This document shows positions 1 through 64,000 of a stretch of 64,000 nt of DNA, piece after piece. Below the pieces are notes generated by a model. The model searched no databases. It saw only the letters and a list, made by a program, of their open reading frames with translations, and was not told the origin of the DNA. This DNA is from Aeromicrobium duanguangcaii (GTDB taxonomy: Bacteria; Actinomycetota; Actinomycetes; Propionibacteriales; Nocardioidaceae). The position numbers and the translations under genes were made by a program. The stretch is from assembly GCF_024508295.1 (NCBI RefSeq), contig NZ_CP101990.1, forward strand, positions 1,612,001 to 1,676,000, read 5' to 3'. The stretch's first letter is position 1, and each line of letters begins with the position of its first letter.

Positions 1-251
1 GCGACCCGGACGGCCCGCTTCACCGGCATCACGAAGGACCGCTGCTCCGTGCTGGGGAAGAGGGAGGTCCGCCACGTGGTGCCGCCCACCGTGGCCTCGA
101 CCTTGACCGAGCCGAACCCGCCGCGAGGGCCGGCCAGGTCCTCGATCTCGTCGCTCACGTCCGGGGGCACCGTGATGAAGTGCCAGGCGCCGTTCTCGCG
201 CCAGAGCCACAGGTCCGCGGCGAACTCGAACACCCGGCTGTCGTCGCGCAC
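1..251 (-). CDS. DUF1905 domain protein, 3' end outside window
   Basis: About 83 codons are visible before the window edge. The translation shows the DUF1905 pattern: FEFAADLWLWRENGAWHFI, then VPPDVSDEIEDL, a GSVKVEATVGGTTWRTSLFP core and PVKRAVR near the edge. DUF1905 proteins are small cytoplasmic beta-barrels of unknown biochemical role. The likely start is GTG at 251, two bases past the rskA stop, so it is probably the last gene of the sigK-rskA transcript. A later in-frame GTG exists, and no clear ribosome site decides between them. The family call is from motif recognition; function is unknown. Confidence 0.72.
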   Translation of the reverse strand, partial: MRDDSRVFEFAADLWLWRENGAWHFITVPPDVSDEIEDLAGPRGGFGSVKVEATVGGTTWRTSLFPSTEQRSFVMPVKRAVRV

Positions 252-253
252 GC

Positions 254-958
254 TCAGAACTCGAACAGCGCGATCGGGGCCTCGGTCGGCTTGTCGACGT
301 CGGGGTTGGACTCGACGGTGACGCCGGCCGCCGAGGCGGTCGCCGCATCACCCGAGAGCAGCACCGTCTGGTCGGGACTCTGGGCCATCGCGCCGGCGTT
401 GACCATCGCGTCGCCCTGCTGGAGCCACACGACGTACGAGTGGCCCTTGGGCGGCGGCGGCATGTCCCGGGTGACCAGGACCGCCCGGCCGATCGAGGGG
501 GAGCGGACCACGGTCGCCTTCGCGCCGCCCTCGAACTCCAGGGTGATGCGCTGGGCGTCCCCGGCTCGCATGACGCGGTCGGCCACGCTGACGGTCTGTC
601 CCGATCCCGCGTCGTCCTGCCAGGGCCGGGCCACGCCGACGCCGACTCCCACCACCACGACGGCCGCGGCCGCGGCCACGAGCAGGCGCAGGGGGGACCG
701 GCGTGCCGGCGCCGTGCGAGGACGGACCAGCGGGGGCAGCTGGCGGACCTCGGACAGAGCGGAAAGCACCGAGCCACGCAGCTCCGACGGCGGCTCCTCC
801 GCCGTGAGAGCAGAGAGCTCGGCCGCGGCCTCACGCAGGGAGGCGACCTCCTCGCTACAGATGTCGCACCCGGCGAGATGCCGTTCGAACTGCTGGCGCT
901 CGATGTCGGTGACCGCGTCGAGCGCGTAGGCACCTGACAGGGCATGCACGTCGCTCAT
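254..958 (-). CDS. rskA: RskA-family anti-sigma-K factor
   Basis: A 234-residue membrane anti-sigma factor predicted to hold SigK at the membrane until regulated proteolysis releases it. The N-terminal zinc-associated anti-sigma motif is His27-x3-Cys31-x2-Cys34. A basic stretch is followed by one hydrophobic membrane segment (roughly residues 92-112), then an extracytoplasmic RskA C-terminal domain with the family pattern of GHSYVVWLQ and a late ALFEF end. The start codon overlaps the sigK stop by 4 bp, so the two proteins are translationally coupled, as in mycobacterial sigK-rskA. The extracytoplasmic trigger cannot be read from sequence. Confidence 0.9.
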   Translation of the reverse strand: MSDVHALSGAYALDAVTDIERQQFERHLAGCDICSEEVASLREAAAELSALTAEEPPSELRGSVLSALSEVRQLPPLVRPRTAPARRSPLRLLVAAAAAVVVVGVGVGVARPWQDDAGSGQTVSVADRVMRAGDAQRITLEFEGGAKATVVRSPSIGRAVLVTRDMPPPPKGHSYVVWLQQGDAMVNAGAMAQSPDQTVLLSGDAATASAAGVTVESNPDVDKPTEAPIALFEF

Positions 959-1545
959 CGTTCACCTCCGATCGTGTCGCGCAGTCTGATCAGGCCGTCG
1001 CGCACGCGGGACTTCGCTGTTCCCAGCGGCACTCCCAACATGGTGGCGACCTCCGTATGGGTGCATCCCCGGAAATAGGCCAGCTCGATGGCTTGGCGCT
1101 GCGTGTCCGTCAGGCTTCCCATCGCCTTGCGGACCCGCTGTGCGTCCAGCCGGGACTGGACCACTTCACTAGTCGAATCGTATTCCACGGCCTGATGACG
1201 GTGGCCGTATTCCACGTCACGCGTGCTGGTGGCCTCGACGCTGCGGACCCGGTCGACGGCACGGCGGTGCGCGATCGTCATCATCCAGGCGAGGGCCGAG
1301 CCCCGGTCCAGGTCGAAGCGAGCGGCCTGGCGCCAGATCTCGAGGAAGGCGTCCTGGGTGACCTCCTCGGACTGGGCCGGATCACGGATGATCCTCTTGA
1401 CCAGACCGAAGATGCGCGGTGAGACCTGGTCGTACAGGTCCGCGAACGCATACTCGTCGCCCAGTCCGCACCGCTTGAGCAGCGGCGCGAGCGCCTCGGG
1501 CGGCGAGGTGTCGCCGCCCGAGGTCGCTGCACGCAGTTGATTCAC
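955..1545 (-). CDS. sigK: ECF sigma factor SigK
   Basis: A 196-residue extracytoplasmic-function sigma factor. Region 2 lies at about residues 28-95 (EEVTQDAFLEIWRQAARFD is the region 2 signature) and region 4 at about 135-190, with the helix-turn-helix around HTEVATMLGVPLGTAKSRV. The overlap with rskA and the upstream fasciclin gene match the mycobacterial SigK regulon, where MPT70/MPT83 are fasciclin-domain targets. The gene lies 28 bp downstream of the fasciclin stop. Two candidate SigK promoters lie further upstream, which predicts autoregulation. The short gap before sigK also has a CCATCC box but no convincing -10. Confidence 0.9.
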   Translation of the reverse strand: MNQLRAATSGGDTSPPEALAPLLKRCGLGDEYAFADLYDQVSPRIFGLVKRIIRDPAQSEEVTQDAFLEIWRQAARFDLDRGSALAWMMTIAHRRAVDRVRSVEATSTRDVEYGHRHQAVEYDSTSEVVQSRLDAQRVRKAMGSLTDTQRQAIELAYFRGCTHTEVATMLGVPLGTAKSRVRDGLIRLRDTIGGER

Positions 1546-1573
1546 CAGTTCATCGCCCTCGTGGGATGGATGG

Positions 1574-2200
1574 TCAGGGCATCAGCACGGAGTCGACCAC
1601 GTACACCTTGGCGTTCGCCGTGTCGACGTTGCCGCAGATGACGCCGGCCTCTCCGACGGTGAACTCCTCGCCGGAGCCCTCCACCGTGATCGTGTCACCC
1701 GCGAGCGTCTTGTGCTCGCCGGCCACGTCCTCGGGGGACAGCTCGCCCTCCACGACGTGGTGCGTCAGCACCTTGGTCAACGCGGCCTTGTCGGCCAGCA
1801 GGGCGTTGAGGTCGGCGGCGGGGATCTTGGCGAACGCGTCGTTGGTCGGCGCGAAGACCGTCAGCGACTCGGCGCTGTTGAGGGTGTCACCGAGGTCGGC
1901 TGCCGTGACGGCCTTGACGAGCGTGGTGAGCAGCGGGTTGTTCGAGGCGGCGGTCGCGACCGGGTCGTCGGCCATGCCCTCGACGGAGCCTTCACCCTCG
2001 GTGGGGACGGCGGAGCAGCCGGCGCCGAACGGGCCGGAAGCCTCGTCCATGTCCTCGCTGGCGGACATCGAGGCCGAGGGGGTGCTCGAGCTGGAGTCGT
2101 CGCTGGACGAGTCGTCGCTGCTGCTGCAGGCGGCCAGACCGAAGCACATGACGATGGCGGCGGTGGCTGCGGCGGCGCGGTGGGGGAGCAAGCGGTTCAT
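1574..2200 (-). CDS. Fasciclin-domain lipoprotein (MPT70/MPT83-like)
   Basis: A 208-residue exported protein. The start is ATG at 2200, with GAGAGG about 8 bp upstream; longer in-frame starts lack a signal peptide. A lipoprotein signal ends in LAAC (Cys25), followed by a Ser/Asp-rich linker and one FAS1 domain (about residues 65-208) with the expected NPLLTTLVKAV, TVFAPTNDAF and HHVVEGELSPED elements. FAS1 proteins act in cell-surface adhesion; in mycobacteria the homologues are the strongest SigK targets. A SigK-type promoter ends about 35 bp upstream. The surface location is predicted; the ligand is unknown. Confidence 0.88.
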   Translation of the reverse strand: MNRLLPHRAAAATAAIVMCFGLAACSSSDDSSSDDSSSSTPSASMSASEDMDEASGPFGAGCSAVPTEGEGSVEGMADDPVATAASNNPLLTTLVKAVTAADLGDTLNSAESLTVFAPTNDAFAKIPAADLNALLADKAALTKVLTHHVVEGELSPEDVAGEHKTLAGDTITVEGSGEEFTVGEAGVICGNVDTANAKVYVVDSVLMP

Positions 2201-2234
2201 GGTCGTGCCTCTCATTGGTGACGATGGTGCAAGT

Positions 2235-2262
2235 GGTTCGGTACGGTCGGCGGATCGGATGG
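2235..2262 (-). promoter_or_regulatory. SigK-type promoter of the fasciclin gene
   Basis: On the minus strand, CCATCC (2257-2262) is separated by 16 bp from CGAACC (2235-2240). CCATCC is the -35 I recall for mycobacterial SigK, and its -10 is CCGAAT-like. The same boxes, spacing and a shared GATC after the -35 recur before the molybdoenzyme gene. The predicted transcript has a leader of about 28 nt. Confidence 0.7.
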
Positions 2263-2268
2263 GTCCGA

Positions 2269-3777
2269 TCACCGAACGATCACGACGATCTGCTGCAAAC
2301 CACTGGAACCATCGGGAAAAGGCGGCTCGCGATCATCGGTCTGGACCTCGCCGTCGGGGGTGCGGGCGCGGACGGTCAGGGTGTGCCGGCCGGAGTCGGC
2401 GTCCCACAGCAGGTACCACTGACGCCAGTAGTCCACACCCGCGTCGGGTCCGAACTGCGCCTCCTGCCAGGGACCGTCGTCGACCCGGACCTCGACGGCG
2501 GCGATCCCGCGTCCCGGCGCCCACGCCACGCCCGCGACGACGATGCGTCCGGCATCGACCGACTTCAACGCGGCGGGAGTGTCGATGCGCGACGCGATCT
2601 TGATCGGGCCGTCGGTGGCCCAGTCGCGATCGGTCCAGTACGCGCTGCGATCACGGTAGGTCGTGACCGTCATCCTCGTGAGCCACTTGGTGCTGCCCAC
2701 GTATCCGTACAGGCCGGGCGTCACGAGGCGGGCGGGGAAGCCGTGCTCACGGGGCAGCGCCTCGCCGTTCATGCCGACGGCGACGATCATGTCCCGCCCG
2801 TCCTGCGCGGCGGACAGGGGAGTGCTGATCGTGAAGCCGTCGGTCGCCGTGCTGAGGATCTGGTCGGCGCCGGGACGCACGCCGGCGCGGGCCAGCAGAT
2901 CAGAGACGCGCACCCCCAGCCAGCGAGCGCCGCCGAGGTACGGTCCGCCCACCTCGTTCGAGACGCAGCACATGGTGATGTCGCACTCGATCATCGGCAG
3001 GTCCAGCAGCTCGGCGAAGGTGAGCTCGTACGGCCGGTCGACCATGCCGTCGATGCGCAGGGTCCAGCTGTCGTGGTCGACGATCGGAACGGTGAGATTC
3101 ACGTCCACGCGGTAGAAGTCCTCGTTCGGCGTCTGGAATCGGGTGACGCCGCGGTAGCGGCTCTCGAGGCCGCGTGGCAGTGGCCCCAGCGGACGACGGG
3201 CGCGGGGGAGTGCGATGTTCTTGACGTCCTGCACCCGCGCGACGAGCCACTGCCCGGCGGTTCCGGCGACCAGTGCCCCGCCGGCGATCACTCCTGCACG
3301 CATCAACAGGCGGCGACGCCCCATGCCGTCGACGACCTCCCGCGGCCCTGTTGCGTCGGGGGACAGCCAGCGCAGCGCTCCCAGCGCGACGGCCGCGGTC
3401 ACGATCGCGGGAATCACGTCCACGGGCCGAGCGGCCGCACGCGAGAGAGCGGCCCAGCCGGCCACGGCGACCAGGACCAGGACCACGCCGGCGCCGACGG
3501 GGAACGTCCGGCGCGCGACCACGCCGCCGAGCGCCGCCAGCAGCAGGGTCCCGGCCAGGACGCTGCCCAGCAGGACCGGTTTGTCGGCGTTCCCGAGCGT
3601 CTCGACCGCCCACTGCTTCAGCGGCGTCGGCGTCCGGTCGATCACCGCGCTCCCCACCGCCAGGACCGGCGAGGCGGCCGGACCGATCAGTGCTGCGACG
3701 AGGTGTCCGGCTGCGAGACCGGCGGCGGCCGAGAGCAGGCCTGCACCCGCCCCGAGAGCGAGATCATGGCGGTTCAT
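2269..3777 (-). CDS. Membrane-anchored molybdopterin oxidoreductase, sulfite-oxidase family
   Basis: A 502-residue protein, taking ATG at 3777, which sits 6 nt from a SigK-type -10; the 48 residues further upstream are not coding-like. The N-terminal third has several membrane segments. A GRRRLLMRAG basic motif precedes a further hydrophobic stretch, resembling an internal Tat-type anchor. The oxidoreductase molybdopterin domain follows (about residues 215-380; CDITMCCVSNEVGG carries the likely Mo-ligand Cys and GFPARLVTPGLYGYVGSTKW is typical), then a Mo-cofactor dimerisation domain with IAAVEVRVDDGPW. It probably acts outside the membrane on a small redox substrate that the sequence does not identify. 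It heads the sigK transcript. Confidence 0.87.
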   Translation of the reverse strand: MNRHDLALGAGAGLLSAAAGLAAGHLVAALIGPAASPVLAVGSAVIDRTPTPLKQWAVETLGNADKPVLLGSVLAGTLLLAALGGVVARRTFPVGAGVVLVLVAVAGWAALSRAAARPVDVIPAIVTAAVALGALRWLSPDATGPREVVDGMGRRRLLMRAGVIAGGALVAGTAGQWLVARVQDVKNIALPRARRPLGPLPRGLESRYRGVTRFQTPNEDFYRVDVNLTVPIVDHDSWTLRIDGMVDRPYELTFAELLDLPMIECDITMCCVSNEVGGPYLGGARWLGVRVSDLLARAGVRPGADQILSTATDGFTISTPLSAAQDGRDMIVAVGMNGEALPREHGFPARLVTPGLYGYVGSTKWLTRMTVTTYRDRSAYWTDRDWATDGPIKIASRIDTPAALKSVDAGRIVVAGVAWAPGRGIAAVEVRVDDGPWQEAQFGPDAGVDYWRQWYLLWDADSGRHTLTVRARTPDGEVQTDDREPPFPDGSSGLQQIVVIVR

Positions 3778-3783
3778 GGGTGT

Positions 3784-3811
3784 GGTTCGTTGCGCGGCCA
3801 CGATCGGATGG
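3784..3811 (-). promoter_or_regulatory. SigK-type promoter of the molybdoenzyme gene
   Basis: On the minus strand, CCATCC (3806-3811), 16 bp, then CGAACC (3784-3789). Only 6 nt separate the -10 from the ATG, so the transcript should be leaderless. It shares CCATCCGATC-N12-CGAACCA with the fasciclin promoter, which supports autoregulation of this operon by SigK. Confidence 0.7.
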
Positions 3812-3859
3812 GGCCGCAGCCGCGGGCCGGCGCCCGTCGGACACGGTGTCAGGGGCGGC

Positions 3860-4678
3860 TCAGCGGTCGATGTGCCGCGCCCACGCGAAGCAGAACAGGC
3901 CGAAGGCGACGAATCCCGCACCGACCAGCGCAGTCACGACCGGACCGAAGGGCTGCTCCAGCAGCGTGAGCAGCGCCTCGTCGATCCCGCCGGACTTCTT
4001 CGGTTCGTGCGTGATCGCGGCGTAGCCGAAGAGCGCGCCGACACCCACGATCGCGGCGCCCTTCGCGACGTAACCGCAGGTGCCCAGCCAGACGTACGCC
4101 GTGCCGACACGGCCGCTGGTGCCACCGGCCTCGATGTCCTTGAGGAAGCGCCGGGTCGCGCCCTTGTAGATCAGGTAGACACCGACGGCCGCGATGCCGA
4201 GAGCCACGACGCCGACGATGAACTGGCCCATCGGCAGGTCCATGAGCTTCACGCTCACCGGGGTCGTGCCGTCCTTCTTCGACGAGCCCGAGCCGGTGAC
4301 CACCTTGATCGCGCTGATCGCGATCGCGAGGTAGATGACGACCTTGCCCAGGCTGGTCAGCCGCTTGCGCAGGCGCTTGGGGTTGTCGTCCTCGCGGTGT
4401 CCGACGGCGGCCTCGATCGCCTGCCAGGCGGCGAGCAGGATCATGCCGATGGCGACGGCCCACACGATCGCCCCGCCGAAGGGCTGCTCGGCCAGTTCCT
4501 GGACGGCGCCGCTGCTGTCGGCCTTGTTCTCGCGGTCCCCGAACGCGAGCTGCAGCGTGAGCCAGCCCATCACCACATGGACGACGCCGAACGCCACCAG
4601 GCCGGCCCGCGCCACGTAGTCCATGGCGGGGTGGTTGTCGACGGCGCGCGCGGCAGAGGGTGCAGATCCGGGGGTCAT
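3860..4678 (-). CDS. DUF1206 membrane protein
   Basis: A 272-residue integral membrane protein built of three repeats, each with two hydrophobic helices and a conserved G-x(6)-ARxGLVAFGVVHVVMGW-like start (residues about 20-100, 105-185 and 195-270). That triple layout defines DUF1206, common in actinobacteria and without known function. It ends before the SigK-type promoter and is co-directional with that operon. A TAGGCT -10 lies exactly 6 nt before the ATG, indicating its own leaderless promoter. Confidence 0.88.
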   Translation of the reverse strand: MTPGSAPSAARAVDNHPAMDYVARAGLVAFGVVHVVMGWLTLQLAFGDRENKADSSGAVQELAEQPFGGAIVWAVAIGMILLAAWQAIEAAVGHREDDNPKRLRKRLTSLGKVVIYLAIAISAIKVVTGSGSSKKDGTTPVSVKLMDLPMGQFIVGVVALGIAAVGVYLIYKGATRRFLKDIEAGGTSGRVGTAYVWLGTCGYVAKGAAIVGVGALFGYAAITHEPKKSGGIDEALLTLLEQPFGPVVTALVGAGFVAFGLFCFAWARHIDR

Positions 4679-4684
4679 GGCGCG

Positions 4685-4690
4685 AGCCTA
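4685..4690 (-). promoter_or_regulatory. -10 box of leaderless DUF1206 gene
   Basis: TAGGCT on the minus strand, 6 nt before the ATG at 4678. The same hexamer and spacing occur before helY (39699-39704) and pafA (45067-45072). Confidence 0.6.
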
Positions 4691-4715
4691 CGGCGTTCGT
4701 GACCACCCGGCCCGT

Positions 4716-4973
4716 TCACGTGAGCGGCCTCAGCCTCGCTGCGGAAAGCCAGCCGGTGTGGACGACACCGTCGGGGGAGACCCACGTGCACAGCGCCTCC
4801 CACCCCTTCACGACCGGGCGCCACTCGATGAGGACGCCCGGGCACACGGCCGGCGCGTGCTGCACGGTCGACAGATTCACCCACACGTGTTGGGGCCTGA
4901 TCCGAGGCGGGGGAGTGACCGCCGGACCGTCCAATGCGGTGAGCGGGTCGCCGTACCTGCGGTTGTGACCCAT
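4716..4973 (-). CDS. Small hypothetical protein, 85 aa
   Basis: I do not recognise a named domain. The protein has HVWVNL near residue 30, then a PGVLIEWR ... GWEALCTWV ... GWLSAARLRP pattern that resembles short conserved actinobacterial proteins of unknown function. It is probably a cytoplasmic beta-rich protein: there is no signal peptide or membrane segment. Support for expression comes from TACAGT (4980-4985) exactly 6 nt before the ATG, the leaderless arrangement repeated through this window. It is co-directional with the DUF1206 gene and about 40 bp upstream of it. Confidence 0.65.
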   Translation of the reverse strand: MGHNRRYGDPLTALDGPAVTPPPRIRPQHVWVNLSTVQHAPAVCPGVLIEWRPVVKGWEALCTWVSPDGVVHTGWLSAARLRPLT

Positions 4974-5056
4974 GTGACCACTGTAGAACGCGTGTTCGAT
5001 GAAAGGTCGAGAGACTCTGTGGCCACGCGAACGGAAGGAAGCGCGGCGCCTCCCAC

Positions 5057-5090
5057 TAGGTGTCTACGTAGACGCCTACGTAGACACCTA
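5057..5090. repeat. 34-bp perfect inverted repeat upstream of the surface-protein gene
   Basis: Arms of 14 bp (5057-5070 and 5077-5090, TAGGTGTCTACGTA and its complement) flank a 6-bp centre. Each arm contains TCTACGTAGA-like symmetry, so the site reads as two overlapping palindromes. It lies about 75 bp before the GTG of the thioester protein, a plausible operator for a dimeric repressor. An RNA hairpin in the leader is the alternative. Confidence 0.6.
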
Positions 5091-5165
5091 CCGTGAGTCG
5101 GGTCACACTCTAGTAACGGATCCCTCGCCAGGGATCTGGGCGAAGACGAATCGGGGGGTTCGATT

Positions 5166-8100
5166 GTGGCTCACATCGGAACGACATCCAACGCGACGAC
5201 GCGACTGGCGCGCTTGCTCGCGGCACTGCTCCTGCTCGGAGGCGTGCTGTTCACGGCGTGGCCGGCGCACGCCGAGCCGATCGTCGGTGGCGAGGATGAT
5301 CCCTTCCCGGCGGGCTTGCCGTTCACCGAGCTGCAGGTCGGTCCCATCACCGGTGCTCTCGGCGTGCGGAACGTCTCCGCGTACAACGCGCCGACGACGT
5401 TCGACCCGGTCGCGACCGCGTACCCGTCGACGCGCCCGGCGGGCTCGACGACCAACACGGTCCGCTATGCCGGTGCCATTCCGGCCAGCGACGCGGCGGG
5501 CACCGAGGTGCTGACCTATTGCATCGACCTGTTCACCTCGACGGAGGCCGGCGTCACGTACGAGCGGGGGGACTGGACCGAGGCGAACGTCCGCAACCTC
5601 GGGTACGTCGGCTACATCCTGCAGAACTACTACCCGACGACGGACGCCCCGACAGGGGTCGCGAACAACGTGAAGGCCGCGGCGGTGCAGGCGGCCATCT
5701 GGTACTTCAGCGACAACCTGGTGCTGAACTCGACGGCGAATCCGCAGCTGTTCAGCCTCACGCAGGCGATCGTCGAGGACGCCAGGGCCAACGGCCCGAC
5801 CACCGAGCCCACCCAGCCGAACCTGAGCGTCTCACCCGAGTCCGCCGTGTCGCCGGCGAGCGGCGAGCTCGCCGGGCCGTTCACGGTGACCGCGGACGGA
5901 CCGGCCACCCTGGTCGTCGAGGGCGTCCAGGTCTACGCCGACGCCGCGGGCACCCAGCCATTGGCGGAGGGCGCCACGGTCCAGCCGGGAACGCAGCTGT
6001 GGGCCCGCGCGACCGGCCTGGGCTCCTCGCAGGGCTTCTCGTTGCGGCGGCCGGAGACCGTGCAGGAGAGCACTGTCTATCTGTACGACGGGCAGACACC
6101 GGGTCGCACAAGCGGGCAGAAGCTGATCCTGGCCCAGGAGGAGTCGATCGAGGCGGTGGCCAGCGTCCGGATCACCCGCGAGGCCCCGGGCGGTATCGCC
6201 GTCACCAAGACGATCACCGGTGACGGCGCGGGCCTGCAGGGCGCCGTCGTGATCGACGTCGAGTGCACGGCCCCCGTGGAGGGCGAGCCCGTCACGCGGC
6301 AGGTGACGATCCCCGCCGGGACGACCGGATCGCAGACGACGACCCTGACCGGGATCCCCGCCGGTTACTCCTGCGCCATCACCGAGTCCGAGAACGGCGA
6401 CAACGCCAGCGTGAGCGTCACCGCCACCACCATCGATCCCGAGACCGTGACGGTCGCTTCAGGGCAGACCTCTGCCGTCGCGGTCAGCAATGTGTATGAC
6501 GTCGCCACCGGCGGACTCCAGGTCACCAAGACGATCAGCGGCGCCGGGGCCGGTCTGCAAAGTGCCGTCGAGATCAGCGTCGAGTGCACATCGCCCGGGA
6601 CCGGAGACCCGGTCTCGCGGACCGTGACGATTCCCGCCGGCACCACCGGGTCGCAGACCACGCCGGTGACCGGCATCCCGGCCGGGTACTCCTGTGCGAT
6701 CACCGAGACCGACAACGGTGACAACGGACGCGTCAGTGTCACCGCCACCACGATCGACCCCGCGACCGTCACGATCGTCGAAGACGGAGCAACGCCCGTC
6801 GCCGTGACCAACGAGTACGACATCGCCGTCGGCGGCATCGAGGTCACCAAGACGATCACCGGCGACGGTGCCGGTCTGCAAAGCGCCGTCGTGATCAACG
6901 TCGCGTGCACGCTGCAGGGCTCAGAGGACATCGCCAGGACCGTGACGATCCCCGCCGGCGCCACGGGCTCGCAGAGCCAGACCCTGTCGGGCATCCCGGC
7001 CGGCTACTCGTGCACGATCACCGAGCCCGAGAACGGCGACAACGGCCAGGTCAGCGTCACCGCCACGACGATCGAGCCCGGTTCGGTGACGATCACCGAG
7101 GACGTGAACGCGGCCGTCGCGGTGACGAACGAGTACGCGCAGGCCGTCGGCGGCCTCCAGGTCACGAAGACGATCACCGGTAGTGGCGCCGGCCTGCAGG
7201 ACGCGATCGAGGTGCTCGTGTCCTGCACGCCCGCCGGTGGTGGCTCCGCGGTCGAGCGAACCCTGTCGATCCCCGCGGGGAGTCCGGCCGGCACGGTGTC
7301 GGACACGTTCGGCGGGCTTCCCGCCGGCGCGACCTGCACCATCACCGAGCCCGAGGACGGCGACAACGGCCGGGTGGACGTGACCGCCACGTCCATCGAC
7401 CCCGAGACGATCACCATCGTCGAGGGCACGAGCCCGTCCGTGGCCGTCACGAACGAGTACGACGCCACGGTCGGTGGAATCACCGTCACCAAGACGATCA
7501 GCGGCGGGGGAGCAGGCCTCCAGGGGCCGGTCGAGATCCTCGTCAGCTGCACGTCGCCCGACGAGGGCGGAGGGACGATCGAGCAGTCGGTCACCATTCC
7601 GGCCGGCACGGGCGCGGGTGACGAGACGACCACGCTGACCGGGTTCCCGGCCGGCTCGACCTGCACGATCACCGAGCCCCAGGACGGGGACAACGGACTG
7701 GTCAGCCTGACCGCCTCGTCCATCGACCCCGAGACCGTCACGGTCGTGGAGAACACGAACGAGCCGGTCGCCGTGACGAACGAGTACGCCCGCGCCGTCG
7801 GAGGTTTGCAGGTCACGAAGATCATCGGCGGACCGGCCGCAGGGGAGCAGGGCGAGGTCGTCCTGGACATCGACTGTGACGACGCGGACAACGCCTTCGA
7901 CCAGCAGTTCACCATCCCGGCAGGCTCGCTCGCGGGCGGCTACGTCGAGACGCTGGAGGGCATCCCGGCCGGCACGAACTGCGAGGTCACCGAGACCGCC
8001 ACCGGCGAGACGGACACCGTCGTCCTGTCGACGCCGGTGACGATCACGCCCGGACCGGTCACGATCGTGGAAGAGCTCGTCGGCGAGGTCGTGGCCACCA

Positions 8101-8294
8101 ACACGTACCGGACGCAGGACCAGGGTGGCGACGATGACAACGGGGGCGGTGGCGGCGGTGGCAGCGACTACGGCGGCTACGACGACTTCCTGGCCAGCAC
8201 CGGCGGGCCTTGGGGTCCGGCCTGGGGCATCGGCGTCGCGCTGCTCGTCGCCGGTGGCGCCGCACTGACCCTGCATCGCCGCCGCAGCATGTGA
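5166..8294 (+). CDS. Thioester-domain surface adhesin with six DUF5979-type repeats and LAxTG anchor
   Basis: A 1042-residue wall-anchored protein starting at GTG after a GGGGGG ribosome site. Residues 1-36 are a signal peptide (cleavage after AHA). A thioester domain follows: Cys119 in LTYCIDL and Gln175 in VQAAIW are the pair that forms the internal thioester used by Gram-positive adhesins to bind host or surface amines covalently. Six repeats of about 105 residues begin near 342, 449, 556, 662, 770 and 879, each starting GG-x-x-VTKTI-x-G-x-GAGLQ (the sixth diverged) with paired cysteines. A Gly/Asp linker leads to LASTG, one hydrophobic helix and a basic tail. LAxTG is the class E sortase signal in actinobacteria. 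Thioester formation and sorting are predictions. Confidence 0.88.
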   Translation: MAHIGTTSNATTRLARLLAALLLLGGVLFTAWPAHAEPIVGGEDDPFPAGLPFTELQVGPITGALGVRNVSAYNAPTTFDPVATAYPSTRPAGSTTNTVRYAGAIPASDAAGTEVLTYCIDLFTSTEAGVTYERGDWTEANVRNLGYVGYILQNYYPTTDAPTGVANNVKAAAVQAAIWYFSDNLVLNSTANPQLFSLTQAIVEDARANGPTTEPTQPNLSVSPESAVSPASGELAGPFTVTADGPATLVVEGVQVYADAAGTQPLAEGATVQPGTQLWARATGLGSSQGFSLRRPETVQESTVYLYDGQTPGRTSGQKLILAQEESIEAVASVRITREAPGGIAVTKTITGDGAGLQGAVVIDVECTAPVEGEPVTRQVTIPAGTTGSQTTTLTGIPAGYSCAITESENGDNASVSVTATTIDPETVTVASGQTSAVAVSNVYDVATGGLQVTKTISGAGAGLQSAVEISVECTSPGTGDPVSRTVTIPAGTTGSQTTPVTGIPAGYSCAITETDNGDNGRVSVTATTIDPATVTIVEDGATPVAVTNEYDIAVGGIEVTKTITGDGAGLQSAVVINVACTLQGSEDIARTVTIPAGATGSQSQTLSGIPAGYSCTITEPENGDNGQVSVTATTIEPGSVTITEDVNAAVAVTNEYAQAVGGLQVTKTITGSGAGLQDAIEVLVSCTPAGGGSAVERTLSIPAGSPAGTVSDTFGGLPAGATCTITEPEDGDNGRVDVTATSIDPETITIVEGTSPSVAVTNEYDATVGGITVTKTISGGGAGLQGPVEILVSCTSPDEGGGTIEQSVTIPAGTGAGDETTTLTGFPAGSTCTITEPQDGDNGLVSLTASSIDPETVTVVENTNEPVAVTNEYARAVGGLQVTKIIGGPAAGEQGEVVLDIDCDDADNAFDQQFTIPAGSLAGGYVETLEGIPAGTNCEVTETATGETDTVVLSTPVTITPGPVTIVEELVGEVVATNTYRTQDQGGDDDNGGGGGGGSDYGGYDDFLASTGGPWGPAWGIGVALLVAGGAALTLHRRRSM

Positions 8295-8312
8295 CACGCG
8301 GCGGAGGCTCTT

Positions 8313-8343
8313 CCCCTCACCGGGTCACCGACCCGGTGAGGGG
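8313..8343 (+). terminator. Hairpin terminator after the adhesin gene
   Basis: A perfect 13-bp stem (CCCCTCACCGGGT and its complement) around a 5-nt loop, starting 18 bp after the stop codon. There is no T tract, as is usual in high-GC actinobacteria. Confidence 0.8.
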
Positions 8344-8471
8344 AGAATCCTGCTCGACGATGTGATCGATGCCGCAGGGGAGACGAGTACTAGCCGAGAT
8401 CAGGGCGTTTGTCCCGGGTTTTCAGAAATTGGGCATTGCCGAGCCCTCCACCTGTGCACCAGACTCCCATT

Positions 8472-10424
8472 ATGAGAGAGACGAACGCGGCGTGGCGCGC
8501 ACGCAGATCCCGGACAGCACTCGGTGCATTCCTTGCCCTCACCCTCGCGAGCTCGGGCCTGCTCGCGACCACGGCGAGCACAGCTTCGGCAGCGCCTGCG
8601 CCGAAGCCGTACGTGCTGAAGGGGGGCGAGTCATCCCCGGTGTACAGCTATGCCGACGCGATCCGCGAGACGGTGTGGGTCATCGCGCCCGACTTCGACG
8701 GTGACGGCGAGAAGGACCGGATCGCGGTCGACATCGTTCGTCCGCGCGAGCTCGACGCCAAGCGGGTCAAGGTGCCGGTCGTGATGGATGCGAGCCCGTA
8801 CTACACGAGCGTCGGACGCGGCAACGAGTCGGAGTTCAAGTCGTTCGACGCCGAGGGCAACCTCATCAAGTTCCCGCTGTTCTACGACAACTACTTCGTG
8901 CCGCGCGGCTACGCCTATGTCGCACCCGACATCGCAGGCACCTCGCGGTCGACCGGTTGCGTCGACACCGGCGGCAAGTCCGACGTCGGCTCGGCCAAGG
9001 CCGTCGTGCAGTGGCTCAACGGCAACGCCGAGGCGGTCGACGCCGACGGCAAGGCCGTCAAGGCCGGCTGGAGCAACGGCAAGACCGGCATGATCGGCAA
9101 GAGCTATGACGGCACCCTGGCCAACGGCGTCGCCGCCACCGGCGTGAAGGGGCTGGAGACCATCGTGCCGATCAGCGCGATCAGCTCCTGGTACGACTAC
9201 AGCCGTTCGCAGGGTCTTCCGTACAGCTGGAACTACTCCAGCGGCCTCGCCAGCCGCGTCGCCGGCAACCGCACGCAGCCCCAAGACTGCTCGGCGACGC
9301 TCGCGCGGATGGACGCCGAGGACGCCGACGAGACCGGTGAGCACAACGCATTCTGGGACGAGCGCAACTACCGTGACTCCGCCCAGCTCAATGCCAAGAA
9401 GGTCAAGGCGAGCGTCTTCATCTATCACGGTCTGCAGGACACCAACGTCAAGACGCGTCACTTCTCCGACTGGTGGAAGGACCTGGGCAAGGCCGGGGTC
9501 ACTCGCAAGCTGTGGTTGAGTCGGGTCGGGCACGTCGATCCGTTCGATGTCGACCGTGAGGAGTGGGTCCGCACGTTGCACCGGTGGTTCGATCACGAGC
9601 TGATGGACATCAAGAACACGATCATGCTGGAGCCGCCGGTCAAGGTGGAGACCAAGCCCAATCGCTGGGTCAACTCCTACTCGTGGCCCACGCGGCTCAC
9701 GACGACGACCCTGCGCCCCCAGGCCGACGGCTATTTGGCCCGGTCGATCGAGAAGTCGAAGCAGAGCTGGGTGAACTCGCCCAGCCAGCGTGAGAACGTC
9801 GCCGTCACCGAGGGCGACAACCCCAACCGCCTCCTGTACGCGACCTCTCCGCTGCTCGCCGACGCCCGGATGAGCGGTTCGATGGTTGCGAAGCTGCGGG
9901 TGACGTCCGAGGTGCCGACCGGGCAGGTGGGCGTGATGCTCGTCGACTACGGCGAGGGTGATCGCGTCCTTGCCACGGGCGACGGTGCGTCGACGACGAC
10001 CACTGAGACCTGCGTCGGGCAATCGACCGCGAACGATGACGCGTGCTACTTCACGATGACCCGCAACGTGGGCACGACGCCGCTCCAGGTCCTGGGGCGC
10101 GGTTGGGCCCGGCTCGACGGCGCTGGAACGCACGACGTGACGGTGACGCTGGACCCCGACGACGCCGTCGTCGCCAAGGGGCACCGACTCGGAGTCGTCG
10201 TGGTGGGCGCGGCGAACGGCCGTGTGCGCAACGTCGACACGACGTCGTCGACGTACACGCTGGATCTCGCGAAGTCGCAGTTCGTGCTGCCGGGCCTGGC
10301 CCTGCCGCACCCCACGTGGGCATCGAACTGGAACTGGCTGCCCAAGCGCAGTGAGATCGTGCCAGGAACCCTTCCCGGCACCCGGAAGAACGTGCTTCCG
10401 GTCCTGATGGACACGCCTCGCTGA
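8472..10424 (+). CDS. Secreted X-Pro dipeptidyl-peptidase-like S15 hydrolase
   Basis: A 650-residue extracellular serine hydrolase of the CocE/PepX (S15) family. ATG at 8472 gives a proper signal peptide (basic RARRSR, hydrophobic core, cleavage near ASA-AP); an upstream TTG adds 21 unlikely residues. The alpha/beta-hydrolase domain carries the triad Ser211 (GKSYDG), Asp323 (GLQDTN) and His354 (VGHVDPF). A C-terminal PepX_C jelly-roll follows from about residue 435. It should release N-terminal X-Pro dipeptides or hydrolyse related acyl substrates outside the cell. It is a single-gene unit closed by a strong terminator. Confidence 0.88.
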   Translation: MRETNAAWRARRSRTALGAFLALTLASSGLLATTASTASAAPAPKPYVLKGGESSPVYSYADAIRETVWVIAPDFDGDGEKDRIAVDIVRPRELDAKRVKVPVVMDASPYYTSVGRGNESEFKSFDAEGNLIKFPLFYDNYFVPRGYAYVAPDIAGTSRSTGCVDTGGKSDVGSAKAVVQWLNGNAEAVDADGKAVKAGWSNGKTGMIGKSYDGTLANGVAATGVKGLETIVPISAISSWYDYSRSQGLPYSWNYSSGLASRVAGNRTQPQDCSATLARMDAEDADETGEHNAFWDERNYRDSAQLNAKKVKASVFIYHGLQDTNVKTRHFSDWWKDLGKAGVTRKLWLSRVGHVDPFDVDREEWVRTLHRWFDHELMDIKNTIMLEPPVKVETKPNRWVNSYSWPTRLTTTTLRPQADGYLARSIEKSKQSWVNSPSQRENVAVTEGDNPNRLLYATSPLLADARMSGSMVAKLRVTSEVPTGQVGVMLVDYGEGDRVLATGDGASTTTTETCVGQSTANDDACYFTMTRNVGTTPLQVLGRGWARLDGAGTHDVTVTLDPDDAVVAKGHRLGVVVVGAANGRVRNVDTTSSTYTLDLAKSQFVLPGLALPHPTWASNWNWLPKRSEIVPGTLPGTRKNVLPVLMDTPR

Positions 10425-10448
10425 CGCGATCGTGTTGAGGTGATCTCC

Positions 10449-10480
10449 AGGGCGGGCACGGCTTCGGCCGTGCCCGCCCT
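10449..10480 (+). terminator. Strong terminator after the S15 peptidase gene
   Basis: A perfect 14-bp GC-rich stem with a TTCG tetraloop, 24 bp after the stop. Confidence 0.85.
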
Positions 10481-10691
10481 CACGTGCCCGCAGGCCCGTC
10501 AGACGTCAGATCCTGAGGAATCTCGTGAAACACAGGAGGCCACATGTCGACCGCCTGACCGGCCCCGCCTCGGAGACAGGACGTCTGCGCACCCAGCAGT
10601 GCTGCTGCAGGTCGGGTCCCCGGACTGCGACAACCCGCGGGGGAGGGACGTCAACCACCCTGATGAGTCATCTGGGGCAGTCAGCTCACCG

Positions 10692-10913
10692 CTAACTGAC
10701 ATAATGTGCATTATCGGACAAACTGCCAGACCGGGAAATCAGTGGGTCGGCGACCTGCTGGAACCCGATCTGTCCGCCCGGGCCGGTGACCCGGGCCCGG
10801 GCCGACGTGCCGTGCGCCTCGCCCTGAGTGATGACGGCGTAGAACCGTGCCAGCGCGAACGCGTCGGGTGCGTTCAGCGTGATGTCACTCAGGGTGATCG
10901 CTTCAGGCGTCAC
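10692..10913 (-). pseudogene. Truncated VOC (glyoxalase-like) gene ending at dif
   Basis: The ORF opens as a VOC/glyoxalase protein (ITLNAPDAFALARFYAVI, then RARVTGPGGQIGFQQVADP) but only about 55 residues match the family. The last codons read through the dif site and stop, so the second half of the single-domain fold (metal ligands and closing strands) is missing, and I see no continuation in any frame nearby. Its ATG overlaps the upstream SRPBCC stop by 4 bp, showing it was the third gene of an arsR-SRPBCC-VOC operon. The break lies about 20-30 bp from dif. Confidence 0.75.
10694..10721 (-). other. Chromosomal dif site (XerC/XerD)
   Basis: A 28-bp site. Read on the minus strand it has an 11-bp arm TTGTCCGATAA, a 6-bp centre TGCACA and an 11-bp arm TTATGTCAGTT. 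The core CCGATAAT-NN-ACATTATGTCA agrees with the actinobacterial dif consensus as I remember it at about 24 of 26 positions, and the XerD arm begins TTATGT as in E. coli dif. Function: dimer resolution at the replication terminus, and a target for Xer-exploiting elements. It should occur once per chromosome. Confidence 0.85.
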
Positions 10914-11431
10914 GACACGTCGGCGTTCTTGAAGGACGGCGCCAGCTCGGTCCAGCGGCGTCGCCAGTGCGGCGACGGCTCCGTGGCGGACCAGCCGTCA
11001 GGATGCGCCGTCCCATCGAGCTCGAGCGACCGACCCAGATCCTCGAGGTGGGCCTGCCAGCCCGCCCCGTGAATGTGGAGCTCGTCCAGCGGCAGGCCGC
11101 GTTCCTCGATGACCAATCGCGTCCGCGCGCCCTCGGCGGTCAGCCACGCCTCGATTTCGCACTCCCGGTCGGTGCCGGCGAAGGTGGTGACGAGCAGATG
11201 GTGCGGCCGCTCGCAGGCGTCGATCCTGCCCGGACCGCTCCAGGTGCTGGTGAAGGTCATCTCGATGGTGCTGCCGACCCGCAGGTCGCCGGACACCTGG
11301 GCGATCCACCGTGCGAGCCGCTCGGGCGTCGTGCAGGCGTCCCACAGGTCCTCGATGTCGGTGTCGTACACGTCCTCGACCCGCACCGCGCCTGTCGTGG
11401 CGTCCAGTGCGCGCATCGTCGTCGTGGTCAT
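10910..11431 (-). CDS. SRPBCC (START/AHSA1-like) domain protein
   Basis: A 173-residue single-domain SRPBCC protein. ATG at 11431 is chosen because it overlaps the arsR stop as ATGA. The body shows the AHSA1-like pattern VYDTDIEDLWDACTTPERLARW early, GSTIEMTF in the middle and a C-terminal helix with GAGWQAHLEDLG. This family forms a hydrophobic ligand cavity. Many actinobacterial ArsR-SRPBCC pairs exist, where the ArsR protein represses the operon; the ligand is unknown. Confidence 0.85.
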   Translation of the reverse strand: MTTTTMRALDATTGAVRVEDVYDTDIEDLWDACTTPERLARWIAQVSGDLRVGSTIEMTFTSTWSGPGRIDACERPHHLLVTTFAGTDRECEIEAWLTAEGARTRLVIEERGLPLDELHIHGAGWQAHLEDLGRSLELDGTAHPDGWSATEPSPHWRRRWTELAPSFKNADVS

Positions 11432-11745
11432 GAGCCGGCCTTCTTCCCTCGAGCGATCTCGGTGTGCAGGGCGTCGAGGCGGTTCTGCCACAACGCGCGG
11501 TAGTCGTCGAGCCACTCGTCGACCTCGATCAGCGCCTCCGGCCGCAGGCGGTAGATCCGCCGTTGCGCCTCCTGACGCGCGTCCACCAGTCCGGCTTCCC
11601 GCAACACCCGCAGGTGCCGCGACACTCCGGGACGCGCGATCGGCAGCGCGTCGGCCAACTCCCCCGCGGTCGCCTCGTGGTCGCGCAGGATCTCCAGCAC
11701 GGTGCGGCGGCTCGGGTCGGCCAGCGCTTGCAGAACGGCATCCAT
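11428..11745 (-). CDS. ArsR-family winged-helix repressor
   Basis: A 105-residue ArsR-type regulator: MDAVLQALADPSRRTVLEILRDHEATAGELADALPIARPGVSRHL is displayed as helices 1-4, with the recognition helix at about residues 38-50. No metal-binding cysteines are present, so it belongs to the non-metal group usually paired with SRPBCC proteins. Its own promoter contains a palindrome between -35 and -10, suggesting autorepression. The gene is predicted to be leaderless. Confidence 0.9.
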   Translation of the reverse strand: MDAVLQALADPSRRTVLEILRDHEATAGELADALPIARPGVSRHLRVLREAGLVDARQEAQRRIYRLRPEALIEVDEWLDDYRALWQNRLDALHTEIARGKKAGS

Positions 11746-11751
11746 GACTTG

Positions 11752-11780
11752 AGCGTACCCACATCGTTACGTAACGTCAA
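11752..11780 (-). promoter_or_regulatory. arsR promoter with operator palindrome
   Basis: On the minus strand, TTGACG (11775-11780), 17 bp, TACGCT (11752-11757), then 6 nt to the ATG at 11745. The spacer holds the perfect palindrome GTTACGTAAC (11766-11775), well placed for an ArsR dimer to block the polymerase. Confidence 0.75.
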
Positions 11781-11816
11781 TGGTACGCAGCTGCTCCCCT
11801 GGCCTGCAGGATCAGA

Positions 11817-12344
11817 TCAACGCTCGGGACGGAAGGGAACCTCGCGACCAGCGAAAGCCGCGAGCCGTTCGTACGCGTTCGCGCCATCCGGGGCCGGCCT
11901 TCGGGGCCCGAAGGCCTGGCCGCGCTGCTCGTCGGTGAGCGCGACCGACATGAACGCGTAGCCCGTCTCGGCGATCTCGGGGTCGAAGCCGGAGCTGTCA
12001 CCGCCGACCGCGGACGCCAGGTCCCAGCTGTGCACGGACAGCTCGCCGGCCAGCATCCCCTCCGGAACGGACTCGGGGTGCGCGCCCAGTGCCGCGAGCA
12101 GCTGCTTCGCGTGCGCATTGAATGCCTCGGCGGAGTCGTCGTGTCGGGGCGTCGGTGCGGTCCAGTCGACCGACTCCCCCAAGGCCATGGTCGTGAACTG
12201 CGCCGGGAGGTTGACCAGGTGATCGATCAGCTCACGAACGGTCCAGTCGGTGCAGGGCGTGGGGGCGTCCCACGCAGCCTCGGGGACGTCGGACAACAAT
12301 GCCTCGGCCTGCTCGAGGCCTCGGGCGATGACGGAGGAGTTCAT
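11817..12344 (-). CDS. TIGR03086-type DinB-like metal-binding protein
   Basis: A 175-residue four-helix-bundle protein of the mycothiol maleylpyruvate isomerase/DinB-like group: DAPTPCTDWTVRELIDHLVN near residue 30 and LAGELSVHSWDLASAVG near 100-115 supply the conserved histidines. Such proteins bind a divalent metal and may act in mycothiol-dependent chemistry; the substrate is unknown. The start at 12344 lies 8 bp after the VOC gene stop, so the pair is co-transcribed. The long open frame upstream is noise from high GC. Confidence 0.85.
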   Translation of the reverse strand: MNSSVIARGLEQAEALLSDVPEAAWDAPTPCTDWTVRELIDHLVNLPAQFTTMALGESVDWTAPTPRHDDSAEAFNAHAKQLLAALGAHPESVPEGMLAGELSVHSWDLASAVGGDSSGFDPEIAETGYAFMSVALTDEQRGQAFGPRRPAPDGANAYERLAAFAGREVPFRPER

Positions 12345-12352
12345 GGCTCCAC

Positions 12353-12772
12353 TCAACCTCTCGGTTCGGACAGTTCCTCGGCGGTCGCCGCCCACAGGTG
12401 CCCGTCGGGGTCGGCGAAGGTTCCGGTGTAGCCCCAGGGCTGGGCCGCTGGCTCGCTCACGATCTCGGCGCCGGCCGCCCGTGCCCGCTCGATGAGCTCG
12501 TCGACCTCGGAGCGACTCGTCGCGGACCACGTGAACAGGCACTCGTGCTGTGCGACCGGCGCGACCGGGCGGCCGCCCGTGACCCAGCCGAACCCGCCGG
12601 ACGGGATCAGCATGAGCTTGACGGTCTCGGACAACGAGAACTGCAACGGCTCGGGCACACCGTCGTCGGCCGGCTCGCCGACCGCCGTGAGATCCAGGAC
12701 GCGCTCGTAGAAGTCGCACGACGTCCTGCGGTCGGAGATCGGCAATGAGATCACGACGTTCTGGCGGGCCAT
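12353..12772 (-). CDS. VOC family protein
   Basis: A 139-residue glyoxalase/bleomycin-resistance-fold protein with two beta-alpha-beta-beta-beta halves (VISLPISDRRTSCDFYERVL early; WGYTGTFADPDGHLWAA late). The start ATG 12772 precedes a clean family N-terminus. Metal-binding positions are partly kept. It shares a transcript with the DinB-like gene. The substrate is unknown; it is possibly an antibiotic-binding or detoxification protein. Confidence 0.83.
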   Translation of the reverse strand: MARQNVVISLPISDRRTSCDFYERVLDLTAVGEPADDGVPEPLQFSLSETVKLMLIPSGGFGWVTGGRPVAPVAQHECLFTWSATSRSEVDELIERARAAGAEIVSEPAAQPWGYTGTFADPDGHLWAATAEELSEPRG

Positions 12773-12881
12773 GGGTCCACATTGGCCCACTCGAATGCGG
12801 ATGGAAACCCACGGACATGCTTCCGCGCCGCCCACGCCGTGGGGCTGACCGACGGCTCCGCTCCGACGTAACGTGGCTCAC

Positions 12882-13613
12882 ATGACCAGTCGATTGGAAG
12901 CCCTCGTCCTCGACGCGAACGATCCCGCGCGGCTGGCGGCGTTCTGGGGCAGCGTCCTCGAGCGCAACGTCGTCGAGAGCCCGGACGACGACGGCGTCCT
13001 GACCCTGACGGCGCCGGACGACGTCTCGTTCCCGATCGACATCGAGCCGACGCGCCATCCCAAGCGCCTGCGGAACCGGATGCACTTCGACTTGACCAGC
13101 TCGTCCTCGGACGACCAGCAGGCGACGGTCGAGCGTGTGCTGTCGCTCGGCGGCCGTCACTTCGACGTCGGGCAGCTGCCGACCGAGCCGCACGTCGTCC
13201 TCGCCGACCCCGAGGGCAACGAGTTCTGCGTGCTGGGCCCCGACAACCGGTTCACCGCTGGGTGCGGACGCATCGGCGCCCTCTCGTGCGACGGCAGTCG
13301 GGCCGCCGGCGAGTTCTGGCAGGCGGCGCTCGACTGGCTCATGGTGTGGGACGAGGGCGACGAGACCGCGATCCAGTCGCCGCACGGCGGGACGAAGATC
13401 TCGTGGGGCGGACCGCCCCTGATGGAGAAGCCGCCGAAGAACCGCTGGCATCTCGACATCCGCCCCTACGGCGACCAGGCTGCCGAGGTCGAACGGCTCG
13501 AGCAGCTGGGTGCCGCCCGCACCGACATCGGCCAGGGAAGGGTCAGCTGGGTCGTGATGCGCGATCCGGACGGCAACGAGTTCTGCGTGCTCAGTGGAGC
13601 ACGACCGGCTTGA
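12882..13613 (+). CDS. Tandem-domain VOC protein
   Basis: A 243-residue protein with two glyoxalase-like modules, each closing with ADPEGNEFCVL or RDPDGNEFCVL (about residues 105-115 and 228-240). The start is ATG 12882 with TAACGT 7 nt before it and CTGACC 18 bp further upstream, a leaderless promoter. It belongs to the VOC group with a Glyoxalase_6-type fold; no substrate can be assigned. Its 3' end overlaps the convergent P-loop/GNAT gene by 23 bp. Confidence 0.83.
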   Translation: MTSRLEALVLDANDPARLAAFWGSVLERNVVESPDDDGVLTLTAPDDVSFPIDIEPTRHPKRLRNRMHFDLTSSSSDDQQATVERVLSLGGRHFDVGQLPTEPHVVLADPEGNEFCVLGPDNRFTAGCGRIGALSCDGSRAAGEFWQAALDWLMVWDEGDETAIQSPHGGTKISWGGPPLMEKPPKNRWHLDIRPYGDQAAEVERLEQLGAARTDIGQGRVSWVVMRDPDGNEFCVLSGARPA

Positions 13614-14475
13614 CCCACCGGCTCCACTCCCCCTGCGGTGCGTAGCCGGCGGAGCGCCACAGCGCGACGCCGGGATCGTTCTCGTCGAGGACCATCGCGC
13701 ACATCCGAGTGGCGCCGAGCGCGGCCAGGCGGCGCTCGGCCTGGTCGAGCAGCCGGGAGCCCACTCCCCTCCCCCGCTGCTGCGGGTGCACCGCCAGCCG
13801 GTAGAGGTTCGCCCGCCAGCCGTCCCAGCAGGCCACGACGCAGCCCACGATCTCGCCCGCCTGCTCGGCCACGATGATCGCCGCCGGGTCGCGCGCCAAC
13901 AACTGCGCGACGGGGCGGGCCTCATCGGCCGGCCGCGCGGCGTTCTCGGCCGAGATCGCCCAGAACGCCAAGAGAATCTCGATGTCGGCGACCACCGCGT
14001 GGCGGAGCTCCAGATCGCCATCGCGAACGCGCAGGGGGTGCTCGGCGAAGGTCGGCACCTCGAAGCCGTCGACGTGCGCCACGACCTGCTCGTCGGAGAG
14101 CTGCAGGTCGTCCGGGCCCGATCCCGTGCGGGTGCGGACGCGGGCCAGCGCGGTCCCGCGATCGACGGGGAGGAACACCGTCTCGGCCAGGACGCCGATC
14201 TCGGCCGCCAGCGCGCGGTAGGCGTCGCGCAGGGCACGGGTGCTGAACGAGAAGTCCACGACGACGTCCTCCCCCTCGATGACCGCCTCGACGAGCTGTT
14301 CGCGCAGGTCCTGCTCGATCTCGACCAGGACGTCCTGCGGCACGTCCGGGCTCCGGAACCCGTGCCGCCACGTCTCGACGTCGAACGAGAGTCGCAGCCA
14401 GCCCGCAGCCTCGAGGTTCCGGGCGTACGTCGACTTCCCGGCGCCCGTCGCACCGCACATCAGGACGACCGCCAC
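13591..14475 (-). CDS. P-loop kinase-like / GNAT acetyltransferase fusion
   Basis: A 294-residue two-domain protein. Residues 1-150 are a P-loop small-molecule kinase-like module (Walker A GATGAGKST at 8-16; DVVVDFSFSTRALRD resembles the AAA_33 family). Residues about 155-294 are a GNAT module (YRLAVHPQQRGRGVGSRLLDQAE is the acetyl-CoA loop; MVLDENDPGVALWRSAGY closes the fold). Its start lies 6 bp after the alpha/beta-hydrolase gene stop in the same orientation. The pairing suggests modification of one small molecule by phosphorylation and acetylation, as in aminoglycoside-type detoxification, but that is inference. Confidence 0.82.
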   Translation of the reverse strand: MAVVLMCGATGAGKSTYARNLEAAGWLRLSFDVETWRHGFRSPDVPQDVLVEIEQDLREQLVEAVIEGEDVVVDFSFSTRALRDAYRALAAEIGVLAETVFLPVDRGTALARVRTRTGSGPDDLQLSDEQVVAHVDGFEVPTFAEHPLRVRDGDLELRHAVVADIEILLAFWAISAENAARPADEARPVAQLLARDPAAIIVAEQAGEIVGCVVACWDGWRANLYRLAVHPQQRGRGVGSRLLDQAERRLAALGATRMCAMVLDENDPGVALWRSAGYAPQGEWSRWVKPVVLH

Positions 14476-14481
14476 GGCGGA

Positions 14482-15336
14482 CTACTCCTCGATCGCCGTC
14501 GACGCGATGAAGTCGGCCAGCACGTCGGCGAACCGGTCGGGGTCGTCGAGGTGCGGGAAGTGGCCGGCACCCGGGAACAGCTCGACGCGGCAACTCGGTA
14601 CCGACTTCTGGGCATTGATCGCGTGCCAGGCGGGGATCATGCGGTCCTTGGTCCCCCACACCAGCAACACCGGGATCGGCCGCACGTGGGCGAGGTGGTC
14701 GTGGGCACTGATGGTCTGCCCACCGGGGTCGACCACGGCGCGGGTCGTGGCGAGGAAGGCCTTGCGACTCTCGCGATCGCCGAGCGACGTGAACCCGCGC
14801 CAGATCGCCCCGACGTCGGCTCCGGGCTTCCAGCCGATCCTGGCAGCCGTGCGACCGACCGACTCGACCTTTCCGAGCACCCACCCCGACGCGACGACGC
14901 TGAGCACCTGCTCGGCGCCGGGCAACGTCGCGGACCGCAACAGCGGGCTGACCTCGCGACCGAGCCCGCCGCTGGCGACCAGCACGAGCCGCTCGACGCG
15001 CTCGGGGAACAGGTAGAAGAACTGCATCGCGATGCCGCCACCCAAGGAGTGCCCGACGACGGTGACGGTGTCGATCCCGAGGCGGTCGAGCAGATCGCGC
15101 AGCGTCGCGGCGTGGGAACTGAGCGAGTAGTCCCCCATCGGCTTGGCCGACGCGCCGTGGCCGAAGAGATCCGGCACGATCACCCGCTGGGTGTCGTCCA
15201 TCCGGTTCACGAGGTGCTTCCAGTTGTGCTGCGAGCCCAGGATGCCGTGGATGAACAGCACGACGGGGCCGTCGCCGCGATCGAGGTACGAGAGTCGATG
15301 GCCGTGCAGGACCATCGTGTGGGGCGAGCTCGGCAC
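14482..15336 (-). CDS. Alpha/beta hydrolase
   Basis: A 284-residue alpha/beta-hydrolase-fold enzyme: oxyanion motif HGILGSQHNW near residue 30, nucleophile elbow GHSLGG near 95-100, and a late GAGHFPHLDDPDRF with the catalytic His. The GTG start has AGGAGG 6 bp upstream. There is no signal peptide, so it is cytoplasmic. The closest family is the epoxide hydrolase/haloperoxidase-like group; the substrate is unknown. It leads a two-gene unit with the P-loop/GNAT gene. Confidence 0.85.
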   Translation of the reverse strand: MPSSPHTMVLHGHRLSYLDRGDGPVVLFIHGILGSQHNWKHLVNRMDDTQRVIVPDLFGHGASAKPMGDYSLSSHAATLRDLLDRLGIDTVTVVGHSLGGGIAMQFFYLFPERVERLVLVASGGLGREVSPLLRSATLPGAEQVLSVVASGWVLGKVESVGRTAARIGWKPGADVGAIWRGFTSLGDRESRKAFLATTRAVVDPGGQTISAHDHLAHVRPIPVLLVWGTKDRMIPAWHAINAQKSVPSCRVELFPGAGHFPHLDDPDRFADVLADFIASTAIEE

Positions 15337-15361
15337 AGGGCCTCCTAGACCTGGAACGGTC

Positions 15362-15381
15362 GGGTTACCTCACGGTAACCC
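15362..15381. repeat. Short inverted repeat between uvrA-like and hydrolase genes
   Basis: GGGTTACC, a 4-nt TCAC loop, GGTAACCC. It may be a weak terminator of the UvrA-like gene or an operator in front of the hydrolase gene, 26 bp before its GTG. Confidence 0.45.
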
Positions 15382-15447
15382 TGTTTGGCGGATGCGTGCG
15401 GCCGATCCGCCGCGCCGGTGACGCAGATCGCGCCGGGAGCGAAGCAT

Positions 15448-17802
<2,355 letters not shown>

Positions 17803-17912
17803 GCGGTGGTTCCTCCCGATGAGCGGTTCCTGAACGATAGCCGCGCCAGTACGGTGAGCGGAACGCCCGAAGGCGTCTGGGCGCGGCCTCGCGAAAGAGA
17901 ATCCCGCGACCG

Positions 17913-17942
17913 TGTCGATCCCGGCCGACGCCGTTCGACGTC
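17913..17942 (+). promoter_or_regulatory. Candidate ECF42 promoter
   Basis: TGTCGA (17913-17918), 17 bp, CGACGTC (17936-17942). I recall TGTCGA (-35) and CGA/TC (-10) as the motif reported for ECF42 in Streptomyces venezuelae. It sits 44 bp before the DGPF gene, predicting autoregulation of the pair. Confidence 0.6.
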
Positions 17943-17985
17943 AGGGTGAGAGGGCGCGCGAGGCGCCCGGCGGAAGGGGACCACG

Positions 17986-18411
17986 ATGACCAAGTACATG
18001 CTGATCATGCGCACGACGGACGCGGCACTCGAGGCGACGAAGGACCTCGACTTCGAGGAGATCATCAACGCGATGGGCGCCTACAACGAGGCGATGATGA
18101 ACGCCGGGGTGCTCATCGGCGGCGACGGCCTGACCGATCCGTCCGAGGGGTTCGTCGTGGACTTCTCCGGTGAGGAGCCGATCGTCACCGACGGCCCCTA
18201 CGGCGAGACGCACGAGCTGTTCAACGGCTTCTGGCTGCTGCAGGTCGGCTCCCGCGAGGAGGCCGCCGAGTGGGCCAGGCGCTGCCCGTTGGGGCCCGGC
18301 TCGAAGCTGGAGGTACGCCGCGTGACCGACGAGTCCGACTTCGCGGACTACGCCGACAACGAGTACGTGCAGAAGGAAGCCGGCTGGCGCGAGCAGCTGG
18401 GCACCGCCTGA
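17986..18411 (+). CDS. YciI/DGPF-domain protein, ECF42 partner
   Basis: A 141-residue protein of the YCII-related (DGPF) family: it starts MTKYMLIMRT and carries VTDGPYGETHELFNGFWLLQV, the DGPF-type motif, in the middle. The GGAAGGGG ribosome site is 7 bp before the ATG. It ends 1 bp before the ECF42 sigma gene. DGPF genes are the standing neighbours and targets of ECF42 sigma factors; the fold is ferredoxin-like with unknown chemistry. Confidence 0.88.
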   Translation: MTKYMLIMRTTDAALEATKDLDFEEIINAMGAYNEAMMNAGVLIGGDGLTDPSEGFVVDFSGEEPIVTDGPYGETHELFNGFWLLQVGSREEAAEWARRCPLGPGSKLEVRRVTDESDFADYADNEYVQKEAGWREQLGTA

Positions 18412-18412
18412 G

Positions 18413-19651
18413 ATGGATGACGTGTCCGGGACCCTCGATGCGCTGTGGCGCATCGAGGGCTCGCGGATCGTCGCCACCCTGGCCCGCGTCACGGGAGATC
18501 TGGCCGAGGCCGAGGACCTCGCCCAGGAGGCGCTCGCCGAGGCACTGCGGTCGTGGCCGACGACGGGCGTCCCCCGCAACCCGGCGGCCTGGCTGACGAC
18601 GGTGGCCCGGCGGCGTGCGATCGACGGGTGGCGCCGCCGCGAGGCGTTGGACGACCGCCGTCGCAGCCTCGCCCGAGACCTCGCGTCGCTGGCGGACGAC
18701 GTCTGGCAGCCGATCGACGACGACCTGCTGCGACTGGTCTTCACGGCGTGCCATCCGGCCCTGCCCCGCGAGGGACAGGTCGCGCTGACCCTGCGCGTCG
18801 TCGCCAGCCTGTCGACGGCCGAGATCGCCCGGCTGCTCGTCGTCTCCGTGCCGGCGGTCCAGCAACGGATCGTCCGGGCCAAACGGACGCTGTCCGAGGC
18901 GCGGGTCCCGTTCGAGGTGCCCGACCACACGGAGTGGAAGCCGCGGCTCAACGCGGTCCTGACCGTCGTCTATCTGCTCTTCACCGAGGGCTACGCGGCC
19001 ACGAGCGGCGACCGGTGGGTGCGCCGCGATCTGGCCGACGAGGCGCTGCGCGTGGGTCGCGTCCTGGGCCGGCTACTCCCCCGCGAGCCCGAGGTCCACG
19101 GACTCGTGGCGCTCATGGAGCTGCAGGCGTCACGGTTCGCGGCGCGGACCGACGCGGCGGGCGACCCCGTCCTGCTGGCCGACCAGGACCGTCGGCTGTG
19201 GGACCAGGCCCAGCTCCGACGCGGGCTGGCAGCCCTGGACCGCGTCGATGCGCTCGGCCGCGGCCGCGGGCCCTATGCCCTGCAGGCGGCGATCGCGGCC
19301 TGTCACGCCACCGCCCCGTCCTTCGCCGCCACGGACTGGGAGCGGATCGTCGTCCTGTACGACGCACTGCTGGCCCTCTCCCCCGGTCCCGTCGTCCGAC
19401 TGAACCGCGCCGCGGCGCTGTCGATGACGACCGACGGGACGAGGCCCGCACTGGCCGAGGTCGAGGCGATCACGGCCGGCGGCGACCTGGCGACCAGTCA
19501 CCTCGTGACGAGCGTCCGGGCCGAGCTGTTGCAGCGCCTCGGCCGCACCGCCGAGGCGCGCGGGGAGTTCCTCAGCGCCGCCGCACAGGCCACGAACGAT
19601 CGCGAGCGCGCGTGGCTGGAGGGCAAGGCGGCGAAGCTCGCTCCCTCGTGA
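18413..19651 (+). CDS. ECF42-group sigma factor with C-terminal TPR-like extension
   Basis: A 412-residue sigma factor, twice the usual ECF length. Residues about 10-75 are region 2 (EAEDLAQEALAEALRSWP), about 115-165 region 4 (STAEIARLLVVSVPAVQQRIVRAKR in pieces), and from about 175 a helical C-terminal domain characteristic of ECF42 (LNAVLTVVYLLFTEGY at its start, then tetratricopeptide-like helices). ECF42 factors have no anti-sigma gene; the extension is thought to regulate activity. It lies directly after its DGPF partner. Confidence 0.9.
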   Translation: MDDVSGTLDALWRIEGSRIVATLARVTGDLAEAEDLAQEALAEALRSWPTTGVPRNPAAWLTTVARRRAIDGWRRREALDDRRRSLARDLASLADDVWQPIDDDLLRLVFTACHPALPREGQVALTLRVVASLSTAEIARLLVVSVPAVQQRIVRAKRTLSEARVPFEVPDHTEWKPRLNAVLTVVYLLFTEGYAATSGDRWVRRDLADEALRVGRVLGRLLPREPEVHGLVALMELQASRFAARTDAAGDPVLLADQDRRLWDQAQLRRGLAALDRVDALGRGRGPYALQAAIAACHATAPSFAATDWERIVVLYDALLALSPGPVVRLNRAAALSMTTDGTRPALAEVEAITAGGDLATSHLVTSVRAELLQRLGRTAEARGEFLSAAAQATNDRERAWLEGKAAKLAPS

Positions 19652-19669
19652 CTCCGGGTGGATCGCCCG

Positions 19670-20323
19670 TCAGGAGCGGTCCAGGACCGTGCAGAGGCAG
19701 GCCTTGTTGCCCTCGGCATCCTCCAGCACGACGAACGACGGGGACTCGGAGTCGTCGACGACGCGGCCCCCGGCGGCGACGGCCGCCTCGATGCGGGACG
19801 GCAGCTGGCCGGCCGGGATCCAGATGTCGAGGTGGAAGCACATCTGCGGCACGCCGTCGCGCGGCGGCGTGGGCTGGAACCACAGCAACGGCACCTGCTC
19901 GGTGGGATCGACGACCTGCTCGCCGTCATAGGCGTCGGCCTCACCGGTCAGGACGGCGGCCCAGAACGGGCCGATCGTGTCCTTGTCGACGGCATTGAGG
20001 GCGATCTCGAGGCGCGTGAGCCGGCCGGGATCGGCCTCGAGTCCGCGCTCGGCCGCCAGGTCACTGATGATCCGCGCCAGATCCAGGTCGCGATCGGTGA
20101 CCGCTCCGGTGTCATGGCTGGTCAGGGTGATGTCGGCATGGGTATAGGTCAGCTGCACGTCCGGGTGGTGGTTCGCGGCCTCCGCCGCCGCACCGATGTC
20201 CACGAGGAAGTCCAGACCTGTCGCGAAGTCGCCCGTGCGGAACCGGGCATGCAGGCTGTGGACCAGTGGCCGCCAGTCGTCCAGACCGGCAGCGATGATC
20301 GTCGGGGTGTCAACCGTGCTCAT
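19670..20323 (-). CDS. Pterin dehydratase-like / VOC fusion
   Basis: A 217-residue protein starting at ATG 20323. Residues 1-100 match the pterin-4a-carbinolamine dehydratase fold (AAEAANHHPDVQLTYTHADITLTSHD keeps the [EK]xxHHP active-site motif). Residues about 105-217 are a VOC domain (RLEIALNAVDKDTIGPFWAAVL; MCFHLDIWIPAGQ). Fusion of the two is seen in actinobacteria, function unproven; pterin-related chemistry is the inference. It converges on the ECF42 gene with an 18-bp gap and no obvious terminator. Confidence 0.85.
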   Translation of the reverse strand: MSTVDTPTIIAAGLDDWRPLVHSLHARFRTGDFATGLDFLVDIGAAAEAANHHPDVQLTYTHADITLTSHDTGAVTDRDLDLARIISDLAAERGLEADPGRLTRLEIALNAVDKDTIGPFWAAVLTGEADAYDGEQVVDPTEQVPLLWFQPTPPRDGVPQMCFHLDIWIPAGQLPSRIEAAVAAGGRVVDDSESPSFVVLEDAEGNKACLCTVLDRS

Positions 20324-20437
20324 GGAGCCAATATCACCCGGTCGCCCGATCTGCGCCAGCCCAGAGTGTTCGGCTCTTCCGGACACCTGCATGCCGGTTG
20401 TAGCCTCGAAATCCGACCAGACCGCGAGGGGTGCGGC

Positions 20438-21001
20438 GTGCGCAAGGTGACCTATTCGATGGGCCTGTCCCTCGACGGCTACGTCAACGGACCGGACGGC
20501 ACCTTCGACTGGCCCGGCTTCGGCGAGGAGGTGTTCGCCTTCAGCATCGAGGAGATCCGCCGGGTCGACGTGCACCTGATGGGCCGGAACCTCTACGAGA
20601 CGATGCTCTACTGGCAGGACCCGGCCGAGCAGCCGGGCTTCGGCGAGGCCGAGTGGACGTGGGCCCACCTGTGGAACCCGCTGCCGAAGGTCGTGTTCTC
20701 ACGGACCTTGTCCAGCGTCGAGGGCGCCGCGACTCTGGCGACGCGCGCCCTGGCCGACGAGATCGAGGCGCTCCGGGCCGAGCCCGGCGACGGAGACATC
20801 GCCATCGGCGGCGCCAGCCTCGCCAAGCAGGCTGCCGAGCTCGGCCTGATCGACGAGTACTGGATGCGCGTCTACCCCGTGCTGGTCGGCGGCGGAAACA
20901 CCTATTTCGCCCACGACGAGCAGCGCCTCGATCTCGAGTTGCTGGACGCTCGGACGTTCGCCTCCGGCGTGCAGTTCCTGCGCTACGGCGTCGTGCGCTG
21001 A
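20438..21001 (+). CDS. Dihydrofolate reductase-family (RibD C-terminal) protein
   Basis: A 187-residue single-domain reductase-like protein with YSMGLSLDGYVNG at the start, HLMGRNLYETM in the middle and GGASLAKQAAELGLIDEYWMRVYPVLVGGG as the NADPH-binding and closing region. The start GTG 20438 follows GAGGGG by 7 bp. This DHFR-like group (YwjB/YyaP type) is common in actinobacteria; it lacks evidence for folate reduction itself. Confidence 0.85.
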   Translation: MRKVTYSMGLSLDGYVNGPDGTFDWPGFGEEVFAFSIEEIRRVDVHLMGRNLYETMLYWQDPAEQPGFGEAEWTWAHLWNPLPKVVFSRTLSSVEGAATLATRALADEIEALRAEPGDGDIAIGGASLAKQAAELGLIDEYWMRVYPVLVGGGNTYFAHDEQRLDLELLDARTFASGVQFLRYGVVR

Positions 21002-21008
21002 CCGACGC

Positions 21009-22028
21009 TCAGCGCCAGCCCAGGCCGGGCGCGACGTACGTCAGCAGGCTCTCGATCACGTGGGCGTTGTAGTCCACGCCGAGCTGGTTCGGCACCGTGA
21101 TCAGCAGCGTGTCCGCCGCGGCGATCGCCTCGTCCTCGCGCAGCTCCTCGATCAGGCGGTCGGGCTCGGCGGCGTACGTGCGGCCGAACCGGGCCGCTCC
21201 TCCCTCGAGGAAGCCCACCTGGTCGGTGCTGCGGGACTCGCTACCGAAGTAGGCACGGTCCAGGTCCGAGACCAGCGGAAAGATGCTGCGGCTGACCGAG
21301 ACGCGCGGCTCACGCTGGTGTCCGGCGGCCGTCCATGCATCGCGGAAGCGCTGGATCTGCTCGGCCTGCAGCTGGTGGAACGGCACGCCCGTGTCCTCGG
21401 TCAGCAGCGTCGAGCTCATCAGGTTCATCCCCTGCTCGGCGGTCCACTCGGCAGTCGCGCGCGAGCCGGCGCCCCACCAGATGCGGTCACGCAGCCCCGG
21501 CGACTGCGGCTCCAGCGGGAGGCGTCCCGGCGGGTTCGGGAACATCGGCCGCGGGTTCGGCTCGGCGAAGCCCTCGCCCTTGAGCACCTCCAGGAGGACC
21601 TGCGTGTGGCCGCGCGCCATGTCGGCGTCCGTCATGCCCTCGGGCGGCTCGAAGCCGAAGTACTTGTAGCCGGCGATGACCTGCTCCGGTGATCCCCTGC
21701 TGATGCCCAACTGCAGCCTGCCGCCGGAGATGAGGTCGGCGGCTGCCGCGTTCTCCGCAAAATACAAGGGATTTTCGTACCGCATGTCGATGACGCCGGT
21801 GCCGATCTCGATCCGCGAGGTGCGCGCGCCGATCGCGGACAGCAGCGGGAACGGCGACGCCAGCTGGCGCGCGAAGTGGTGCACGCGGAAGTACGCGCCG
21901 TCAGCGCCGAGCTCCTCGGCAGCGACGGCCAGGTCGATCGACTGGAGCAGCGCGTCCGCTCCCGACCGCGTGGCCGATTGCGGTGAGTCCGACCAGTGGC
22001 CGAAGGACAGGAACCCGATGTTCTTCAT
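21009..22028 (-). CDS. LLM-class flavin-dependent oxidoreductase
   Basis: A 339-residue luciferase-like monooxygenase TIM barrel: GADGAYFRVHHFARQLASPFPLL near residue 40-60, IEIGTGVIDMRYENPLYFAENAAAADLISGGRLQLGISRG near 75-115 in pieces. It uses reduced FMN or F420, supplied by a separate reductase. It converges with the DHFR-like gene (7-bp gap) and lies 27 bp after the Xre gene stop. Substrate unknown. Confidence 0.87.
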   Translation of the reverse strand: MKNIGFLSFGHWSDSPQSATRSGADALLQSIDLAVAAEELGADGAYFRVHHFARQLASPFPLLSAIGARTSRIEIGTGVIDMRYENPLYFAENAAAADLISGGRLQLGISRGSPEQVIAGYKYFGFEPPEGMTDADMARGHTQVLLEVLKGEGFAEPNPRPMFPNPPGRLPLEPQSPGLRDRIWWGAGSRATAEWTAEQGMNLMSSTLLTEDTGVPFHQLQAEQIQRFRDAWTAAGHQREPRVSVSRSIFPLVSDLDRAYFGSESRSTDQVGFLEGGAARFGRTYAAEPDRLIEELREDEAIAAADTLLITVPNQLGVDYNAHVIESLLTYVAPGLGWR

Positions 22029-22055
22029 GTCCGGGTCAACGTCCTGCGTCGTGGA

Positions 22056-22280
22056 TCATTCCGTGACGACCAGGAGGTCGCCCACCTCACAGTCGAGCGC
22101 GTCGCAGATCGCGGTGAGCGTCGTGAACCGGATCGCCTTGGCCCGGTCGTTCTTGAGGACGGACAGATTGACGACCGTCACGCCCACGAGCTCGGCGAGC
22201 CTCGTCAGCGTCATGCCCCGCTGGGCCAACAGCTCGTCCAGCCGGCAGTGAACCCGGTGCGCCTCGTCCTGCGGAGGCAT
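22056..22280 (-). CDS. Xre-family HTH regulator paired with DUF2975 protein
   Basis: A 74-residue Cro/CI-type DNA-binding protein: HTH at about residues 20-45 (MTLTRLAELVGVTVVNLSVLKND), then the usual AIRFTTLTAICDALDCEVGDLL tail. It overlaps the DUF2975 stop by 1 bp. Xre-DUF2975 pairs recur in many bacteria as self-regulating units; the regulator probably binds the double palindrome ahead of the operon. Confidence 0.88.
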   Translation of the reverse strand: MPPQDEAHRVHCRLDELLAQRGMTLTRLAELVGVTVVNLSVLKNDRAKAIRFTTLTAICDALDCEVGDLLVVTE

Positions 22281-22888
22281 CAGACCAGGCCCTCGGAGTC
22301 GCGCTGCATCCGCTCACCCGTGTGGAACACGCTGGCGATGCATCCGGCGACCATCGCGGCGAACAGGGCGAGGAAGGAGATGTTCATCGAGATCTCGAAC
22401 CCGGGATCGTCCGCCGTGGTGAGCTTCGCGAGCGCGCCGTTGGCGGCACCGGTGGTCGCGACGGTCGTGAGCAGCCAGCCGAGGACGGCCGTGAGCGCCG
22501 CGCCGGTGACGAGCCGGGTGTTCGTGCGGCTGAAGAACTCCCCGGCTCCGATGTTGCGGAGCAGCCAGGTCAGGCACACGAGCACGACGATGATGCTCAC
22601 CGCGGGCACCACGATCGACGCGATGACCGCGCCGTACGAGGTCGGCGACAGGTCGCTGACGCTCACCGTGACGCGGTCGATCTCGACCGGGATCGCGTCA
22701 CCGACGCCGCTGATCGCGATCGGCTGGGTCGACGTCTGGAGGTCGACGTCCACCGGCACGTCCCGGTTCGGCAGCACCTCCCTCAGCCGCGAGACGGCAT
22801 CGGTCAGCGTCGCCAGGATGCCGATGAGGGCGAGGCTGGCGGTGAACCACACGTCCGCGCGAGTGGCGGTGCCGAAGGGTGCCTTCAT
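22280..22888 (-). CDS. DUF2975 membrane protein
   Basis: A 202-residue protein with four predicted membrane helices (about 10-30, 85-110, 125-150 and 170-190) and a beta-rich extracytoplasmic section between the first two. ATG 22888 is preferred over ATG 22903 because GGAGAA lies 5 bp before it. In this family the membrane protein is thought to sense or sequester the downstream Xre regulator; this is inference from the pairing. Confidence 0.82.
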   Translation of the reverse strand: MKAPFGTATRADVWFTASLALIGILATLTDAVSRLREVLPNRDVPVDVDLQTSTQPIAISGVGDAIPVEIDRVTVSVSDLSPTSYGAVIASIVVPAVSIIVVLVCLTWLLRNIGAGEFFSRTNTRLVTGAALTAVLGWLLTTVATTGAANGALAKLTTADDPGFEISMNISFLALFAAMVAGCIASVFHTGERMQRDSEGLV

Positions 22889-22901
22889 GGCTTCTCCATC
22901 C

Positions 22902-22934
22902 ATATCGTTTGTCGATGTTATCGAAACACGATAT
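22902..22934 (-). promoter_or_regulatory. Double palindromic operator of the DUF2975-Xre operon
   Basis: Two ATCG-N5-CGAT palindromes (22904-22916 and 22920-22932) lie with centres 16 bp apart inside a larger imperfect 33-bp inverted repeat (13 of 15 arm positions match). It is 13 bp before the chosen ATG. Two Xre dimers side by side would cover the promoter. Confidence 0.75.
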
Positions 22935-22989
22935 CCCTGAGGCCGTCAAGACCCTCCCCTCCCCCGCGTCGGGCTGCCAGACTGGGCGC

Positions 22990-23505
22990 ATGCCCGTGAC
23001 CCGCCTCGTCGCCGCGACCGACGCCGAGGCCCTCGCCGACGTCCTGAGCCGGAATCGCGAGGCGATGGCGGCCATCGAGCCACGACGTCCCTCGATCTAC
23101 TTCACGACGAAGGGCCAGCGGGCGATCATCCAGGACGCCCTGCGCCGCTACTCCGAGGGGCTCGCCTTCCCGCGCGTGATCCTCGATGACGACACGGTGG
23201 TCGGTCGGATCAACCTCAGCGAGATCGTCCAGGGCCCGGCCCGCCGGGCCGAGCTCGGCTACTACCTCGACGCGAAAGCACAGGGGCGCGGCCTGGCCAC
23301 TCGCGCGATCGACGAGATCGTCACCCTGGCGTTCGGGCGGCTGGGGCTGCACCGCATCCAGGCGGCCACCCGCCTCGACAACGCCGCCAGCCAGCGCATC
23401 CTGGAGCGCAACGACTTCGCCCGGGTCGGGATCGCCCGCGACTACCTGCGCGTGGGCGGTGCCTGGCGCGACCACGTGCTCTACGAGCGGATCGCCGCGC
23501 AGTGA
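22990..23505 (+). CDS. GNAT acetyltransferase (RimJ/RimL-like)
   Basis: A 171-residue GNAT enzyme: GYYLDAKAQGRGLATRAIDEIV is the acetyl-CoA binding loop, and HRIQAATRLDNAASQRILERNDF is the closing motif of ribosomal-protein N-acetyltransferases. ATG 22990 gives the family length. It is divergent from the DUF2975 operon. The acceptor could be a protein N-terminus or a small molecule. Confidence 0.85.
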   Translation: MPVTRLVAATDAEALADVLSRNREAMAAIEPRRPSIYFTTKGQRAIIQDALRRYSEGLAFPRVILDDDTVVGRINLSEIVQGPARRAELGYYLDAKAQGRGLATRAIDEIVTLAFGRLGLHRIQAATRLDNAASQRILERNDFARVGIARDYLRVGGAWRDHVLYERIAAQ

Positions 23506-23521
23506 CCTAGCGTCGGGTGCC

Positions 23522-23932
23522 ATGAAGACCATCGCCCGACTCGCGCTCGGCGCCATGCTCGCCTTCGCCGGAGTGAGCCACCTGACCTTCGCCCGCGACG
23601 AGTTCGACGCCCAGGTCCCCAACAGCATCCCGCTGGACGAGGAGTTCGTGGTCGTGGCGTCCGGCATCGTCGAGATCGCCCTCGGTGCGGCGTTCATGGC
23701 CCTGCCGCGGCAGCGGCGCGTCGTCGGCCTCATCGGCGCGGCCTTCTTCGTCGCGGTGTTCCCCGGCAATGTCTCGCAGTACCTCAACGGGGTGGACGCG
23801 TTCGGCCTGGACAGCGACCGTTCGCGCCTGATCCGGCTGTTCTTCCAGCCCGTCCTCGTGGTGTGGGCGCTGTGGTCGACCGATGCGCTGCAACTGGTCA
23901 GAGAACGCCGGCAACGCGGAACTGCACGCTGA
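23522..23932 (+). CDS. DoxX-like membrane protein
   Basis: A 136-residue protein with four hydrophobic segments: ALGAMLAFAGVSHLTF, VASGIVEIALGAAFMAL, VVGLIGAAFFVAVF and LFFQPVLVVWALW. This matches the small DoxX/MauE-type family, whose members associate with membrane redox or quinone chemistry. TAGCGT lies 8 nt before the ATG, so it may be leaderless. Its 3' end overlaps the convergent alkB-like gene by 35 bp. Confidence 0.82.
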   Translation: MKTIARLALGAMLAFAGVSHLTFARDEFDAQVPNSIPLDEEFVVVASGIVEIALGAAFMALPRQRRVVGLIGAAFFVAVFPGNVSQYLNGVDAFGLDSDRSRLIRLFFQPVLVVWALWSTDALQLVRERRQRGTAR

Positions 23933-24518
23933 TCCTGGGGCCCACGGCGCGCGCGGTCTTCAAGATCGCGTGCTCCCACGTGCGCTGACAGCTGCCGCCC
24001 ATGACCGACAGGTCACCGTGACCGAGACTGAACCCGGTCTGGGGTCCTCCGCCGGCGGGGCGCAGACTCAGCTTGCGCTCGGCGCCGAGCGACAGGATCG
24101 CGACCATCGTGTCCTCCGTGCGGCTGCGGCCGATCCGGTCGCCGTGCCACGCCACCGAGTCGTTGCCGTCGCGATAGAAGCACAGGCCGGCGGTGACGAA
24201 CGGCTCGCCGAGCTCGTCGCCATAGTGCGCCGAGAGGGCGTTCCGCGCCTCCTCCAGTGCGGGGTGGGGCAACGTGCGACGCGGCCCGTAGAAGCACAGC
24301 AGTCGCGGGACGTCGACGACCCGCTCGTACATCTCACGGCGCTCCTCGCGCCACGGGACCTCGGTGCGCAGCACGTCGAACAGCTCGTCCGATCCGGTGA
24401 CCCAGCCCGGAAGTGTGTCCACCCAGGCGCCGTCGGAGAGCTCGTGACGCCGCACTCCGTCGAGCGGACCGACGCGCACCCCGGCGTCGCCGTCGAGCAA
24501 GGATCCCTGGAGCCACAT
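23898..24518 (-). CDS. AlkB-type 2-oxoglutarate/Fe(II) dioxygenase
   Basis: A 206-residue AlkB homologue, a DNA/RNA demethylase that oxidises alkyl groups on bases. The iron triad is WHGDRIG (H-x-D) and WEHAIL (His); RISVQFR supplies the 2-oxoglutarate arginine. FYGPRRTLPHPALEEAR and FYRDGNDSVAWHGD are family blocks. ATG 24518 is chosen because TAGAGT lies 7 nt before it (leaderless). It is expected to be cytoplasmic, in alkylation repair. Confidence 0.9.
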   Translation of the reverse strand: MWLQGSLLDGDAGVRVGPLDGVRRHELSDGAWVDTLPGWVTGSDELFDVLRTEVPWREERREMYERVVDVPRLLCFYGPRRTLPHPALEEARNALSAHYGDELGEPFVTAGLCFYRDGNDSVAWHGDRIGRSRTEDTMVAILSLGAERKLSLRPAGGGPQTGFSLGHGDLSVMGGSCQRTWEHAILKTARAVGPRISVQFRVAGVL

Positions 24519-24525
24519 GACTGCC

Positions 24526-24531
24526 ACTCTA
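24526..24531 (-). promoter_or_regulatory. -10 box of leaderless alkB-like gene
   Basis: TAGAGT on the minus strand, 7 nt before ATG 24518. Confidence 0.55.
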
Positions 24532-24573
24532 CGACGAAGACAGAACAGGTGTTCGATCACGGCGCGCGGCGTG

Positions 24574-25716
24574 TCACGCGTGAACGGCTCGCCAGAACGC
24601 GTCGAGATACTCGGGCGGCTCCGGCGTGCCCATCCCCTGGCGCGTCAGCAGCACGCCGCCCACGCCCGCCTCGGGATCGACCCACAGGCTCGTCCCGGTT
24701 CCGCCGTCCCAGCCGAAGCGACCTGGATGCGAGGACGGGTAGCGCGCCGTGTTGTCGACGCCGACTCCCAGCCCCCAGTCGACGCTGGGCTCCAGGAACT
24801 CGTGGGACATGGCGCGCGCCGACTCCCCCAGCGTGACGGTGCGCAGGGCGTCGAACGACGCCGCGGAGATCACCGGCCCGCGCGGTCCGCGCCCGCCACG
24901 CAGCAGCATGCGGACGAACTTCGCGAGGTCGTCGGCCGTCGACAGCAGCCCCGTCGCGGCCGACCGGAAGACCGGGACGTTCATCAGTCTCGGGTCGCCG
25001 ATCGGCGCGACCTCGACGAACGTGCCACGGCGGTTCGGGAACCAGGACGACGGGACTCGATCGACGTTCTTCATCGCGATCGCGTACCCGGTGTCGTGCA
25101 TGTCGAGCGGAGCGAGCACCTCCTCGCGCAGCACCAGGTCGAGTCGCCGTCGGGTGACCCGCTCGAGGAACACCGCCAGCAGATCGAAGGAGAACTGGTA
25201 GAGCCAGCCCTCCCCCGGCTGGTGGGCCATCGGCAGCGGTCCGGCGAGCTGGGCCCACCGGTCCGGGCGCACCACGGGCGGCTGCCAGGTCGAGACCAGG
25301 CCGCGGCGCTCGAACTCGCCGGCCAACGGATCCGTGGCGGTCGCCGTCATGTCCCAGCCGAACCCCGAGCCCATCTGCAGCAGGTCGCGGATCGTCGTCG
25401 GGCGCGTCGCCGGGATCGTGTCATCGAGGGCGGCGCCACGGGCGCGGAGCACTCGTCGGTCGGCGAACTCCGGCAGCCACCGGTCGATCGGCTCGTCGAG
25501 GACGAACAGACCTCGCTCGGCCAGCCGCAGCGTGAGGACCGCGACGATCGGCTTGGTGACCGAGGCGATCCGGAAGATCGAGTCGCGGCCCAACGGTCCG
25601 GCGGAGCCGATGCCGATCGTCTGGCGAGGACCACTGACGACCGCCCACGTCATCCCCGGGACGGACATCCGGCCGACGACGTCCCGCAGGTGCGGGGCGA
25701 GGTCGGCAGCGGTCAT
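24574..25716 (-). CDS. Serine beta-lactamase-like hydrolase (class C / esterase type)
   Basis: A 380-residue serine hydrolase of the beta-lactamase (PF00144) family. The SxxK nucleophile is SVTK near residue 52; YQFSFD is the YxN-like position and a late GWDGGTGTSLW is the HxG/KTG equivalent. There is no signal peptide, so a cytoplasmic esterase is more likely than an antibiotic-hydrolysing enzyme. It lies 10 bp downstream of the phosphoribosyltransferase gene stop in the same direction. Confidence 0.87.
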   Translation of the reverse strand: MTAADLAPHLRDVVGRMSVPGMTWAVVSGPRQTIGIGSAGPLGRDSIFRIASVTKPIVAVLTLRLAERGLFVLDEPIDRWLPEFADRRVLRARGAALDDTIPATRPTTIRDLLQMGSGFGWDMTATATDPLAGEFERRGLVSTWQPPVVRPDRWAQLAGPLPMAHQPGEGWLYQFSFDLLAVFLERVTRRRLDLVLREEVLAPLDMHDTGYAIAMKNVDRVPSSWFPNRRGTFVEVAPIGDPRLMNVPVFRSAATGLLSTADDLAKFVRMLLRGGRGPRGPVISAASFDALRTVTLGESARAMSHEFLEPSVDWGLGVGVDNTARYPSSHPGRFGWDGGTGTSLWVDPEAGVGGVLLTRQGMGTPEPPEYLDAFWRAVHA

Positions 25717-25726
25717 GTCCGGTCCC

Positions 25727-26218
25727 TCAGGCGTCGACGACGCCCGTGCGCGGCGTGATGACGGCCTCGCTGGACCACGGGAAGTTGATCCACCGGTCGG
25801 TCTGGCGCCAGGCGTAGTCCGGCTTGATGATCGAGCGCGGCTTCTCGTAGATCACGGCCGACCGCACGTCGCCGGCGTGCTCCCAGCAGATCCGCGCGAC
25901 GAGCTCGAGAGTCTTGCCGCTGTCCGCCACGTCGTCGACCACCAGGACCGAGAGGTCGTCGAGCTCGGCGAGGTCCAGGAACGGAGGCAGCAGGGTCGGC
26001 TCCTCGCGGGTCGTGCCGACGCCGGTGTAGAACTCCACGTTCATCGTGAACAGGTTCTTGCAGTCCAGCGCGTAGGCGACCGAGCCGGCGGGGATGAGCC
26101 CGCCGCGGGCGATGCCGAGCACGATGTCGGGCCGGAAACCGGAGTCCGCCACGGTCTGGGCGAGCTCGCGGATCGCGGTTCCGTAGGTCGGCCAGGTCAG
26201 GATCTCGCGCTCGTCCAT
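25727..26218 (-). CDS. Purine-type phosphoribosyltransferase
   Basis: A 163-residue type I PRTase: the PRPP loop VLVVDDVADSGKT lies at about residues 93-105, and VLGIARGGLIPAGSVAYALD near 33-52 is the pyrophosphate loop. It resembles xanthine-guanine phosphoribosyltransferases (salvage of guanine or xanthine with PRPP). The start is ATG 26218, 6 nt from the half-site CACGAT of a palindrome shared with the divergent gene. Confidence 0.85.
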   Translation of the reverse strand: MDEREILTWPTYGTAIRELAQTVADSGFRPDIVLGIARGGLIPAGSVAYALDCKNLFTMNVEFYTGVGTTREEPTLLPPFLDLAELDDLSVLVVDDVADSGKTLELVARICWEHAGDVRSAVIYEKPRSIIKPDYAWRQTDRWINFPWSSEAVITPRTGVVDA

Positions 26219-26223
26219 GCGCC

Positions 26224-26238
26224 CATCGTGGCACGATG
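26224..26238. promoter_or_regulatory. Palindrome serving as back-to-back -10 region
   Basis: A 15-bp palindrome CATCGTG-G-CACGATG lies between the divergent PRTase (26218) and metallohydrolase (26245) genes. Each strand reads CACGAT, 6 nt and 7 nt before the respective ATG. It may be a shared operator or two weak leaderless promoters. Confidence 0.45.
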
Positions 26239-26244
26239 ACGAGC

Positions 26245-26883
26245 ATGGACGTCACCCGATTCGGTCACGCAGCCGTGCTCGTCGAGGTCGCAGGCGCTCG
26301 CATCCTCCTCGATCCGGGCAATTTCAGCACCGCCGCCACCTTCGAGCTGACCGACCTCGACGCGATCGTGGTCACCCACCAGCACCCCGACCACCTCGAC
26401 CGCGAGCGCGTCGGACCCCTGCTGGCAGCCAATCCGTCGGCCCGGCTGCTGGCCGAGCCGGAGACCGCCGCCACGCTGGAGGGCTGGGAGTCCACGGCCG
26501 GCGACGCGACCTACGAGATCGGCGGCGCCACGCTGACCGGCGTCGGCTCGCGTCACGCCGAGATCCTGCCGACCATCCCCCGCGTGGGCAACGTCGGCAT
26601 GCTCGTCACCGCACCCGGCGAGCCGACGCTCTTCCACCCCGGCGACACCTACGAGTACCGGCCCGAGGACGTCGACATCCTCGCGCTGCCGCTCTCGGCG
26701 CCGTGGGCCAAGCTCAGCGAGACCGTCGAGTTCGCCCGTGCCATCGCGCCACGGACGGCGTTCCCGATCCACGACTGCACCGTCTCCGAGGCGGGCTACG
26801 GGATCTACTGGATGCAGCTGCAGAACCACGCCGGGATCGACGACCTGCAGCGGCTCCCCCAGGGCGGCGCCCTCAACCTCTGA
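26245..26883 (+). CDS. MBL-fold metal-dependent hydrolase (UlaG-like)
   Basis: A 212-residue metallo-beta-lactamase-fold protein starting FGHAAVLVEVAGARILLDPG, with the metal motif THQHPDHLD near residue 45 and later GSRHAEILP, FHPGDTYEY and PIHDCTVSE ligands. This matches UlaG/YtnP-like hydrolases. ATG 26245 is preferred over 26236 because of its spacing from CACGAT. The substrate cannot be assigned. Confidence 0.86.
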   Translation: MDVTRFGHAAVLVEVAGARILLDPGNFSTAATFELTDLDAIVVTHQHPDHLDRERVGPLLAANPSARLLAEPETAATLEGWESTAGDATYEIGGATLTGVGSRHAEILPTIPRVGNVGMLVTAPGEPTLFHPGDTYEYRPEDVDILALPLSAPWAKLSETVEFARAIAPRTAFPIHDCTVSEAGYGIYWMQLQNHAGIDDLQRLPQGGALNL

Positions 26884-26948
26884 GACCGGGGTGTCGGTAT
26901 TCACACCCGGCACGCCTGGTGCAAACTGGCTTTATCTCACAACTGATA

Positions 26949-26954
26949 TACGCT
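26949..26954 (+). promoter_or_regulatory. -10 box before HTH-murA
   Basis: TACGCT, 7 nt before ATG 26962, within TGATATACGCT (extended -10 character). Leaderless transcript predicted. Confidence 0.5.
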
Positions 26955-26961
26955 GGAGCGC

Positions 26962-28500
26962 ATGACTCAGAACGACTCCTACCTCTCGCGGATCGGCACG
27001 CTGATCCGTGACGCGCGCCAGCACTCGGGCCTCACCCAGGCCCAGTTGGCGGCCGAGTTGAAGACCAGTCAGAGCGCGATCAACCGCATCGAAAAGGGTC
27101 AGCAGAACCTGACGCTCGACACGCTCGCCCGCATCGGGGCCGCGCTCGACTCCGAGCTCGTCAGCGTGGCCACGGCGACCGGACCGAGCCACCTGCGCGT
27201 CAAGGGCGGCACGACGCTGTCGGGCAGCATCGACGTGAAGTCGAGCAAGAACGCTGGCGTCGCCCTGCTGTGCGCGGCCCTGCTGAACACCGGCACCACG
27301 GTCCTGCGCAAGGTCGCGCGCATCGAGGAGGTCAACCGCCTGCTCGAGGTGCTGGAGTCGATCGGCGTGCGCACCACGTGGCTCAACGACGCGAACGACC
27401 TCGAACTCGTCGTTCCCGAGACCCTCGACCTGGCCAAGATGGACGCCGAGGCCGCCCGCCGCACCCGCAGCATCATCATGTTCCTCGGCCCGCTGATGCA
27501 CCGCATGGAGGAGTTCGACCTGCCGTACGCCGGCGGTTGCGACCTCGGCACTCGCACGGTCGAGCCGCACATGACCGCCCTGCGCCCCTTCGGCCTCAAG
27601 GTCCTGGCGACCGAGGGCAGCTACCACGCCTCCGCCGCGCGCGGTGTCGTGCCGGAGCGTCCCATCGTCCTGACCGAGCGCGGCGACACCGTCACCGAGA
27701 ACGCCCTGCTCGCCGCAGCGCGCCACGAGGGCGTCACGGTCATCCGCAACGCCAGCCCCAACTACATGGTCCAGGACCTGTGCTTCTTCCTCGAGAAGCT
27801 CGGCGTCGAGATCGAGGGCATCGGGACCACCACACTGCGCGTCACCGGCAAGCGCGAGATCCGCGGCGACGTCGACTACGCGCCCAGTGAGGACCCGATC
27901 GAGGCGATGAGCCTCATCACCGCCGCGATCGTCACCGACTCGAACATCACCGTTCGCCGCGTGCCGATCGAGTTCATGGAGATCGAGCTGGCACTGCTCG
28001 AGGAGATGGGCTTCCGCTACGACCGCTCCGAGGAGTACCTCGCCGAGAACGGTCAGACGCGCCTCGTCGACATCACGACGCACCCGTCGAAGCTGCGCGC
28101 GCCGATCGACAAGATCCACCCGATGCCGTTCCCGGGTCTCAACATCGACAACCTCCCGTTCTTCGCCGTCATCGCGGCGCAGGCCGAGGGTCAGACGATG
28201 CTGCACGACTGGGTCTACGAGAACCGCGCGATCTACCTGACCGAGCTGAACAAGCTCGGCGCCCAGGTGAAGCTGCTCGACCCGCACCGCGTCCTGATCG
28301 AGGGACCCACGCGCTGGAGCGGCGCCGAGCTGGTCTGCCCGCCGGCGCTGCGGCCCGCCGTGGTGATCCTGATCGCCATGCTCGCCGCGAAGGGCACCTC
28401 GGTGCTGCGCAGCGTCTACGTGATCAACCGCGGCTACGAGGACCTGGCCCTGCGCCTGAACGCCCTCGGCGCCGAGATCGAGACCTTCCGCGACATCTGA
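26962..28500 (+). CDS. HTH-fused enolpyruvyl transferase (MurA-like)
   Basis: A 512-residue fusion. Residues about 8-65 are an Xre-type helix-turn-helix (IGTLIRDARQHSGLTQAQLA, TSQSAINRIEKG). Residues about 78-505 are an EPT/MurA domain: Lys96 (SSKNAG), active-site Cys193 (AGGCDLG, aligned with Cys115 of E. coli MurA), the VYENRAIYLTELNKLGA block and the LRPAVVILIAMLAAKG block with the conserved Arg. The loop normally read as FPTD is altered to FPGLNIDNLPF. MurA transfers enolpyruvate from PEP to UDP-GlcNAc in peptidoglycan synthesis. The fused DNA-binding domain suggests a regulatory or specialised paralogue. Confidence 0.86.
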   Translation: MTQNDSYLSRIGTLIRDARQHSGLTQAQLAAELKTSQSAINRIEKGQQNLTLDTLARIGAALDSELVSVATATGPSHLRVKGGTTLSGSIDVKSSKNAGVALLCAALLNTGTTVLRKVARIEEVNRLLEVLESIGVRTTWLNDANDLELVVPETLDLAKMDAEAARRTRSIIMFLGPLMHRMEEFDLPYAGGCDLGTRTVEPHMTALRPFGLKVLATEGSYHASAARGVVPERPIVLTERGDTVTENALLAAARHEGVTVIRNASPNYMVQDLCFFLEKLGVEIEGIGTTTLRVTGKREIRGDVDYAPSEDPIEAMSLITAAIVTDSNITVRRVPIEFMEIELALLEEMGFRYDRSEEYLAENGQTRLVDITTHPSKLRAPIDKIHPMPFPGLNIDNLPFFAVIAAQAEGQTMLHDWVYENRAIYLTELNKLGAQVKLLDPHRVLIEGPTRWSGAELVCPPALRPAVVILIAMLAAKGTSVLRSVYVINRGYEDLALRLNALGAEIETFRDI

Positions 28501-28503
28501 GAT

Positions 28504-28526
28504 CCACGGCGGCGGGCCCGCCGTGG
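28504..28526 (+). terminator. Terminator after HTH-murA
   Basis: A 9-bp perfect stem CCACGGCGG/CCGCCGTGG with a 5-nt loop, 3 bp after the stop codon and directly before the next gene's -10. Confidence 0.75.
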
Positions 28527-28528
28527 CC

Positions 28529-28534
28529 TAGGTT
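28529..28534 (+). promoter_or_regulatory. -10 box before the GDPD gene
   Basis: TAGGTT, 7 nt before GTG 28542. Confidence 0.5.
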
Positions 28535-28541
28535 GGTGCGG

Positions 28542-29303
28542 GTGAGGACACCGCCGTACCTCGAGCACCCGCCGCCCATCGCCTTCGCCCATCGCGGAGG
28601 CGCGAAGGTCGAGGAGAATCTCGGGATCGAGAACTCCCTGGCCGCGTTCAGCCACGCCTACGAGCTGGGCTATCGGTACATGGAGACCGACGTCCGCTGC
28701 AGCCGCGACGGCGTCGTCTACGCGTGCCACGACGAGTTGCTCGACCGCCTGCTGGGCACCGACGACGCGATCGCCGACCTCGACTCGGCCACGATCGACC
28801 GGGCGCTGCTCGGCGACCGCGAGCCGATCGTGCGGTTCGAGACGCTCGTGGAGGCGCTCCCCGACGCCCGGTGGAACATCGACGTGAAGGCCGACGACGC
28901 GGTCGACGCCACCACCGACCTGGTCGAGCGGCTCGGCATCCTCGACCGGATCTGCCTCGCCTCGTTCTCGCACGCCCGCCTCGTCCGCATGCGCGCGCGC
29001 CACCCCGGGGTCGTCACGTCCGCGTCGTCGCGCGAGGTCGCGCAGATGGTGCTGACCCGGCGCGTGCCGGCCGCTCCCCTCATCTTCCAGGTTCCGGTCC
29101 GGCACGGGCACGCCCGCATCATGACGCCGGGCTTCCTGCGCCGGGCCCATCGCGCCGGCAAGCACGTGCACGTCTGGACCGTCGACGACCCGCAGGAGAT
29201 GCACCGTCTCGCCGACCTCGGGGTCGACGGGATCATGACCGATCGCACCGACCTGCTCAAGAACGTGCTCCTCGAGCGCGGCCAGTGGAAGGACCCCGCA
29301 TGA
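28542..29303 (+). CDS. Glycerophosphodiester phosphodiesterase
   Basis: A 253-residue GDPD TIM-barrel enzyme that hydrolyses glycerophosphodiesters to glycerol-3-phosphate and an alcohol. Catalytic His-Arg is AFAHRGG, metal ligands follow in ENSLAAF and METDVRCSRDGVVYACHDE, and the barrel ends with VDGIMTDRTDLL. GTG 28542 is preferred over two upstream in-frame starts because of the TAGGTT box. Its stop overlaps the MFS gene start by 4 bp. No signal peptide; cytoplasmic. Confidence 0.9.
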   Translation: MRTPPYLEHPPPIAFAHRGGAKVEENLGIENSLAAFSHAYELGYRYMETDVRCSRDGVVYACHDELLDRLLGTDDAIADLDSATIDRALLGDREPIVRFETLVEALPDARWNIDVKADDAVDATTDLVERLGILDRICLASFSHARLVRMRARHPGVVTSASSREVAQMVLTRRVPAAPLIFQVPVRHGHARIMTPGFLRRAHRAGKHVHVWTVDDPQEMHRLADLGVDGIMTDRTDLLKNVLLERGQWKDPA

Positions 29304-30646
29304 CCCACGAGCTCGTCGCGAGCCAACGCAACCGAGGACGCGTCATCGCGTGGGGGCTGTGGGACTGGGGGTCGGCGGCCTTCAACGCCGTCATCGTGAC
29401 GTTCATCTTCTCGGTGTACCTCGTCGAGGGCGTCGGAGACGACCTCCCCGGGCCGTTCCGCGCCGCCACGTGGCTGGGCCTGTCCAGCGCGGCCGGCGCG
29501 GTGCTGATCGCCGTCCTGGCGCCTGTCCTGGGCCGACGCGCCGACGCGGGCGGCGCGCGTAAGAAGACGCTGTTCTGGCTCACGTTCGCGGTCGTGCTCA
29601 TCACCGCTTCGTTGTTCTTCGTCGAGAGCGACTGGCACTTCCTGTGGCTCGGCCTGGTCCTCCTGGCGGCCGGCTCGGTCATCTTCGAGCTGACCCAGGT
29701 GCCGTACTTCGCGATGCTGCGGCAGGTCTCGACGCCCGACGACGTCGGACGTGTCTCCGGCTTCGGCTGGGCCATGGGCTACTTCGGCGGCATCGTCCTG
29801 CTGCTCATCTGCTACTTCGGCTTCGTCGCCGGTGACGGCGACACGCGTGGCTTCCTCGGCGTCCCCACCGACAACGGACTCAACATCCGGCTGATCGCGC
29901 CGCTGGCGGCCGGCTGGTTCCTGCTGTTCGCCATCCCGCTGTTCCTCAAGGTGCCCGAGTTGCCGGCCACGGCGACCCCCGACGCGCCCAAGGTCGGCAT
30001 CGCCGACTCCTACCGAGGCGTCTGGAACGACATCACCCAGATGTGGCGCGAGGACCGCTCCATCCTGAAGTTCCTCATCGCCAGCGCGTTCTTCCGCGAC
30101 GGTCTCGCCGGCGTCTTCGCGTACGGTGCCGTCCTGGCCGTGTCGGTGTACTCGATCGACAAGGACGACGTGATCCTCTTCGGCGTGGCCGCCAACGTCA
30201 TCTCGGCGGTGGGCGCCCTCCTGGCCGGACGGTGGGACGACTCCATCGGACCCCGCTCGGTGATCGTGTTCTCCCTGGTGTCGATGATCGTGTGTGGCAC
30301 CGTCCTGCTGTTCGTCGAAGGTCCCCGGATGTTCTGGATCTTCGGTCTGGGTCTGTGCCTGTTCGTCGGGCCGGCGCAGTCCGCCTCGCGGACGTATCTC
30401 ACTCGCATCACGACGCCGGGTCGCGAGGGCCAGAACTTCGGCCTCTACGCGATGACCGGACGCGCGGTCTCGTTCATGGCGCCCTTGATGTTCGCCCTCA
30501 CCATCTGGGCCGGAAACCTCATCCTGGGCACCGACACCGACCGCTGGGGAATCGCTGGGATCATGGTGGTTCTAGCCGTCGGACTGCTCCTGCTCCTGCG
30601 GGTCCCCCGCGAGGTCGAGGACCGCGCCCGCGCCATCGTCGGCTGA
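29300..30646 (+). CDS. MFS transporter, UMF1/Atg22-like
   Basis: A 448-residue membrane protein with about 12 hydrophobic helices. It starts with a short cytoplasmic stretch and the WGLWDWGSAAFNAVIVTFIF block, typical of the Atg22-like UMF1 family, and GRRADAGGARKKTLFW is the loop 2-3 MFS signature. ATG 29300 overlaps the GDPD stop (ATGA), so coupling suggests export or uptake linked to glycerophosphodiesters or their products. Substrate not known. Confidence 0.88.
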   Translation: MTHELVASQRNRGRVIAWGLWDWGSAAFNAVIVTFIFSVYLVEGVGDDLPGPFRAATWLGLSSAAGAVLIAVLAPVLGRRADAGGARKKTLFWLTFAVVLITASLFFVESDWHFLWLGLVLLAAGSVIFELTQVPYFAMLRQVSTPDDVGRVSGFGWAMGYFGGIVLLLICYFGFVAGDGDTRGFLGVPTDNGLNIRLIAPLAAGWFLLFAIPLFLKVPELPATATPDAPKVGIADSYRGVWNDITQMWREDRSILKFLIASAFFRDGLAGVFAYGAVLAVSVYSIDKDDVILFGVAANVISAVGALLAGRWDDSIGPRSVIVFSLVSMIVCGTVLLFVEGPRMFWIFGLGLCLFVGPAQSASRTYLTRITTPGREGQNFGLYAMTGRAVSFMAPLMFALTIWAGNLILGTDTDRWGIAGIMVVLAVGLLLLLRVPREVEDRARAIVG

Positions 30647-30667
30647 GTCGCGAAAAGCTGCTCTCAG

Positions 30668-30694
30668 GGGAATCTCACGGATCTGTCGTACGTT
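30668..30694 (+). promoter_or_regulatory. SigR/SigH-type promoter of rbpA
   Basis: GGGAAT (30668-30673), exactly 18 bp, GTT (30692-30694). This equals the SigR consensus of Streptomyces (and closely the mycobacterial SigH motif). The rbpA gene of S. coelicolor is a known SigR target, so thiol-stress induction is expected here. Confidence 0.85.
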
Positions 30695-30730
30695 GGACAG
30701 GACGGAGACCTTTCAGAAGGGGGACCGACG

Positions 30731-31120
30731 ATGGCAGAACGAGCCTTGCGCGGAGCGCGGCTGGGAGCCCAGAGCTTCGAGGACGAGCGCGGAGTCGAGA
30801 TGGCGCCGCGCCAGCAGATCGAATACGTGTGCGCCGACGGACACACCTTCACGGTGACGATGTCCGACGAGGCCGAGGTTCCGGCCGAGTGGGAAGATCC
30901 CAAGACCGGTCAGATGGGACGCCGGGTCGGCGGAGCCGAGCCGGACCGCAAGGAGCAGAAGGCCGTGCGCACGCACTGGGACATGCTCCTGGAGCGTCGT
31001 TCCGAGGCTGAACTCGAGGAGATCCTCACCGAGCGGCTGGAGATGCTGCGTGGCGGCGAGATCGGCCCCCCGCACCTGCACCGCAAGAGCAAGTCGCGGA
31101 AGAAGTCCGTCAACGCCTAG
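30731..31120 (+). CDS. rbpA: RNA polymerase-binding protein RbpA
   Basis: A 129-residue actinobacterial transcription factor that binds RNA polymerase holoenzyme and group 1/2 sigma factors and stabilises the open complex. The N-terminal tail precedes the core beta domain (PRQQIEYVCADGHTFTVTMSDEAEVP in two blocks). The basic linker and sigma-interacting C-terminal helix (THWDMLLERRSEAELEEIL, then a Lys/Arg tail) follow. The GAAGGGGG ribosome site precedes the ATG. The 3' end overlaps ppm1 by 11 bp, convergently. Confidence 0.93.
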   Translation: MAERALRGARLGAQSFEDERGVEMAPRQQIEYVCADGHTFTVTMSDEAEVPAEWEDPKTGQMGRRVGGAEPDRKEQKAVRTHWDMLLERRSEAELEEILTERLEMLRGGEIGPPHLHRKSKSRKKSVNA

Positions 31121-31835
31121 CGGCGAACGGATTCATCCGCTGGAGGCCCCACACGGTGACCCGTGTGAGGGCCTCTTTCACGATGTCGAGGCTCATCTTC
31201 GACTGACCGTGCACCCGCTCGACGAAGGTCACGGGGACCTCGGCGACGTCGAGTCCGGCGAGCCGGGTCTGGCGCGTCATGTCGATCTGGAAGCAGTAGC
31301 CCTGCGACTCGACGGCGTCGAGGTCGATCGCCTCGAGCGTCTCGCGTCGGAAGGCCCGGAAGCCTGCCGTGGCGTCCTTGACCCCCAGGTTCAGCATGAT
31401 CCGGGCGTACAGCGACGCACCGCGTGAGAGCGCCTCGCGCCGCTTGGGCCAGTTGACCACCGAGCCGCCGGGGACCCAGCGCGACCCGAGGGTCAACGGG
31501 ACGCCCGACCGCGCCGACTCCAGCAGCTTGCCGAGGTCCTCGGGCCGGTGGGAGCCGTCCGCGTCCATCTCGACCAGCACGTCGTAGTCGCGCTCGAGCC
31601 CCCAGGCGAAGCCGGCCCGGTAGGCGGCGCCGAGACCCTCCTTGCCCTGGCGGTGCAGAACGTGGATCCGAGGGTCCTCGACCGAGAGCTTGTCGGCGAT
31701 CTCGCCGGTGCCGTCGGGCGAGTTGTCGTCGGCGACCAGGATCTCGACGTCGGGCTGCTCCTTGAGCACGCTCTCGCAGATCCAACCGACGTTGTCCGCC
31801 TCGTTGTAGGTCGGAATGATGATCAACGTCTTCAT
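31110..31835 (-). CDS. ppm1: Polyprenol monophosphomannose synthase (Ppm1/DPM1)
   Basis: A 241-residue GT2 glycosyltransferase: PTYNEADNVGWI start, the DDNSPDGTG nucleotide-binding stretch, DADGSHRPED (the DxD motif) and a late GYCFQIDMTRQTR. It makes polyprenyl-phospho-mannose from GDP-mannose for lipoglycan and protein O-mannosylation. There are no membrane helices. Its start overlaps the lnt stop by 4 bp. In M. tuberculosis Ppm1 is one polypeptide fused to Lnt; here they are separate but coupled. Confidence 0.92.
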   Translation of the reverse strand: MKTLIIIPTYNEADNVGWICESVLKEQPDVEILVADDNSPDGTGEIADKLSVEDPRIHVLHRQGKEGLGAAYRAGFAWGLERDYDVLVEMDADGSHRPEDLGKLLESARSGVPLTLGSRWVPGGSVVNWPKRREALSRGASLYARIMLNLGVKDATAGFRAFRRETLEAIDLDAVESQGYCFQIDMTRQTRLAGLDVAEVPVTFVERVHGQSKMSLDIVKEALTRVTVWGLQRMNPFAARR

Positions 31836-33289
31836 GGCCGCTCCAGTCGTAACTTCCGTTTACCGAGGGCCCATCCTGCCACGGACATGACGTAGATCAC
31901 CACCGCCCATCGGTGCCCCCACGTCGTCGCCGGCGTCGTGCCGCGTGCGGCCTGCACCTGTGCGACCACGGTGGCGGGCTCCTTGGGCTCGGCGCGGCCC
32001 TCGACGCGGCCGCTCGGATCGACGATACCCGTGATCCCGTTCGTCGACGCGACCGTCACCCAGCGCCCCGTCTCGATCGCCCGCAGGCGCGAGATCGCCC
32101 ACTGCTGCTGGGGCTGCACGCCGCGGCCGAAGTCCATGAAGCTGGCGTTGCTGGTCTGGACGGCGAGGATCTCGGCGCCACGCTCGACGGCCCCGTGCAC
32201 CGCGCCGTCGTAGGCGATGTCCCAGCAGATCGTCAGCCCGATGGCGAGGTCGTCGAGCGTCATGACGCCGGGCTCGTCGCCGGCGAGGATGTCGCGTGGG
32301 ATGTCGCGGTCGAACCGCGGGACCAAGGAGCCCAGCTGGGCGCGGAACGGCACGTACTCGCCGTAGGGCACCGGGTACTGCTTCAGGTAGATGTCGTCGC
32401 GCGGCCCGTTCGCGTCGACCAGGACCGAGGCGTTGTACGCCGTGTCCTCACGAGGACCGTCCAGCAGCGCGCCGACCAGGATGGGAGCGTCGAGCCGGGC
32501 GGACAGCTCCGTCAGCTCCTGACGGGCCCACGGGTTCTTGATCACGTCCAGGTCGGAGCCGTTCTCGGGCCAGATCACGATGTCGACCGGCTGGTCGATG
32601 CGCTCGGTCTCGGCGAGGTGGAGCCGGAAGATCTCGGCGCGCGGCCACTGCAGGAACGGCCCGGGGGTGTTGCCCTGGACCACCGCGACGGTGCGGGACT
32701 CTCCCCCGTCGGCGATCCCCACGGGCAGGAAGAGCCCGATCGCCGGGATGGCCACGGCGGCCGCCAGCGCCGTCAGCCGGCGGTCCTTCACGGCCACCAC
32801 GAGCAGCCCGGCCATCAACGCCATCAACCAGGACGTCGCCGGCAGCGCCACGAGGCGCACCCAGCCCTCCAGCGGCGTGTCCAGCGCCGTGTGGGCCAGC
32901 CGGCCCCACGGGAAGCCGCTCAGCGGGAACGCGCCGCGCAGCTGCTCACCGGCGACCCAGACCGCAGCGGCCCAGACCGGCCAGAAGGGAGCCCACACGG
33001 CCGCCCGCAGCGCCCACGTGATGCCGGCGAGGAACAGCGCCTCGATCGACACGAGGGCCACCCACGCCCACGGGTCGACCGCGTTCATCCACCAGATCAG
33101 CGGGCCCATGAAGGCCAGCCCGAACACCAGGCCGGTCAGCAACACCCGCCACACGGGCGCATCACGCAGCGTCCGGACGACGGCGAGGTACCCGGCCAGG
33201 GTCAGGACCATGAGGCCCGGGACGGCGAGCGGCTCGAAGGCCGCGGCGGACGCGGCGCCGAGCAGGGCGGCCGCGAGGACCTGTCTCAC
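31832..33289 (-). CDS. lnt: Apolipoprotein N-acyltransferase
   Basis: A 485-residue membrane acyltransferase that completes triacylation of lipoproteins. Residues about 1-190 hold six to seven membrane helices. Residues about 205-450 form the nitrilase domain with the Glu-Lys-Cys triad: WPENGSD (Glu), YLKQYPVPYGEYVPFR (Lys) and TICWDIAYDG (Cys). GTG 33289 overlaps the pepP-like stop (GTGA), so pepP-lnt-ppm1 is one unit. Earlier in-frame residues lack a membrane start. Confidence 0.9.
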   Translation of the reverse strand: MRQVLAAALLGAASAAAFEPLAVPGLMVLTLAGYLAVVRTLRDAPVWRVLLTGLVFGLAFMGPLIWWMNAVDPWAWVALVSIEALFLAGITWALRAAVWAPFWPVWAAAVWVAGEQLRGAFPLSGFPWGRLAHTALDTPLEGWVRLVALPATSWLMALMAGLLVVAVKDRRLTALAAAVAIPAIGLFLPVGIADGGESRTVAVVQGNTPGPFLQWPRAEIFRLHLAETERIDQPVDIVIWPENGSDLDVIKNPWARQELTELSARLDAPILVGALLDGPREDTAYNASVLVDANGPRDDIYLKQYPVPYGEYVPFRAQLGSLVPRFDRDIPRDILAGDEPGVMTLDDLAIGLTICWDIAYDGAVHGAVERGAEILAVQTSNASFMDFGRGVQPQQQWAISRLRAIETGRWVTVASTNGITGIVDPSGRVEGRAEPKEPATVVAQVQAARGTTPATTWGHRWAVVIYVMSVAGWALGKRKLRLERP

Positions 33290-34365
33290 AGGCGGACGAG
33301 GTCGCGCGGGGTGTTGTTCAGCACCTCGAGACCGTCCTCGGTGCACACCGCGATGTCCTCGATGCGCGCGCCCCACTGGCCCTCGACGTAGATCCCCGGC
33401 TCGATGGAGAAGGCCATGCCCGGCTCCAGCACCGTCGTGTTGCCCTCGACGATGTAGGGCTCCTCGTGCGTCTCCTGGCCGATCCCGTGGCCGGTGCGGT
33501 GGATGAAGCGGTCGCCGTATCCGGCGTCGGCGATGATCTGACGGCCGATCGCGTCCACCGACTCGGCGCTCACGCCGGGACGGGCGTACTCACGCTGCGC
33601 CTGCTGGGCCTCCTGCAGGACGGCCAGCATGGCGATGTAGCCCGGGTCGGGCTCGCCGCCCGCGACGTAGTTGCGGGTGGAGTCCGAGCAGTAGCCCGCG
33701 GGGGTCGTGCCGCCGATGTCGACGACGACCGGCTCACCCGCGCCGATCACGCGGTCGGAGACCTCGTGGTGCGGGGACGCGCCATTCGGGCCCGAGCCGA
33801 CGATGACGAAGTCGACCTGCTCGTGGCCCTCCTCGACGATGGCGCGGGCGATGTCGGCCCCCACCTCGCGCTCGGTGCGGCCGGGACGCAGCCACTCTCC
33901 CATCCGGGCGTGGACGCGATCGATCGCGGCGCCGGCCTCGCGCAGCGCCTGCACCTCGGCGTCGTCCTTGACCGCCCGCAGTGCCGACACGAGCTGTCCT
34001 CCGAGCACGAAGCTCGACTCGGGCAGCGCCTCCTGCAGGGCGAACACGCGCGACGCCCACATCTGGTCGTCGACGGCCACGACGTCGGCATGGCGGACCA
34101 GATCGGCGACGATCGCGTAGGGGTCGTCGGTCTCGTTGAAGGTGACGATCGGCATCGACACGTCCGCCGCCTCGGCGGCCGCTCGCTCGAGTCCGGGAAC
34201 CACGAGGTGGCTCCCCAGCTGGGTCACGACGAGGCAGGTGAGTCGCTCGAGCGGCTTGGCGGCGTATCCGGTGAGGTAGCGCAGATCAGCGCCGGGGGTC
34301 ACGAGCAGGGCATCGACACCGTGCTGGCTGGAAAGGATGCGGGCGCGGTCAAGGCGTTCAGTCAC
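33286..34365 (-). CDS. Xaa-Pro aminopeptidase/dipeptidase (M24B)
   Basis: A 359-residue M24 metallopeptidase. A creatinase-like N-domain (1-130) is followed by the pita-bread domain with ligands in VVVDIGGTTPAGYCSDSTRNY (two Asp), HRTGHGIGQETHEEPY (His), MAFSIEPGIYV and ARIEDIAVCTEDG (Glu). It removes N-terminal residues ahead of proline or cleaves X-Pro dipeptides. The start is GTG 34365, 6 nt after TAGCCT. It heads the lnt-ppm1 transcript. Confidence 0.88.
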   Translation of the reverse strand: MTERLDRARILSSQHGVDALLVTPGADLRYLTGYAAKPLERLTCLVVTQLGSHLVVPGLERAAAEAADVSMPIVTFNETDDPYAIVADLVRHADVVAVDDQMWASRVFALQEALPESSFVLGGQLVSALRAVKDDAEVQALREAGAAIDRVHARMGEWLRPGRTEREVGADIARAIVEEGHEQVDFVIVGSGPNGASPHHEVSDRVIGAGEPVVVDIGGTTPAGYCSDSTRNYVAGGEPDPGYIAMLAVLQEAQQAQREYARPGVSAESVDAIGRQIIADAGYGDRFIHRTGHGIGQETHEEPYIVEGNTTVLEPGMAFSIEPGIYVEGQWGARIEDIAVCTEDGLEVLNNTPRDLVRL

Positions 34366-34371
34366 ACCCCG

Positions 34372-34377
34372 AGGCTA
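34372..34377 (-). promoter_or_regulatory. -10 box of leaderless pepP-lnt-ppm1 operon
   Basis: TAGCCT on the minus strand, 6 nt before GTG 34365. Confidence 0.55.
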
Positions 34378-34446
34378 TCTGGCGGAACCCGAGCGGATGT
34401 GTGACCGTAGGGCCTATCTCTCCACACACCCAGGATCGGGGGATCC

Positions 34447-36009
34447 ATGAAGAAGGCAGTCATCGCCGTATCGACGGCGGTCCTCACCGCCGGCCTCGTC
34501 ACCGCGTCACCCGCGGTAGCGAAGCCGGGCCCGACGGCACCGAAGGGTCAGACCACCAAGCTGACCGAGGCCGTCACCGTCAACGGAATTCTGAAGCACC
34601 TACGCCAGTTCCAGGCGATCGCCAACGCGAACGACGGAAACCGTGCCTCGGGCCTGCCCGGGTACGAGGCCTCCGTCAACTACGTGACCCGCGAGCTGGA
34701 GAAGTCCGGCTACGACGTCACGAAGCAGGAGTTCACGTTCCCGTACTTCGAGGAGCTCACCCCGACGACGCTGACCGTCGCGGGTGCCGAGGTCGCGTCC
34801 GGCATCGCGACCTACTCCGGCAGCGGCAGCGTCACGGGTCCGATCGTCCCGACGAACGACATCCAGATCCCGCCGGGCGCCGAGCCCAACAGCAGCACGT
34901 CCGGCTGCGAGGCGTCTGACTTCCCGGCCGCTCCCACCACGGATGCCATCGCGCTGACCCAGCGCGGCACCTGCACGTTTGAGGCGAAGGTCGACAACGC
35001 CGTGGCCGCGGGCTACGACGCCGTGATCCTCATGAACGAGGGCCAGCCGGGCCGCACGGACCTCATCAACGGCACGCTCGGCGTCCCGAAGGACGTCCCG
35101 GTCACGGGTGTCTCCTACGAGGACGGCGCCGCGATCGCGGCGCAGGGCACCCCGACCGGCACGCTGACGACCTCGGTCGAGGCCGATCCGAACCGTACGA
35201 CGTGGAACGTCATCGCCGATCTGCCGAAGTCCAAGCTCAAGAAGATCAAGAACGAAGACCAGGTCGTCGTCGTCGGCTCGCACCTCGACAGCGTCACCGA
35301 GGGACCGGGCATCAACGACAACGGCTCCGGCTCGGCCGGCACCCTGGAGATCGCCAAGCAGCTCTCCAAGACCGGCCTGGACCGCAAGCTCCAGCGTCCG
35401 GTCCGCTTCGCCTTCTGGGGCGCGGAGGAGCTGGGTCTGCTCGGCTCGGAGCACTACGTCGCGAGCCTGTCGTCCGACGAGCTCTCCGAGATCTACGCGA
35501 ACCTGAACTTCGACATGATCGGCTCGCCGAACTACGCGCGGTTCGTGTACGACGGTGACGGCTCGAACGGCGAGGCCGGCCCGGCCGGATCGGGCGAGAT
35601 CGAGAAGATCTTCACGGACTTCTTCGCCAGCAAGAAGCTCGCCAGCGAGCCGACGGCGTTCGACGGCCGGTCCGACTACGGTCCGTTCATCGCGGTCGGG
35701 ATCCCGGCCGGCGGACTGTTCAGCGGTGCGGAGGGCGTCAAGACGCCTGAGCAGGTCAAGCTGTACGGCGGCACCGCCGGCGTCGCCTACGACCCGTGCT
35801 ACCACCAGGCGTGCGACGACACGACCAACATCAGCGTGAAGGCGCTGAACGAGTTGGGCGACGCCGCGGCGCACGCGGTGGCGACCATCGGTCTGTCGAA
35901 GTCCGGCCTGTACCCCGACGGCAGCCGCAAGGCCGCCAAGAAGGTCACGGGCAAGGCCATGAAGAAGGCACACGGCAAGGCCCACGGTCACGCGGGCGCC
36001 GCTCGCTGA
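34447..36009 (+). CDS. Secreted M28 aminopeptidase with PA domain
   Basis: A 520-residue exported zinc peptidase. Signal peptide of about 26 residues (ending ASPAVA). A protease-associated (PA) domain lies at about 120-240 (CTFEAKVDNAVAAGYDAVILMN). The M28 catalytic domain carries VVGSHLDSVTEGPGINDNGSGSAG (His, bridging Asp), WGAEELGLLG (Glu pair), NFDMIGSPN (Asp) and CYHQACDD (His). It resembles Streptomyces-type secreted aminopeptidases. The last 25 residues form a Lys/His-rich tail (repeats of KAxGKA), perhaps for binding the wall or metal. GGGGGA precedes the ATG. A terminator follows. Confidence 0.9.
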   Translation: MKKAVIAVSTAVLTAGLVTASPAVAKPGPTAPKGQTTKLTEAVTVNGILKHLRQFQAIANANDGNRASGLPGYEASVNYVTRELEKSGYDVTKQEFTFPYFEELTPTTLTVAGAEVASGIATYSGSGSVTGPIVPTNDIQIPPGAEPNSSTSGCEASDFPAAPTTDAIALTQRGTCTFEAKVDNAVAAGYDAVILMNEGQPGRTDLINGTLGVPKDVPVTGVSYEDGAAIAAQGTPTGTLTTSVEADPNRTTWNVIADLPKSKLKKIKNEDQVVVVGSHLDSVTEGPGINDNGSGSAGTLEIAKQLSKTGLDRKLQRPVRFAFWGAEELGLLGSEHYVASLSSDELSEIYANLNFDMIGSPNYARFVYDGDGSNGEAGPAGSGEIEKIFTDFFASKKLASEPTAFDGRSDYGPFIAVGIPAGGLFSGAEGVKTPEQVKLYGGTAGVAYDPCYHQACDDTTNISVKALNELGDAAAHAVATIGLSKSGLYPDGSRKAAKKVTGKAMKKAHGKAHGHAGAAR

Positions 36010-36020
36010 TCACCCGCGCT

Positions 36021-36052
36021 CGTCCCCGTCACCGCTCGCGGTGGCGGGGACG
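36021..36052 (+). terminator. Terminator after M28 peptidase gene
   Basis: A 14-pair stem (CGTCCCCG-T-CACCG with its partner) containing one mismatched or wobble pair, CTCG loop, 12 bp after the stop. Confidence 0.8.
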
Positions 36053-36082
36053 ACGCATGTCCGGGCGTGCCATCATGACGCC

Positions 36083-36982
36083 ATGTCCTCGCGACTGCTC
36101 CTGCTCGACACCGCCAGCCTCTACTTCCGCGCGTTCTACGGCGTGCCCGACTCGATCAAGGCCGCCGACGGCCGCCCCGTGAACGCGATCCGCGGCATCG
36201 TCGACTTCCTGGCGACGCTGCAGTCGCGCTACGAGCCCGAGGTCGTGGTCGCGGCGTGGGACGACGACTGGCGGCCGGCGTGGCGCGTCGAGCTGCTCGA
36301 CACGTACAAGACGCACCGTCTCGCCGACCCGGAGGCGGGCATCGAGGAGACGCCCGACCTGCTCGCGCACCAGGTGCCCCTCATCGCCGAGGTGCTCACC
36401 CTGGCGGGCGCCACCGTGGTGGGCGCTCCCGAGGCCGAGGCGGACGATGTCATCGGCACCCTCGTGCGGCGGTGGGACACCGGCGTCGACGTCGTCACGG
36501 GAGACCGCGACCTCTTCCAGCTGGTCGACGACGCCCGCGACGTCCGCATCCTCTACACCGCCCGCGGCGTCAGCAAGCACGACGTCGTCGACGCGGCGTG
36601 GGTGCGCGACAAGTACGGCATCGAGCCGAGCCAGTACGTCGACTTCGCCGTCATGCGCGGGGACGCGTCCGACGGACTGCCCGGCGTCGCCGGGATCGGC
36701 GACAAGACCGCTGCGACGCTGCTGGGCGAGTTCGGCGACCTGGCCGGGATCCGCGCCGCGGCCGCCGACCCCTCGTCCTCCCTGCGGCCGAGGATCCGCC
36801 AGTCGCTGCTGGACTCGGCCGACTACATCGACGCCGCCGTCCAGGTCGTCACGGTGCGCCCTGACCTGGACCTGGCCGACCCGGTCGCCGGCGCCATCGA
36901 CGTCGACGGGCTGCGCGCGTTCGGCGAGCAGTGGAACGTCGCCGGCCCGATCGAGCGGCTGCTGGAGTCCGTCAGGACGTGA
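36083..36982 (+). CDS. 5'-3' exonuclease (Pol I N-domain-like)
   Basis: A 299-residue stand-alone 5'-nuclease of the FEN/Pol I family. N-terminal metal site LLLDTASLYFRAF, central EAEADDVIGTLVRRW and VVTGDRDLFQLVDD clusters, and the helix-hairpin-helix DGLPGVAGIGDKTAATLL are all present. It cleaves 5' flaps and RNA primers. ATG 36083 lies 6 nt after a CATCAT box. The last 11 bp overlap helY convergently. Confidence 0.9.
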   Translation: MSSRLLLLDTASLYFRAFYGVPDSIKAADGRPVNAIRGIVDFLATLQSRYEPEVVVAAWDDDWRPAWRVELLDTYKTHRLADPEAGIEETPDLLAHQVPLIAEVLTLAGATVVGAPEAEADDVIGTLVRRWDTGVDVVTGDRDLFQLVDDARDVRILYTARGVSKHDVVDAAWVRDKYGIEPSQYVDFAVMRGDASDGLPGVAGIGDKTAATLLGEFGDLAGIRAAAADPSSSLRPRIRQSLLDSADYIDAAVQVVTVRPDLDLADPVAGAIDVDGLRAFGEQWNVAGPIERLLESVRT

Positions 36983-39692
36983 CGCTGGAGTACGCCACGA
37001 CGCCGGTGCGCAGCTCGTCCAGCGCGGCACGCGCCGAGTCGCGCACCGTGCCCGGACCGGCCGCGTCGGCGATCTGGGCGACGGTGTCGATGAGCTGCTT
37101 CATCGCCCGCACGAAGTCGCCGGCCGCCATCTCGGCGGCGCCCAGGACCAGGTCCAGACTGGTGCCCTCGCACCACATCCAGACCGCGTACGCGAACCCG
37201 AAGTCCGGACGGCGCAGGAACTTCAGCCGGTGCTCGCGCTCCAGCTGGTCCAGCTCGAGCCAGAGCATGCCCAGCGACTCGGCCGCCCGGGCGACCGCCT
37301 TCGTCGGGAACCGGGCCGGCGGCGCGTCCTCGGAATTGCGCGCGGCGTAGGTCAGGCCGCTGGCGACCGCGGCGAACTCCGCGGGCGACAGCCCTTCCCA
37401 GACGTCATTGCGCAGCGACTCGCTGACGATGAGATCCGACTCGCCGTAGATGCGCTGCAGGCGCCGGCCCTCCGCCGTGACGTCATCGCCCTCGAGGTAG
37501 CCCAGCGCGTCCAGCACGACGCACACCCGGTCGAACTGGCGGGCGACGCTGTTCGTGCGCTGCTCGACACGGCGGCGCATGCTCTCGGTCTCGCGGTCCA
37601 GCGCGATCATGCGCTCGGCCCAGCGGGCGTGCGCCTCACGGTCGGGGCAGCTGTGGCACGGATGGTCGCGCAGCTGACGGCGCAGCTCGGCGATCCGCGG
37701 GTCCTCGACGGTCGGGCCGTCCCGGTACGCCCGCGGGTAGTCCGCCAGGTGACCTGCGCGGTCGCGCAGGGACGAGGCGAGGTCACGCCGCGACTGCGGG
37801 TCGCGCGGGTTGAACGCCTTGGGGATCCGCATCTGCATCAGCGGCTCGACCGGGCTCGGAAAGTCGACGGCGGCGAGTCGCCGGGCGTGCCGGTTCGCCG
37901 TCAGCACCATCGGGCGCGGTCCGTCGAGGTTGCCCGCGTCGGGATCGAGCACGACCGCCAGGCCCGAGAACTTGCCCGCCGGCACGTTGATGACGTCCCC
38001 GCGCTTCAGCCGGCCGAGGGACTCGAGGGCCGCCTCGCGCTTGGCCGCGCGACGGGACTTCGAGCCGGCCGACTCCAGTTCGCTGATCTTGCGGCGCAGA
38101 CCCATGTACTCCATGAAGTCGCCCTGCTCGCACATCGCCGACTCGCGGTAGCCCTCGATCGCCTCGTCGGCCTTGCGGACCTTGCGGGCGATGCCCACGA
38201 CGGCACGGTCGGCCTGGAACTGCGCGAACGACATCTCCAGCAGCTCACGCGCGCGCTCGCGGCCGACCTGATGGACCAGGTTGACCGCCATGTTGTACGA
38301 CGGCCGGAACGAGGAGTTGAGCGGATACGTGCGGGTCGACGCCAGGCCGGCCACGTGGCGGGCGTCCAGGCCGGGCTGCCAGAGCACGACGCCGTGTCCC
38401 TCGACGTCGATCCCGCGCCGGCCCGCGCGGCCGGTCAGCTGGGTGTACTCCCCCGGCGTCACGTCGACGTGGTTCTCGCCGTTCCACTTGGTCAGGCGGT
38501 CGATCACGACGGAGCGCGCGGGCATGTTGATGCCCAGGGCCAGCGTCTCGGTGGCGAACACGACCTTGACCAGACCTTCGCTGAACAGGTCCTCGACGCA
38601 CTCCTTGAAGGTCGGCAGCATGCCGGCGTGGTGGGCGGCGATGCCGCGCCCGATCCCCTCGCGGAACTCGTGGAACCCCAGGACCGCCAGGTCCTCGTCG
38701 GGCAGGTGGGCGCAGGCGGCGTCCACGTGGGCGTGGATGGCCTCACGCTCCTCCTGCGAGGTGAGGATCAGCCGCGCCGCGAGGCACTGCTCGACGGCGG
38801 TGGCGCAGCCCGCCCGGCTGAAGATGAAGACGATCGCCGGCAGCATCCCCTCGGACTCGAGCTTGAGCACGATGTCGATCCGGTCCGGCGTGCGGTGGCG
38901 ACTGCGCGGCCGTCGGCCGCCCTTCTGGGGGCGGCGCGAGCGGTTCTTGGCGAACGCGCGGTTCCACTGGGCGTCGTCGCGGGCCATCTGCTCGAGGGTG
39001 TGGTTGACCTCGGTGCTGTTCGGCTCGAACAGGTCGAACATCTTGCGGCCGACCAGCACGTGCTGGTGCAGGGGGACGGGGCGCTTCTCCTCGACGATCG
39101 TGTCGGTCTCGCCGCGCACCTCGTGCAGCCAGGCGCCGAACTCCTCGACGTTCGAGACGGTCGCCGACAGCGAGACGATCGACACCGAGGGCGGCAGGCC
39201 GATGATGACCTCCTCCCACACCGCGCCGCGGAAGCGGTCGGCGAGGTAGTGCACCTCGTCCATCACGACGTGCCCCAGGTTCTTCAGCGTCGAGGAGCCC
39301 GCGTAGATCATGTTGCGCAGCACCTCGGTCGTCATGACGACGATCGGGGCCTCACCGTTGATGGTGTTGTCGCCGGTCAGCAGGCCGACGTTCTCGGCAC
39401 CGTACCGATCGGCGAAGTCACTGAACTTCTGGTTCGACAGCGCCTTGATCGGCGTCGTGTAGAAGCACTTGCGCCCGGTGGCCAGGGACAGGTGGACGGC
39501 GAACTCGCCGACCAGGGTCTTGCCCGAGCCCGTGGGCGCGGCGACCAGCACTCCGTGGCCGTCCTCCAGCGCCTCGCACGCCCGGACCTGGAACTCGTCG
39601 AGGCCGAAGGGGTAGAGGTCTCGGAAGGCCGCGACGTGAGGATGCTTGCGGTCCTTGCGGAATCGGGCGTACTGCTCGGCCGGGGTGGACAT
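36972..39692 (-). CDS. helY: HelY-type DEAD/DEAH (Ski2-like) helicase
   Basis: A 906-residue SF2 RNA helicase. Walker A APTGSGKT lies near residue 54-61, the DEVH box (VVMDEVHYL) near 145, the second RecA domain about 260-440 (TGRAGRRGIDVEGH is motif VI) and a C-terminal DSHCT-like helical domain from about 720. It belongs to the Mtr4/Ski2-related group present in actinobacteria, implicated in RNA turnover. It lies downstream of tatC by 19 bp but has its own TAGGCT box 6 nt before the ATG. Confidence 0.92.
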   Translation of the reverse strand: MSTPAEQYARFRKDRKHPHVAAFRDLYPFGLDEFQVRACEALEDGHGVLVAAPTGSGKTLVGEFAVHLSLATGRKCFYTTPIKALSNQKFSDFADRYGAENVGLLTGDNTINGEAPIVVMTTEVLRNMIYAGSSTLKNLGHVVMDEVHYLADRFRGAVWEEVIIGLPPSVSIVSLSATVSNVEEFGAWLHEVRGETDTIVEEKRPVPLHQHVLVGRKMFDLFEPNSTEVNHTLEQMARDDAQWNRAFAKNRSRRPQKGGRRPRSRHRTPDRIDIVLKLESEGMLPAIVFIFSRAGCATAVEQCLAARLILTSQEEREAIHAHVDAACAHLPDEDLAVLGFHEFREGIGRGIAAHHAGMLPTFKECVEDLFSEGLVKVVFATETLALGINMPARSVVIDRLTKWNGENHVDVTPGEYTQLTGRAGRRGIDVEGHGVVLWQPGLDARHVAGLASTRTYPLNSSFRPSYNMAVNLVHQVGRERARELLEMSFAQFQADRAVVGIARKVRKADEAIEGYRESAMCEQGDFMEYMGLRRKISELESAGSKSRRAAKREAALESLGRLKRGDVINVPAGKFSGLAVVLDPDAGNLDGPRPMVLTANRHARRLAAVDFPSPVEPLMQMRIPKAFNPRDPQSRRDLASSLRDRAGHLADYPRAYRDGPTVEDPRIAELRRQLRDHPCHSCPDREAHARWAERMIALDRETESMRRRVEQRTNSVARQFDRVCVVLDALGYLEGDDVTAEGRRLQRIYGESDLIVSESLRNDVWEGLSPAEFAAVASGLTYAARNSEDAPPARFPTKAVARAAESLGMLWLELDQLEREHRLKFLRRPDFGFAYAVWMWCEGTSLDLVLGAAEMAAGDFVRAMKQLIDTVAQIADAAGPGTVRDSARAALDELRTGVVAYSSVTS

Positions 39693-39698
39693 GCCTCC

Positions 39699-39704
39699 AG
39701 CCTA
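39699..39704 (-). promoter_or_regulatory. -10 box before helY
   Basis: TAGGCT, 6 nt before ATG 39692; the intervening GGAGGC could also act as a ribosome site on a longer tat transcript. Confidence 0.5.
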
Positions 39705-39711
39705 CGGAGGA

Positions 39712-40554
39712 TCAGTCGCCGAGGCCTCCAGGAGCCTCGAGCGGCGAGGCCTCTTCGTCGTCCCAGGCCTCCGAGCCGCGACCGCGGCGCCGGTCGGTGA
39801 CGCGCGCGATGATCTCGGAGAGGAAGTACAACAGGCTCATCGGGATCGCCAGGAACAGGAAGGTCACGGGGTCGACGGTGGGCGTCGCGATGGCGGCGAA
39901 CACGAAGATGCCGACGATGATCCACGGGCGCGCCCGGATCAGCTGAGCGCCGCTGACCGCGCCGATCCGGTTGAGGATCACCACGACCACCGGGATCTGC
40001 GCGCCGACGCCGAACAGGATGATCATGCGCGTCGCAAAGCTAAGGTAGTCGGCGCCGTTGAGCAGGTTGGTCCATCCCTCGGGGGCGAAGCCGACGAGCA
40101 GTTCGATCGCCTTGGGGAACGTCCAGTAGCCGACCCACGCGCCGCCCAGGAACAGCGGCAGGCAGGTCGCCGTGAGCAGCAGCGCGGCACGCTTCTCGTG
40201 CCGGTGCAGGGCGGGCAGGACGAAGGCCCACAGCTGCCACATCCACACAGGGCTGGACAGGACCAGTCCCGCGATGACGCTGGTCTTGAGCTGGAACTGG
40301 AAGGCCCCGCCGATGCCGCTGACGATCAGCTCGCTGTCGATGTTCTTCGCTTCGAGCGCGGGACGGACCTGCTCATAGGGATCGGTCAGCCACTCGAGGA
40401 TCTGCGGGTAGAAGTACCAGGCGACGGCGACGCCGATCACGATCGACGCGAGCGCCTTCATCAGGCGAGCGCGCAGCTCCGCCAGGTGATCGAGCAGCGG
40501 CATCTCGCCGCCGGCGCCCGGACGGCGGCGGGCCGACCCGAATCCGAGGGCCAC
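39712..40554 (-). CDS. tatC: Twin-arginine translocase subunit TatC
   Basis: A 280-residue membrane protein with six hydrophobic helices and the TatC signature PLLDHLAELRARLMKAL near residue 20-35, which recognises twin-arginine signals. The annotated GTG start is 5 bp after the tatA stop; ATG at 40503 would give a start nearer the conserved motif. It has the usual C-terminal acidic tail. It works with TatA to export folded proteins such as the molybdoenzyme in this window. Confidence 0.93.
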   Translation of the reverse strand: MALGFGSARRRPGAGGEMPLLDHLAELRARLMKALASIVIGVAVAWYFYPQILEWLTDPYEQVRPALEAKNIDSELIVSGIGGAFQFQLKTSVIAGLVLSSPVWMWQLWAFVLPALHRHEKRAALLLTATCLPLFLGGAWVGYWTFPKAIELLVGFAPEGWTNLLNGADYLSFATRMIILFGVGAQIPVVVVILNRIGAVSGAQLIRARPWIIVGIFVFAAIATPTVDPVTFLFLAIPMSLLYFLSEIIARVTDRRRGRGSEAWDDEEASPLEAPGGLGD

Positions 40555-40559
40555 CCCGG

Positions 40560-40784
40560 TCAGCGGGTCGTGTCGTCGTGACGCTCGACCGCGGCGGGAT
40601 CGATGGCCCGCGCCGTCGGGTCAGCCTTCTTGTCCTCTTGCTCGCTCTCGCGGATCTCGGACTTGAAGATGCGCAGCGCACGGCCGGAGCCTCGCGCCAG
40701 CTCGGGCAGCTTGCGGCCGCCGAACAGCAGAACGATGATCCCCAACACGATGAGGATCTCGGGGGCGCCGATGCCGTTGAACAT
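40560..40784 (-). CDS. tatA: Twin-arginine translocase subunit TatA
   Basis: A 74-residue single-span pore subunit: MFNGIGAPEILIVLGIIVLL forms the membrane helix, FGGRKLPELARGSGRALRIF the amphipathic helix, then an acidic tail. ATG 40784 has AAGGAG 6 bp upstream. The first gene of the tatA-tatC pair, 10 bp after pafC. Confidence 0.94.
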   Translation of the reverse strand: MFNGIGAPEILIVLGIIVLLFGGRKLPELARGSGRALRIFKSEIRESEQEDKKADPTARAIDPAAVERHDDTTR

Positions 40785-40794
40785 GGGGAACTCC

Positions 40795-41757
40795 TTAGAC
40801 GGAACTTGTTCCATCGTACGCGTCCACCGCTGAGCGGGCGGTGTCCCGTACCTGATCGGCGAAATCGGCCGGCTCCACGACACGAACGCCGCCGCCGGCG
40901 CGCATCACGACGCGGCGCAGCCACGAGGGGTCACTGCCGAAGAGTCGCGCCCGGACCGAGCCGTCGGGGCGCTCCTCCAGGACCTCCGTGCGGTACTGCT
41001 CGAGCACCCAGGTCGCTCCGGCGTCGATCTCGACGACGATCGACGGCGCGTCCGGTCCCAGGGGGAAGAGATCCTCCAGCCGGGTGCGGTGATCGGCGTC
41101 GGTCGTCACCGGCGCGTCGAGGACGGTGGCCGCGACGATCCGGTCGACGCGGAAGAGCCGCTCGGCCTCGACCTTGTGACACCAGGCCGACAGGTAGCGG
41201 TGACCGTCCTGCGTGAACGCGCGGTGCGGGTCGACCGTGCGCTCGGTCTGCTCGTCCCGGGTCTCGTTGGCGTAGACCATCTGCAGCTGACGCTCGCCGG
41301 CCAGCGCTTCGGCGACCGCGGTCTGCACGGCGGGGTCGACCTCGGGCAGGAGCACGTCGACGGACGTTTCGACATCGGTGCCGGCGGCCTCGGCCAGCTT
41401 GGCAAGGGCCGAGTCGATCAGCGCCGCCTGGTCGCCCGCCGCCGACTGACGGAGGGTGCGCAGCGCGACCATGAGCGCCGCGGCCTCACTGCGCGAGACG
41501 CGCAGCGGCCGGGACATGAACTCGGCGTCGCGGATGTAGACGACGCCCTCGTCCTGCAGGGCGGTGACGTCGAAGTCGATGAGCTCGCCGTGGAACTCCC
41601 CCCAGCCGGTGAGCATCATGATCTCGAGCTCGCGCTGGGCCTGGGCCGGCTTGATGTTGAACTCACGCGCGAGGTCGGCCAGCGGGATCCCCTGGTTGCT
41701 CTGCAGGTAGGGAACCATCGCCAGCATGCGGACGACCTGCTTCAGGGACGGGTTCAC
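40795..41757 (-). CDS. pafC: WYL-domain regulator PafC
   Basis: A 320-residue WYL-domain transcription activator. N-terminal winged helix (residues 1-70), then the WYL domain (about 135-215) and a C-terminal WCX extension. PafB and PafC form the heterodimeric (in some species fused) activator of the mycobacterial DNA-damage response that does not need LexA. Its start overlaps pafB by 4 bp. The place in the Pup locus is standard. Confidence 0.92.
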   Translation of the reverse strand: MNPSLKQVVRMLAMVPYLQSNQGIPLADLAREFNIKPAQAQRELEIMMLTGWGEFHGELIDFDVTALQDEGVVYIRDAEFMSRPLRVSRSEAAALMVALRTLRQSAAGDQAALIDSALAKLAEAAGTDVETSVDVLLPEVDPAVQTAVAEALAGERQLQMVYANETRDEQTERTVDPHRAFTQDGHRYLSAWCHKVEAERLFRVDRIVAATVLDAPVTTDADHRTRLEDLFPLGPDAPSIVVEIDAGATWVLEQYRTEVLEERPDGSVRARLFGSDPSWLRRVVMRAGGGVRVVEPADFADQVRDTARSAVDAYDGTSSV

Positions 41758-42710
41758 GCGTGGGCCTCCGCGATCGAGCGCAAGCGGGCGATGACGGCGT
41801 CACGCAGCTCGGGCGGGGACACGACGAACACGTCGGGGCCGTAGGAGGCGACCTCGGCCGCCAGGTCATCCAGCGCCGCGTAGGCGATCTCGACCTCGTC
41901 CGTCGCGCTGTCGACGGGATCGATCCGGACCGCGTAGCGGCGCAGCGACTGGCCGCGACCCGCCGCGACCCGCAGGACGGCAGAGGCGTTCGGCTCGGGC
42001 GGATACAGAGCGCGGGCGACCTTCTTCAGGTCGGCGTCCTCGGGGACCTCGTACTCCCCCGGCTCGCCGTCGGGCTTGACGTCGCCGACGATGCGCGAGA
42101 GCCGGAACAGGCGCGGGCCACGGCGGTCACGGTCGAAACCGCCGACGTACCAGCGCTCGCGGAACGAGGTCATGCCCCACGGCTCCAGGTGCCGCATCGT
42201 CGTCTCGCCGTCGGGGCGGCGGTACTCGAAGGCGATCGGCATCCGGCGGCCCGTGGCGTCGAAGACCGCGTCGAACGACGGCTCCTCGGCGCTGAGCCGC
42301 GCCTCGGTCATCCGCAGCACCGAGGGGTCGAAGTCGTTGCCGATGGCCTTGAGCTTGGCCAGCGCGGTCGTGGTCTCGGCGGCCATGCCGGCGTGGTCCC
42401 ACAGCTGACCGGCCAGACCGATCACGGCGGCCTCCTCGACCGTCAGGTCGATCTGCGGCAGCTCGACCTCGGCCCGCAGCAGCCGGTAGCCCGTGACGCC
42501 CCCGAGGGCGTCGTAGGTGCCGGTCTCGATCTCGAGCCCGAGGTCGCGCAGCTCCTGCTTGTCCCGCTCGAACTTGCGCTCGAACGCCACGTCGGTGTCC
42601 TCGCGGTACTCGGCGATGGAGGACCGGATCTGGTCCTTCGTCAGGTACTGGTTCGTCGCCAGGAGGGTGAAGACGAGGTTCATCAACCGCTCGGTCTTCC
42701 GCTGCGCCAT
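41754..42710 (-). CDS. pafB: WYL-domain regulator PafB
   Basis: A 318-residue partner of PafC: winged helix at 1-75 (LMNLVFTLLATNQYLTKDQI), WYL domain at about 140-210 (MPIAFEYRRPDGETTMRHLEPWG) and WCX-like tail. TAGTCT lies 7 nt before ATG 42710, so the pafBC transcript can start here without a leader. It follows the FKBP gene by 10 bp. Confidence 0.92.
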   Translation of the reverse strand: MAQRKTERLMNLVFTLLATNQYLTKDQIRSSIAEYREDTDVAFERKFERDKQELRDLGLEIETGTYDALGGVTGYRLLRAEVELPQIDLTVEEAAVIGLAGQLWDHAGMAAETTTALAKLKAIGNDFDPSVLRMTEARLSAEEPSFDAVFDATGRRMPIAFEYRRPDGETTMRHLEPWGMTSFRERWYVGGFDRDRRGPRLFRLSRIVGDVKPDGEPGEYEVPEDADLKKVARALYPPEPNASAVLRVAAGRGQSLRRYAVRIDPVDSATDEVEIAYAALDDLAAEVASYGPDVFVVSPPELRDAVIARLRSIAEAHA

Positions 42711-42717
42711 GAGCGAC

Positions 42718-42723
42718 AGACTA
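42718..42723 (-). promoter_or_regulatory. -10 box of pafBC
   Basis: TAGTCT, 7 nt before ATG 42710; it overlaps the stop region of the FKBP gene. Confidence 0.5.
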
Positions 42724-43629
42724 GCTGGCGTCGAGCAGGTCCACGACGAAGATCAGCGGACCCTCGGGCTGACCGTTCTTCTTGGCGTCCTTGCCGTAGG
42801 CGTCGTCCGTGGTGCAGGTCACGACGATGCGGCTGCCGAGCGTGTTGCCGGGCACCTGATCGGTGAAGCAGCCCACGGCGTTGCCCTCGGCCAGCGAGAT
42901 CTGGCGCGGGCCGCTCGCCCAGGACGCGTCGAAGACGTCACCGGCGGGGTACTTCTGGCCCACGTACTGGATCGTGACCGTGGCGCCCTTCTCGACCTTG
43001 TCGCCCTCGCCCTTGATCAGGACGTACGAACCGGACTTGCCGAGCTTGGCAGCGGTCTTCTTGGTCTTGACGAACTTGGCCGGCTGCTGGTCCTTGTCGT
43101 ACGTCAGCTTCGGCAGCGAGGCGGGCGCCTTGACGGCCTTGCCCTCGGCCTTCGGCGGGATCTTGGAGACGAGGTCGAACACGAAGACCATCGTGTCGTC
43201 CTTCTCCAGGCCGAGCGACTCGACGCTCTGCAGCAGCGAGGCGCCGTCCTTGGAGGGCACCGACACCACGACGCGCGAACCGATGTCCTGGCCGACGAGA
43301 CCCTTGTAGAAGCCCGGCAGCGCCGTCTTCTCGTTGAGCGTCAGCGTCATCGGCGTCTCGTTCTTGAACGAGTTGTCGAACTCCTTGCCCGTGCGGCCGT
43401 TCACGGCGACGTAGTTCAGCTTGATCGTGTCGCCGGACTTGATCTCGTCACCGCCGCCCTTGGAGACGACCTTGGCCTCGGTCTTCTCGGTGGTGTAGTC
43501 CTTCTCGACCTTCACCTTCGGGGTACCGGACTTGCTCACCTCGATCCCGTCGAGGTCATTGCCGCCGCCACAGCCAGCGAGGACGATGGATGCGGTGGTC
43601 ATGGCAACCACGAGAGCGGTACGACGCAC
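42721..43629 (-). CDS. Tandem FKBP-type peptidyl-prolyl isomerase lipoprotein
   Basis: A 302-residue exported isomerase. GTG 43629 follows AGGAGG by 9 bp and gives a lipoprotein signal with LAGC (Cys20). Two FKBP domains follow (about 55-160: GDTIKLNYVAVNGRTGKEFDNSF; about 200-302: GATVTIQYVGQKYPAGDVFDASW). It assists folding of secreted proteins. A lipoprotein FKBP next to the paf genes is common in this part of the actinobacteria. No proteasome role is implied. Confidence 0.9.
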   Translation of the reverse strand: MRRTALVVAMTTASIVLAGCGGGNDLDGIEVSKSGTPKVKVEKDYTTEKTEAKVVSKGGGDEIKSGDTIKLNYVAVNGRTGKEFDNSFKNETPMTLTLNEKTALPGFYKGLVGQDIGSRVVVSVPSKDGASLLQSVESLGLEKDDTMVFVFDLVSKIPPKAEGKAVKAPASLPKLTYDKDQQPAKFVKTKKTAAKLGKSGSYVLIKGEGDKVEKGATVTIQYVGQKYPAGDVFDASWASGPRQISLAEGNAVGCFTDQVPGNTLGSRIVVTCTTDDAYGKDAKKNGQPEGPLIFVVDLLDAS

Positions 43630-43698
43630 GATGAGGTTCCTCCTGAGGATCGATGCCGTGCCCACAGTAACGGCTGATTCCAAGGATGAACTGAGAGG

Positions 43699-45060
43699 TC
43701 ACATCGAATCGATGAGGCGCTGGACGCGGTCGTCCTGCGAACGGAACGGGTCCTTGCACAGCACCGTCCGCTGGGCCTGGTCGTTGAGCTTCAGGTGCAC
43801 CCAGTCGACCGTGAAATCGCGGCGCCGCTCCTGCGCCCGTGCGATGAAGTCACCGCGCAGCCGCGCCCGCGTCGTCTGCGGCGGGACGGACTTGGCGGTG
43901 AACACCTCGAGGTCGTTCGTGACCCGCGCGACCGCACCCTTGCTCTCGAGCAGGTAGAACAGGCCGCGGTCTCGACGGATGTCGTGATAGGCCAGATCGA
44001 GCTGAGCGATGCGCGGATCGGACCAGGACAGCCCGCGCTGCGTCCGGTAGCGATCGAGCATCCGGTACTTGATGACCCAGTCGATCTCGCGCTCGACGAG
44101 GCTGAGGTCCTCGCTCTCGACCGCCTTGAGCGTGCGCTCCCACAGGTCCATCGTCCGGTCGATCGTCGGCGTGCGGAGCCCGTTACGGTCGATGTACTCG
44201 GCGGCCTTGGCGAAGTACTCGGCCTGGATCTCCAGCGCCGAGAGCTCACGCCCGTTGGCCAGCTGGACCTTGCGGCGGCCCGTCATGTCGTGCGAGATCT
44301 CGCGGATCGCCCGGATCGGGTTCTCGAGGGTCAGGTCGCGCATCGTGACGCCGGCCTCGATCATCTTCAGCACGAGGTCGGTCGTGGCGACCTTCAGCAT
44401 CGTGGTCGTCTCGCTCATGTTCGAGTCGCCGACGATCACGTGCAGGCGGCGGAACCGCTCGGCGTCGGCGTGCGGCTCGTCGCGGGTGTTGATGATCGGC
44501 CGCGAGCGCGTCGTGGCGCTGGAGACGCCCTCCCAGATGTGCTCGGCCCGCTGGCTGACGCTGAACACGGTGCCGCGAGGCGTCTGCTGCACCTTGCCGG
44601 CGCCCACGATGATCTGGCGCGACACCAGGAACGGGATCAGGACGTCGGCCAGCTTGCTGAACTCGCCGCTGCGGCCCACCAGGTAGTTCTCGTGGCAGCC
44701 GTAGGAGTTGCCGGCCGAGTCGGTGTTGTTCTTGAACAGGTAGATGTCGCCCTCGACACCGTCCTCGGCGAGGCGCTCCTGCGCGTCGAGCATGAGGCCC
44801 TCGAGGATCCGCTCCCCCGCCCGGTCGTGGGTGACCAGATCGACGATGTCGTCACACTCGGGCGTCGCGTACTCGGGGTGGCTGCCCACGTCCAGGTACA
44901 GGCGCGCGCCGTTGCGCAGGAAGACGTTGCTGCTGCGCCCCCACGACACGACGCGGCGGAAGAGATAGCGCGCCACCTCGTCCGGAGACAGACGGCGTTG
45001 CCCACGGAACGAGCAGGTCACGCCGTACTCGTTCTCGATTCCGAAGATCCGCCGGTCCAT
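43699..45060 (-). CDS. pafA: Pup-protein ligase PafA
   Basis: A 453-residue ligase of the glutamine-synthetase-like carboxylate-amine fold. It joins the C-terminal glutamate of Pup to substrate lysines using [21 protein letters not shown] at the start, [21 protein letters not shown] in two adjoining blocks, and [13 protein letters not shown] are conserved in PafA/Dop. It differs from Dop in lacking the longer Dop loop. TAGGCT lies 6 nt before the ATG, a leaderless promoter separating it from prcA. Confidence 0.95.
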
Positions 45061-45066
45061 GCAGCC

Positions 45067-45072
45067 AGCCTA
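45067..45072 (-). promoter_or_regulatory. -10 box of leaderless pafA
   Basis: TAGGCT, 6 nt before ATG 45060. Confidence 0.6.
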
Positions 45073-45133
45073 GACCTGTGAGCGCCAGCCGCACGTGACG
45101 AAGCTCACCGGGCGGAGGAGGGCGGGCCCACGG

Positions 45134-45826
45134 TCAGCCGAGCAGCTCGGCGACCCGCGACTCGGCCAGCCGCTTGAACTTCCGCGGCTGGCTGCGGGTG
45201 CGGTCCAGGACGGCCACCTCGAGGTCGCCCGGAGCGATCGTGCGGGCCGGCTCGGTGTCGTTGCCCAGCGCGGTCAGGGCGAGGCGCAGGGCGTCGGCCA
45301 GGGTCAGATCGGGCGTGTAGTGGGTGCGCAGATACTCCTCGACCTTGTCGCTCTGACCGCCCATGACGCCGTAGCTCTGGATGTCCGCGACGGAGCCGTC
45401 GTACGTGAGGCGATAGATCTGGTCGGCCTCGGGAGTCGCGCCGACCTCGGCGACGAAGATCTCGACCTCGTACGGCTTCTCGCCGCCGCTGGAGAAGATC
45501 GTGCCGAGGGTCTGCGCGTAGGCGTTGGCCAGTCCGCGCCCCGTGACGTCACTGCGGTCGTAGGAGTAGCCACGCATGTCGGCCAGGCGCACGCCGGCGA
45601 TCCGCAGGTTCTCGAACTCGTTGTACCGGCCGACCGCGGCGAAGCCGATGCGGTCGTAGATCTCGCTGATCTTGTGCAGGGCCCGCGAGGGGTTCTCGGC
45701 GACGAAGACGATCCCGCCGGCGTAGCGGACGACCGCGACGGAGCGGCCCCGGGCGATGCCCTTGCGGGCGAAGTCCGCCCGGTCCTTCATCAGCTGTTCG
45801 GGCGAGACGTAGAAGGGGGTGGTCAT
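45134..45826 (-). CDS. prcA: Proteasome alpha subunit
   Basis: A 230-residue alpha-type subunit that forms the outer rings of the 20S core. It starts [27 protein letters not shown] (in two parts), the H0 helix region that gates the channel, and continues in the Ntn fold without a catalytic Thr. It follows prcB by 10 bp, the standard order pup-prcB-prcA. Confidence 0.95.
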
Positions 45827-45836
45827 CAGGGCGCTC

Positions 45837-46649
45837 CTAGGTCAGCGGGGCGGACGGGCCGTCGGGCGACTGCATGCGGCCGCCGATCACGGCGTCGGCG
45901 ACGGCGGCGGTGCGGGACTCGTCCCAGGCGCGGTACCCGTCGCGGGTGATGACCGAGATCAAGGGGAAGATCCGTCGCGTGAGGTCGGGGCCGCCGGTGG
46001 CGGTGTCGTCGTCGGCGGCGTCGTAGAGCGCCTGGATCACGGCGGTGACCGCGTCGGACTCGCTCATGTTGGCGCGGTAGAGCTTCTTGAGCGAGCCGCG
46101 GGCGAACGTCGAGCCGGAGCCGACCGAGTGGAAGGTGCGCTCCTCGTTCTTGTTGCCCGTGACGTCGAAGGCGAAGATGCGGCCGCACTGGGCGTCGAGG
46201 TCGTAGGCCGCGAAGAGCGGGACGACCGCCAGCCCCTGCATGGCCATGGCGAGGTTCCCGCGGATGAGCGTCGCGAGCCGGTTGGCCTTGCCGTCGGTCG
46301 ACAGCGTGATGCCCTCGATCTTCTCGTAGTGCTCGAGCTCGACCTGGAACAGGCGGGTCATCTCGACGGCGATGCCCGCGGTGCCGGCGATGCCGACGCA
46401 GCTGAACTCGTCGGTCGGGAAGACCTTCTGGATGTCGCGCTGGGCGATGACGTTGCCCATCGTGGCGCGGCGGTCGCCGCCCATGACGACTCCCCCGTCG
46501 AACGTCGCGGCGACGATGGTCGTCCCGTGCGTCACGTCGAGACCGGACACGGACCCTCCGGAGGCGTTCGGCAGCAGATCAGGGGCCTGAGTGGCGAGGA
46601 ACTCGGTGAACGAGGAGGATCCGACGGCGCGGAAGCCTCCATCGAGCAT
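45837..46649 (-). CDS. prcB: Proteasome beta subunit
   Basis: A 270-residue beta-type subunit, the proteolytic ring of the 20S core. A propeptide of about 42 residues ends before Thr43 in [12 protein letters not shown], the N-terminal nucleophile after autocleavage. [11 protein letters not shown] and the GSGSTFARG stretch are conserved. Its ATG shares one base with the pup stop codon, so translation is coupled to Pup. Confidence 0.95.
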
Positions 46650-46843
46650 CACTGGCCGCCCTTCTGGACGAAGCTGCGGACGAACTCCTCGGCGTTCTCC
46701 TCGAGGACGTCGTCGATCTCGTCGAGGATCGAGTCGACGTCGTCGTCCAGCTTCTCCTTGCGCTCGGTGTCGACTTCGGGCGCCTCGACCTGCTCGTCGT
46801 CGACGTCGCTCTTGCGCGTGCTCCGGTGCTGTTGCTCGGCCAT
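46649..46843 (-). CDS. pup: Prokaryotic ubiquitin-like protein Pup
   Basis: A 64-residue, mostly disordered, acidic protein ending in GGQ. The terminal glutamine must be deamidated by Dop to glutamate before PafA can attach it. The [20 protein letters not shown] stretch is the helix that binds the Mpa coiled coil. ATG 46843 is chosen over one two codons upstream, as TAGGGT lies exactly 6 nt before it. Confidence 0.96.
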
Positions 46844-46849
46844 GATCAC

Positions 46850-46855
46850 ACCCTA
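46850..46855 (-). promoter_or_regulatory. -10 box of leaderless pup-prcBA operon
   Basis: TAGGGT, 6 nt before the pup ATG; it overlaps the dop stop codon. Confidence 0.6.
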
Positions 46856-48355
46856 GCGACCTGTGATGGCCCGGAAGAGTTCTGTGGCCGAATGGATTTG
46901 GCCGAACAATCCGTCCACGTGCTCGGCTGTTCCCTTGAGGGGCTCCATGGTCGGGACCCGCTGCAGCGAGTCGTATCCGGGCAGGTCGAAGATGACCGAA
47001 TCCCAGGAGGCTGCGGCAATGTCGGCGGCGAACCGCTCCAGGCACCGGCCGCGGAAGTAGGCACGCGTGTCGTGGGGTGGCTCGGTGACGGCCGCCGCGA
47101 TCGTCTCGTCATCGAGGAGGCGCTCGATCCGGCCGCCGGCCACGAGGCGGTGGTAGAGCCCGCGCTCGGGACGGATGTCGTGGTACTGCAGGTCGATGAG
47201 GTGGAGCTTGGCGTGGTCCCAGTCCAGCCCGTCGCGCTCGCGGTACTGCTCCAGCAGCGCCAGCTTGGCCACCCAGTCGAGCTCGCGCACGAGGTTCATC
47301 GGGTCGTCGGCCAGCCGGGTCAGCGTCGACTCCCAGCGCGCCAGGACGTCGTCGGTCTGCTCGTCGCTGCCCTCGGTCTCGACGAACTTCTTCGCGTGCT
47401 CGAGGTAGTGGCCCTGCAACTCCAGCGCGGTGATCGTGCGGCCGTCCGCCAGCTTCACCGCAGTGCGCAGCGTCGGGTCGTAGGAGATCTGGTGCAGCGC
47501 GCGGACGGGGTCGGCGAGCATGAGCGGCGCCGGCAGGGCGTCTGCCTCGATCATCGCCAGCACGAGGGACGTCGTCCCGTGCTTGAGGTAGATCGAGGTC
47601 TCGGAGAGGTTCGCGTCGCCGATGATGACGTGCAGGCGGCGGTACTTCTTGGGGTCGGCGTGCGGCTCGTCGCGCGTGTTGATGATCGGGCGCTTGAGCG
47701 TCGTCTCCAGACCCACCTCGACCTCGAAGTAGTCGGACCGCTGGCTGATCTGGAACGCGTGGACGCTGCCGTCCTGACGCTGGCCCACGCGGCCCGCTCC
47801 GGTGATGATCTGCCGGCTGACGAAGAACGGGGTCAGCTGCTGCACGATCGACAGGAACGGCACGTCCCGGCGCATCAGGTAGTTCTCGTGCGAGCCGTAG
47901 GCGGCGCCCTTGTTGTCGACGTTGTTCTTGTAGAGCATGATCGGCGCGACGCCGGGCACACGGGCCGCCAGGCGGGCGCCGCGCGCCATGACGAGCTCGC
48001 CGGCCTTCTCCCACCGGACGACGTCCAGCGGGTTCGTGACCTCGGGGCTGGAGTACTCGGGGTGGGCGTGGTCGACGTACAGCCGGGCGCCGTTGGTCAG
48101 GATGATGTTGGCCAGACCCATGTCCTCGTCGGTGAGCTGGGACGGGTCGGCGACGTCCCGGCCGAGGTCGAAGCCGCGCGCGTCGCGCAGCGGGCTCTCC
48201 TCCTCGTAGTCCCAGCGCGCTCGCCGGGTCAGCCCGTTGGCGGCGGCGTAGGCGTTGACCACGTGGGTCGCCGCGACCATCGGGTTCGCCTGGGGCTGGC
48301 CCTGGACGGCGATCCCGTACTCGACCTCGGACCCCTGCACTCGTCGGACGCTCAC
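46853..48355 (-). CDS. dop: Pup deamidase/depupylase Dop
   Basis: A 500-residue paralogue of PafA. It deamidates the Pup C-terminal Gln and removes Pup from conjugates. [11 protein letters not shown] near the start, [20 protein letters not shown] in one block, [19 protein letters not shown] in another match Dop. It contains the extended N-terminal segment (Dop-loop region) missing in PafA. GTG 48355 lies 6 nt after TAGGGT. Confidence 0.95.
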
Positions 48356-48361
48356 GTCTTC

Positions 48362-48367
48362 ACCCTA
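48362..48367 (-). promoter_or_regulatory. -10 box of leaderless dop
   Basis: TAGGGT, 6 nt before GTG 48355, the same hexamer and spacing as pup. Confidence 0.6.
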
Positions 48368-48393
48368 CGTCGTGTGACCTGCGGCACCGTGGC

Positions 48394-48846
48394 TCAGAGG
48401 AACTTGCCGAGATGGACCGAGTCGTCGTAGCCGGCGTAGTAGCCGAACGGCTCGACGTCGACGTAGCCGGCAGACCGGTAGAGCGCGATCGCCTCGGGCT
48501 GCTCGGTCCCGGACTCGAGGACCAGCCGGACGATGCCCTGGCGGGCAGCGCTGCGCTCGAGCTCGTCGAGCACCTGGCGCGAGAGTCCTTGGCCCCGGTG
48601 CGAGTCGAGCACGAACATCCGCTTGATCTCGCCGTCGGTCTCACCGTGGGGGCCGCCGCGGCGCCAGCCGCCCATGGCCACGGGCACCTCGTCGACGTAC
48701 CCGATGAAGAAGATCCCGTTGGGGTGGTCGAACTCCGACGGATCCATCGGCGAGGCGTCGCCCACCTCGCTGGCGTAGCGCCGGACGTACTCGGCCTGGA
48801 CCAGCTCGGTGAGCTTCACCGCGTCCGGGTGGTCGTAGCGGACCAC
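48394..48846 (-). CDS. GNAT acetyltransferase within the Pup locus
   Basis: A 150-residue GNAT protein: FFIGYVDEVPVAMGGWRR, then MFVLDSHRGQGLSRQVLDELE (acetyl-CoA loop) and LESGTEQPEAIALYRSAGY. The start is uncertain: GTG 48846 or TTG 48852; both lie just after the mpa stop and neither has a clear ribosome site. It sits between mpa and dop in the same direction, so it is probably co-transcribed with mpa. No role in pupylation is known for such genes. Confidence 0.78.
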   Translation of the reverse strand: MVRYDHPDAVKLTELVQAEYVRRYASEVGDASPMDPSEFDHPNGIFFIGYVDEVPVAMGGWRRGGPHGETDGEIKRMFVLDSHRGQGLSRQVLDELERSAARQGIVRLVLESGTEQPEAIALYRSAGYVDVEPFGYYAGYDDSVHLGKFL

Positions 48847-48860
48847 GCGCAATTCGAGTG

Positions 48861-50510
48861 TCAGAGGTACTGTCCCGTGTTCGCGACGGTGTCGATCGAT
48901 CGACCCGGCTCGTTGCCGCCCTTGCCCGTGATGAGCGTGCGGATGAAGACGATGCGCTCGCCCTTCTTGCCCGAGATCCGCGCCCAGTCGTCCGGATTGG
49001 TCGTGTTGGGCAGGTCCTCGTTCTCCTTGAACTCGTCGACACACGCCTGCAGCATGTGCTGGACCCGCAGGCCCTTGCTGCCGTGGTCGAGCAGGTCCTT
49101 GATCGCCATCTTCTTCGCGCGGTCGACGATGTTCTGGATCATCGCGCCGGAGTTGAAGTCCTTGAAGTACAAGATCTCCTTGTCGCCGCCGGCGTAGGTG
49201 ACCTCGAGGAACTGGTTCTCCTCGCTCTCGGTGTACATCCGCTCGACGGTGCGCTGGATCATGGCGTGGACGCAGGCCTGACGGTCCCCGCCCCACTCGC
49301 GCAGATCGTCCTCGTGCAGCGGCAGCGTCATGGTCAGGTACTTGCTGAAGATGTCGCGGGCGGCCTCGGCGTCGGGGCGCTCGATCTTGATCTTCACGTC
49401 GAGGCGCCCGGGCCGCAGGATGGCCGGATCGATCATGTCCTCGCGGTTCGAGGCGCCGATGACCAGCACGTTCTCGAGACCCTCGACGCCGTCGATCTCA
49501 CTGAGCAGCTGCGGGACGATCGTGTTCTCGACGTCGGAGGAGACGCCCGACCCGCGGGTGCGGAACAGGGAGTCCATCTCGTCGAAGAACACGATGACCG
49601 GGGTGCCCTCGTTGGCCTTCTCACGGGCGCGCTGGAACACCAGGCGGATGTGCCGCTCGGTCTCGCCGACGTACTTGTTGAGCAGCTCGGGACCCTTGAT
49701 GTTCAGGAAGTAGGAGCGACCCTCCTCCCCCGTCCGCTCACTGACCTTCTTGGCCAGGCTCGCGGCGACGGCCTTGGCGATCATCGTCTTGCCGCAGCCG
49801 GGAGGGCCGTAGAGCAGGATGCCCTTCGGCGGCTTCAGCTCGTGCTCGATGAACACGTCCGGGTACAGGTACGGCAACTCGACGGCGTCCTTGATGATCT
49901 CGACCTGGTTGCCCAGGCCGCCGATGCTCGTGTAGTCGATGTCCGGCACCTCTTCGAGGACCAGCTCCTCGACCTCGGACTTCGGGATGCGCTCGTAGAC
50001 GTAGCCCGCGCGGCTGTCCAGCAGCAGGGAGTCGCCGGCGCGAAGCCGCTCGTCGGCGAGGGTGTCGGCGAGACGCACGACCTTCTCCTCGTCGGCGTTG
50101 CCCAGGACGAGCGCACGGTCGCCGTCGGCCATCAGCTCCTTGAGCATGACGACCTCGCCGATCTGCTCGAACTCGAGCGCCGCGACGACGTTCATGGCCT
50201 CGTTGAGGATGACCTCCTGGCCCTTGCGCAGCGAGTCCTTGTCGACCGCGGGGCTGACGTTGACGCGCAGCTTTCGGCCGCCGGTCATCACGTCGACCGA
50301 GTCGTCGTCGTTGCGCTTCAGGAAGGTTCCGAACCCGGTGGGCGGCTGGGCGAGACGGTCCACCTCCTCCTTGAGGGCCACGATCTGGTCGCGCGCCTCA
50401 CGCAGCGTGGAGGTCAGCCGCTCGTTCTGCGCGGCCGTGGTGGCGAGCCGGGACTCGACGTCCGCGAGACGGGCCTCGATGTACCGATCGGTGGGCTCAT
50501 TGCCGTTCAT
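48861..50510 (-). CDS. mpa: Proteasome-activating AAA ATPase Mpa/ARC
   Basis: A 549-residue AAA+ unfoldase. A coiled coil near residues 15-60 binds Pup; tandem OB domains span about 75-220; the AAA domain has GPPGCGKT (Walker A) and [12 protein letters not shown] (Walker B); the C-terminus ends GQYL, the docking motif for the PrcAB core. ATG 50510 follows AGGAGG by 6 bp. It recognises pupylated proteins, unfolds them and feeds them into the proteasome. Confidence 0.95.
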
Positions 50511-50635
50511 GTGCACCTCCTGGAGGGTGATGTCCACGACCCTACCCGTCTGAGACGCACGCAACACCTCGTCGTGAGACAGCCGTGTTGCGATCGTGTC
50601 GCCGGCTGATCACGCACCCTTCCGACCGAGGCCGG

Positions 50636-51520
50636 TCAGTCCTGCAGATCGGCAGGACGCGGGCCGACGTAGTCGGGCCCGTAGGCCCCCGGCGCGGGCC
50701 GGCGCGTCTTGGGCATCGGACGCTGACCGGGAGCCAGGCGACGTGCGGTGACGAGGAACGCGGTGTGCCCGTTCATCTTGTGGTTGGGGCGAACGGCCAG
50801 TCCCTCGAGGTGCCAGTCGCGCACGAGCGTCTCGAACGCGTGCGGCTCGGTGAAGCCGGCCGACTCGCGCAACGTCTCGACGAACCGCGACAGCTGGGTG
50901 GTCGTGGCGACGTAGCCGCAGACGATGCCGCCGGGGACGAGCCGGTTGAGGGCCAGGGGGATGCAGGTCCACGGGTCGACCATGTCCAAGATGATGCGGT
51001 CGACCTCGGGGCCCTCCGCGGCGTCACGCAGGTCGCCGACGGTGAGGGACCAGGTGTCGGGAGAGCCGCCGAGAGCGAGCTCGACGTTCTTGCGGGCCGT
51101 CTCGGCGAAGTCCTCGCGCAGCTCGTGGGACTCCAGGTGTCCCTCGGGGCCGATCGCTCGCAGCAGGTAGGTGGTCAGGCTGCCCGATCCGGCGCCGGCC
51201 TCGATGACGCGGGCGCCGGGGAAGATGTCGGCCTGCACCAGGATCTGGGCGGCGTCCTTCGGGTAGATGATCGCGGCGCCGCGGGGCATCGAGACGACGT
51301 ACTCGAACAGCAGGGGCCGGAACACCTGGTACGGGAACTCCAGCGAGGTCTCGACGACGATCCCCTCGGGGCGTCCGATGATGTCGTCGTGGCGGATCTG
51401 CCCCTTCTTGGTGCTGAACTCCTTGCCCGCGACGAGTTGGATGTTGTGCTTACGGCCCTTGGGGTCGGACAGGCGGATCCACTCGCCCTCGACGAACGGG
51501 CCCGTGCGTTGAAGATTCAT
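50636..51520 (-). CDS. trmI: tRNA (adenine-58-N1)-methyltransferase TrmI
   Basis: A 294-residue SAM-dependent methyltransferase making m1A58 in the tRNA T-loop. An N-terminal beta domain precedes a Rossmann fold with VIEAGAGSGSLTTYLLRAIG and VDRIILDMVDPWTC. Its start overlaps the M50 protease stop by 4 bp. This gene is a regular neighbour of mpa in actinobacteria. Confidence 0.92.
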   Translation of the reverse strand: MNLQRTGPFVEGEWIRLSDPKGRKHNIQLVAGKEFSTKKGQIRHDDIIGRPEGIVVETSLEFPYQVFRPLLFEYVVSMPRGAAIIYPKDAAQILVQADIFPGARVIEAGAGSGSLTTYLLRAIGPEGHLESHELREDFAETARKNVELALGGSPDTWSLTVGDLRDAAEGPEVDRIILDMVDPWTCIPLALNRLVPGGIVCGYVATTTQLSRFVETLRESAGFTEPHAFETLVRDWHLEGLAVRPNHKMNGHTAFLVTARRLAPGQRPMPKTRRPAPGAYGPDYVGPRPADLQD

Positions 51521-52434
51521 CCGGCCTCACGATAGGCGCGGTCCACAGCGGACGCGAAGAGGGTTCCCACCACGACCCCGGAGTCGTCGACGAGCGCATA
51601 GGCATCCGAGGGGTTCTCGGCCATCGCGAGCAGCAGATCGCGCCCCGACAGCTCGACGGAGATCGGAACGGCGCCGGACGGAGGATGCTCCTGGTCCATG
51701 AGCGTGGAGGCCGACAACGAGCCGATCCGGGCCAGGGCGACCCCCTGCTGCAGCGCGAAGGACGCGCCCTGCCACAGGAAGAGGGCGACGGCGAGCAGCA
51801 ACAGGGCTCGACCGATCGCGAACGTGTCCTCGCCGAACATCATCATGATCGAGATCACCACGAGTCCGAGGGCGGCCAGTCGGCCGATCCAGCCGGCGAC
51901 GCGCACGCCCTTGGGCTCGCTGCCCGTGACGGCCCAGATGAGGGCGCGCAGCACGCGGCCGCCGTCCAGGGGCAGGCCCGGGAGCATGTTGAAGATCGCG
52001 ATGAGCACGTTGATGAAGCCCACCGACCACAGCACCGAGCGCGTCGCGCCCTCCGTGGCCTGGGCGCCCCAGAGCGCCGCGATGCCCACGACGAACGAGG
52101 CGATCGGACCGACGACCGATGTCGCCAGCTCCTGCCAGGGGTTCCGCGAGTCGCCCTCGATGTGGGTCTCACCGCCGAGCAGGTGCAGCTCGACCATCGG
52201 CACCCGCATGCCGAACCACCGGGCGACGCCCAGGTGGGCGAGCTCGTGCAGGAACACCGACACGTAGAGGCTCAGGACGAACACGATGGACGTCAGGTAC
52301 GGGTTCGGCCCGGCCCCCAGGGACTCGAATTGCGGCGCGAAGACGATCACCAGGATGACGCCCATCAACAGCAAAGAAGGACGCACGCGGATGTCCGCGC
52401 CCGCGATGCGCGCGACGCGCCAGCCACCACTCAT
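51517..52434 (-). CDS. M50 site-2-type metalloprotease
   Basis: A 305-residue intramembrane zinc protease of the M50B (SpoIVFB-like) group: FLHELAHLGVARWFG gives the HExxH motif and NMLPGLPLDGGRVLRAL the third ligand (LDG). About six membrane segments; the last 70 residues resemble a degenerate CBS-type domain. The substrate is unknown; such proteases often cut anti-sigma factors. TAGGTT lies 6 nt before the ATG. Confidence 0.88.
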   Translation of the reverse strand: MSGGWRVARIAGADIRVRPSLLLMGVILVIVFAPQFESLGAGPNPYLTSIVFVLSLYVSVFLHELAHLGVARWFGMRVPMVELHLLGGETHIEGDSRNPWQELATSVVGPIASFVVGIAALWGAQATEGATRSVLWSVGFINVLIAIFNMLPGLPLDGGRVLRALIWAVTGSEPKGVRVAGWIGRLAALGLVVISIMMMFGEDTFAIGRALLLLAVALFLWQGASFALQQGVALARIGSLSASTLMDQEHPPSGAVPISVELSGRDLLLAMAENPSDAYALVDDSGVVVGTLFASAVDRAYREAG

Positions 52435-52440
52435 GCGTAC

Positions 52441-52446
52441 AACCTA
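52441..52446 (-). promoter_or_regulatory. -10 box of leaderless M50-trmI operon
   Basis: TAGGTT, 6 nt before ATG 52434. Confidence 0.6.
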
Positions 52447-52472
52447 CTGGCGGGTGACGAGGAGATCACTGG

Positions 52473-53138
52473 TCATTCGTGACCGAGCCCGGCCAGTCGC
52501 CCCACGTGGTCTGCCGTCAGGCCGGCCAAGGTCGGGACGACCGCCCGGAACGGTGCCTCGGGGACGGCGACGGCGTGCGGCACCGCGATCACGAAGCAAC
52601 CCGCGGCGTTGGCCGACGCGGCACCGGTTCGCGAGTCCTCGATGGCGATGCAGTCCTCGGCCCGCACCCCCAGCAGCTCGGCGGCCTTCAGGTACGGCTC
52701 GGGGTGCGGCTTGCCCTGCGTCACCGAGTCGCCCGTCACCACCGCCTCGAACCCGAGCGCGTCGACGACCGGTTCGGCGATGTAGCCGTACGACATCGTG
52801 ACGAGGGCCTGCGGAACGCCCGCAGCGCGGTACTCCTCGATCAGCTCGCGGGCGCCGGGACGCCATTCCTGTTGCCGGCGCAGCGCGGTGGCCACGCGAC
52901 CGCCCAGGAAGTCGACGATGTCCTCCGGCGTCATGTCACCGCCGATCCGCTGCTTGATGTAGCGCGCCGCCACCAGCAGGTCGCTGCCGACCAGGTGCAG
53001 CGAGTCCTCCTCGGTCCAGACCGCGCCGTGGTCCTCGGCGAGCTGGTGCTCCCCCGCGATCCACATCGGCTCGGTGTCCACGAGCGTGCCGTCCATGTCC
53101 CACAGGACGGCTTTCGGGTGCTTCCAGGGCGCATTCAT
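52473..53138 (-). CDS. HAD-superfamily phosphatase (beta-phosphoglucomutase-like)
   Basis: A 221-residue HAD hydrolase: AVLWDMDGTLVDTEPMW (motif I), VTMSYGYIAEPVV (motif II), GKPHPEPYLKAAELL (motif III) and CIAIEDSRTGAASA (motif IV), with a helical cap between I and II. The start ATG 53138 fits family N-termini; an in-frame ATG at 53180 is possible. It removes phosphate from a small substrate. It marks the core-genome side of the island boundary. Confidence 0.87.
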   Translation of the reverse strand: MNAPWKHPKAVLWDMDGTLVDTEPMWIAGEHQLAEDHGAVWTEEDSLHLVGSDLLVAARYIKQRIGGDMTPEDIVDFLGGRVATALRRQQEWRPGARELIEEYRAAGVPQALVTMSYGYIAEPVVDALGFEAVVTGDSVTQGKPHPEPYLKAAELLGVRAEDCIAIEDSRTGAASANAAGCFVIAVPHAVAVPEAPFRAVVPTLAGLTADHVGRLAGLGHE

Positions 53139-53197
53139 GCTCTGACCTGCAGTTTCTCGAGAATTGGCGGCACTCACCATGGCTTCAAAACCGTCCG

Positions 53198-53221
53198 ATG
53201 CGACTATCCATGCGACTATCC
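53198..53221. repeat. Tandem 12-bp direct repeat near the island edge
   Basis: ATGCGACTATCC occurs twice head to tail, between the HAD gene and the excisionase remnant. It could be a recombinase-binding iteron or part of an attachment region. The spacer further right also has a GGTGC-TTTCA-GCACC hairpin (53279-53293) and a 12-bp palindrome at 53231-53242. Confidence 0.55.
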
Positions 53222-53325
53222 ACCCTAGATCGCGGGCCCGCGGCATAGAAACCCGGCGTGGCGCACGTCCCGCGTCCAGGTGCTTTCAGCACCGCAGGAG
53301 GGGTCCCGGCGCGCACCTGTCGGGT

Positions 53326-53573
53326 ATGACGAACCACACCATCGCAGCCCCCATCCGCACCTGGGCCGAACTCCTGAACACCGACCGCGAGGTGCTGAAC
53401 CGCACCGAGGTCGCCACCCTGCTCGAGCCGACCCGCGCACCATCGACCGCGCCATCGAGGACGGCACGATCACCGTCGTCCGGCTCGGCCGACGCCACCT
53501 CATCCCCCGACGCCCTTTCCTGGCCGCCTTCGGCGTTGACGCAGCGAGCAGACCATCATCGGAGGCATCCTGA
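53326..53573 (+). pseudogene. Frameshifted excisionase-like HTH gene
   Basis: The first frame reads VLNRTEVATLLE and then derails. The next frame continues DPRTIDRAIEDGTITVVRL and RRHLIPRRPFLAAFG. Together they make an 82-residue HTH_17/excisionase-type protein. A single-base deletion next to GAG at 53425-53427 accounts for the break: restoring one G gives LLEADPRTIDRAI. Its stop overlaps the integrase start (TGATG), the usual xis-int layout of actinobacterial integrative elements. Confidence 0.8.
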
Positions 53574-54007
53574 TGAGCCCTCGGGCGAAGCCGGTCGCCG
53601 CACGCGCTCGGCGCGAGAAGGGCACCGGCTCCGTCACGAAGTACCAGACCAAGTCCGGGCTACGGTGGCGCTACGAGATCAACGTCCCCGTCGAGCCCGG
53701 CCACCCCGAAGCCGGTAGCCGCAGCCAGACCTGTGCAGGCTTTGCCAGCTACGAGGAGGCCGACGAGGCCATCACCTTGGTGCGCGCCGACGTGATCCGC
53801 AAGATCCCGCAGGCCGTCGGACGCGACACCTTCACCCCATATGCGCGACGGTGGCTCGACGGGCACTCCATCGGCAACGGCACCTGCAGTTCACTCGCGC
53901 GCCGTTCAAGAAGACGACCCAACCTCATCACCAGCGATGAACGTGCCGCAGTGATCGCGTCCAACCTGTCGGTCTTGCCGATTCCACGAACCCGGACAGC
54001 CAGCTGA
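53573..54007 (+). pseudogene. Truncated tyrosine integrase
   Basis: The first 105 residues match the N-terminal arm/SAM-like part of actinobacterial phage-type tyrosine recombinases (KGTGSVTKYQTKSGLRWRYE; QTCAGFASYEEADEAITLVR; FTPYARRWLDGHSIGNGT). After 'GNGT' the homology ends abruptly and the catalytic domain (R...H-x-x-R...Y) is missing. The remaining tail looks like unrelated sequence. It is a scar of an integrated element. Confidence 0.8.
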
Positions 54008-54042
54008 GAAGGCGCTTCAACGACTGAGAAGGCGCTCAACGA
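54004..54042. repeat. Tandem direct repeat at the integrase break
   Basis: Two adjacent copies of CTGAGAAGGCGC-(T)TCAACGA, 20 and 19 bp, differing by one T. They cover the stop codon of the truncated integrase frame, suggesting slippage or end-joining during loss of the rest of the element. Confidence 0.7.
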
Positions 54043-54150
54043 CTCAAGCCGAGATCGGCCAACTGCTCAGTCAACACTGCTCCGAAGGAGCCCGTTCCCT
54101 CGGCCTCGCCAAGCACCCCGTCGATGTCTCCGGCGGTGCTTTTACAAGAG
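54036..54150 (-). other. Possible C-terminal fragment of an unknown gene
   Basis: The 54008-54237 stretch has no intact gene. On the minus strand a frame ends ...DGVLGEAEGTGSFGAVL and then LTEQLADLGLSR-stop at 54036, preceded by an in-frame stop. It is coding-like in composition but only about 38 residues. I cannot assign a family; it may be debris left by the truncation. Confidence 0.3.
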
Positions 54151-54237
54151 ATCCAGTGTCATGCGATCTCACTAGCATTCGGAACTTCACGATGAGCCGC
54201 GTCTCGCGGAGGTCCAACTACTACGATCCCGTCCGGG

Positions 54238-54387
54238 TCACTTCCAGCGACCGGCATGCTCGCTGCAGACGCTTCCGGTGTTGTTGCACTTGCTGCATGT
54301 GAGTTTGCCGAACGCGCCGCTCGCTCGTCCCCCGTTGCAAGCTTGGCAGTCGTTCACGGGTCGGTGACACTTCTTGCAGTTGCTCAT
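54238..54387 (-). CDS. Small Cys-rich (zinc-ribbon-like) protein, 49 aa
   Basis: Starts MSNCKKCHRPVNDCQACNGG and has three further pairs or ligands: CSKCN and a final CSEHAGRWK. Four CxxC/CxxH-type elements in 49 residues predict one or two structural zinc sites, as in DnaJ-like cysteine-rich modules. ATG 54387 has AAGGGA 7 bp upstream. It is divergent from the island operon and lies 240 bp from it. A short accessory gene of this type with the coiled-coil/AAA operon may be functionally linked. That is inference. Confidence 0.65.
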   Translation of the reverse strand: MSNCKKCHRPVNDCQACNGGRASGAFGKLTCSKCNNTGSVCSEHAGRWK

Positions 54388-54442
54388 CGGGTTCCCTTCC
54401 GTTGCCACTCGCGGGTGAGATTTTTGAAATGCTAGCGCCGCC

Positions 54443-54472
54443 TTGACTTGCATGGAGGGCATCCGGTATTTG
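54443..54472 (+). promoter_or_regulatory. Candidate promoter of the island operon
   Basis: TTGACT (54443-54448), 18 bp, TATTTG (54467-54472). It is 155 bp before the TTG start of the first gene. Weak: the -10 lacks the final T, and no second feature supports it. The rest of 54388-54626 shows no gene I can support. Confidence 0.3.
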
Positions 54473-54626
54473 TTCCGTTACCCCCGTTCCCCGCGCTGCG
54501 ACTCCGAGCGGACCGGCAGGGGAGATCTGCTGCTGCACGCACGAAGGAATCTCGCTCAATTGCGCGAAACGCCCTTGAGCGCCCGGCGTTTCTGCCATTC
54601 TTTGCCTTTGTTCGGGAGGAGAGGCC

Positions 54627-55754
54627 TTGAGCGGACCCAAGGGGTACGACGTCGAGCTCGAACTTCAACTGCAGCGCGAACGAGAGCTCGCTGCCCAACG
54701 GCGGTCGTGGGCGGCAACGTACGAGTCGTTGGTCGAACTCCGAAAGGAGATCCGACGCGATGCCGTCGACTTCGATGTCACCGTTGCGTTGTCTCGCGCA
54801 GGGTTCGAATCCGCCCGGTGCGAAAATCCTTCGAATGCCGATCTCGACGAGCTTGCGCGCTTCCAGGCCGCCGTCGAGGTTGTCGTCTCGGGTGCACGTC
54901 GTGCGCGCACCGACGCACACGCACTTCGCACACGCTCCGTCTTGGCGGGACGGATCAACTCACCCGCCAGCGAGGCCAACCCATCAACGCGGGACGTCAT
55001 CCCGCCACTGGCGGAACGTCTGGCCGAGTTGCTCGCCGAAGTCCCTGACACAGTGCGCGGTCCCCTGACCCGTCAGGTGGCGGAGCTCGGCGCGACTGAT
55101 GCCGACGGTTCGAGCACGTCGTGGCTCACACTCACCCGCACAATCACCGACGCAGTCCGAGTATCGCGCGACGAGGAGCTACGTGCGAGGCTGGCTCGCG
55201 AGTTGGAGTCCGTCATCGCGCGGATCGATGGGCCGACAGCGGACGACCTGCGGGCGCAACTCGCCGCAGCAGCCGGTTCCACCGACGTCGAACGGCTACG
55301 TCCTCGATTGTTGGCGGCGGTTGCCGCTGCCGAACGTGAATCAGAACGTGCTCACGTCGTGCGTTCGGCCATCGAAGTCTGGCGCGAACTGGGCTATGTC
55401 GCCGACGCGGATCTCGTGGATCTGACACTCGCAGGCGGATCGGGTTTGCTCACGCGCGACGAGTGGCCCGATCACGCTCTGCAGATCCGCCTGGCCAGCG
55501 ATGGCCTGGGCCTCGGAACGAATGTCGTGGCACTCACCGAGACTGACCCGCGACGTGACCTGGAGGTGGAGGAGGAAAGCTGTCGCGACATCCGATCCTT
55601 CATGCGCGGTCTCGACGCTCGCGGGCTTTCGACGAAGCTCTCGCGACACAAGGCCGCCGGCGAGCTCCCCGTCCAGCGACTGCGGCACCGGGACAGTTCG
55701 CCCACCACAGCGATCAAGGCAGAGCAGGACGCGGCGCGCCGTGAGCAGAACTGA
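54627..55754 (+). CDS. Coiled-coil protein of unknown function (MSGPKGY family)
   Basis: A 375-residue soluble protein starting at TTG after GGGAGG. The MSGPKGYDVE opening resembles a set of bacterial hypothetical proteins that begin MSGPKGY. Residues about 10-35 and 185-255 are charged, heptad-like helices; the last 100 residues are more globular (DLEVEEESCRDIRSF). No enzyme motif is visible. It leads a seven-gene unit and its end abuts or overlaps the AAA+ gene. A structural adaptor or the substrate/target-recognition part of the system is the most reasonable guess. Confidence 0.75.
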   Translation: MSGPKGYDVELELQLQRERELAAQRRSWAATYESLVELRKEIRRDAVDFDVTVALSRAGFESARCENPSNADLDELARFQAAVEVVVSGARRARTDAHALRTRSVLAGRINSPASEANPSTRDVIPPLAERLAELLAEVPDTVRGPLTRQVAELGATDADGSSTSWLTLTRTITDAVRVSRDEELRARLARELESVIARIDGPTADDLRAQLAAAAGSTDVERLRPRLLAAVAAAERESERAHVVRSAIEVWRELGYVADADLVDLTLAGGSGLLTRDEWPDHALQIRLASDGLGLGTNVVALTETDPRRDLEVEEESCRDIRSFMRGLDARGLSTKLSRHKAAGELPVQRLRHRDSSPTTAIKAEQDAARREQN

Positions 55755-55758
55755 TCCG

Positions 55759-57600
55759 ATGACACCGCGTGCGCTGGCGAGCGAGTTCCCGCATTGGCTG
55801 CGCGACGTCGATGCTCACCTTCCCGTGGCGGCCCAGTTTGTCCTGCACGGGAACATCCGCGATCGTCACCTCATCCCGGTCGACAGCTCCTTTCGATTCC
55901 TGGAAACGCCGCAGGCGCTCGCCGCACTTCTCGAGCTGAGCAACTATGCCGCCGTCATCACCTACGACCCGGTCGGCGGCTTGGGGCTCCAACCCGACAC
56001 TGCAGAGTCCCGTTCCGCTCTCGCCCAGTTGGAACGAGGGCAGCAGTGGATCGAGCGACTTGGTCGCCCACTGAGCTTCGAGGCGCTCGGCGAACTCATC
56101 ACCGCCGTCCAACCGGCGCAACCACGGGCCCGCGTTGCCTTGGCCATCGACTACGTCTCGCAGTTCTCACCGGCGGGAGCCGCCACGAGCGAGGGCCTGC
56201 ACGGGGTGTTCCGTACCGCGTTGCATCGAATGCACCGGACTCGCCAGACCTACGTGGCCGACATGGAACGGACCTCGCTCTACAACCCGGTCTTCTGGAT
56301 CGTTGATCGACCGTCAGACCTGCCCGGGTGGCTGGTGGGAGCCACCGACGGCAGCCACCCGGTGCCGATACCCCTTCCTGACCTCGATGCCCGCGCTCGT
56401 GCTGCGCGGCAACTTGCCGCCGGATTGAGCCAACGCGGAATGGGCGACTTCACCGACGACCAGCGCCGTGAGTTCGTCTCGCAGACCGACGGCATGACGC
56501 TGCGCGCGATGTTCGAGATCATCCAGCTCGCGAATGACCAGCGGTTGTCGACTGCCGAGTTCGAGAGCGCGATCCGCATGTACCGGGTGGGCCTGATCGA
56601 CAATCCGTGGAACCAAGCAGCACTGAGACAGAACATCAGGGATGCCGGAACACTCATGTCGTCACGTGTCCTGGGCCAACCGGGCGCGATCCGCCGTTCC
56701 CTCGATATCTTGATGCGATCCACCACCGGACTGACATCCGCGCACACCGGAGGTCGGTCGACCGGACCGAGAGGCGTGCTGTTCCTCGCCGGCCCCACCG
56801 GCGTCGGCAAGACTGAACTGGCCAAGATCCTCACTGAAGTGATCTTCGGCAACCCGAACGCCTACATCCGTTTCGACATGAGCGAGTTCTCGAACACGGG
56901 GAGCGACCTGCGACTAATGGGCGCCCCGCCCGGCTACATCGGCCACGAGGCGGGCGGAGAACTGACGAACGCCGTCCGGCAGAAGCCGTTCAGCCTAGTT
57001 CTGTTCGACGAGATCGAGAAGGCCCACCCGCCGATCATGGACAAGTTCCTCCAGATCCTCAGCGACGGAAGACTCACCGACGGGTCAGGTGCAACGGTGC
57101 ACTTCTCCGAGACAATCATCGTGTTTACGTCGAACAAGGGAATGGCCGATCCTCTACCGAACGGGGACTTGCCGACGGCGAAGTTGGGCTTCCCCGAGTT
57201 CGACGCGCACGTGCGTCAGTCGGTGTCAAGACACTTCGCCGAAGAGCTCGGCCGACCCGAACTGCTCAACCGCCTCGGCGACAACATCGTGGTTTTCGAC
57301 TTCATCCGCACTGATGTCGCGACCGAATTGCTGACGAACTTCGTTGCGAACACCTTGGCCCGCGTCCGTGAATTGCACGCGATCGACGTGACGCTGGCTG
57401 AGACGGCTCACAAGACCCTGTGGCGTGAATGCTGCTCAGATCTTTCGATGGGTGGCCGCGGCATCGGACAACGAGTCGAGTCCGTCCTGACCAACCCCCT
57501 CGCCCGCGCAGTCTTCCTCCACGACGACTCCGACAGTCCGATCCACATCCGCAATTTCATCCGGGAGGAAGGTGGCGCATGGGCGTTGGACATCGGCTGA
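55759..57600 (+). CDS. Clp/Hsp100-like AAA+ protein with degenerate first module
   Basis: A 613-residue protein (ATG 55759; GTG 55741 is an alternative overlapping the previous gene). Residues about 1-260 look like an AAA-type fold without a Walker A (FVLHGNIRDRHLI; ARVALAIDYVSQFS; PVFWIVDRPSDLP). Residues about 300-610 are a ClpB-D2-like module: Walker A GPTGVGKT with Lys351, pore-loop Tyr393 (PPGYIGHE), Walker B Asp417-Glu418, sensor-1 Asn459 and sensor-2 Arg567. There is no Clp N-domain or visible ClpP-docking loop. It should thread and remodel proteins, not feed ClpP. The radical-SAM start lies inside its 3' end. Confidence 0.85.
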   Translation: MTPRALASEFPHWLRDVDAHLPVAAQFVLHGNIRDRHLIPVDSSFRFLETPQALAALLELSNYAAVITYDPVGGLGLQPDTAESRSALAQLERGQQWIERLGRPLSFEALGELITAVQPAQPRARVALAIDYVSQFSPAGAATSEGLHGVFRTALHRMHRTRQTYVADMERTSLYNPVFWIVDRPSDLPGWLVGATDGSHPVPIPLPDLDARARAARQLAAGLSQRGMGDFTDDQRREFVSQTDGMTLRAMFEIIQLANDQRLSTAEFESAIRMYRVGLIDNPWNQAALRQNIRDAGTLMSSRVLGQPGAIRRSLDILMRSTTGLTSAHTGGRSTGPRGVLFLAGPTGVGKTELAKILTEVIFGNPNAYIRFDMSEFSNTGSDLRLMGAPPGYIGHEAGGELTNAVRQKPFSLVLFDEIEKAHPPIMDKFLQILSDGRLTDGSGATVHFSETIIVFTSNKGMADPLPNGDLPTAKLGFPEFDAHVRQSVSRHFAEELGRPELLNRLGDNIVVFDFIRTDVATELLTNFVANTLARVRELHAIDVTLAETAHKTLWRECCSDLSMGGRGIGQRVESVLTNPLARAVFLHDDSDSPIHIRNFIREEGGAWALDIG

Positions 57601-58223
57601 AAATCAACCGTATCGCTGCCCCGGTCACGTCTTTAGGGCCCGGTCGACGGCTCGGCCTCTGGGTCCAGGGTTGCACGATCGGATGCGCCGGATGCGCCTC
57701 CACAGACACGTGGGAAGCGGCAGGTGGAGTCGTCCGTCCTGTCGAGCAGCTTGTCCCCGAACTGGCAGATCGGCTCGACCAGCACGAGCTCTCCGGGCTG
57801 ACGATCTCCGGCGGCGAGCCGCTCCAGCAGGCGACATCACTGACGGCCTTGTTGACTCGCATGCGACGGATTGGCGCACTGGAAAGCCGCGACGTGCTGC
57901 TGTTCACCGGCTACGCATGGTCTCGTGCTCAACGCATCGGGCCGCGAGTCCTCGACTTGGTCGATGCCGTCGTCAGCGGCCCCTATGTCGCCTCGCGTCC
58001 CGGGGACGGAAACCTGCTGGCCAGCGGCAACCAGGAGATGACGCTGCTCACGGACTTGGCGCGTACGCGATTCGCACGCCCGGACACTCGACGCATCCAA
58101 GTCGGTCAATCCAGCGGCAATCTCGTGATGGCGGGACTGCCGGACGCAGGAGACCTTGATCGATTCCGCCTGCTCATGGCTAAGCGAGGCATCGAGTTCG
58201 GGTCGGCGTCATGGGAGGCATGA
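57579..58223 (+). CDS. Small radical-SAM protein (NrdG-like 4Fe-4S)
   Basis: A 214-residue radical S-adenosylmethionine protein. Cys32-x3-Cys36-x2-Cys39 (QGCTIGCAGCAS) binds the 4Fe-4S cluster and SGGEPLQQ contacts SAM. Size and motifs resemble glycyl-radical-enzyme activases such as NrdG, but there is no glycyl radical enzyme or ribonucleotide reductase nearby. GGAGG lies about 10 bp before ATG 57579 and the gene overlaps the AAA+ gene by 22 bp. It may install a radical-derived change on a protein of the operon. Confidence 0.87.
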   Translation: MGVGHRLKINRIAAPVTSLGPGRRLGLWVQGCTIGCAGCASTDTWEAAGGVVRPVEQLVPELADRLDQHELSGLTISGGEPLQQATSLTALLTRMRRIGALESRDVLLFTGYAWSRAQRIGPRVLDLVDAVVSGPYVASRPGDGNLLASGNQEMTLLTDLARTRFARPDTRRIQVGQSSGNLVMAGLPDAGDLDRFRLLMAKRGIEFGSASWEA

Positions 58224-58807
58224 GCGGTGGATTCCGCTGCGGCGGATGCCAGCAGGTGTATCCAGCAGACCCCGGCGTGTGTGGCATGTGTTCAGGGAGC
58301 TTCTTCGAACAGATCGTTCCAACGAGCCCCGAACTCGGCGAGGAGGCCAGCGCGCCGACCGGCGCCACCACCACTGTCGAGCACATGCTCTGCACCCGTT
58401 CCGACTGTGCGTTGCCGATCCCGACGGGACAGTCCCACTGTGACTACTGTGGGGAGCCCGCCCCGGCCGCGCAACCACACCCCAGGCTGACAGAGCCCAC
58501 CCCCACCCCCACTCTCGTCGCTCCCGACGGCACCACCATTGAACTGCGCGAGGGCGTTCCCGTAGTGCTCGGGCGCAATCCCCAGCACAGTCCGTGGGCA
58601 CGGCTCGCCGAGAGCAACCTCAAGGTCTCGGGACGGCACGCCGAGGTGGTGCTCCACCGCGGCGTGCTTCATGTGCGCGATCTTGGTTCCACGAACGGCA
58701 CCTGGGTTCGCGGCATCAGGATCGACGGGGCCGCCTCCGTGCCAGTCGAGGACGGCATCGTCATCGGTCTCAGCCGCCATTTGGAACTGGAAGTGAGAAC
58801 ACCGTGA
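58211..58807 (+). CDS. Zinc-ribbon / FHA-domain protein
   Basis: A 198-residue cytoplasmic adaptor. Two zinc ribbons (Cys10/13/24/27, then CTRSDC ... CDYC near 61-85) precede a proline-rich linker and a C-terminal FHA domain (about 105-190) with the conserved GRN, SGRH and GSTNGTW motifs that bind phosphothreonine. ATG 58220 overlapping the radical-SAM stop as ATGA is an alternative start. It probably reads phosphorylation by the kinase encoded next. Confidence 0.86.
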   Translation: MGGMSGGFRCGGCQQVYPADPGVCGMCSGSFFEQIVPTSPELGEEASAPTGATTTVEHMLCTRSDCALPIPTGQSHCDYCGEPAPAAQPHPRLTEPTPTPTLVAPDGTTIELREGVPVVLGRNPQHSPWARLAESNLKVSGRHAEVVLHRGVLHVRDLGSTNGTWVRGIRIDGAASVPVEDGIVIGLSRHLELEVRTP

Positions 58808-61410
58808 GCGACCATCACCCCACCGAATTCGACTCTCTTCCCGGCGGCCACGAGCCCACCGAACTCGATGGGATGTCCGACACTCCGACCAAGTCGATCC
58901 GCCGCAGCCTGCCGTCGACACTGGTCGACGAGTACGAGATCGAGTCACTCATCGGCCGCGGCAACCAAGCCGAAGTTTACCGCTGTCGACACACGCCCAG
59001 CGGCGACGTGGTCGCGATCAAGCTGTACACCACGCCGAACCACCGGCTCAATGATGACGTCATCAGACTCATCGAAGCAGCCAGTGACGAGCACGTGATC
59101 CGCACGCGATTCGGGCAACACGGCGACGAGCAATGGGAGATCCAGGAGCATGCCGCTTTCGGAACTCTGACCACTCTCCCCGAACACCCCATGGTCACGG
59201 TCAACGAGGAGTTCTACGCGCAGATCGTGCGCGAGTTGACCGCAGCGGTTCAGCATTCGCACTCCGCAGGCCTGATCCACCGCGACGTCAAACCGAGCAA
59301 CGTGCTCGTCCGCGGGCTCGATCCCATCGACCTGGTGCTCGCAGACTTCGGCCTCGCCCGCGAACTGATGGCGGGGGCGGAAGCGGGATCGTCGTCGCAC
59401 GGACGCGGCTACGGCTCACCCGAAGCCCTGCAGGGAGTACATGGATTTCCTAGCGACTGGTGGGCCGTCGGCATCACCCTGCTCGAGGTACGACAGGGAC
59501 GATATCCCTTCGCTGACGCGGAAGGCCGACGCTGGACCGAGGCACGCATCTTCGCCCATCTGATGAGCAACGACGTTGACGTGTCGGGTCTCGACGGACG
59601 GTGGCAGATTCTGATCCGGGGCCTGCTGACTAAAGATCCCCAGCAACGGTGGGGTGGAGATCAGGTCCAACGCTGGCTGGCCGGAGAATCTCCTGCCGTC
59701 CACCGCGGAACCGTCGACACGACACCGACGAAATGGCAACTGGTGGCGCCCAACTGGGGCACCTTCGACAGTCCCGAGGCAGTCGGCCACGGACTCATCG
59801 ACCAGTGGCAGGCGGCCGGTGCCTTCCTTAGTGGCAGGGGTAGGACCGCAACCCGAAATGCACTGGCGCGCACGGCTCATGCTGAGGCGGTGCACGCGCT
59901 GTTCGACCTGCACGATCGGGGCAGCCTGAGTACGAATGCCTTGTTGTTCGATCTCTCCCGGCAGTTGGCTCCCGGACGCGAACCCACCTTCCGTGGCCAC
60001 GAATTGAGCAGCGAGAACCTCATCTCGGTGGGCTCGCGGGCGGCGAACGGCGACGCCGACGCCGCTGATTGGATTCGGCGTCTGCGCGAGGATCACATCC
60101 TTCAGTTGGCAATGGGACACCCTGAGCACCGGAAGTTCGTCGAGACCGACGCGATCGTGACCCAGTGGTGGACCGAGTTGGAGCAGTTGTCGGCATCACT
60201 GCTGGGGGCCCAGGAATCGTGGCTGCGTGATCAGCAAACCGGGGACGAGACCCCAGCCCTCCGGAGTGTCACCGCAGTTGTCACCGATTCACGCGATCGG
60301 ATCGAAGGCGAACTTCTCTCGGCAGCGTTGGACTACCACCACGCGGCGGAACTGCACGCGAGATCGCGATCGACCGAGATCAACCGCGACACGGCCGGTT
60401 GGCTCGACCAACTCCGCTCCCGGCGACAATCAGGATCCCATCCGCCGTCGGACCTGCTCCTGATCCTCCTAGCGCCTGCGGCCGCAACCGACGGCCGATC
60501 CGTCGCCTCGGCCATCCGGGCACAGCGAAATCGCGAACGCTCCGAGCGCAGTGCGACCATCCGGGCAAACCGCGCCGGCCAAGCTCGTGCGGGGTTGTGG
60601 CCGAAGGTCTGGCTAGGCGTTCTCTACAGCGTCGGCGGTTTCGTCGCGTTCGTCGTCTCGACATCCGCAGGCGGTCCTGAGGAGATTCAGGCTGACTTGC
60701 TGAGGACTGCCGCTCAAGCGGTCGCTATTGGTCTGGCTGTCGGAATCGGTGCCGCCGTCGCGGCCGACGCTCTGGTCGGTCGACCATCGACGGTTGCGCT
60801 CGCCGTGCTCTTCCCGCTCGGTTTCTGGCTCGGCTGGGAGGGACTCTCCGAGTATGGATCGTTGTATCGGTGGGGTGACCCGCTCATCGGTGCCGGAACG
60901 GGATACCTAGTCGCGGCCGTCGCGACCTGGGCCATCAGACCCTGGAGCTGGTGGCCCACGGCCGCGGCCGAGGTCACGGGGCGCACCGCGCAGTGGGGCG
61001 AACGGCTGTCGCTGTGCGCCACCGTCGTGCTGCCCCTCAGCGTGTTCACGATGCTGTGGGATACCTCGCCAGAGACACGCATGGCATTGGGTGTTGTCGT
61101 GGCCGAACTACAGGCCGACGCCTGGCCATGGCTGGGGTCGGTCTACGACGTCTTCAACGAGTACGACCACTTCTTCGATGACCGCGGGGTCTGGTGGGCG
61201 ATCCCGTCGGGGCTCGCCCTGTTCACGCTCCTGGCGTTCGAGAACACTCCGAGCCGGACGTGGCTGGAGCTCGCTCTGCTCACCGTCACCTTTGTGGCAG
61301 CTCTCGTGGCGGTCGTGTTCTTGTGGCCGCTCTACCTCACAGGCGTGATCATGATCTCCGGCGTTGTGCTTGTGCTGGGCATCGGTGCCTTCGTCCTGTC
61401 GAACTACTGA
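58804..61410 (+). CDS. Membrane Ser/Thr protein kinase
   Basis: An 868-residue kinase starting at GTG, overlapping the FHA stop (GTGA). The first 40 residues are rich in Asp, Glu and Thr-Pro, with TELDG-type threonines that could be FHA targets. The kinase domain (about 43-300) has Lys73 (VAIKLY), catalytic Asp161 (HRDVKPSN) and DFG Asp181, all intact. A helical linker of about 300 residues follows, then about eight membrane helices from residue 600 on. The topology differs from PknB-type kinases: the sensor part is polytopic membrane, without PASTA repeats. Confidence 0.88.
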   Translation: MSDHHPTEFDSLPGGHEPTELDGMSDTPTKSIRRSLPSTLVDEYEIESLIGRGNQAEVYRCRHTPSGDVVAIKLYTTPNHRLNDDVIRLIEAASDEHVIRTRFGQHGDEQWEIQEHAAFGTLTTLPEHPMVTVNEEFYAQIVRELTAAVQHSHSAGLIHRDVKPSNVLVRGLDPIDLVLADFGLARELMAGAEAGSSSHGRGYGSPEALQGVHGFPSDWWAVGITLLEVRQGRYPFADAEGRRWTEARIFAHLMSNDVDVSGLDGRWQILIRGLLTKDPQQRWGGDQVQRWLAGESPAVHRGTVDTTPTKWQLVAPNWGTFDSPEAVGHGLIDQWQAAGAFLSGRGRTATRNALARTAHAEAVHALFDLHDRGSLSTNALLFDLSRQLAPGREPTFRGHELSSENLISVGSRAANGDADAADWIRRLREDHILQLAMGHPEHRKFVETDAIVTQWWTELEQLSASLLGAQESWLRDQQTGDETPALRSVTAVVTDSRDRIEGELLSAALDYHHAAELHARSRSTEINRDTAGWLDQLRSRRQSGSHPPSDLLLILLAPAAATDGRSVASAIRAQRNRERSERSATIRANRAGQARAGLWPKVWLGVLYSVGGFVAFVVSTSAGGPEEIQADLLRTAAQAVAIGLAVGIGAAVAADALVGRPSTVALAVLFPLGFWLGWEGLSEYGSLYRWGDPLIGAGTGYLVAAVATWAIRPWSWWPTAAAEVTGRTAQWGERLSLCATVVLPLSVFTMLWDTSPETRMALGVVVAELQADAWPWLGSVYDVFNEYDHFFDDRGVWWAIPSGLALFTLLAFENTPSRTWLELALLTVTFVAALVAVVFLWPLYLTGVIMISGVVLVLGIGAFVLSNY

Positions 61411-61418
61411 GGATGGCG

Positions 61419-62141
61419 ATGAAGCTTCGGATCGGCGCCGCGACCCACCTGGGGTTGGTGCGCACGAGTCACCAGGACTGCCTCCACATCGACGGGTGGA
61501 CCGCCTCATCGTCCGGAAGTCGGCTGCGGCACCACCTTGACGGTCACGGTGTCGTTGCCGTGATCGACGGCATGGGCGGGCACGCAGGTGGTGAGGTGGC
61601 GGCACGCATTACATCTGCCCATCTCGCGGACTGCCGCCTGGCGAACGCCACCAGCGCCGAAGACGTCGATCAAATTCTGCAACAGGTCTCCGATCACGTG
61701 CGTGGAGTCGGCGCCATCACCGAGGGCCACGCGAACATGGGGGCCACCATCGCCGGCTTCGTGGTCACGCCCGACGACCTGCTGCTGTTCAACGTGGGCG
61801 ACTGTTCGATTCTGCGCATCACGGATGGATTCGTCGGACAGCTCGCCGTGATCGACAGGACCGACGTGGACGCGTCGGGGCGCACTCGGCTTACTCAATG
61901 TCTCGGCGGCGCAACTCAGGCAACGGTCGTCGACGCCCACGCTGAACGATTTGCACCTCGCGAAGCGGACGTACTCGTCCTTTGTTCGGACGGCCTGACG
62001 GACGTCGTCGACGATGCCACCATCGGCAGGATCGTCGCCCACTCGAAGGACGTGGTCCAGATTTCGGACGAACTCGTCAGCGCGGCGTGCCGGGCGGGCG
62101 CGCCTGACAACGTCAGCATCGTCGCGGTCCGGCTGGGCTGA
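61419..62141 (+). CDS. PP2C-type protein phosphatase
   Basis: A 240-residue metal-dependent Ser/Thr phosphatase. Motifs RTSHQD, VIDGMGGHAGG, FNVGDCSI, LCSDGLTDVVDD and GAPDNVSIV give all metal-binding aspartates. ATG 61419 with GAGGA 6 bp upstream is preferred over ATG 61413. It should reverse the action of the adjacent kinase. The gap to the kinase gene is 8 bp, and to the next gene 4 bp. Confidence 0.9.
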   Translation: MKLRIGAATHLGLVRTSHQDCLHIDGWTASSSGSRLRHHLDGHGVVAVIDGMGGHAGGEVAARITSAHLADCRLANATSAEDVDQILQQVSDHVRGVGAITEGHANMGATIAGFVVTPDDLLLFNVGDCSILRITDGFVGQLAVIDRTDVDASGRTRLTQCLGGATQATVVDAHAERFAPREADVLVLCSDGLTDVVDDATIGRIVAHSKDVVQISDELVSAACRAGAPDNVSIVAVRLG

Positions 62142-62145
62142 GGAA

Positions 62146-62919
62146 ATGCAACAACTGCTCGGTGGCGTGCTTGTGGGCACCGCCCTGGTCTGGGTCTACT
62201 CGTTGCTCATCCCCCGGTCGGCACTGCGCGATCGACGATTCAAGTCAGGCCGTAAGCCCATGACTTCGTGGGGCTCCCCCGAGGATGCCGCCGACTGGTC
62301 GGCGCCGGTCATCGCGCTGCTCGCACTCGCATCGCTACTGCCCACGGACGGAACCGGCGCGGGGACGTCGGGCGCCATACTCGGTGCAGCATGTGCGCTG
62401 ATGCCGGGGGCGCTTCGCCCGATCCGCGACGCCGGCCTGAGCATCCTCGGCGCCTTCGCAGCGGTGGCCACCGTCGTCTCGGTTCTGAGCCCCGCGAACT
62501 GTGGCGGTGCGACCGCTGAGCGCGCCGTGGTGTTCTTCACGTCACTTGGCCTGTTTGCCGCGGCAACGCTGGTGTCGGTGGTGCGTCGCGGGATCAACCC
62601 GACAGTTGGCTTGGAGATGTTCGTGATCGCCGAACTGGCGGCCTTCCTCACGGCTCCGCTGGGGCTCGACCTCGTGGGAGGCCAACGGCTTGTCGGCAAC
62701 GTGGTCGCGATCGCCCTCGGGCTACTGGTCGGCCTTGCACCAACCTTCCTCATGGGGGTACTCGCCCTCGCCCTCGCCGCAGCCTCGCTATGGGGCTCGG
62801 TCCTGACGTCCGGCTCGTGCGGAGACCTCGGCAGCGGGCACCAGATGACGACGCTCATCTGTGGCGCCGCGGCGTTCCTGATCGTCCGTGGCATCACTAC
62901 GAGGTTCCAGGGTCGGTGA
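62146..62919 (+). CDS. Polytopic membrane protein of unknown function
   Basis: A 257-residue protein with about eight hydrophobic helices and little soluble sequence. No recognised family. It starts 4 bp after the phosphatase stop (GAGGA close before the ATG). It may be the membrane partner of the kinase. It is the last gene of the operon before the IS remnant. Confidence 0.72.
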   Translation: MQQLLGGVLVGTALVWVYSLLIPRSALRDRRFKSGRKPMTSWGSPEDAADWSAPVIALLALASLLPTDGTGAGTSGAILGAACALMPGALRPIRDAGLSILGAFAAVATVVSVLSPANCGGATAERAVVFFTSLGLFAAATLVSVVRRGINPTVGLEMFVIAELAAFLTAPLGLDLVGGQRLVGNVVAIALGLLVGLAPTFLMGVLALALAAASLWGSVLTSGSCGDLGSGHQMTTLICGAAAFLIVRGITTRFQGR

Positions 62920-62940
62920 CATCCTCGACGGCACAAGCCG

Positions 62941-63134
62941 CCAAGATTTCTGGTCGTCAATGCAGATCGAACTCCTCAACCGCAAGAAGGGGAAGACGCG
63001 CCTCGAACTGTCGAACGCGATCCCCGCATAGCATCGTAATCTTCCACAACCGACAACGCCGCCATTCTTCGTTGGCCTATCGCACATCCATCGAGCACGA
63101 AGTACTCTCCGAGAACAACCCCATCCCCGCCTGA
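62941..63134 (+). mobile_element. IS3-family transposase remnant
   Basis: Two frames together give the C-terminal end of an IS3-type OrfB transposase: DFWSSMQIELLNRKKGKTRL then ELSNAI, a stop, and in another frame IVIFHNRQRRHSSLAYRTS and IEHEVL to the end at 63134. A small deletion around 63025-63035 explains the frame change. The catalytic DDE part is missing. It marks the right edge of the island. Confidence 0.8.
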
Positions 63135-63486
63135 GACTTCACAGCCAGAGGCCATGTAAATGCCCTCAATCTCGACCCGGGTCAGTTAGCCCAGGCCTCG
63201 TTGTCGACGCTTGCGGTGGGACTTGGTCTCGATCCGGCTCGCGATCGCGAGCCGGAGTTCCTCTCGTGTATAGCAGCGCTAAGTGTTCAGGACGTCCTTT
63301 CGCAGCAGGGATGAAAAACGACTCCATGGCTGCGGCAGGACACGAACGAACTTCTTGCATGTTGGAGATCCTGTGGTTCAAGCGGGAGGGTTTTCGACCC
63401 GCGCGACGACTTAGCGTCCCGGTCGGTGAGTTCAGCAATTCTTGCGACCGCCTTGCCCCGTGGTGCCAATCCGGCACGGCCGGAGG
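63135..63486. other. Gene-free stretch with a 22-bp perfect palindrome
   Basis: No ORF here is convincing. The clearest structure is a perfect palindrome at 63234-63255 (CCGGCTCGCGA and its complement, no loop). It might be a terminator for the minus-strand gene to the right or an IS/attachment remnant. The region is less GC-biased than the core, like the island. Confidence 0.5.
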
Positions 63487-63998
63487 CTAGGTGAGCGTCC
63501 GGAGCAGATCACCCTTGTTGAGCGCCAACTCCAGCCCTTCTGCGCTGATGGCGAGCAACTCGTCGATCAATTCCGCGGGTAGTCCGTTGCTGCCGAGCAC
63601 GGCCTCGACGATTTGCCTAGAAGTTGCCACAGCCGTCGTCGCTGCGGCTAACGCCTGCGCCTCGGCAAGGTCCTGGTCGTTGCGAAGGATCGCGCGCAGG
63701 CCCCCCGGCTGAGCGTCTCCACGACCTGGGCGCGGGAGCGGACGTCAATAAAGCGCGTTGCGACGTCGAGATACAGGCTCTGGCAGACGTCGGGCAGGCC
63801 GCGTGCGAAGTGCGCAACTGCGACTCCGGCATGGCCGCTGGCTACTGCTTGGGCAACCAGCGAGTCGTAGACGGCGCTCAGTTCCCGAACCGTGTGAGCG
63901 GAGTACAAGGGCGAGAAGTCGTGGACCGCCGCGCCGGACAGGTCCGGTCCGGCGATGACAAAGGCGATGGTGCCTTGCTGTTCGGAACAGATATGCAC
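63487..63998 (-). pseudogene. Unknown gene with a homopolymer frameshift, 5' end at or beyond the window
   Basis: The visible frame starts at GTG 63998 (or earlier) and reads SGHAGVAVAHFARGLPDVCQ, then RSRAQVVETLSRG. At a G6 run (63701-63706 on the plus strand as C6) it leaves frame. The other frame continues LRAILRNDQDLAEAQALAA through ELIDELLAISAEGLELAL to a TAG at 63487. Together they give a smooth alpha-helical protein of about 170 residues. I do not recognise it. A sequencing error in the run or a real pseudogene are both possible. Confidence 0.6.
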
Positions 63999-64000
63999 GT

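Follow-up and report, generated by a model that had tools for sequence, protein, structure and literature searches.

Radical-SAM proteins often modify polypeptides, and PD-T4-6 consists of a single kinase gene. To our knowledge, Mokosh comprises neither an AAA protein nor a radical-SAM (rSAM) protein nor a counterpart of the protein called g1 below, the type VI secretion (T6SS) phospho-switch pathway has no place for a radical-SAM protein or for g1, and protein threading, radical-SAM chemistry and Ser/Thr phosphorylation are not known to be combined in one system. In the vWA–MoxR/VMAP ternary systems an AAA-type NTPase is coupled to variable partners (Kaur et al. 2020, PMC7159879), and the part of that paper used here places a radical-SAM protein in a variant with FtsH, and genes for kinases and PP2C in the vicinity of GAP1-N2 GTPases.

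The locus described here lies in a 64,000-nucleotide stretch (the window) of the Aeromicrobium duanguangcaii contig NZ_CP101990.1. Judging from the sequence comparisons, it belongs to an undescribed system spread over many bacterial phyla, possibly a novel type of antiviral or stress-response machinery. The first-pass annotation had recognised no named system with this gene set, and Pfam, NCBIfam and PADLOC indeed match single domains at most; in the open-licence papers searched, no description of an AAA–rSAM–g1 system was found.

Gene organization

The operon consists of seven open frames in the same direction (54627-62919, + strand), which follow each other with overlaps or tiny gaps (4, -22, -13, -4, 2 and 4 bases from g1 to g7), as had been noticed at first sight.

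54627..55754, + strand: g1, coiled-coil protein, translated from a TTG start as MSGPKGYD
55759..57600, + strand: g2, Clp-type AAA+ protein; alternative GTG start at 55741
57579..58223, + strand: g3, NrdG/PFL-activase-like radical-SAM (rSAM) protein; CxxxCxxC intact
58211..58807, + strand: g4, protein with N-terminal CxxC pairs and a C-terminal FHA domain
58804..61410, + strand: g5, Ser/Thr kinase; catalytic motifs intact, membrane-like segments at the C-terminus
61413..62141, + strand: g6, PP2C-type phosphatase
62146..62919, + strand: g7, polytopic membrane protein, no family match

The identities first assigned to g2 to g6 agree with the Pfam matches, which were AAA_2 for g2 (E 3.1e-42, Clp-type second domain), Fer4_12 for g3 (E 1.4e-25), FHA for g4 (E 2.5e-11), Pkinase for g5 (E 1.1e-33) and PP2C_2 for g6 (E 1.2e-10; Stp1-like, below the cut-off of the Stp1 model). 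Zinc-ribbon models match the CxxC pairs of g4 only below cut-off, and no Pfam family scored above cut-off for g1 or g7. Regarding the proposed membrane location of the kinase and the polytopic nature of g7, hydropathy gives membrane-like stretches in both, five of them within the final third of g5 and six in g7; g7, an accessory part, clustered with no protein of the compared loci. No recognised nuclease or classical toxin was returned for the window's own branch by the Pfam, NCBIfam and PADLOC scans.

Recurrence of the gene set

The first domain of the AAA protein and the rSAM protein were used as baits, since the whole AAA protein matches nearly every genome (97 of 98 at E<=1e-30). In the rSAM-anchored survey, loci were gathered through the rSAM gene alone, the partners were scored by profiles, and the best 80 of at least 531 relatives were retained; all counts out of 80 below refer to these loci. 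The most frequent partners were the AAA protein (73/80), the kinase (67/80) and a g1-type protein (67/80 by profile, which may contain coiled-coil cross-hits; 58/80 by clustering alone), followed by FHA (40/80 with the FHA domain alone; the 56/80 of a broader profile are inflated, presumably by zinc-ribbon cross-hits) and PP2C (14/80). Conversely, the rSAM gene was present in all eight AAA-anchored loci. Judged by these profiles, the counts show that the conserved core is g1–AAA–rSAM–kinase and not the kinase/FHA/PP2C trio. Core-bearing loci were found in at least six phyla.

Recurrence of the AAA, rSAM, FHA, kinase and PP2C genes in unrelated islands had been named in advance as the test of a system. 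The full set of five is present in 11 of the 80 loci (L035, L036, L053, L073, L080, L090, L096, L100, L103, L106 and L107) and additionally in L033, L143 and L117 (a Clostridia plasmid), and the phyla concerned are Actinomycetota, Pseudomonadota, Ignavibacteriota and Bacillota. The recurring set therefore stands, with g1–AAA–rSAM–kinase in place of kinase/FHA/PP2C as its core. At the DNA level, one Providencia query yielded no relatives in E. coli. The phage collection gave 1193 matching records, none covering more than 80% of the query; among the 40 listed, most were annotated as class III RNR activases.

Genomic setting

The operon lies between two copies of a direct repeat of about 430 bp, which share 300 identical bases and each contain the beginning (5' end) of a HAD gene.

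53080-53497, no strand assigned: left copy, overlapping the 5' end of the HAD gene
65963-66392, beyond the end of the window, no strand given: right copy

The G+C content drops from about 0.69 to about 0.64. In the nearest relative, the operon is absent from the 19.9-kb stretch compared, and the left flank is kept at 94-95% DNA identity. The direct repeats and the absence from the nearest relative show that the operon is a mobile island. The flanking marks first suggested were of another kind and were not recovered: Pfam is empty in the 'integrase scar' (53573-54004), and the 'IS remnant' (62790-63131) gives just one sub-threshold Pfam model.

Among 48 genomes of the same genus, the best match to g2 was no better than 4.5e-53, which is the level of the second domain of ClpB/ClpC, so that none of these genus-mates shows a full-length g2 homologue. 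When 396 genomes were sampled across the phylum, the system was found in at least 6, the query's own included; this is a lower bound, because only six candidates were scored per genome. The system is also carried on plasmids; one of them, from Rhizobium leguminosarum (L115), has a compact cassette of AAA, rSAM, a 2086-aa protein (a putative helicase–nuclease) and g1. The Actinomadura relatives and the Undibacterium relatives share flanking genes among themselves, which is more like a resident system than a mobile one.

Properties of the AAA and radical-SAM proteins

Motifs and fold identify the protein g2 as a Clp-type remodeler whose first domain is dead. Its fold aligned with ClpC/ClpB over about 640 columns (best E 7.1e-29), and its second AAA domain is intact (Walker A/B, aromatic pore loop GYIG). 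The first domain differs from that of ClpC/ClpB: it is degenerate (HGNxxD) and lacks Walker A. Among 76 full-length relatives, 75 have no Walker A motif ahead of the second P-loop. All Clp equivalog models scored g2 far below cut-off. The early description as a Clp-like AAA+ remodeler has to be corrected as to the first domain. Where ClpP partners have the ClpP-binding loop, the window's g2 has LGF (KLGFPEF), unlike its relatives: (L/I/V/M)GF before RPELLNR is absent in 65 of 66 readable loci, and in alignment A2 a single one of the 15 readable rows has it.

The rSAM protein carries the CxxxCxxC motif of the superfamily (C32, C36, C39), invariant in 24 of 24 aligned relatives. The nearest solved relative of g3 is PFL activase (E 1.2e-17), and the NrdG model TIGR02491 gives it 77.7 bits against a cut-off of 126.1. 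No match to an NrdD/glycyl-radical domain (PF13597, PF01228) was found in its own genome, whereas among 14 control genomes 6 match the former family and 3 the latter, which makes the locus a test case for the role of an NrdG-like rSAM protein in a genome without a detected glycyl-radical enzyme.

The variable protein g1

The g1 set comprised 61 members (58 clustered, plus L032, L033 and the window's own). Of these, 54 begin with Met-Ser-(Gly/Ser)-(Pro/Ser/Gly), and 58 carry the signature in a looser form; of the three rows without it, L045 and L092 start no more than 185 bases from the end of a contig, and L096 is a frame of 236 aa. These are the unselected figures; MSGPK is invariant in alignments A3 and A4 partly because MSGPK-type members were chosen for them. 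When every frame was read from its mechanical first start, x-Ser-(Gly/Ser/Ala/His) occurred in 36/61 g1 proteins versus 37/1224 other retained ORFs, and a permissive control, with the start freely chosen in the first 200 codons, found such a start in 97/1206 other ORFs. A Met-Ser start by itself proves little. Residue 3 is other than Gly in 19 of 56 members, hence a glycyl radical at that position cannot be general.

The identity to the Aeromicrobium counterparts was 45% for g1, 57% for the rSAM protein and 66% for the AAA protein, making g1 the fastest-diverging of the three. Its predicted model (pLDDT 87) has a long helical/coiled-coil middle and a C-terminal alpha/beta domain with an LGY...E..C motif; a fold search of the PDB gave 204 matches at E<=10 and none at E<=0.001. 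Kinship with DUF1257 (Ycf35) was considered and rejected (hhalign probability 1.2%, from a shallow 5-row profile). On the putative phage contig L034 and the plasmids L116 and L120, AAA–rSAM pairs stand beside DUF1257/DUF2997-type proteins, which also have a Met-Ser start.

Kinase and pseudokinase branch

The kinase g5 has the motifs HRDVKPSN and LADFG. For the comparison of catalytic residues, four of its positions served as reference columns: the Lys of VAIK, the Asp of HRD, the Asn and the Asp of DFG. HRD, DFG and a membrane-like stretch were found together in 43 of 77 kinase ORFs. In a clade of 15 of the 80 loci, from three phyla, a dead kinase is fused to a DUF4011–helicase–nuclease; in the tree of the AAA proteins, this helicase branch forms a single group with a support of 99. 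The two fusion proteins scanned by Pfam (L114 and L052) both contain AAA_11/12 and REase MTES_1575, the other 13 having been assigned by similarity to L114. Within the branch the catalytic Lys and the DFG Asp are kept in 0/15 each (three and one by gaps, respectively), and outside it all four residues are present in 55 of 60 kinases. The kinase of L104 is split over two frames of 296 and 1762 aa, of which the 296-aa part is probably the single TDNE row counted outside the helicase set.

The fusion is accompanied by AAA, rSAM and g1 (by profile) in 15/15 loci and by FHA and PP2C in 0/15. Outside the branch, 52 loci have a kinase; 19 of them lack FHA and 40 lack PP2C, so that missing FHA or PP2C is not peculiar to loci with a dead kinase. 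As far as aligned residues and gene content go, the counts show that the kinase residues covary with FHA/PP2C. The branch amounts to a natural experiment on the parts of the system: a dead, fused kinase without FHA/PP2C means that the signalling and effector halves can be distinguished. Regarding the flanks of the branch (62 proteins scanned, without L087 and none from L074), the 25 Pfam families listed of 61 were mostly transporters and metabolic enzymes, and the 25 PADLOC families listed each occurred in one member, a raw tally without a background rate.

Possible function

Our preferred reading, held tentatively, is that of a mobile conflict system powered by NTP and most likely directed against phages, in which g1 would be the trigger, rSAM and AAA would handle it, and the output would be linked to a kinase or pseudokinase. 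We infer the defence role mainly from the helicase–nuclease branch, and an action of the rSAM protein on g1 from proximity and motif only. In this scheme g1 would act as the sensor, the rSAM protein would mark its fixed N-terminal tail and the AAA motor would engage it, a handling which might either keep the complex armed but silent or license it. An insult to the fast-changing body of g1 would then alter how the motor handles it. In the window, the membrane kinase could relay this change, the FHA protein could read it and PP2C could reset it, the likely output being the membrane part of the kinase together with g7. In the helicase branch, the dead kinase would be a docking domain only, and the change would go straight to its own helicase–nuclease.

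A rather doubtful extension takes the Met-Ser-Gly/Ser start of g1 as a 'password': the rSAM protein would write a mark on Ser/Gly, the Clp-type motor would read or pull it, and mishandling would fire a kinase-gated or pseudokinase-docked effector. If true, a protein mark made by an rSAM enzyme would be an immune checkpoint, and the kinase would have become a dead docking domain upon effector fusion. The three chemistries would centre on g1, whose most fixed feature is its N-terminus. At least six phyla and some plasmids share this multi-gene machine, for which no name was found (73/80 loci, best 80 of at least 531).

Somewhat unlikely, and the strongest of the alternatives, is a controller of stress or envelope homeostasis with no anti-phage role, in which the membrane kinase senses the envelope, FHA and PP2C relay and reset the signal, and AAA and rSAM remodel g1 as a housekeeping scaffold. 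The 43 membrane-type kinase ORFs, the 55 of 60 catalytically complete kinases, the flanking genes shared among the Actinomadura and among the Undibacterium relatives and the mostly metabolic families beside the helicase branch (25 listed of 61) would all fit such a controller, whereas the patchy occurrence (0/48 genus-mates, at least 6/396 phylum genomes with the query's own included), the island bounded by direct repeats, the helicase–nuclease fusion and the carriage on plasmids argue against it.

It is improbable that g1 is itself the effector, a toxin-like or membrane-acting protein which the rSAM protein matures and the AAA motor releases while kinase and PP2C serve as a safety lock. Such a role would suit the rapid divergence of g1, the polypeptide modification common among radical-SAM proteins (textbook knowledge) and the hydrophobic stretch seen by eye soon after the start signature in several loci, e.g., MSGPTTVMITGDGLVILLAAAALRAA in L044 and MSSGGIVILPVAVVAAAG in L032; however, hydropathy finds no hydrophobic segment in the window's g1, the predicted structure consists of a long coiled coil plus an alpha/beta domain, and the helicase–nuclease branch keeps g1 in 15/15 loci (profile) although it already has an effector. 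A T6SS-like phospho-switch (PpkA/Fha/PppA with ClpV), the comparison drawn in the first-pass annotation, uses the classes of enzyme found here (a kinase with FHA and PP2C, and a Clp ATPase) but is very improbable, as the ClpV model TIGR03345 gave 175.6 bits versus 884.95, the TagH model TIGR03354 gave 16.9 versus 120.25, and no secretion family is found in the seven genes.

Comparison with known systems

Among the sets described in the part of PMC7159879 used here, the vWA–MoxR ones carry vWA with MoxR/FtsH or GAP1-N2 parts, and AAA(Clp)–rSAM–g1 is not among them; the eight proteins scanned at the window include no vWA, and bpMoxR reached 11 bits against 27. The best PADLOC match of g5 was Mad6 of MADS (E 5.6e-38), followed by PD-T4-6 (E 1e-30), in both cases over the kinase domain only; NCBIfam MAD6 gives g5 69.9 bits against a cut-off of 460, and the families of the operon include no methylase or other Mad partner. 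The sister branch resembles Mokosh in joining a kinase to an SF1 helicase (MkoA, E 8.9e-48), whereas in the window MkoA matches the kinase region of g5 only and the operon has no MkoA helicase. L114, the one fusion protein scanned with PADLOC, matched Hhe (E 6.9e-68) and, with its C-terminal part (residues 967-2103), the defence candidate PDC-S37 (E 1.6e-148). The likeness to PDC-S37 is confined to the sister branch and does not extend to the window; in that branch, the PDC-S37-like body is joined to a dead kinase and accompanied by AAA, rSAM and g1.

Operon organization and gene content

Seven plus-strand genes lie at 54627-62919 with intergenic gaps of 4, -22, -13, -4, 2 and 4 bases, in agreement with the first-pass annotation of seven co-directional genes with overlaps or tiny gaps. 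Its assignment of AAA, radical-SAM (rSAM), FHA, membrane kinase and PP2C proteins to the operon was borne out by family matches, and no family was assigned to g1 or g7 in a family model search:

54627-62919 (+), operon of the following seven genes
g1, coiled-coil protein
g2, Clp-type AAA protein (family match)
g3, NrdG-like radical-SAM protein (family match)
g4, FHA protein (family match)
g5, Ser/Thr kinase with membrane-like stretches at the C-terminus (family match, hydropathy)
g6, PP2C protein (family match)
g7, membrane protein

The g5 kinase has both the HRD and the DFG motif. Directly upstream of g1, on the opposite strand, lies a 49-aa Cys-rich ORF (54238-54387, -), for which the match to RtpA (anti-TRAP) was only sub-threshold.

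Genomic island and distribution in close relatives

Repeat finding revealed direct copies of approximately 430 bp (300 bases identical) at 53080-53497 and 65963-66392, and in a sequence search the first 54 residues of a neighbouring HAD phosphatase recurred approximately 13 kb downstream with 96% identity. Beside the operon, Pfam detected no fragment of an integrase or a transposase, so that the 'integrase scar' and 'IS remnant' previously thought to flank it were not recovered. A 540-aa protein without a Pfam match (63651-65270, -, partly beyond the window; 1152-2771 in L131, the stretch reaching right of the window) is also part of the island, inside the direct repeats. Two adjacent, similar, repetitive proteins of 1045 and 1149 aa (L131 4854-11422), immediately to its right, look secreted by eye.

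The closest relative (G018) shows 94-95% DNA identity in the left flank, and similarity continues at 86% up to window position 53884; the operon was unmatched within the 19.9 kb compared. Among 48 same-genus genomes the best match to g2 was no better than 4.5e-53, and the g2 ranges listed there represent the second-domain stretch common to ClpB and ClpC. Among 396 genomes sampled from the phylum (own genome included), the first AAA domain was found in at least three by a single-sequence search and in at least six by a 16-row profile; both counts are lower bounds, with six candidates scored per genome.

Conserved gene set

A 24-row rSAM alignment scanned against genome contigs yielded at least 584 stretches and at least 531 relatives, the best 80 of which were analysed. 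Together with the window, a putative phage contig and five genome loci anchored on AAA, these 80 made up 87 loci, which were clustered by ORF and then scored with the cluster-derived profiles. Among the best 80 of at least 531 rSAM relatives, profiles detected AAA in 73 loci, the kinase in 67, g1 in 67 (58 by clustering alone), the FHA domain in 40 (domain-only profile) and PP2C in 14. The check proposed in the first-pass annotation, recurrence of AAA, rSAM, FHA, kinase and PP2C together, was run and found the complete set in 11 of these best 80. Many misses are on contigs that are short or cut (e.g., L037, L050, L057, L062, L063, L067), and in other loci (e.g., L038) the set is absent. In the reverse test, rSAM was present in all eight loci found via AAA (G070, G093, G095, G171, G301, G239, G268, G371). 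Judged by their record titles, loci with AAA and rSAM span Actinomycetota, Pseudomonadota, Cyanobacteriota, Chlamydiota, Ignavibacteriota and Akkermansia (Verrucomicrobiota); rSAM, FHA and PP2C occur together on a Dictyoglomaceae contig. The comparison shows a core set, an N-terminal signature of g1 and covariation.

The g1 protein

Of the three proteins compared, g1 changes fastest, with 45% identity to an Aeromicrobium protein versus 57% for rSAM and 66% for AAA, whose counterparts have a longest contig of equal length (26322 bases), taken to be the one that carries the g1 match. When 5.8 billion proteins were searched with g1, eight of the 8000 best-sharing candidates matched at E<=0.001. 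Of the 61 clustered g1 members, 56 have an in-frame start with Ser-(Gly/Ser/Ala)-x or Ser-His-Gly directly after it (MSGP 36, MSSG 9, MSSS 7; MSAG, MSHG, MSGG and MSSA one each). Two further starts seen by eye (L040 MSGIS, L090 MSGPK) bring this loose signature to 58/61, and the strict form, Met-Ser-(Gly/Ser)-(Pro/Ser/Gly), occurs in 54/61 (L090 counted). The window's g1 uses a TTG start codon, giving MSGPKGYD. In a control using the mechanical first start, x-Ser-(Gly/Ser/Ala/His) was seen in 36/61 g1 versus 37/1224 other retained ORFs; in a permissive control with the start freely chosen in the first 200 codons, 97/1206 other ORFs showed the Ser-(Gly/Ser/Ala)-x or Ser-His-Gly pattern. Regarding the 25 loci with core genes and no clustered g1, seven have a signature-type start in a gene adjoining the core (MSSQR in L029 and L030, MSGSP in L031, MSGAK in L073, MSSVS in L097, MSSSA in L105, MSGPK in L107), and several others are cut at contig ends. 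Later AAA-anchored loci gave MSGPK (L143) and MSGEL (L144); no signature-type start was found in a third (L145).

In the g1 model (mean pLDDT 87), residues 5-11 form a short strand, accompanied by long helices and, at the C-terminus, by an alpha/beta domain in which L-G-Y and a Cys are conserved among selected relatives; Foldseek found no PDB match at E<=0.001.

The rSAM would mark g1, since it has the cluster motif, the small N-terminal tail is the most fixed stretch of g1, its neighbour, and a search of its own genome for a glycyl-radical domain and NrdD detected neither, which is in line with the earlier description of a radical-SAM protein without its usual target. Ser2 may be a more general candidate for the mark than a glycyl radical at residue 3, because that residue is Gly in 37/56 members and Ser in 17/56.

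The AAA motor

The g2 model (pLDDT 88) aligns with ClpC/ClpB over approximately 640 columns (best E 7.1e-29), which by fold makes its first 300 residues a Clp first AAA domain. Of 76 full-length relatives, 75 have no Walker A in this domain; the second domain of g2 has intact Walker A, GY pore loop and Walker B. The ClpP-type (L/I/V/M)GF loop was found in 1/66 loci and in 1/15 readable rows of the AAA alignment A2, that row being the window's own g2. Judged by these motifs, the family, the window's g2 aside, is likely a remodeler and not a protease feeder.

Two branches

In 15 of the best 80 of at least 531 rSAM relatives, the kinase gene runs on into a helicase-nuclease body. Pfam found DUF4011, AAA_11/AAA_12 and REase_MTES_1575 in both proteins of this helicase branch that were scanned (L114, L052), and the other 13 members were assigned via similarity to L114. 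Neither the catalytic Lys nor the DFG Asp is at its aligned place in any of the 15 branch rows (Lys gap in three, DFG gap in one); all four kinase residues are kept in 55/60 other kinase rows, and two ORFs yielded no domain. AAA and g1 are present in 15/15 branch members, FHA and PP2C in 0/15 each. The 15 form one group with a support of 99 in a tree built from 76 AAA proteins (quick method; long-branch warnings), covering Pseudomonadota, Chlamydiota and Cyanobacteriota. Lost kinase residues, absent reader and eraser, and the nuclease thus coincide in one lineage. Among the other loci with a kinase, FHA is missing in 19/52 and PP2C in 40/52, so the absence of both is not peculiar to the dead-kinase branch. 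In Providencia (L104 10657-16917) the pseudokinase-helicase gene is split over two frames.

Plasmids and a putative viral contig

An rSAM match was found in 18 plasmid records, six of which were examined. A Rhizobium plasmid (L115) carries AAA, rSAM and g1 together with a kinase-like protein of 2086 aa; a Clostridia plasmid (L117, 1-17658) carries all six families (kinases, MSGPK protein, FHA, rSAM, AAA, PP2C); a Calothrix plasmid (L119) carries rSAM, a protein annotated as AAA and a coiled-coil protein beginning MSGEK. The remaining three have rSAM with other AAA proteins. Upstream of the set in L117 lies a separate DUF4011 gene, perhaps an unfused form of the helicase-nuclease effector.

Cassettes of AAA, DUF1257 or an unnamed small protein, DUF2997 and rSAM occur on Paenibacillus (L116 9715-12582) and Rhodococcus (L120 4252-7989) plasmids; kinase, FHA and PP2C profiles had no match near the former cassette, and kinase and FHA match a few kb beyond the latter. 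On a Treponema plasmid (L118 2564-14165), rSAM and an AAA protein lie within a VgrG/baseplate-like contractile injection gene cluster. On the putative viral contig L034 (IMGVR_UViG_3300017963_000048, 4261-10957), an rSAM of this type is encoded with a classical AAA protein, whose first half contains an HGNxxD-like stretch, and with a protein that begins MSHI and contains DUF2997; an N6 methylase and a QueC-like protein are encoded nearby. Judging from this contig, the AAA-rSAM pair seems to be used in other settings too.

Possible role in defence

The nuclease-helicase branch, the plasmids, the island, the patchiness and the divergence of g1 would be consistent with defence. Counted against it are the helicase-branch flanks (62 proteins, 61 Pfam families), where the 25 listed of the 61 families are mostly transporters and metabolic enzymes. 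With a cut-off of E<=1e-15, 25 PADLOC families were listed for these flanks, and each was represented by a single member. At a guess, about six flanking proteins might be defence-like (Old/Gabija/AriA, a type II restriction enzyme, viperin-like, Mokosh, Zorya D, pAgo), a count with no background rate alongside.

Comparison with known systems

No description of this set was found in searches of open-licence PMC papers, PMC7159879 and PMC10853773 included, which accords with the first-pass statement that no named system is known to have it; subscription journals lie mostly outside this scope, so an earlier description is possible. The helicase-branch protein of L114 matches the PADLOC families PDC-S37 (1.6e-148) and Hhe (6.9e-68). 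By model alignment g2 resembles ClpC/ClpB in its two-domain fold, and its family differs from them in a first domain without Walker A.
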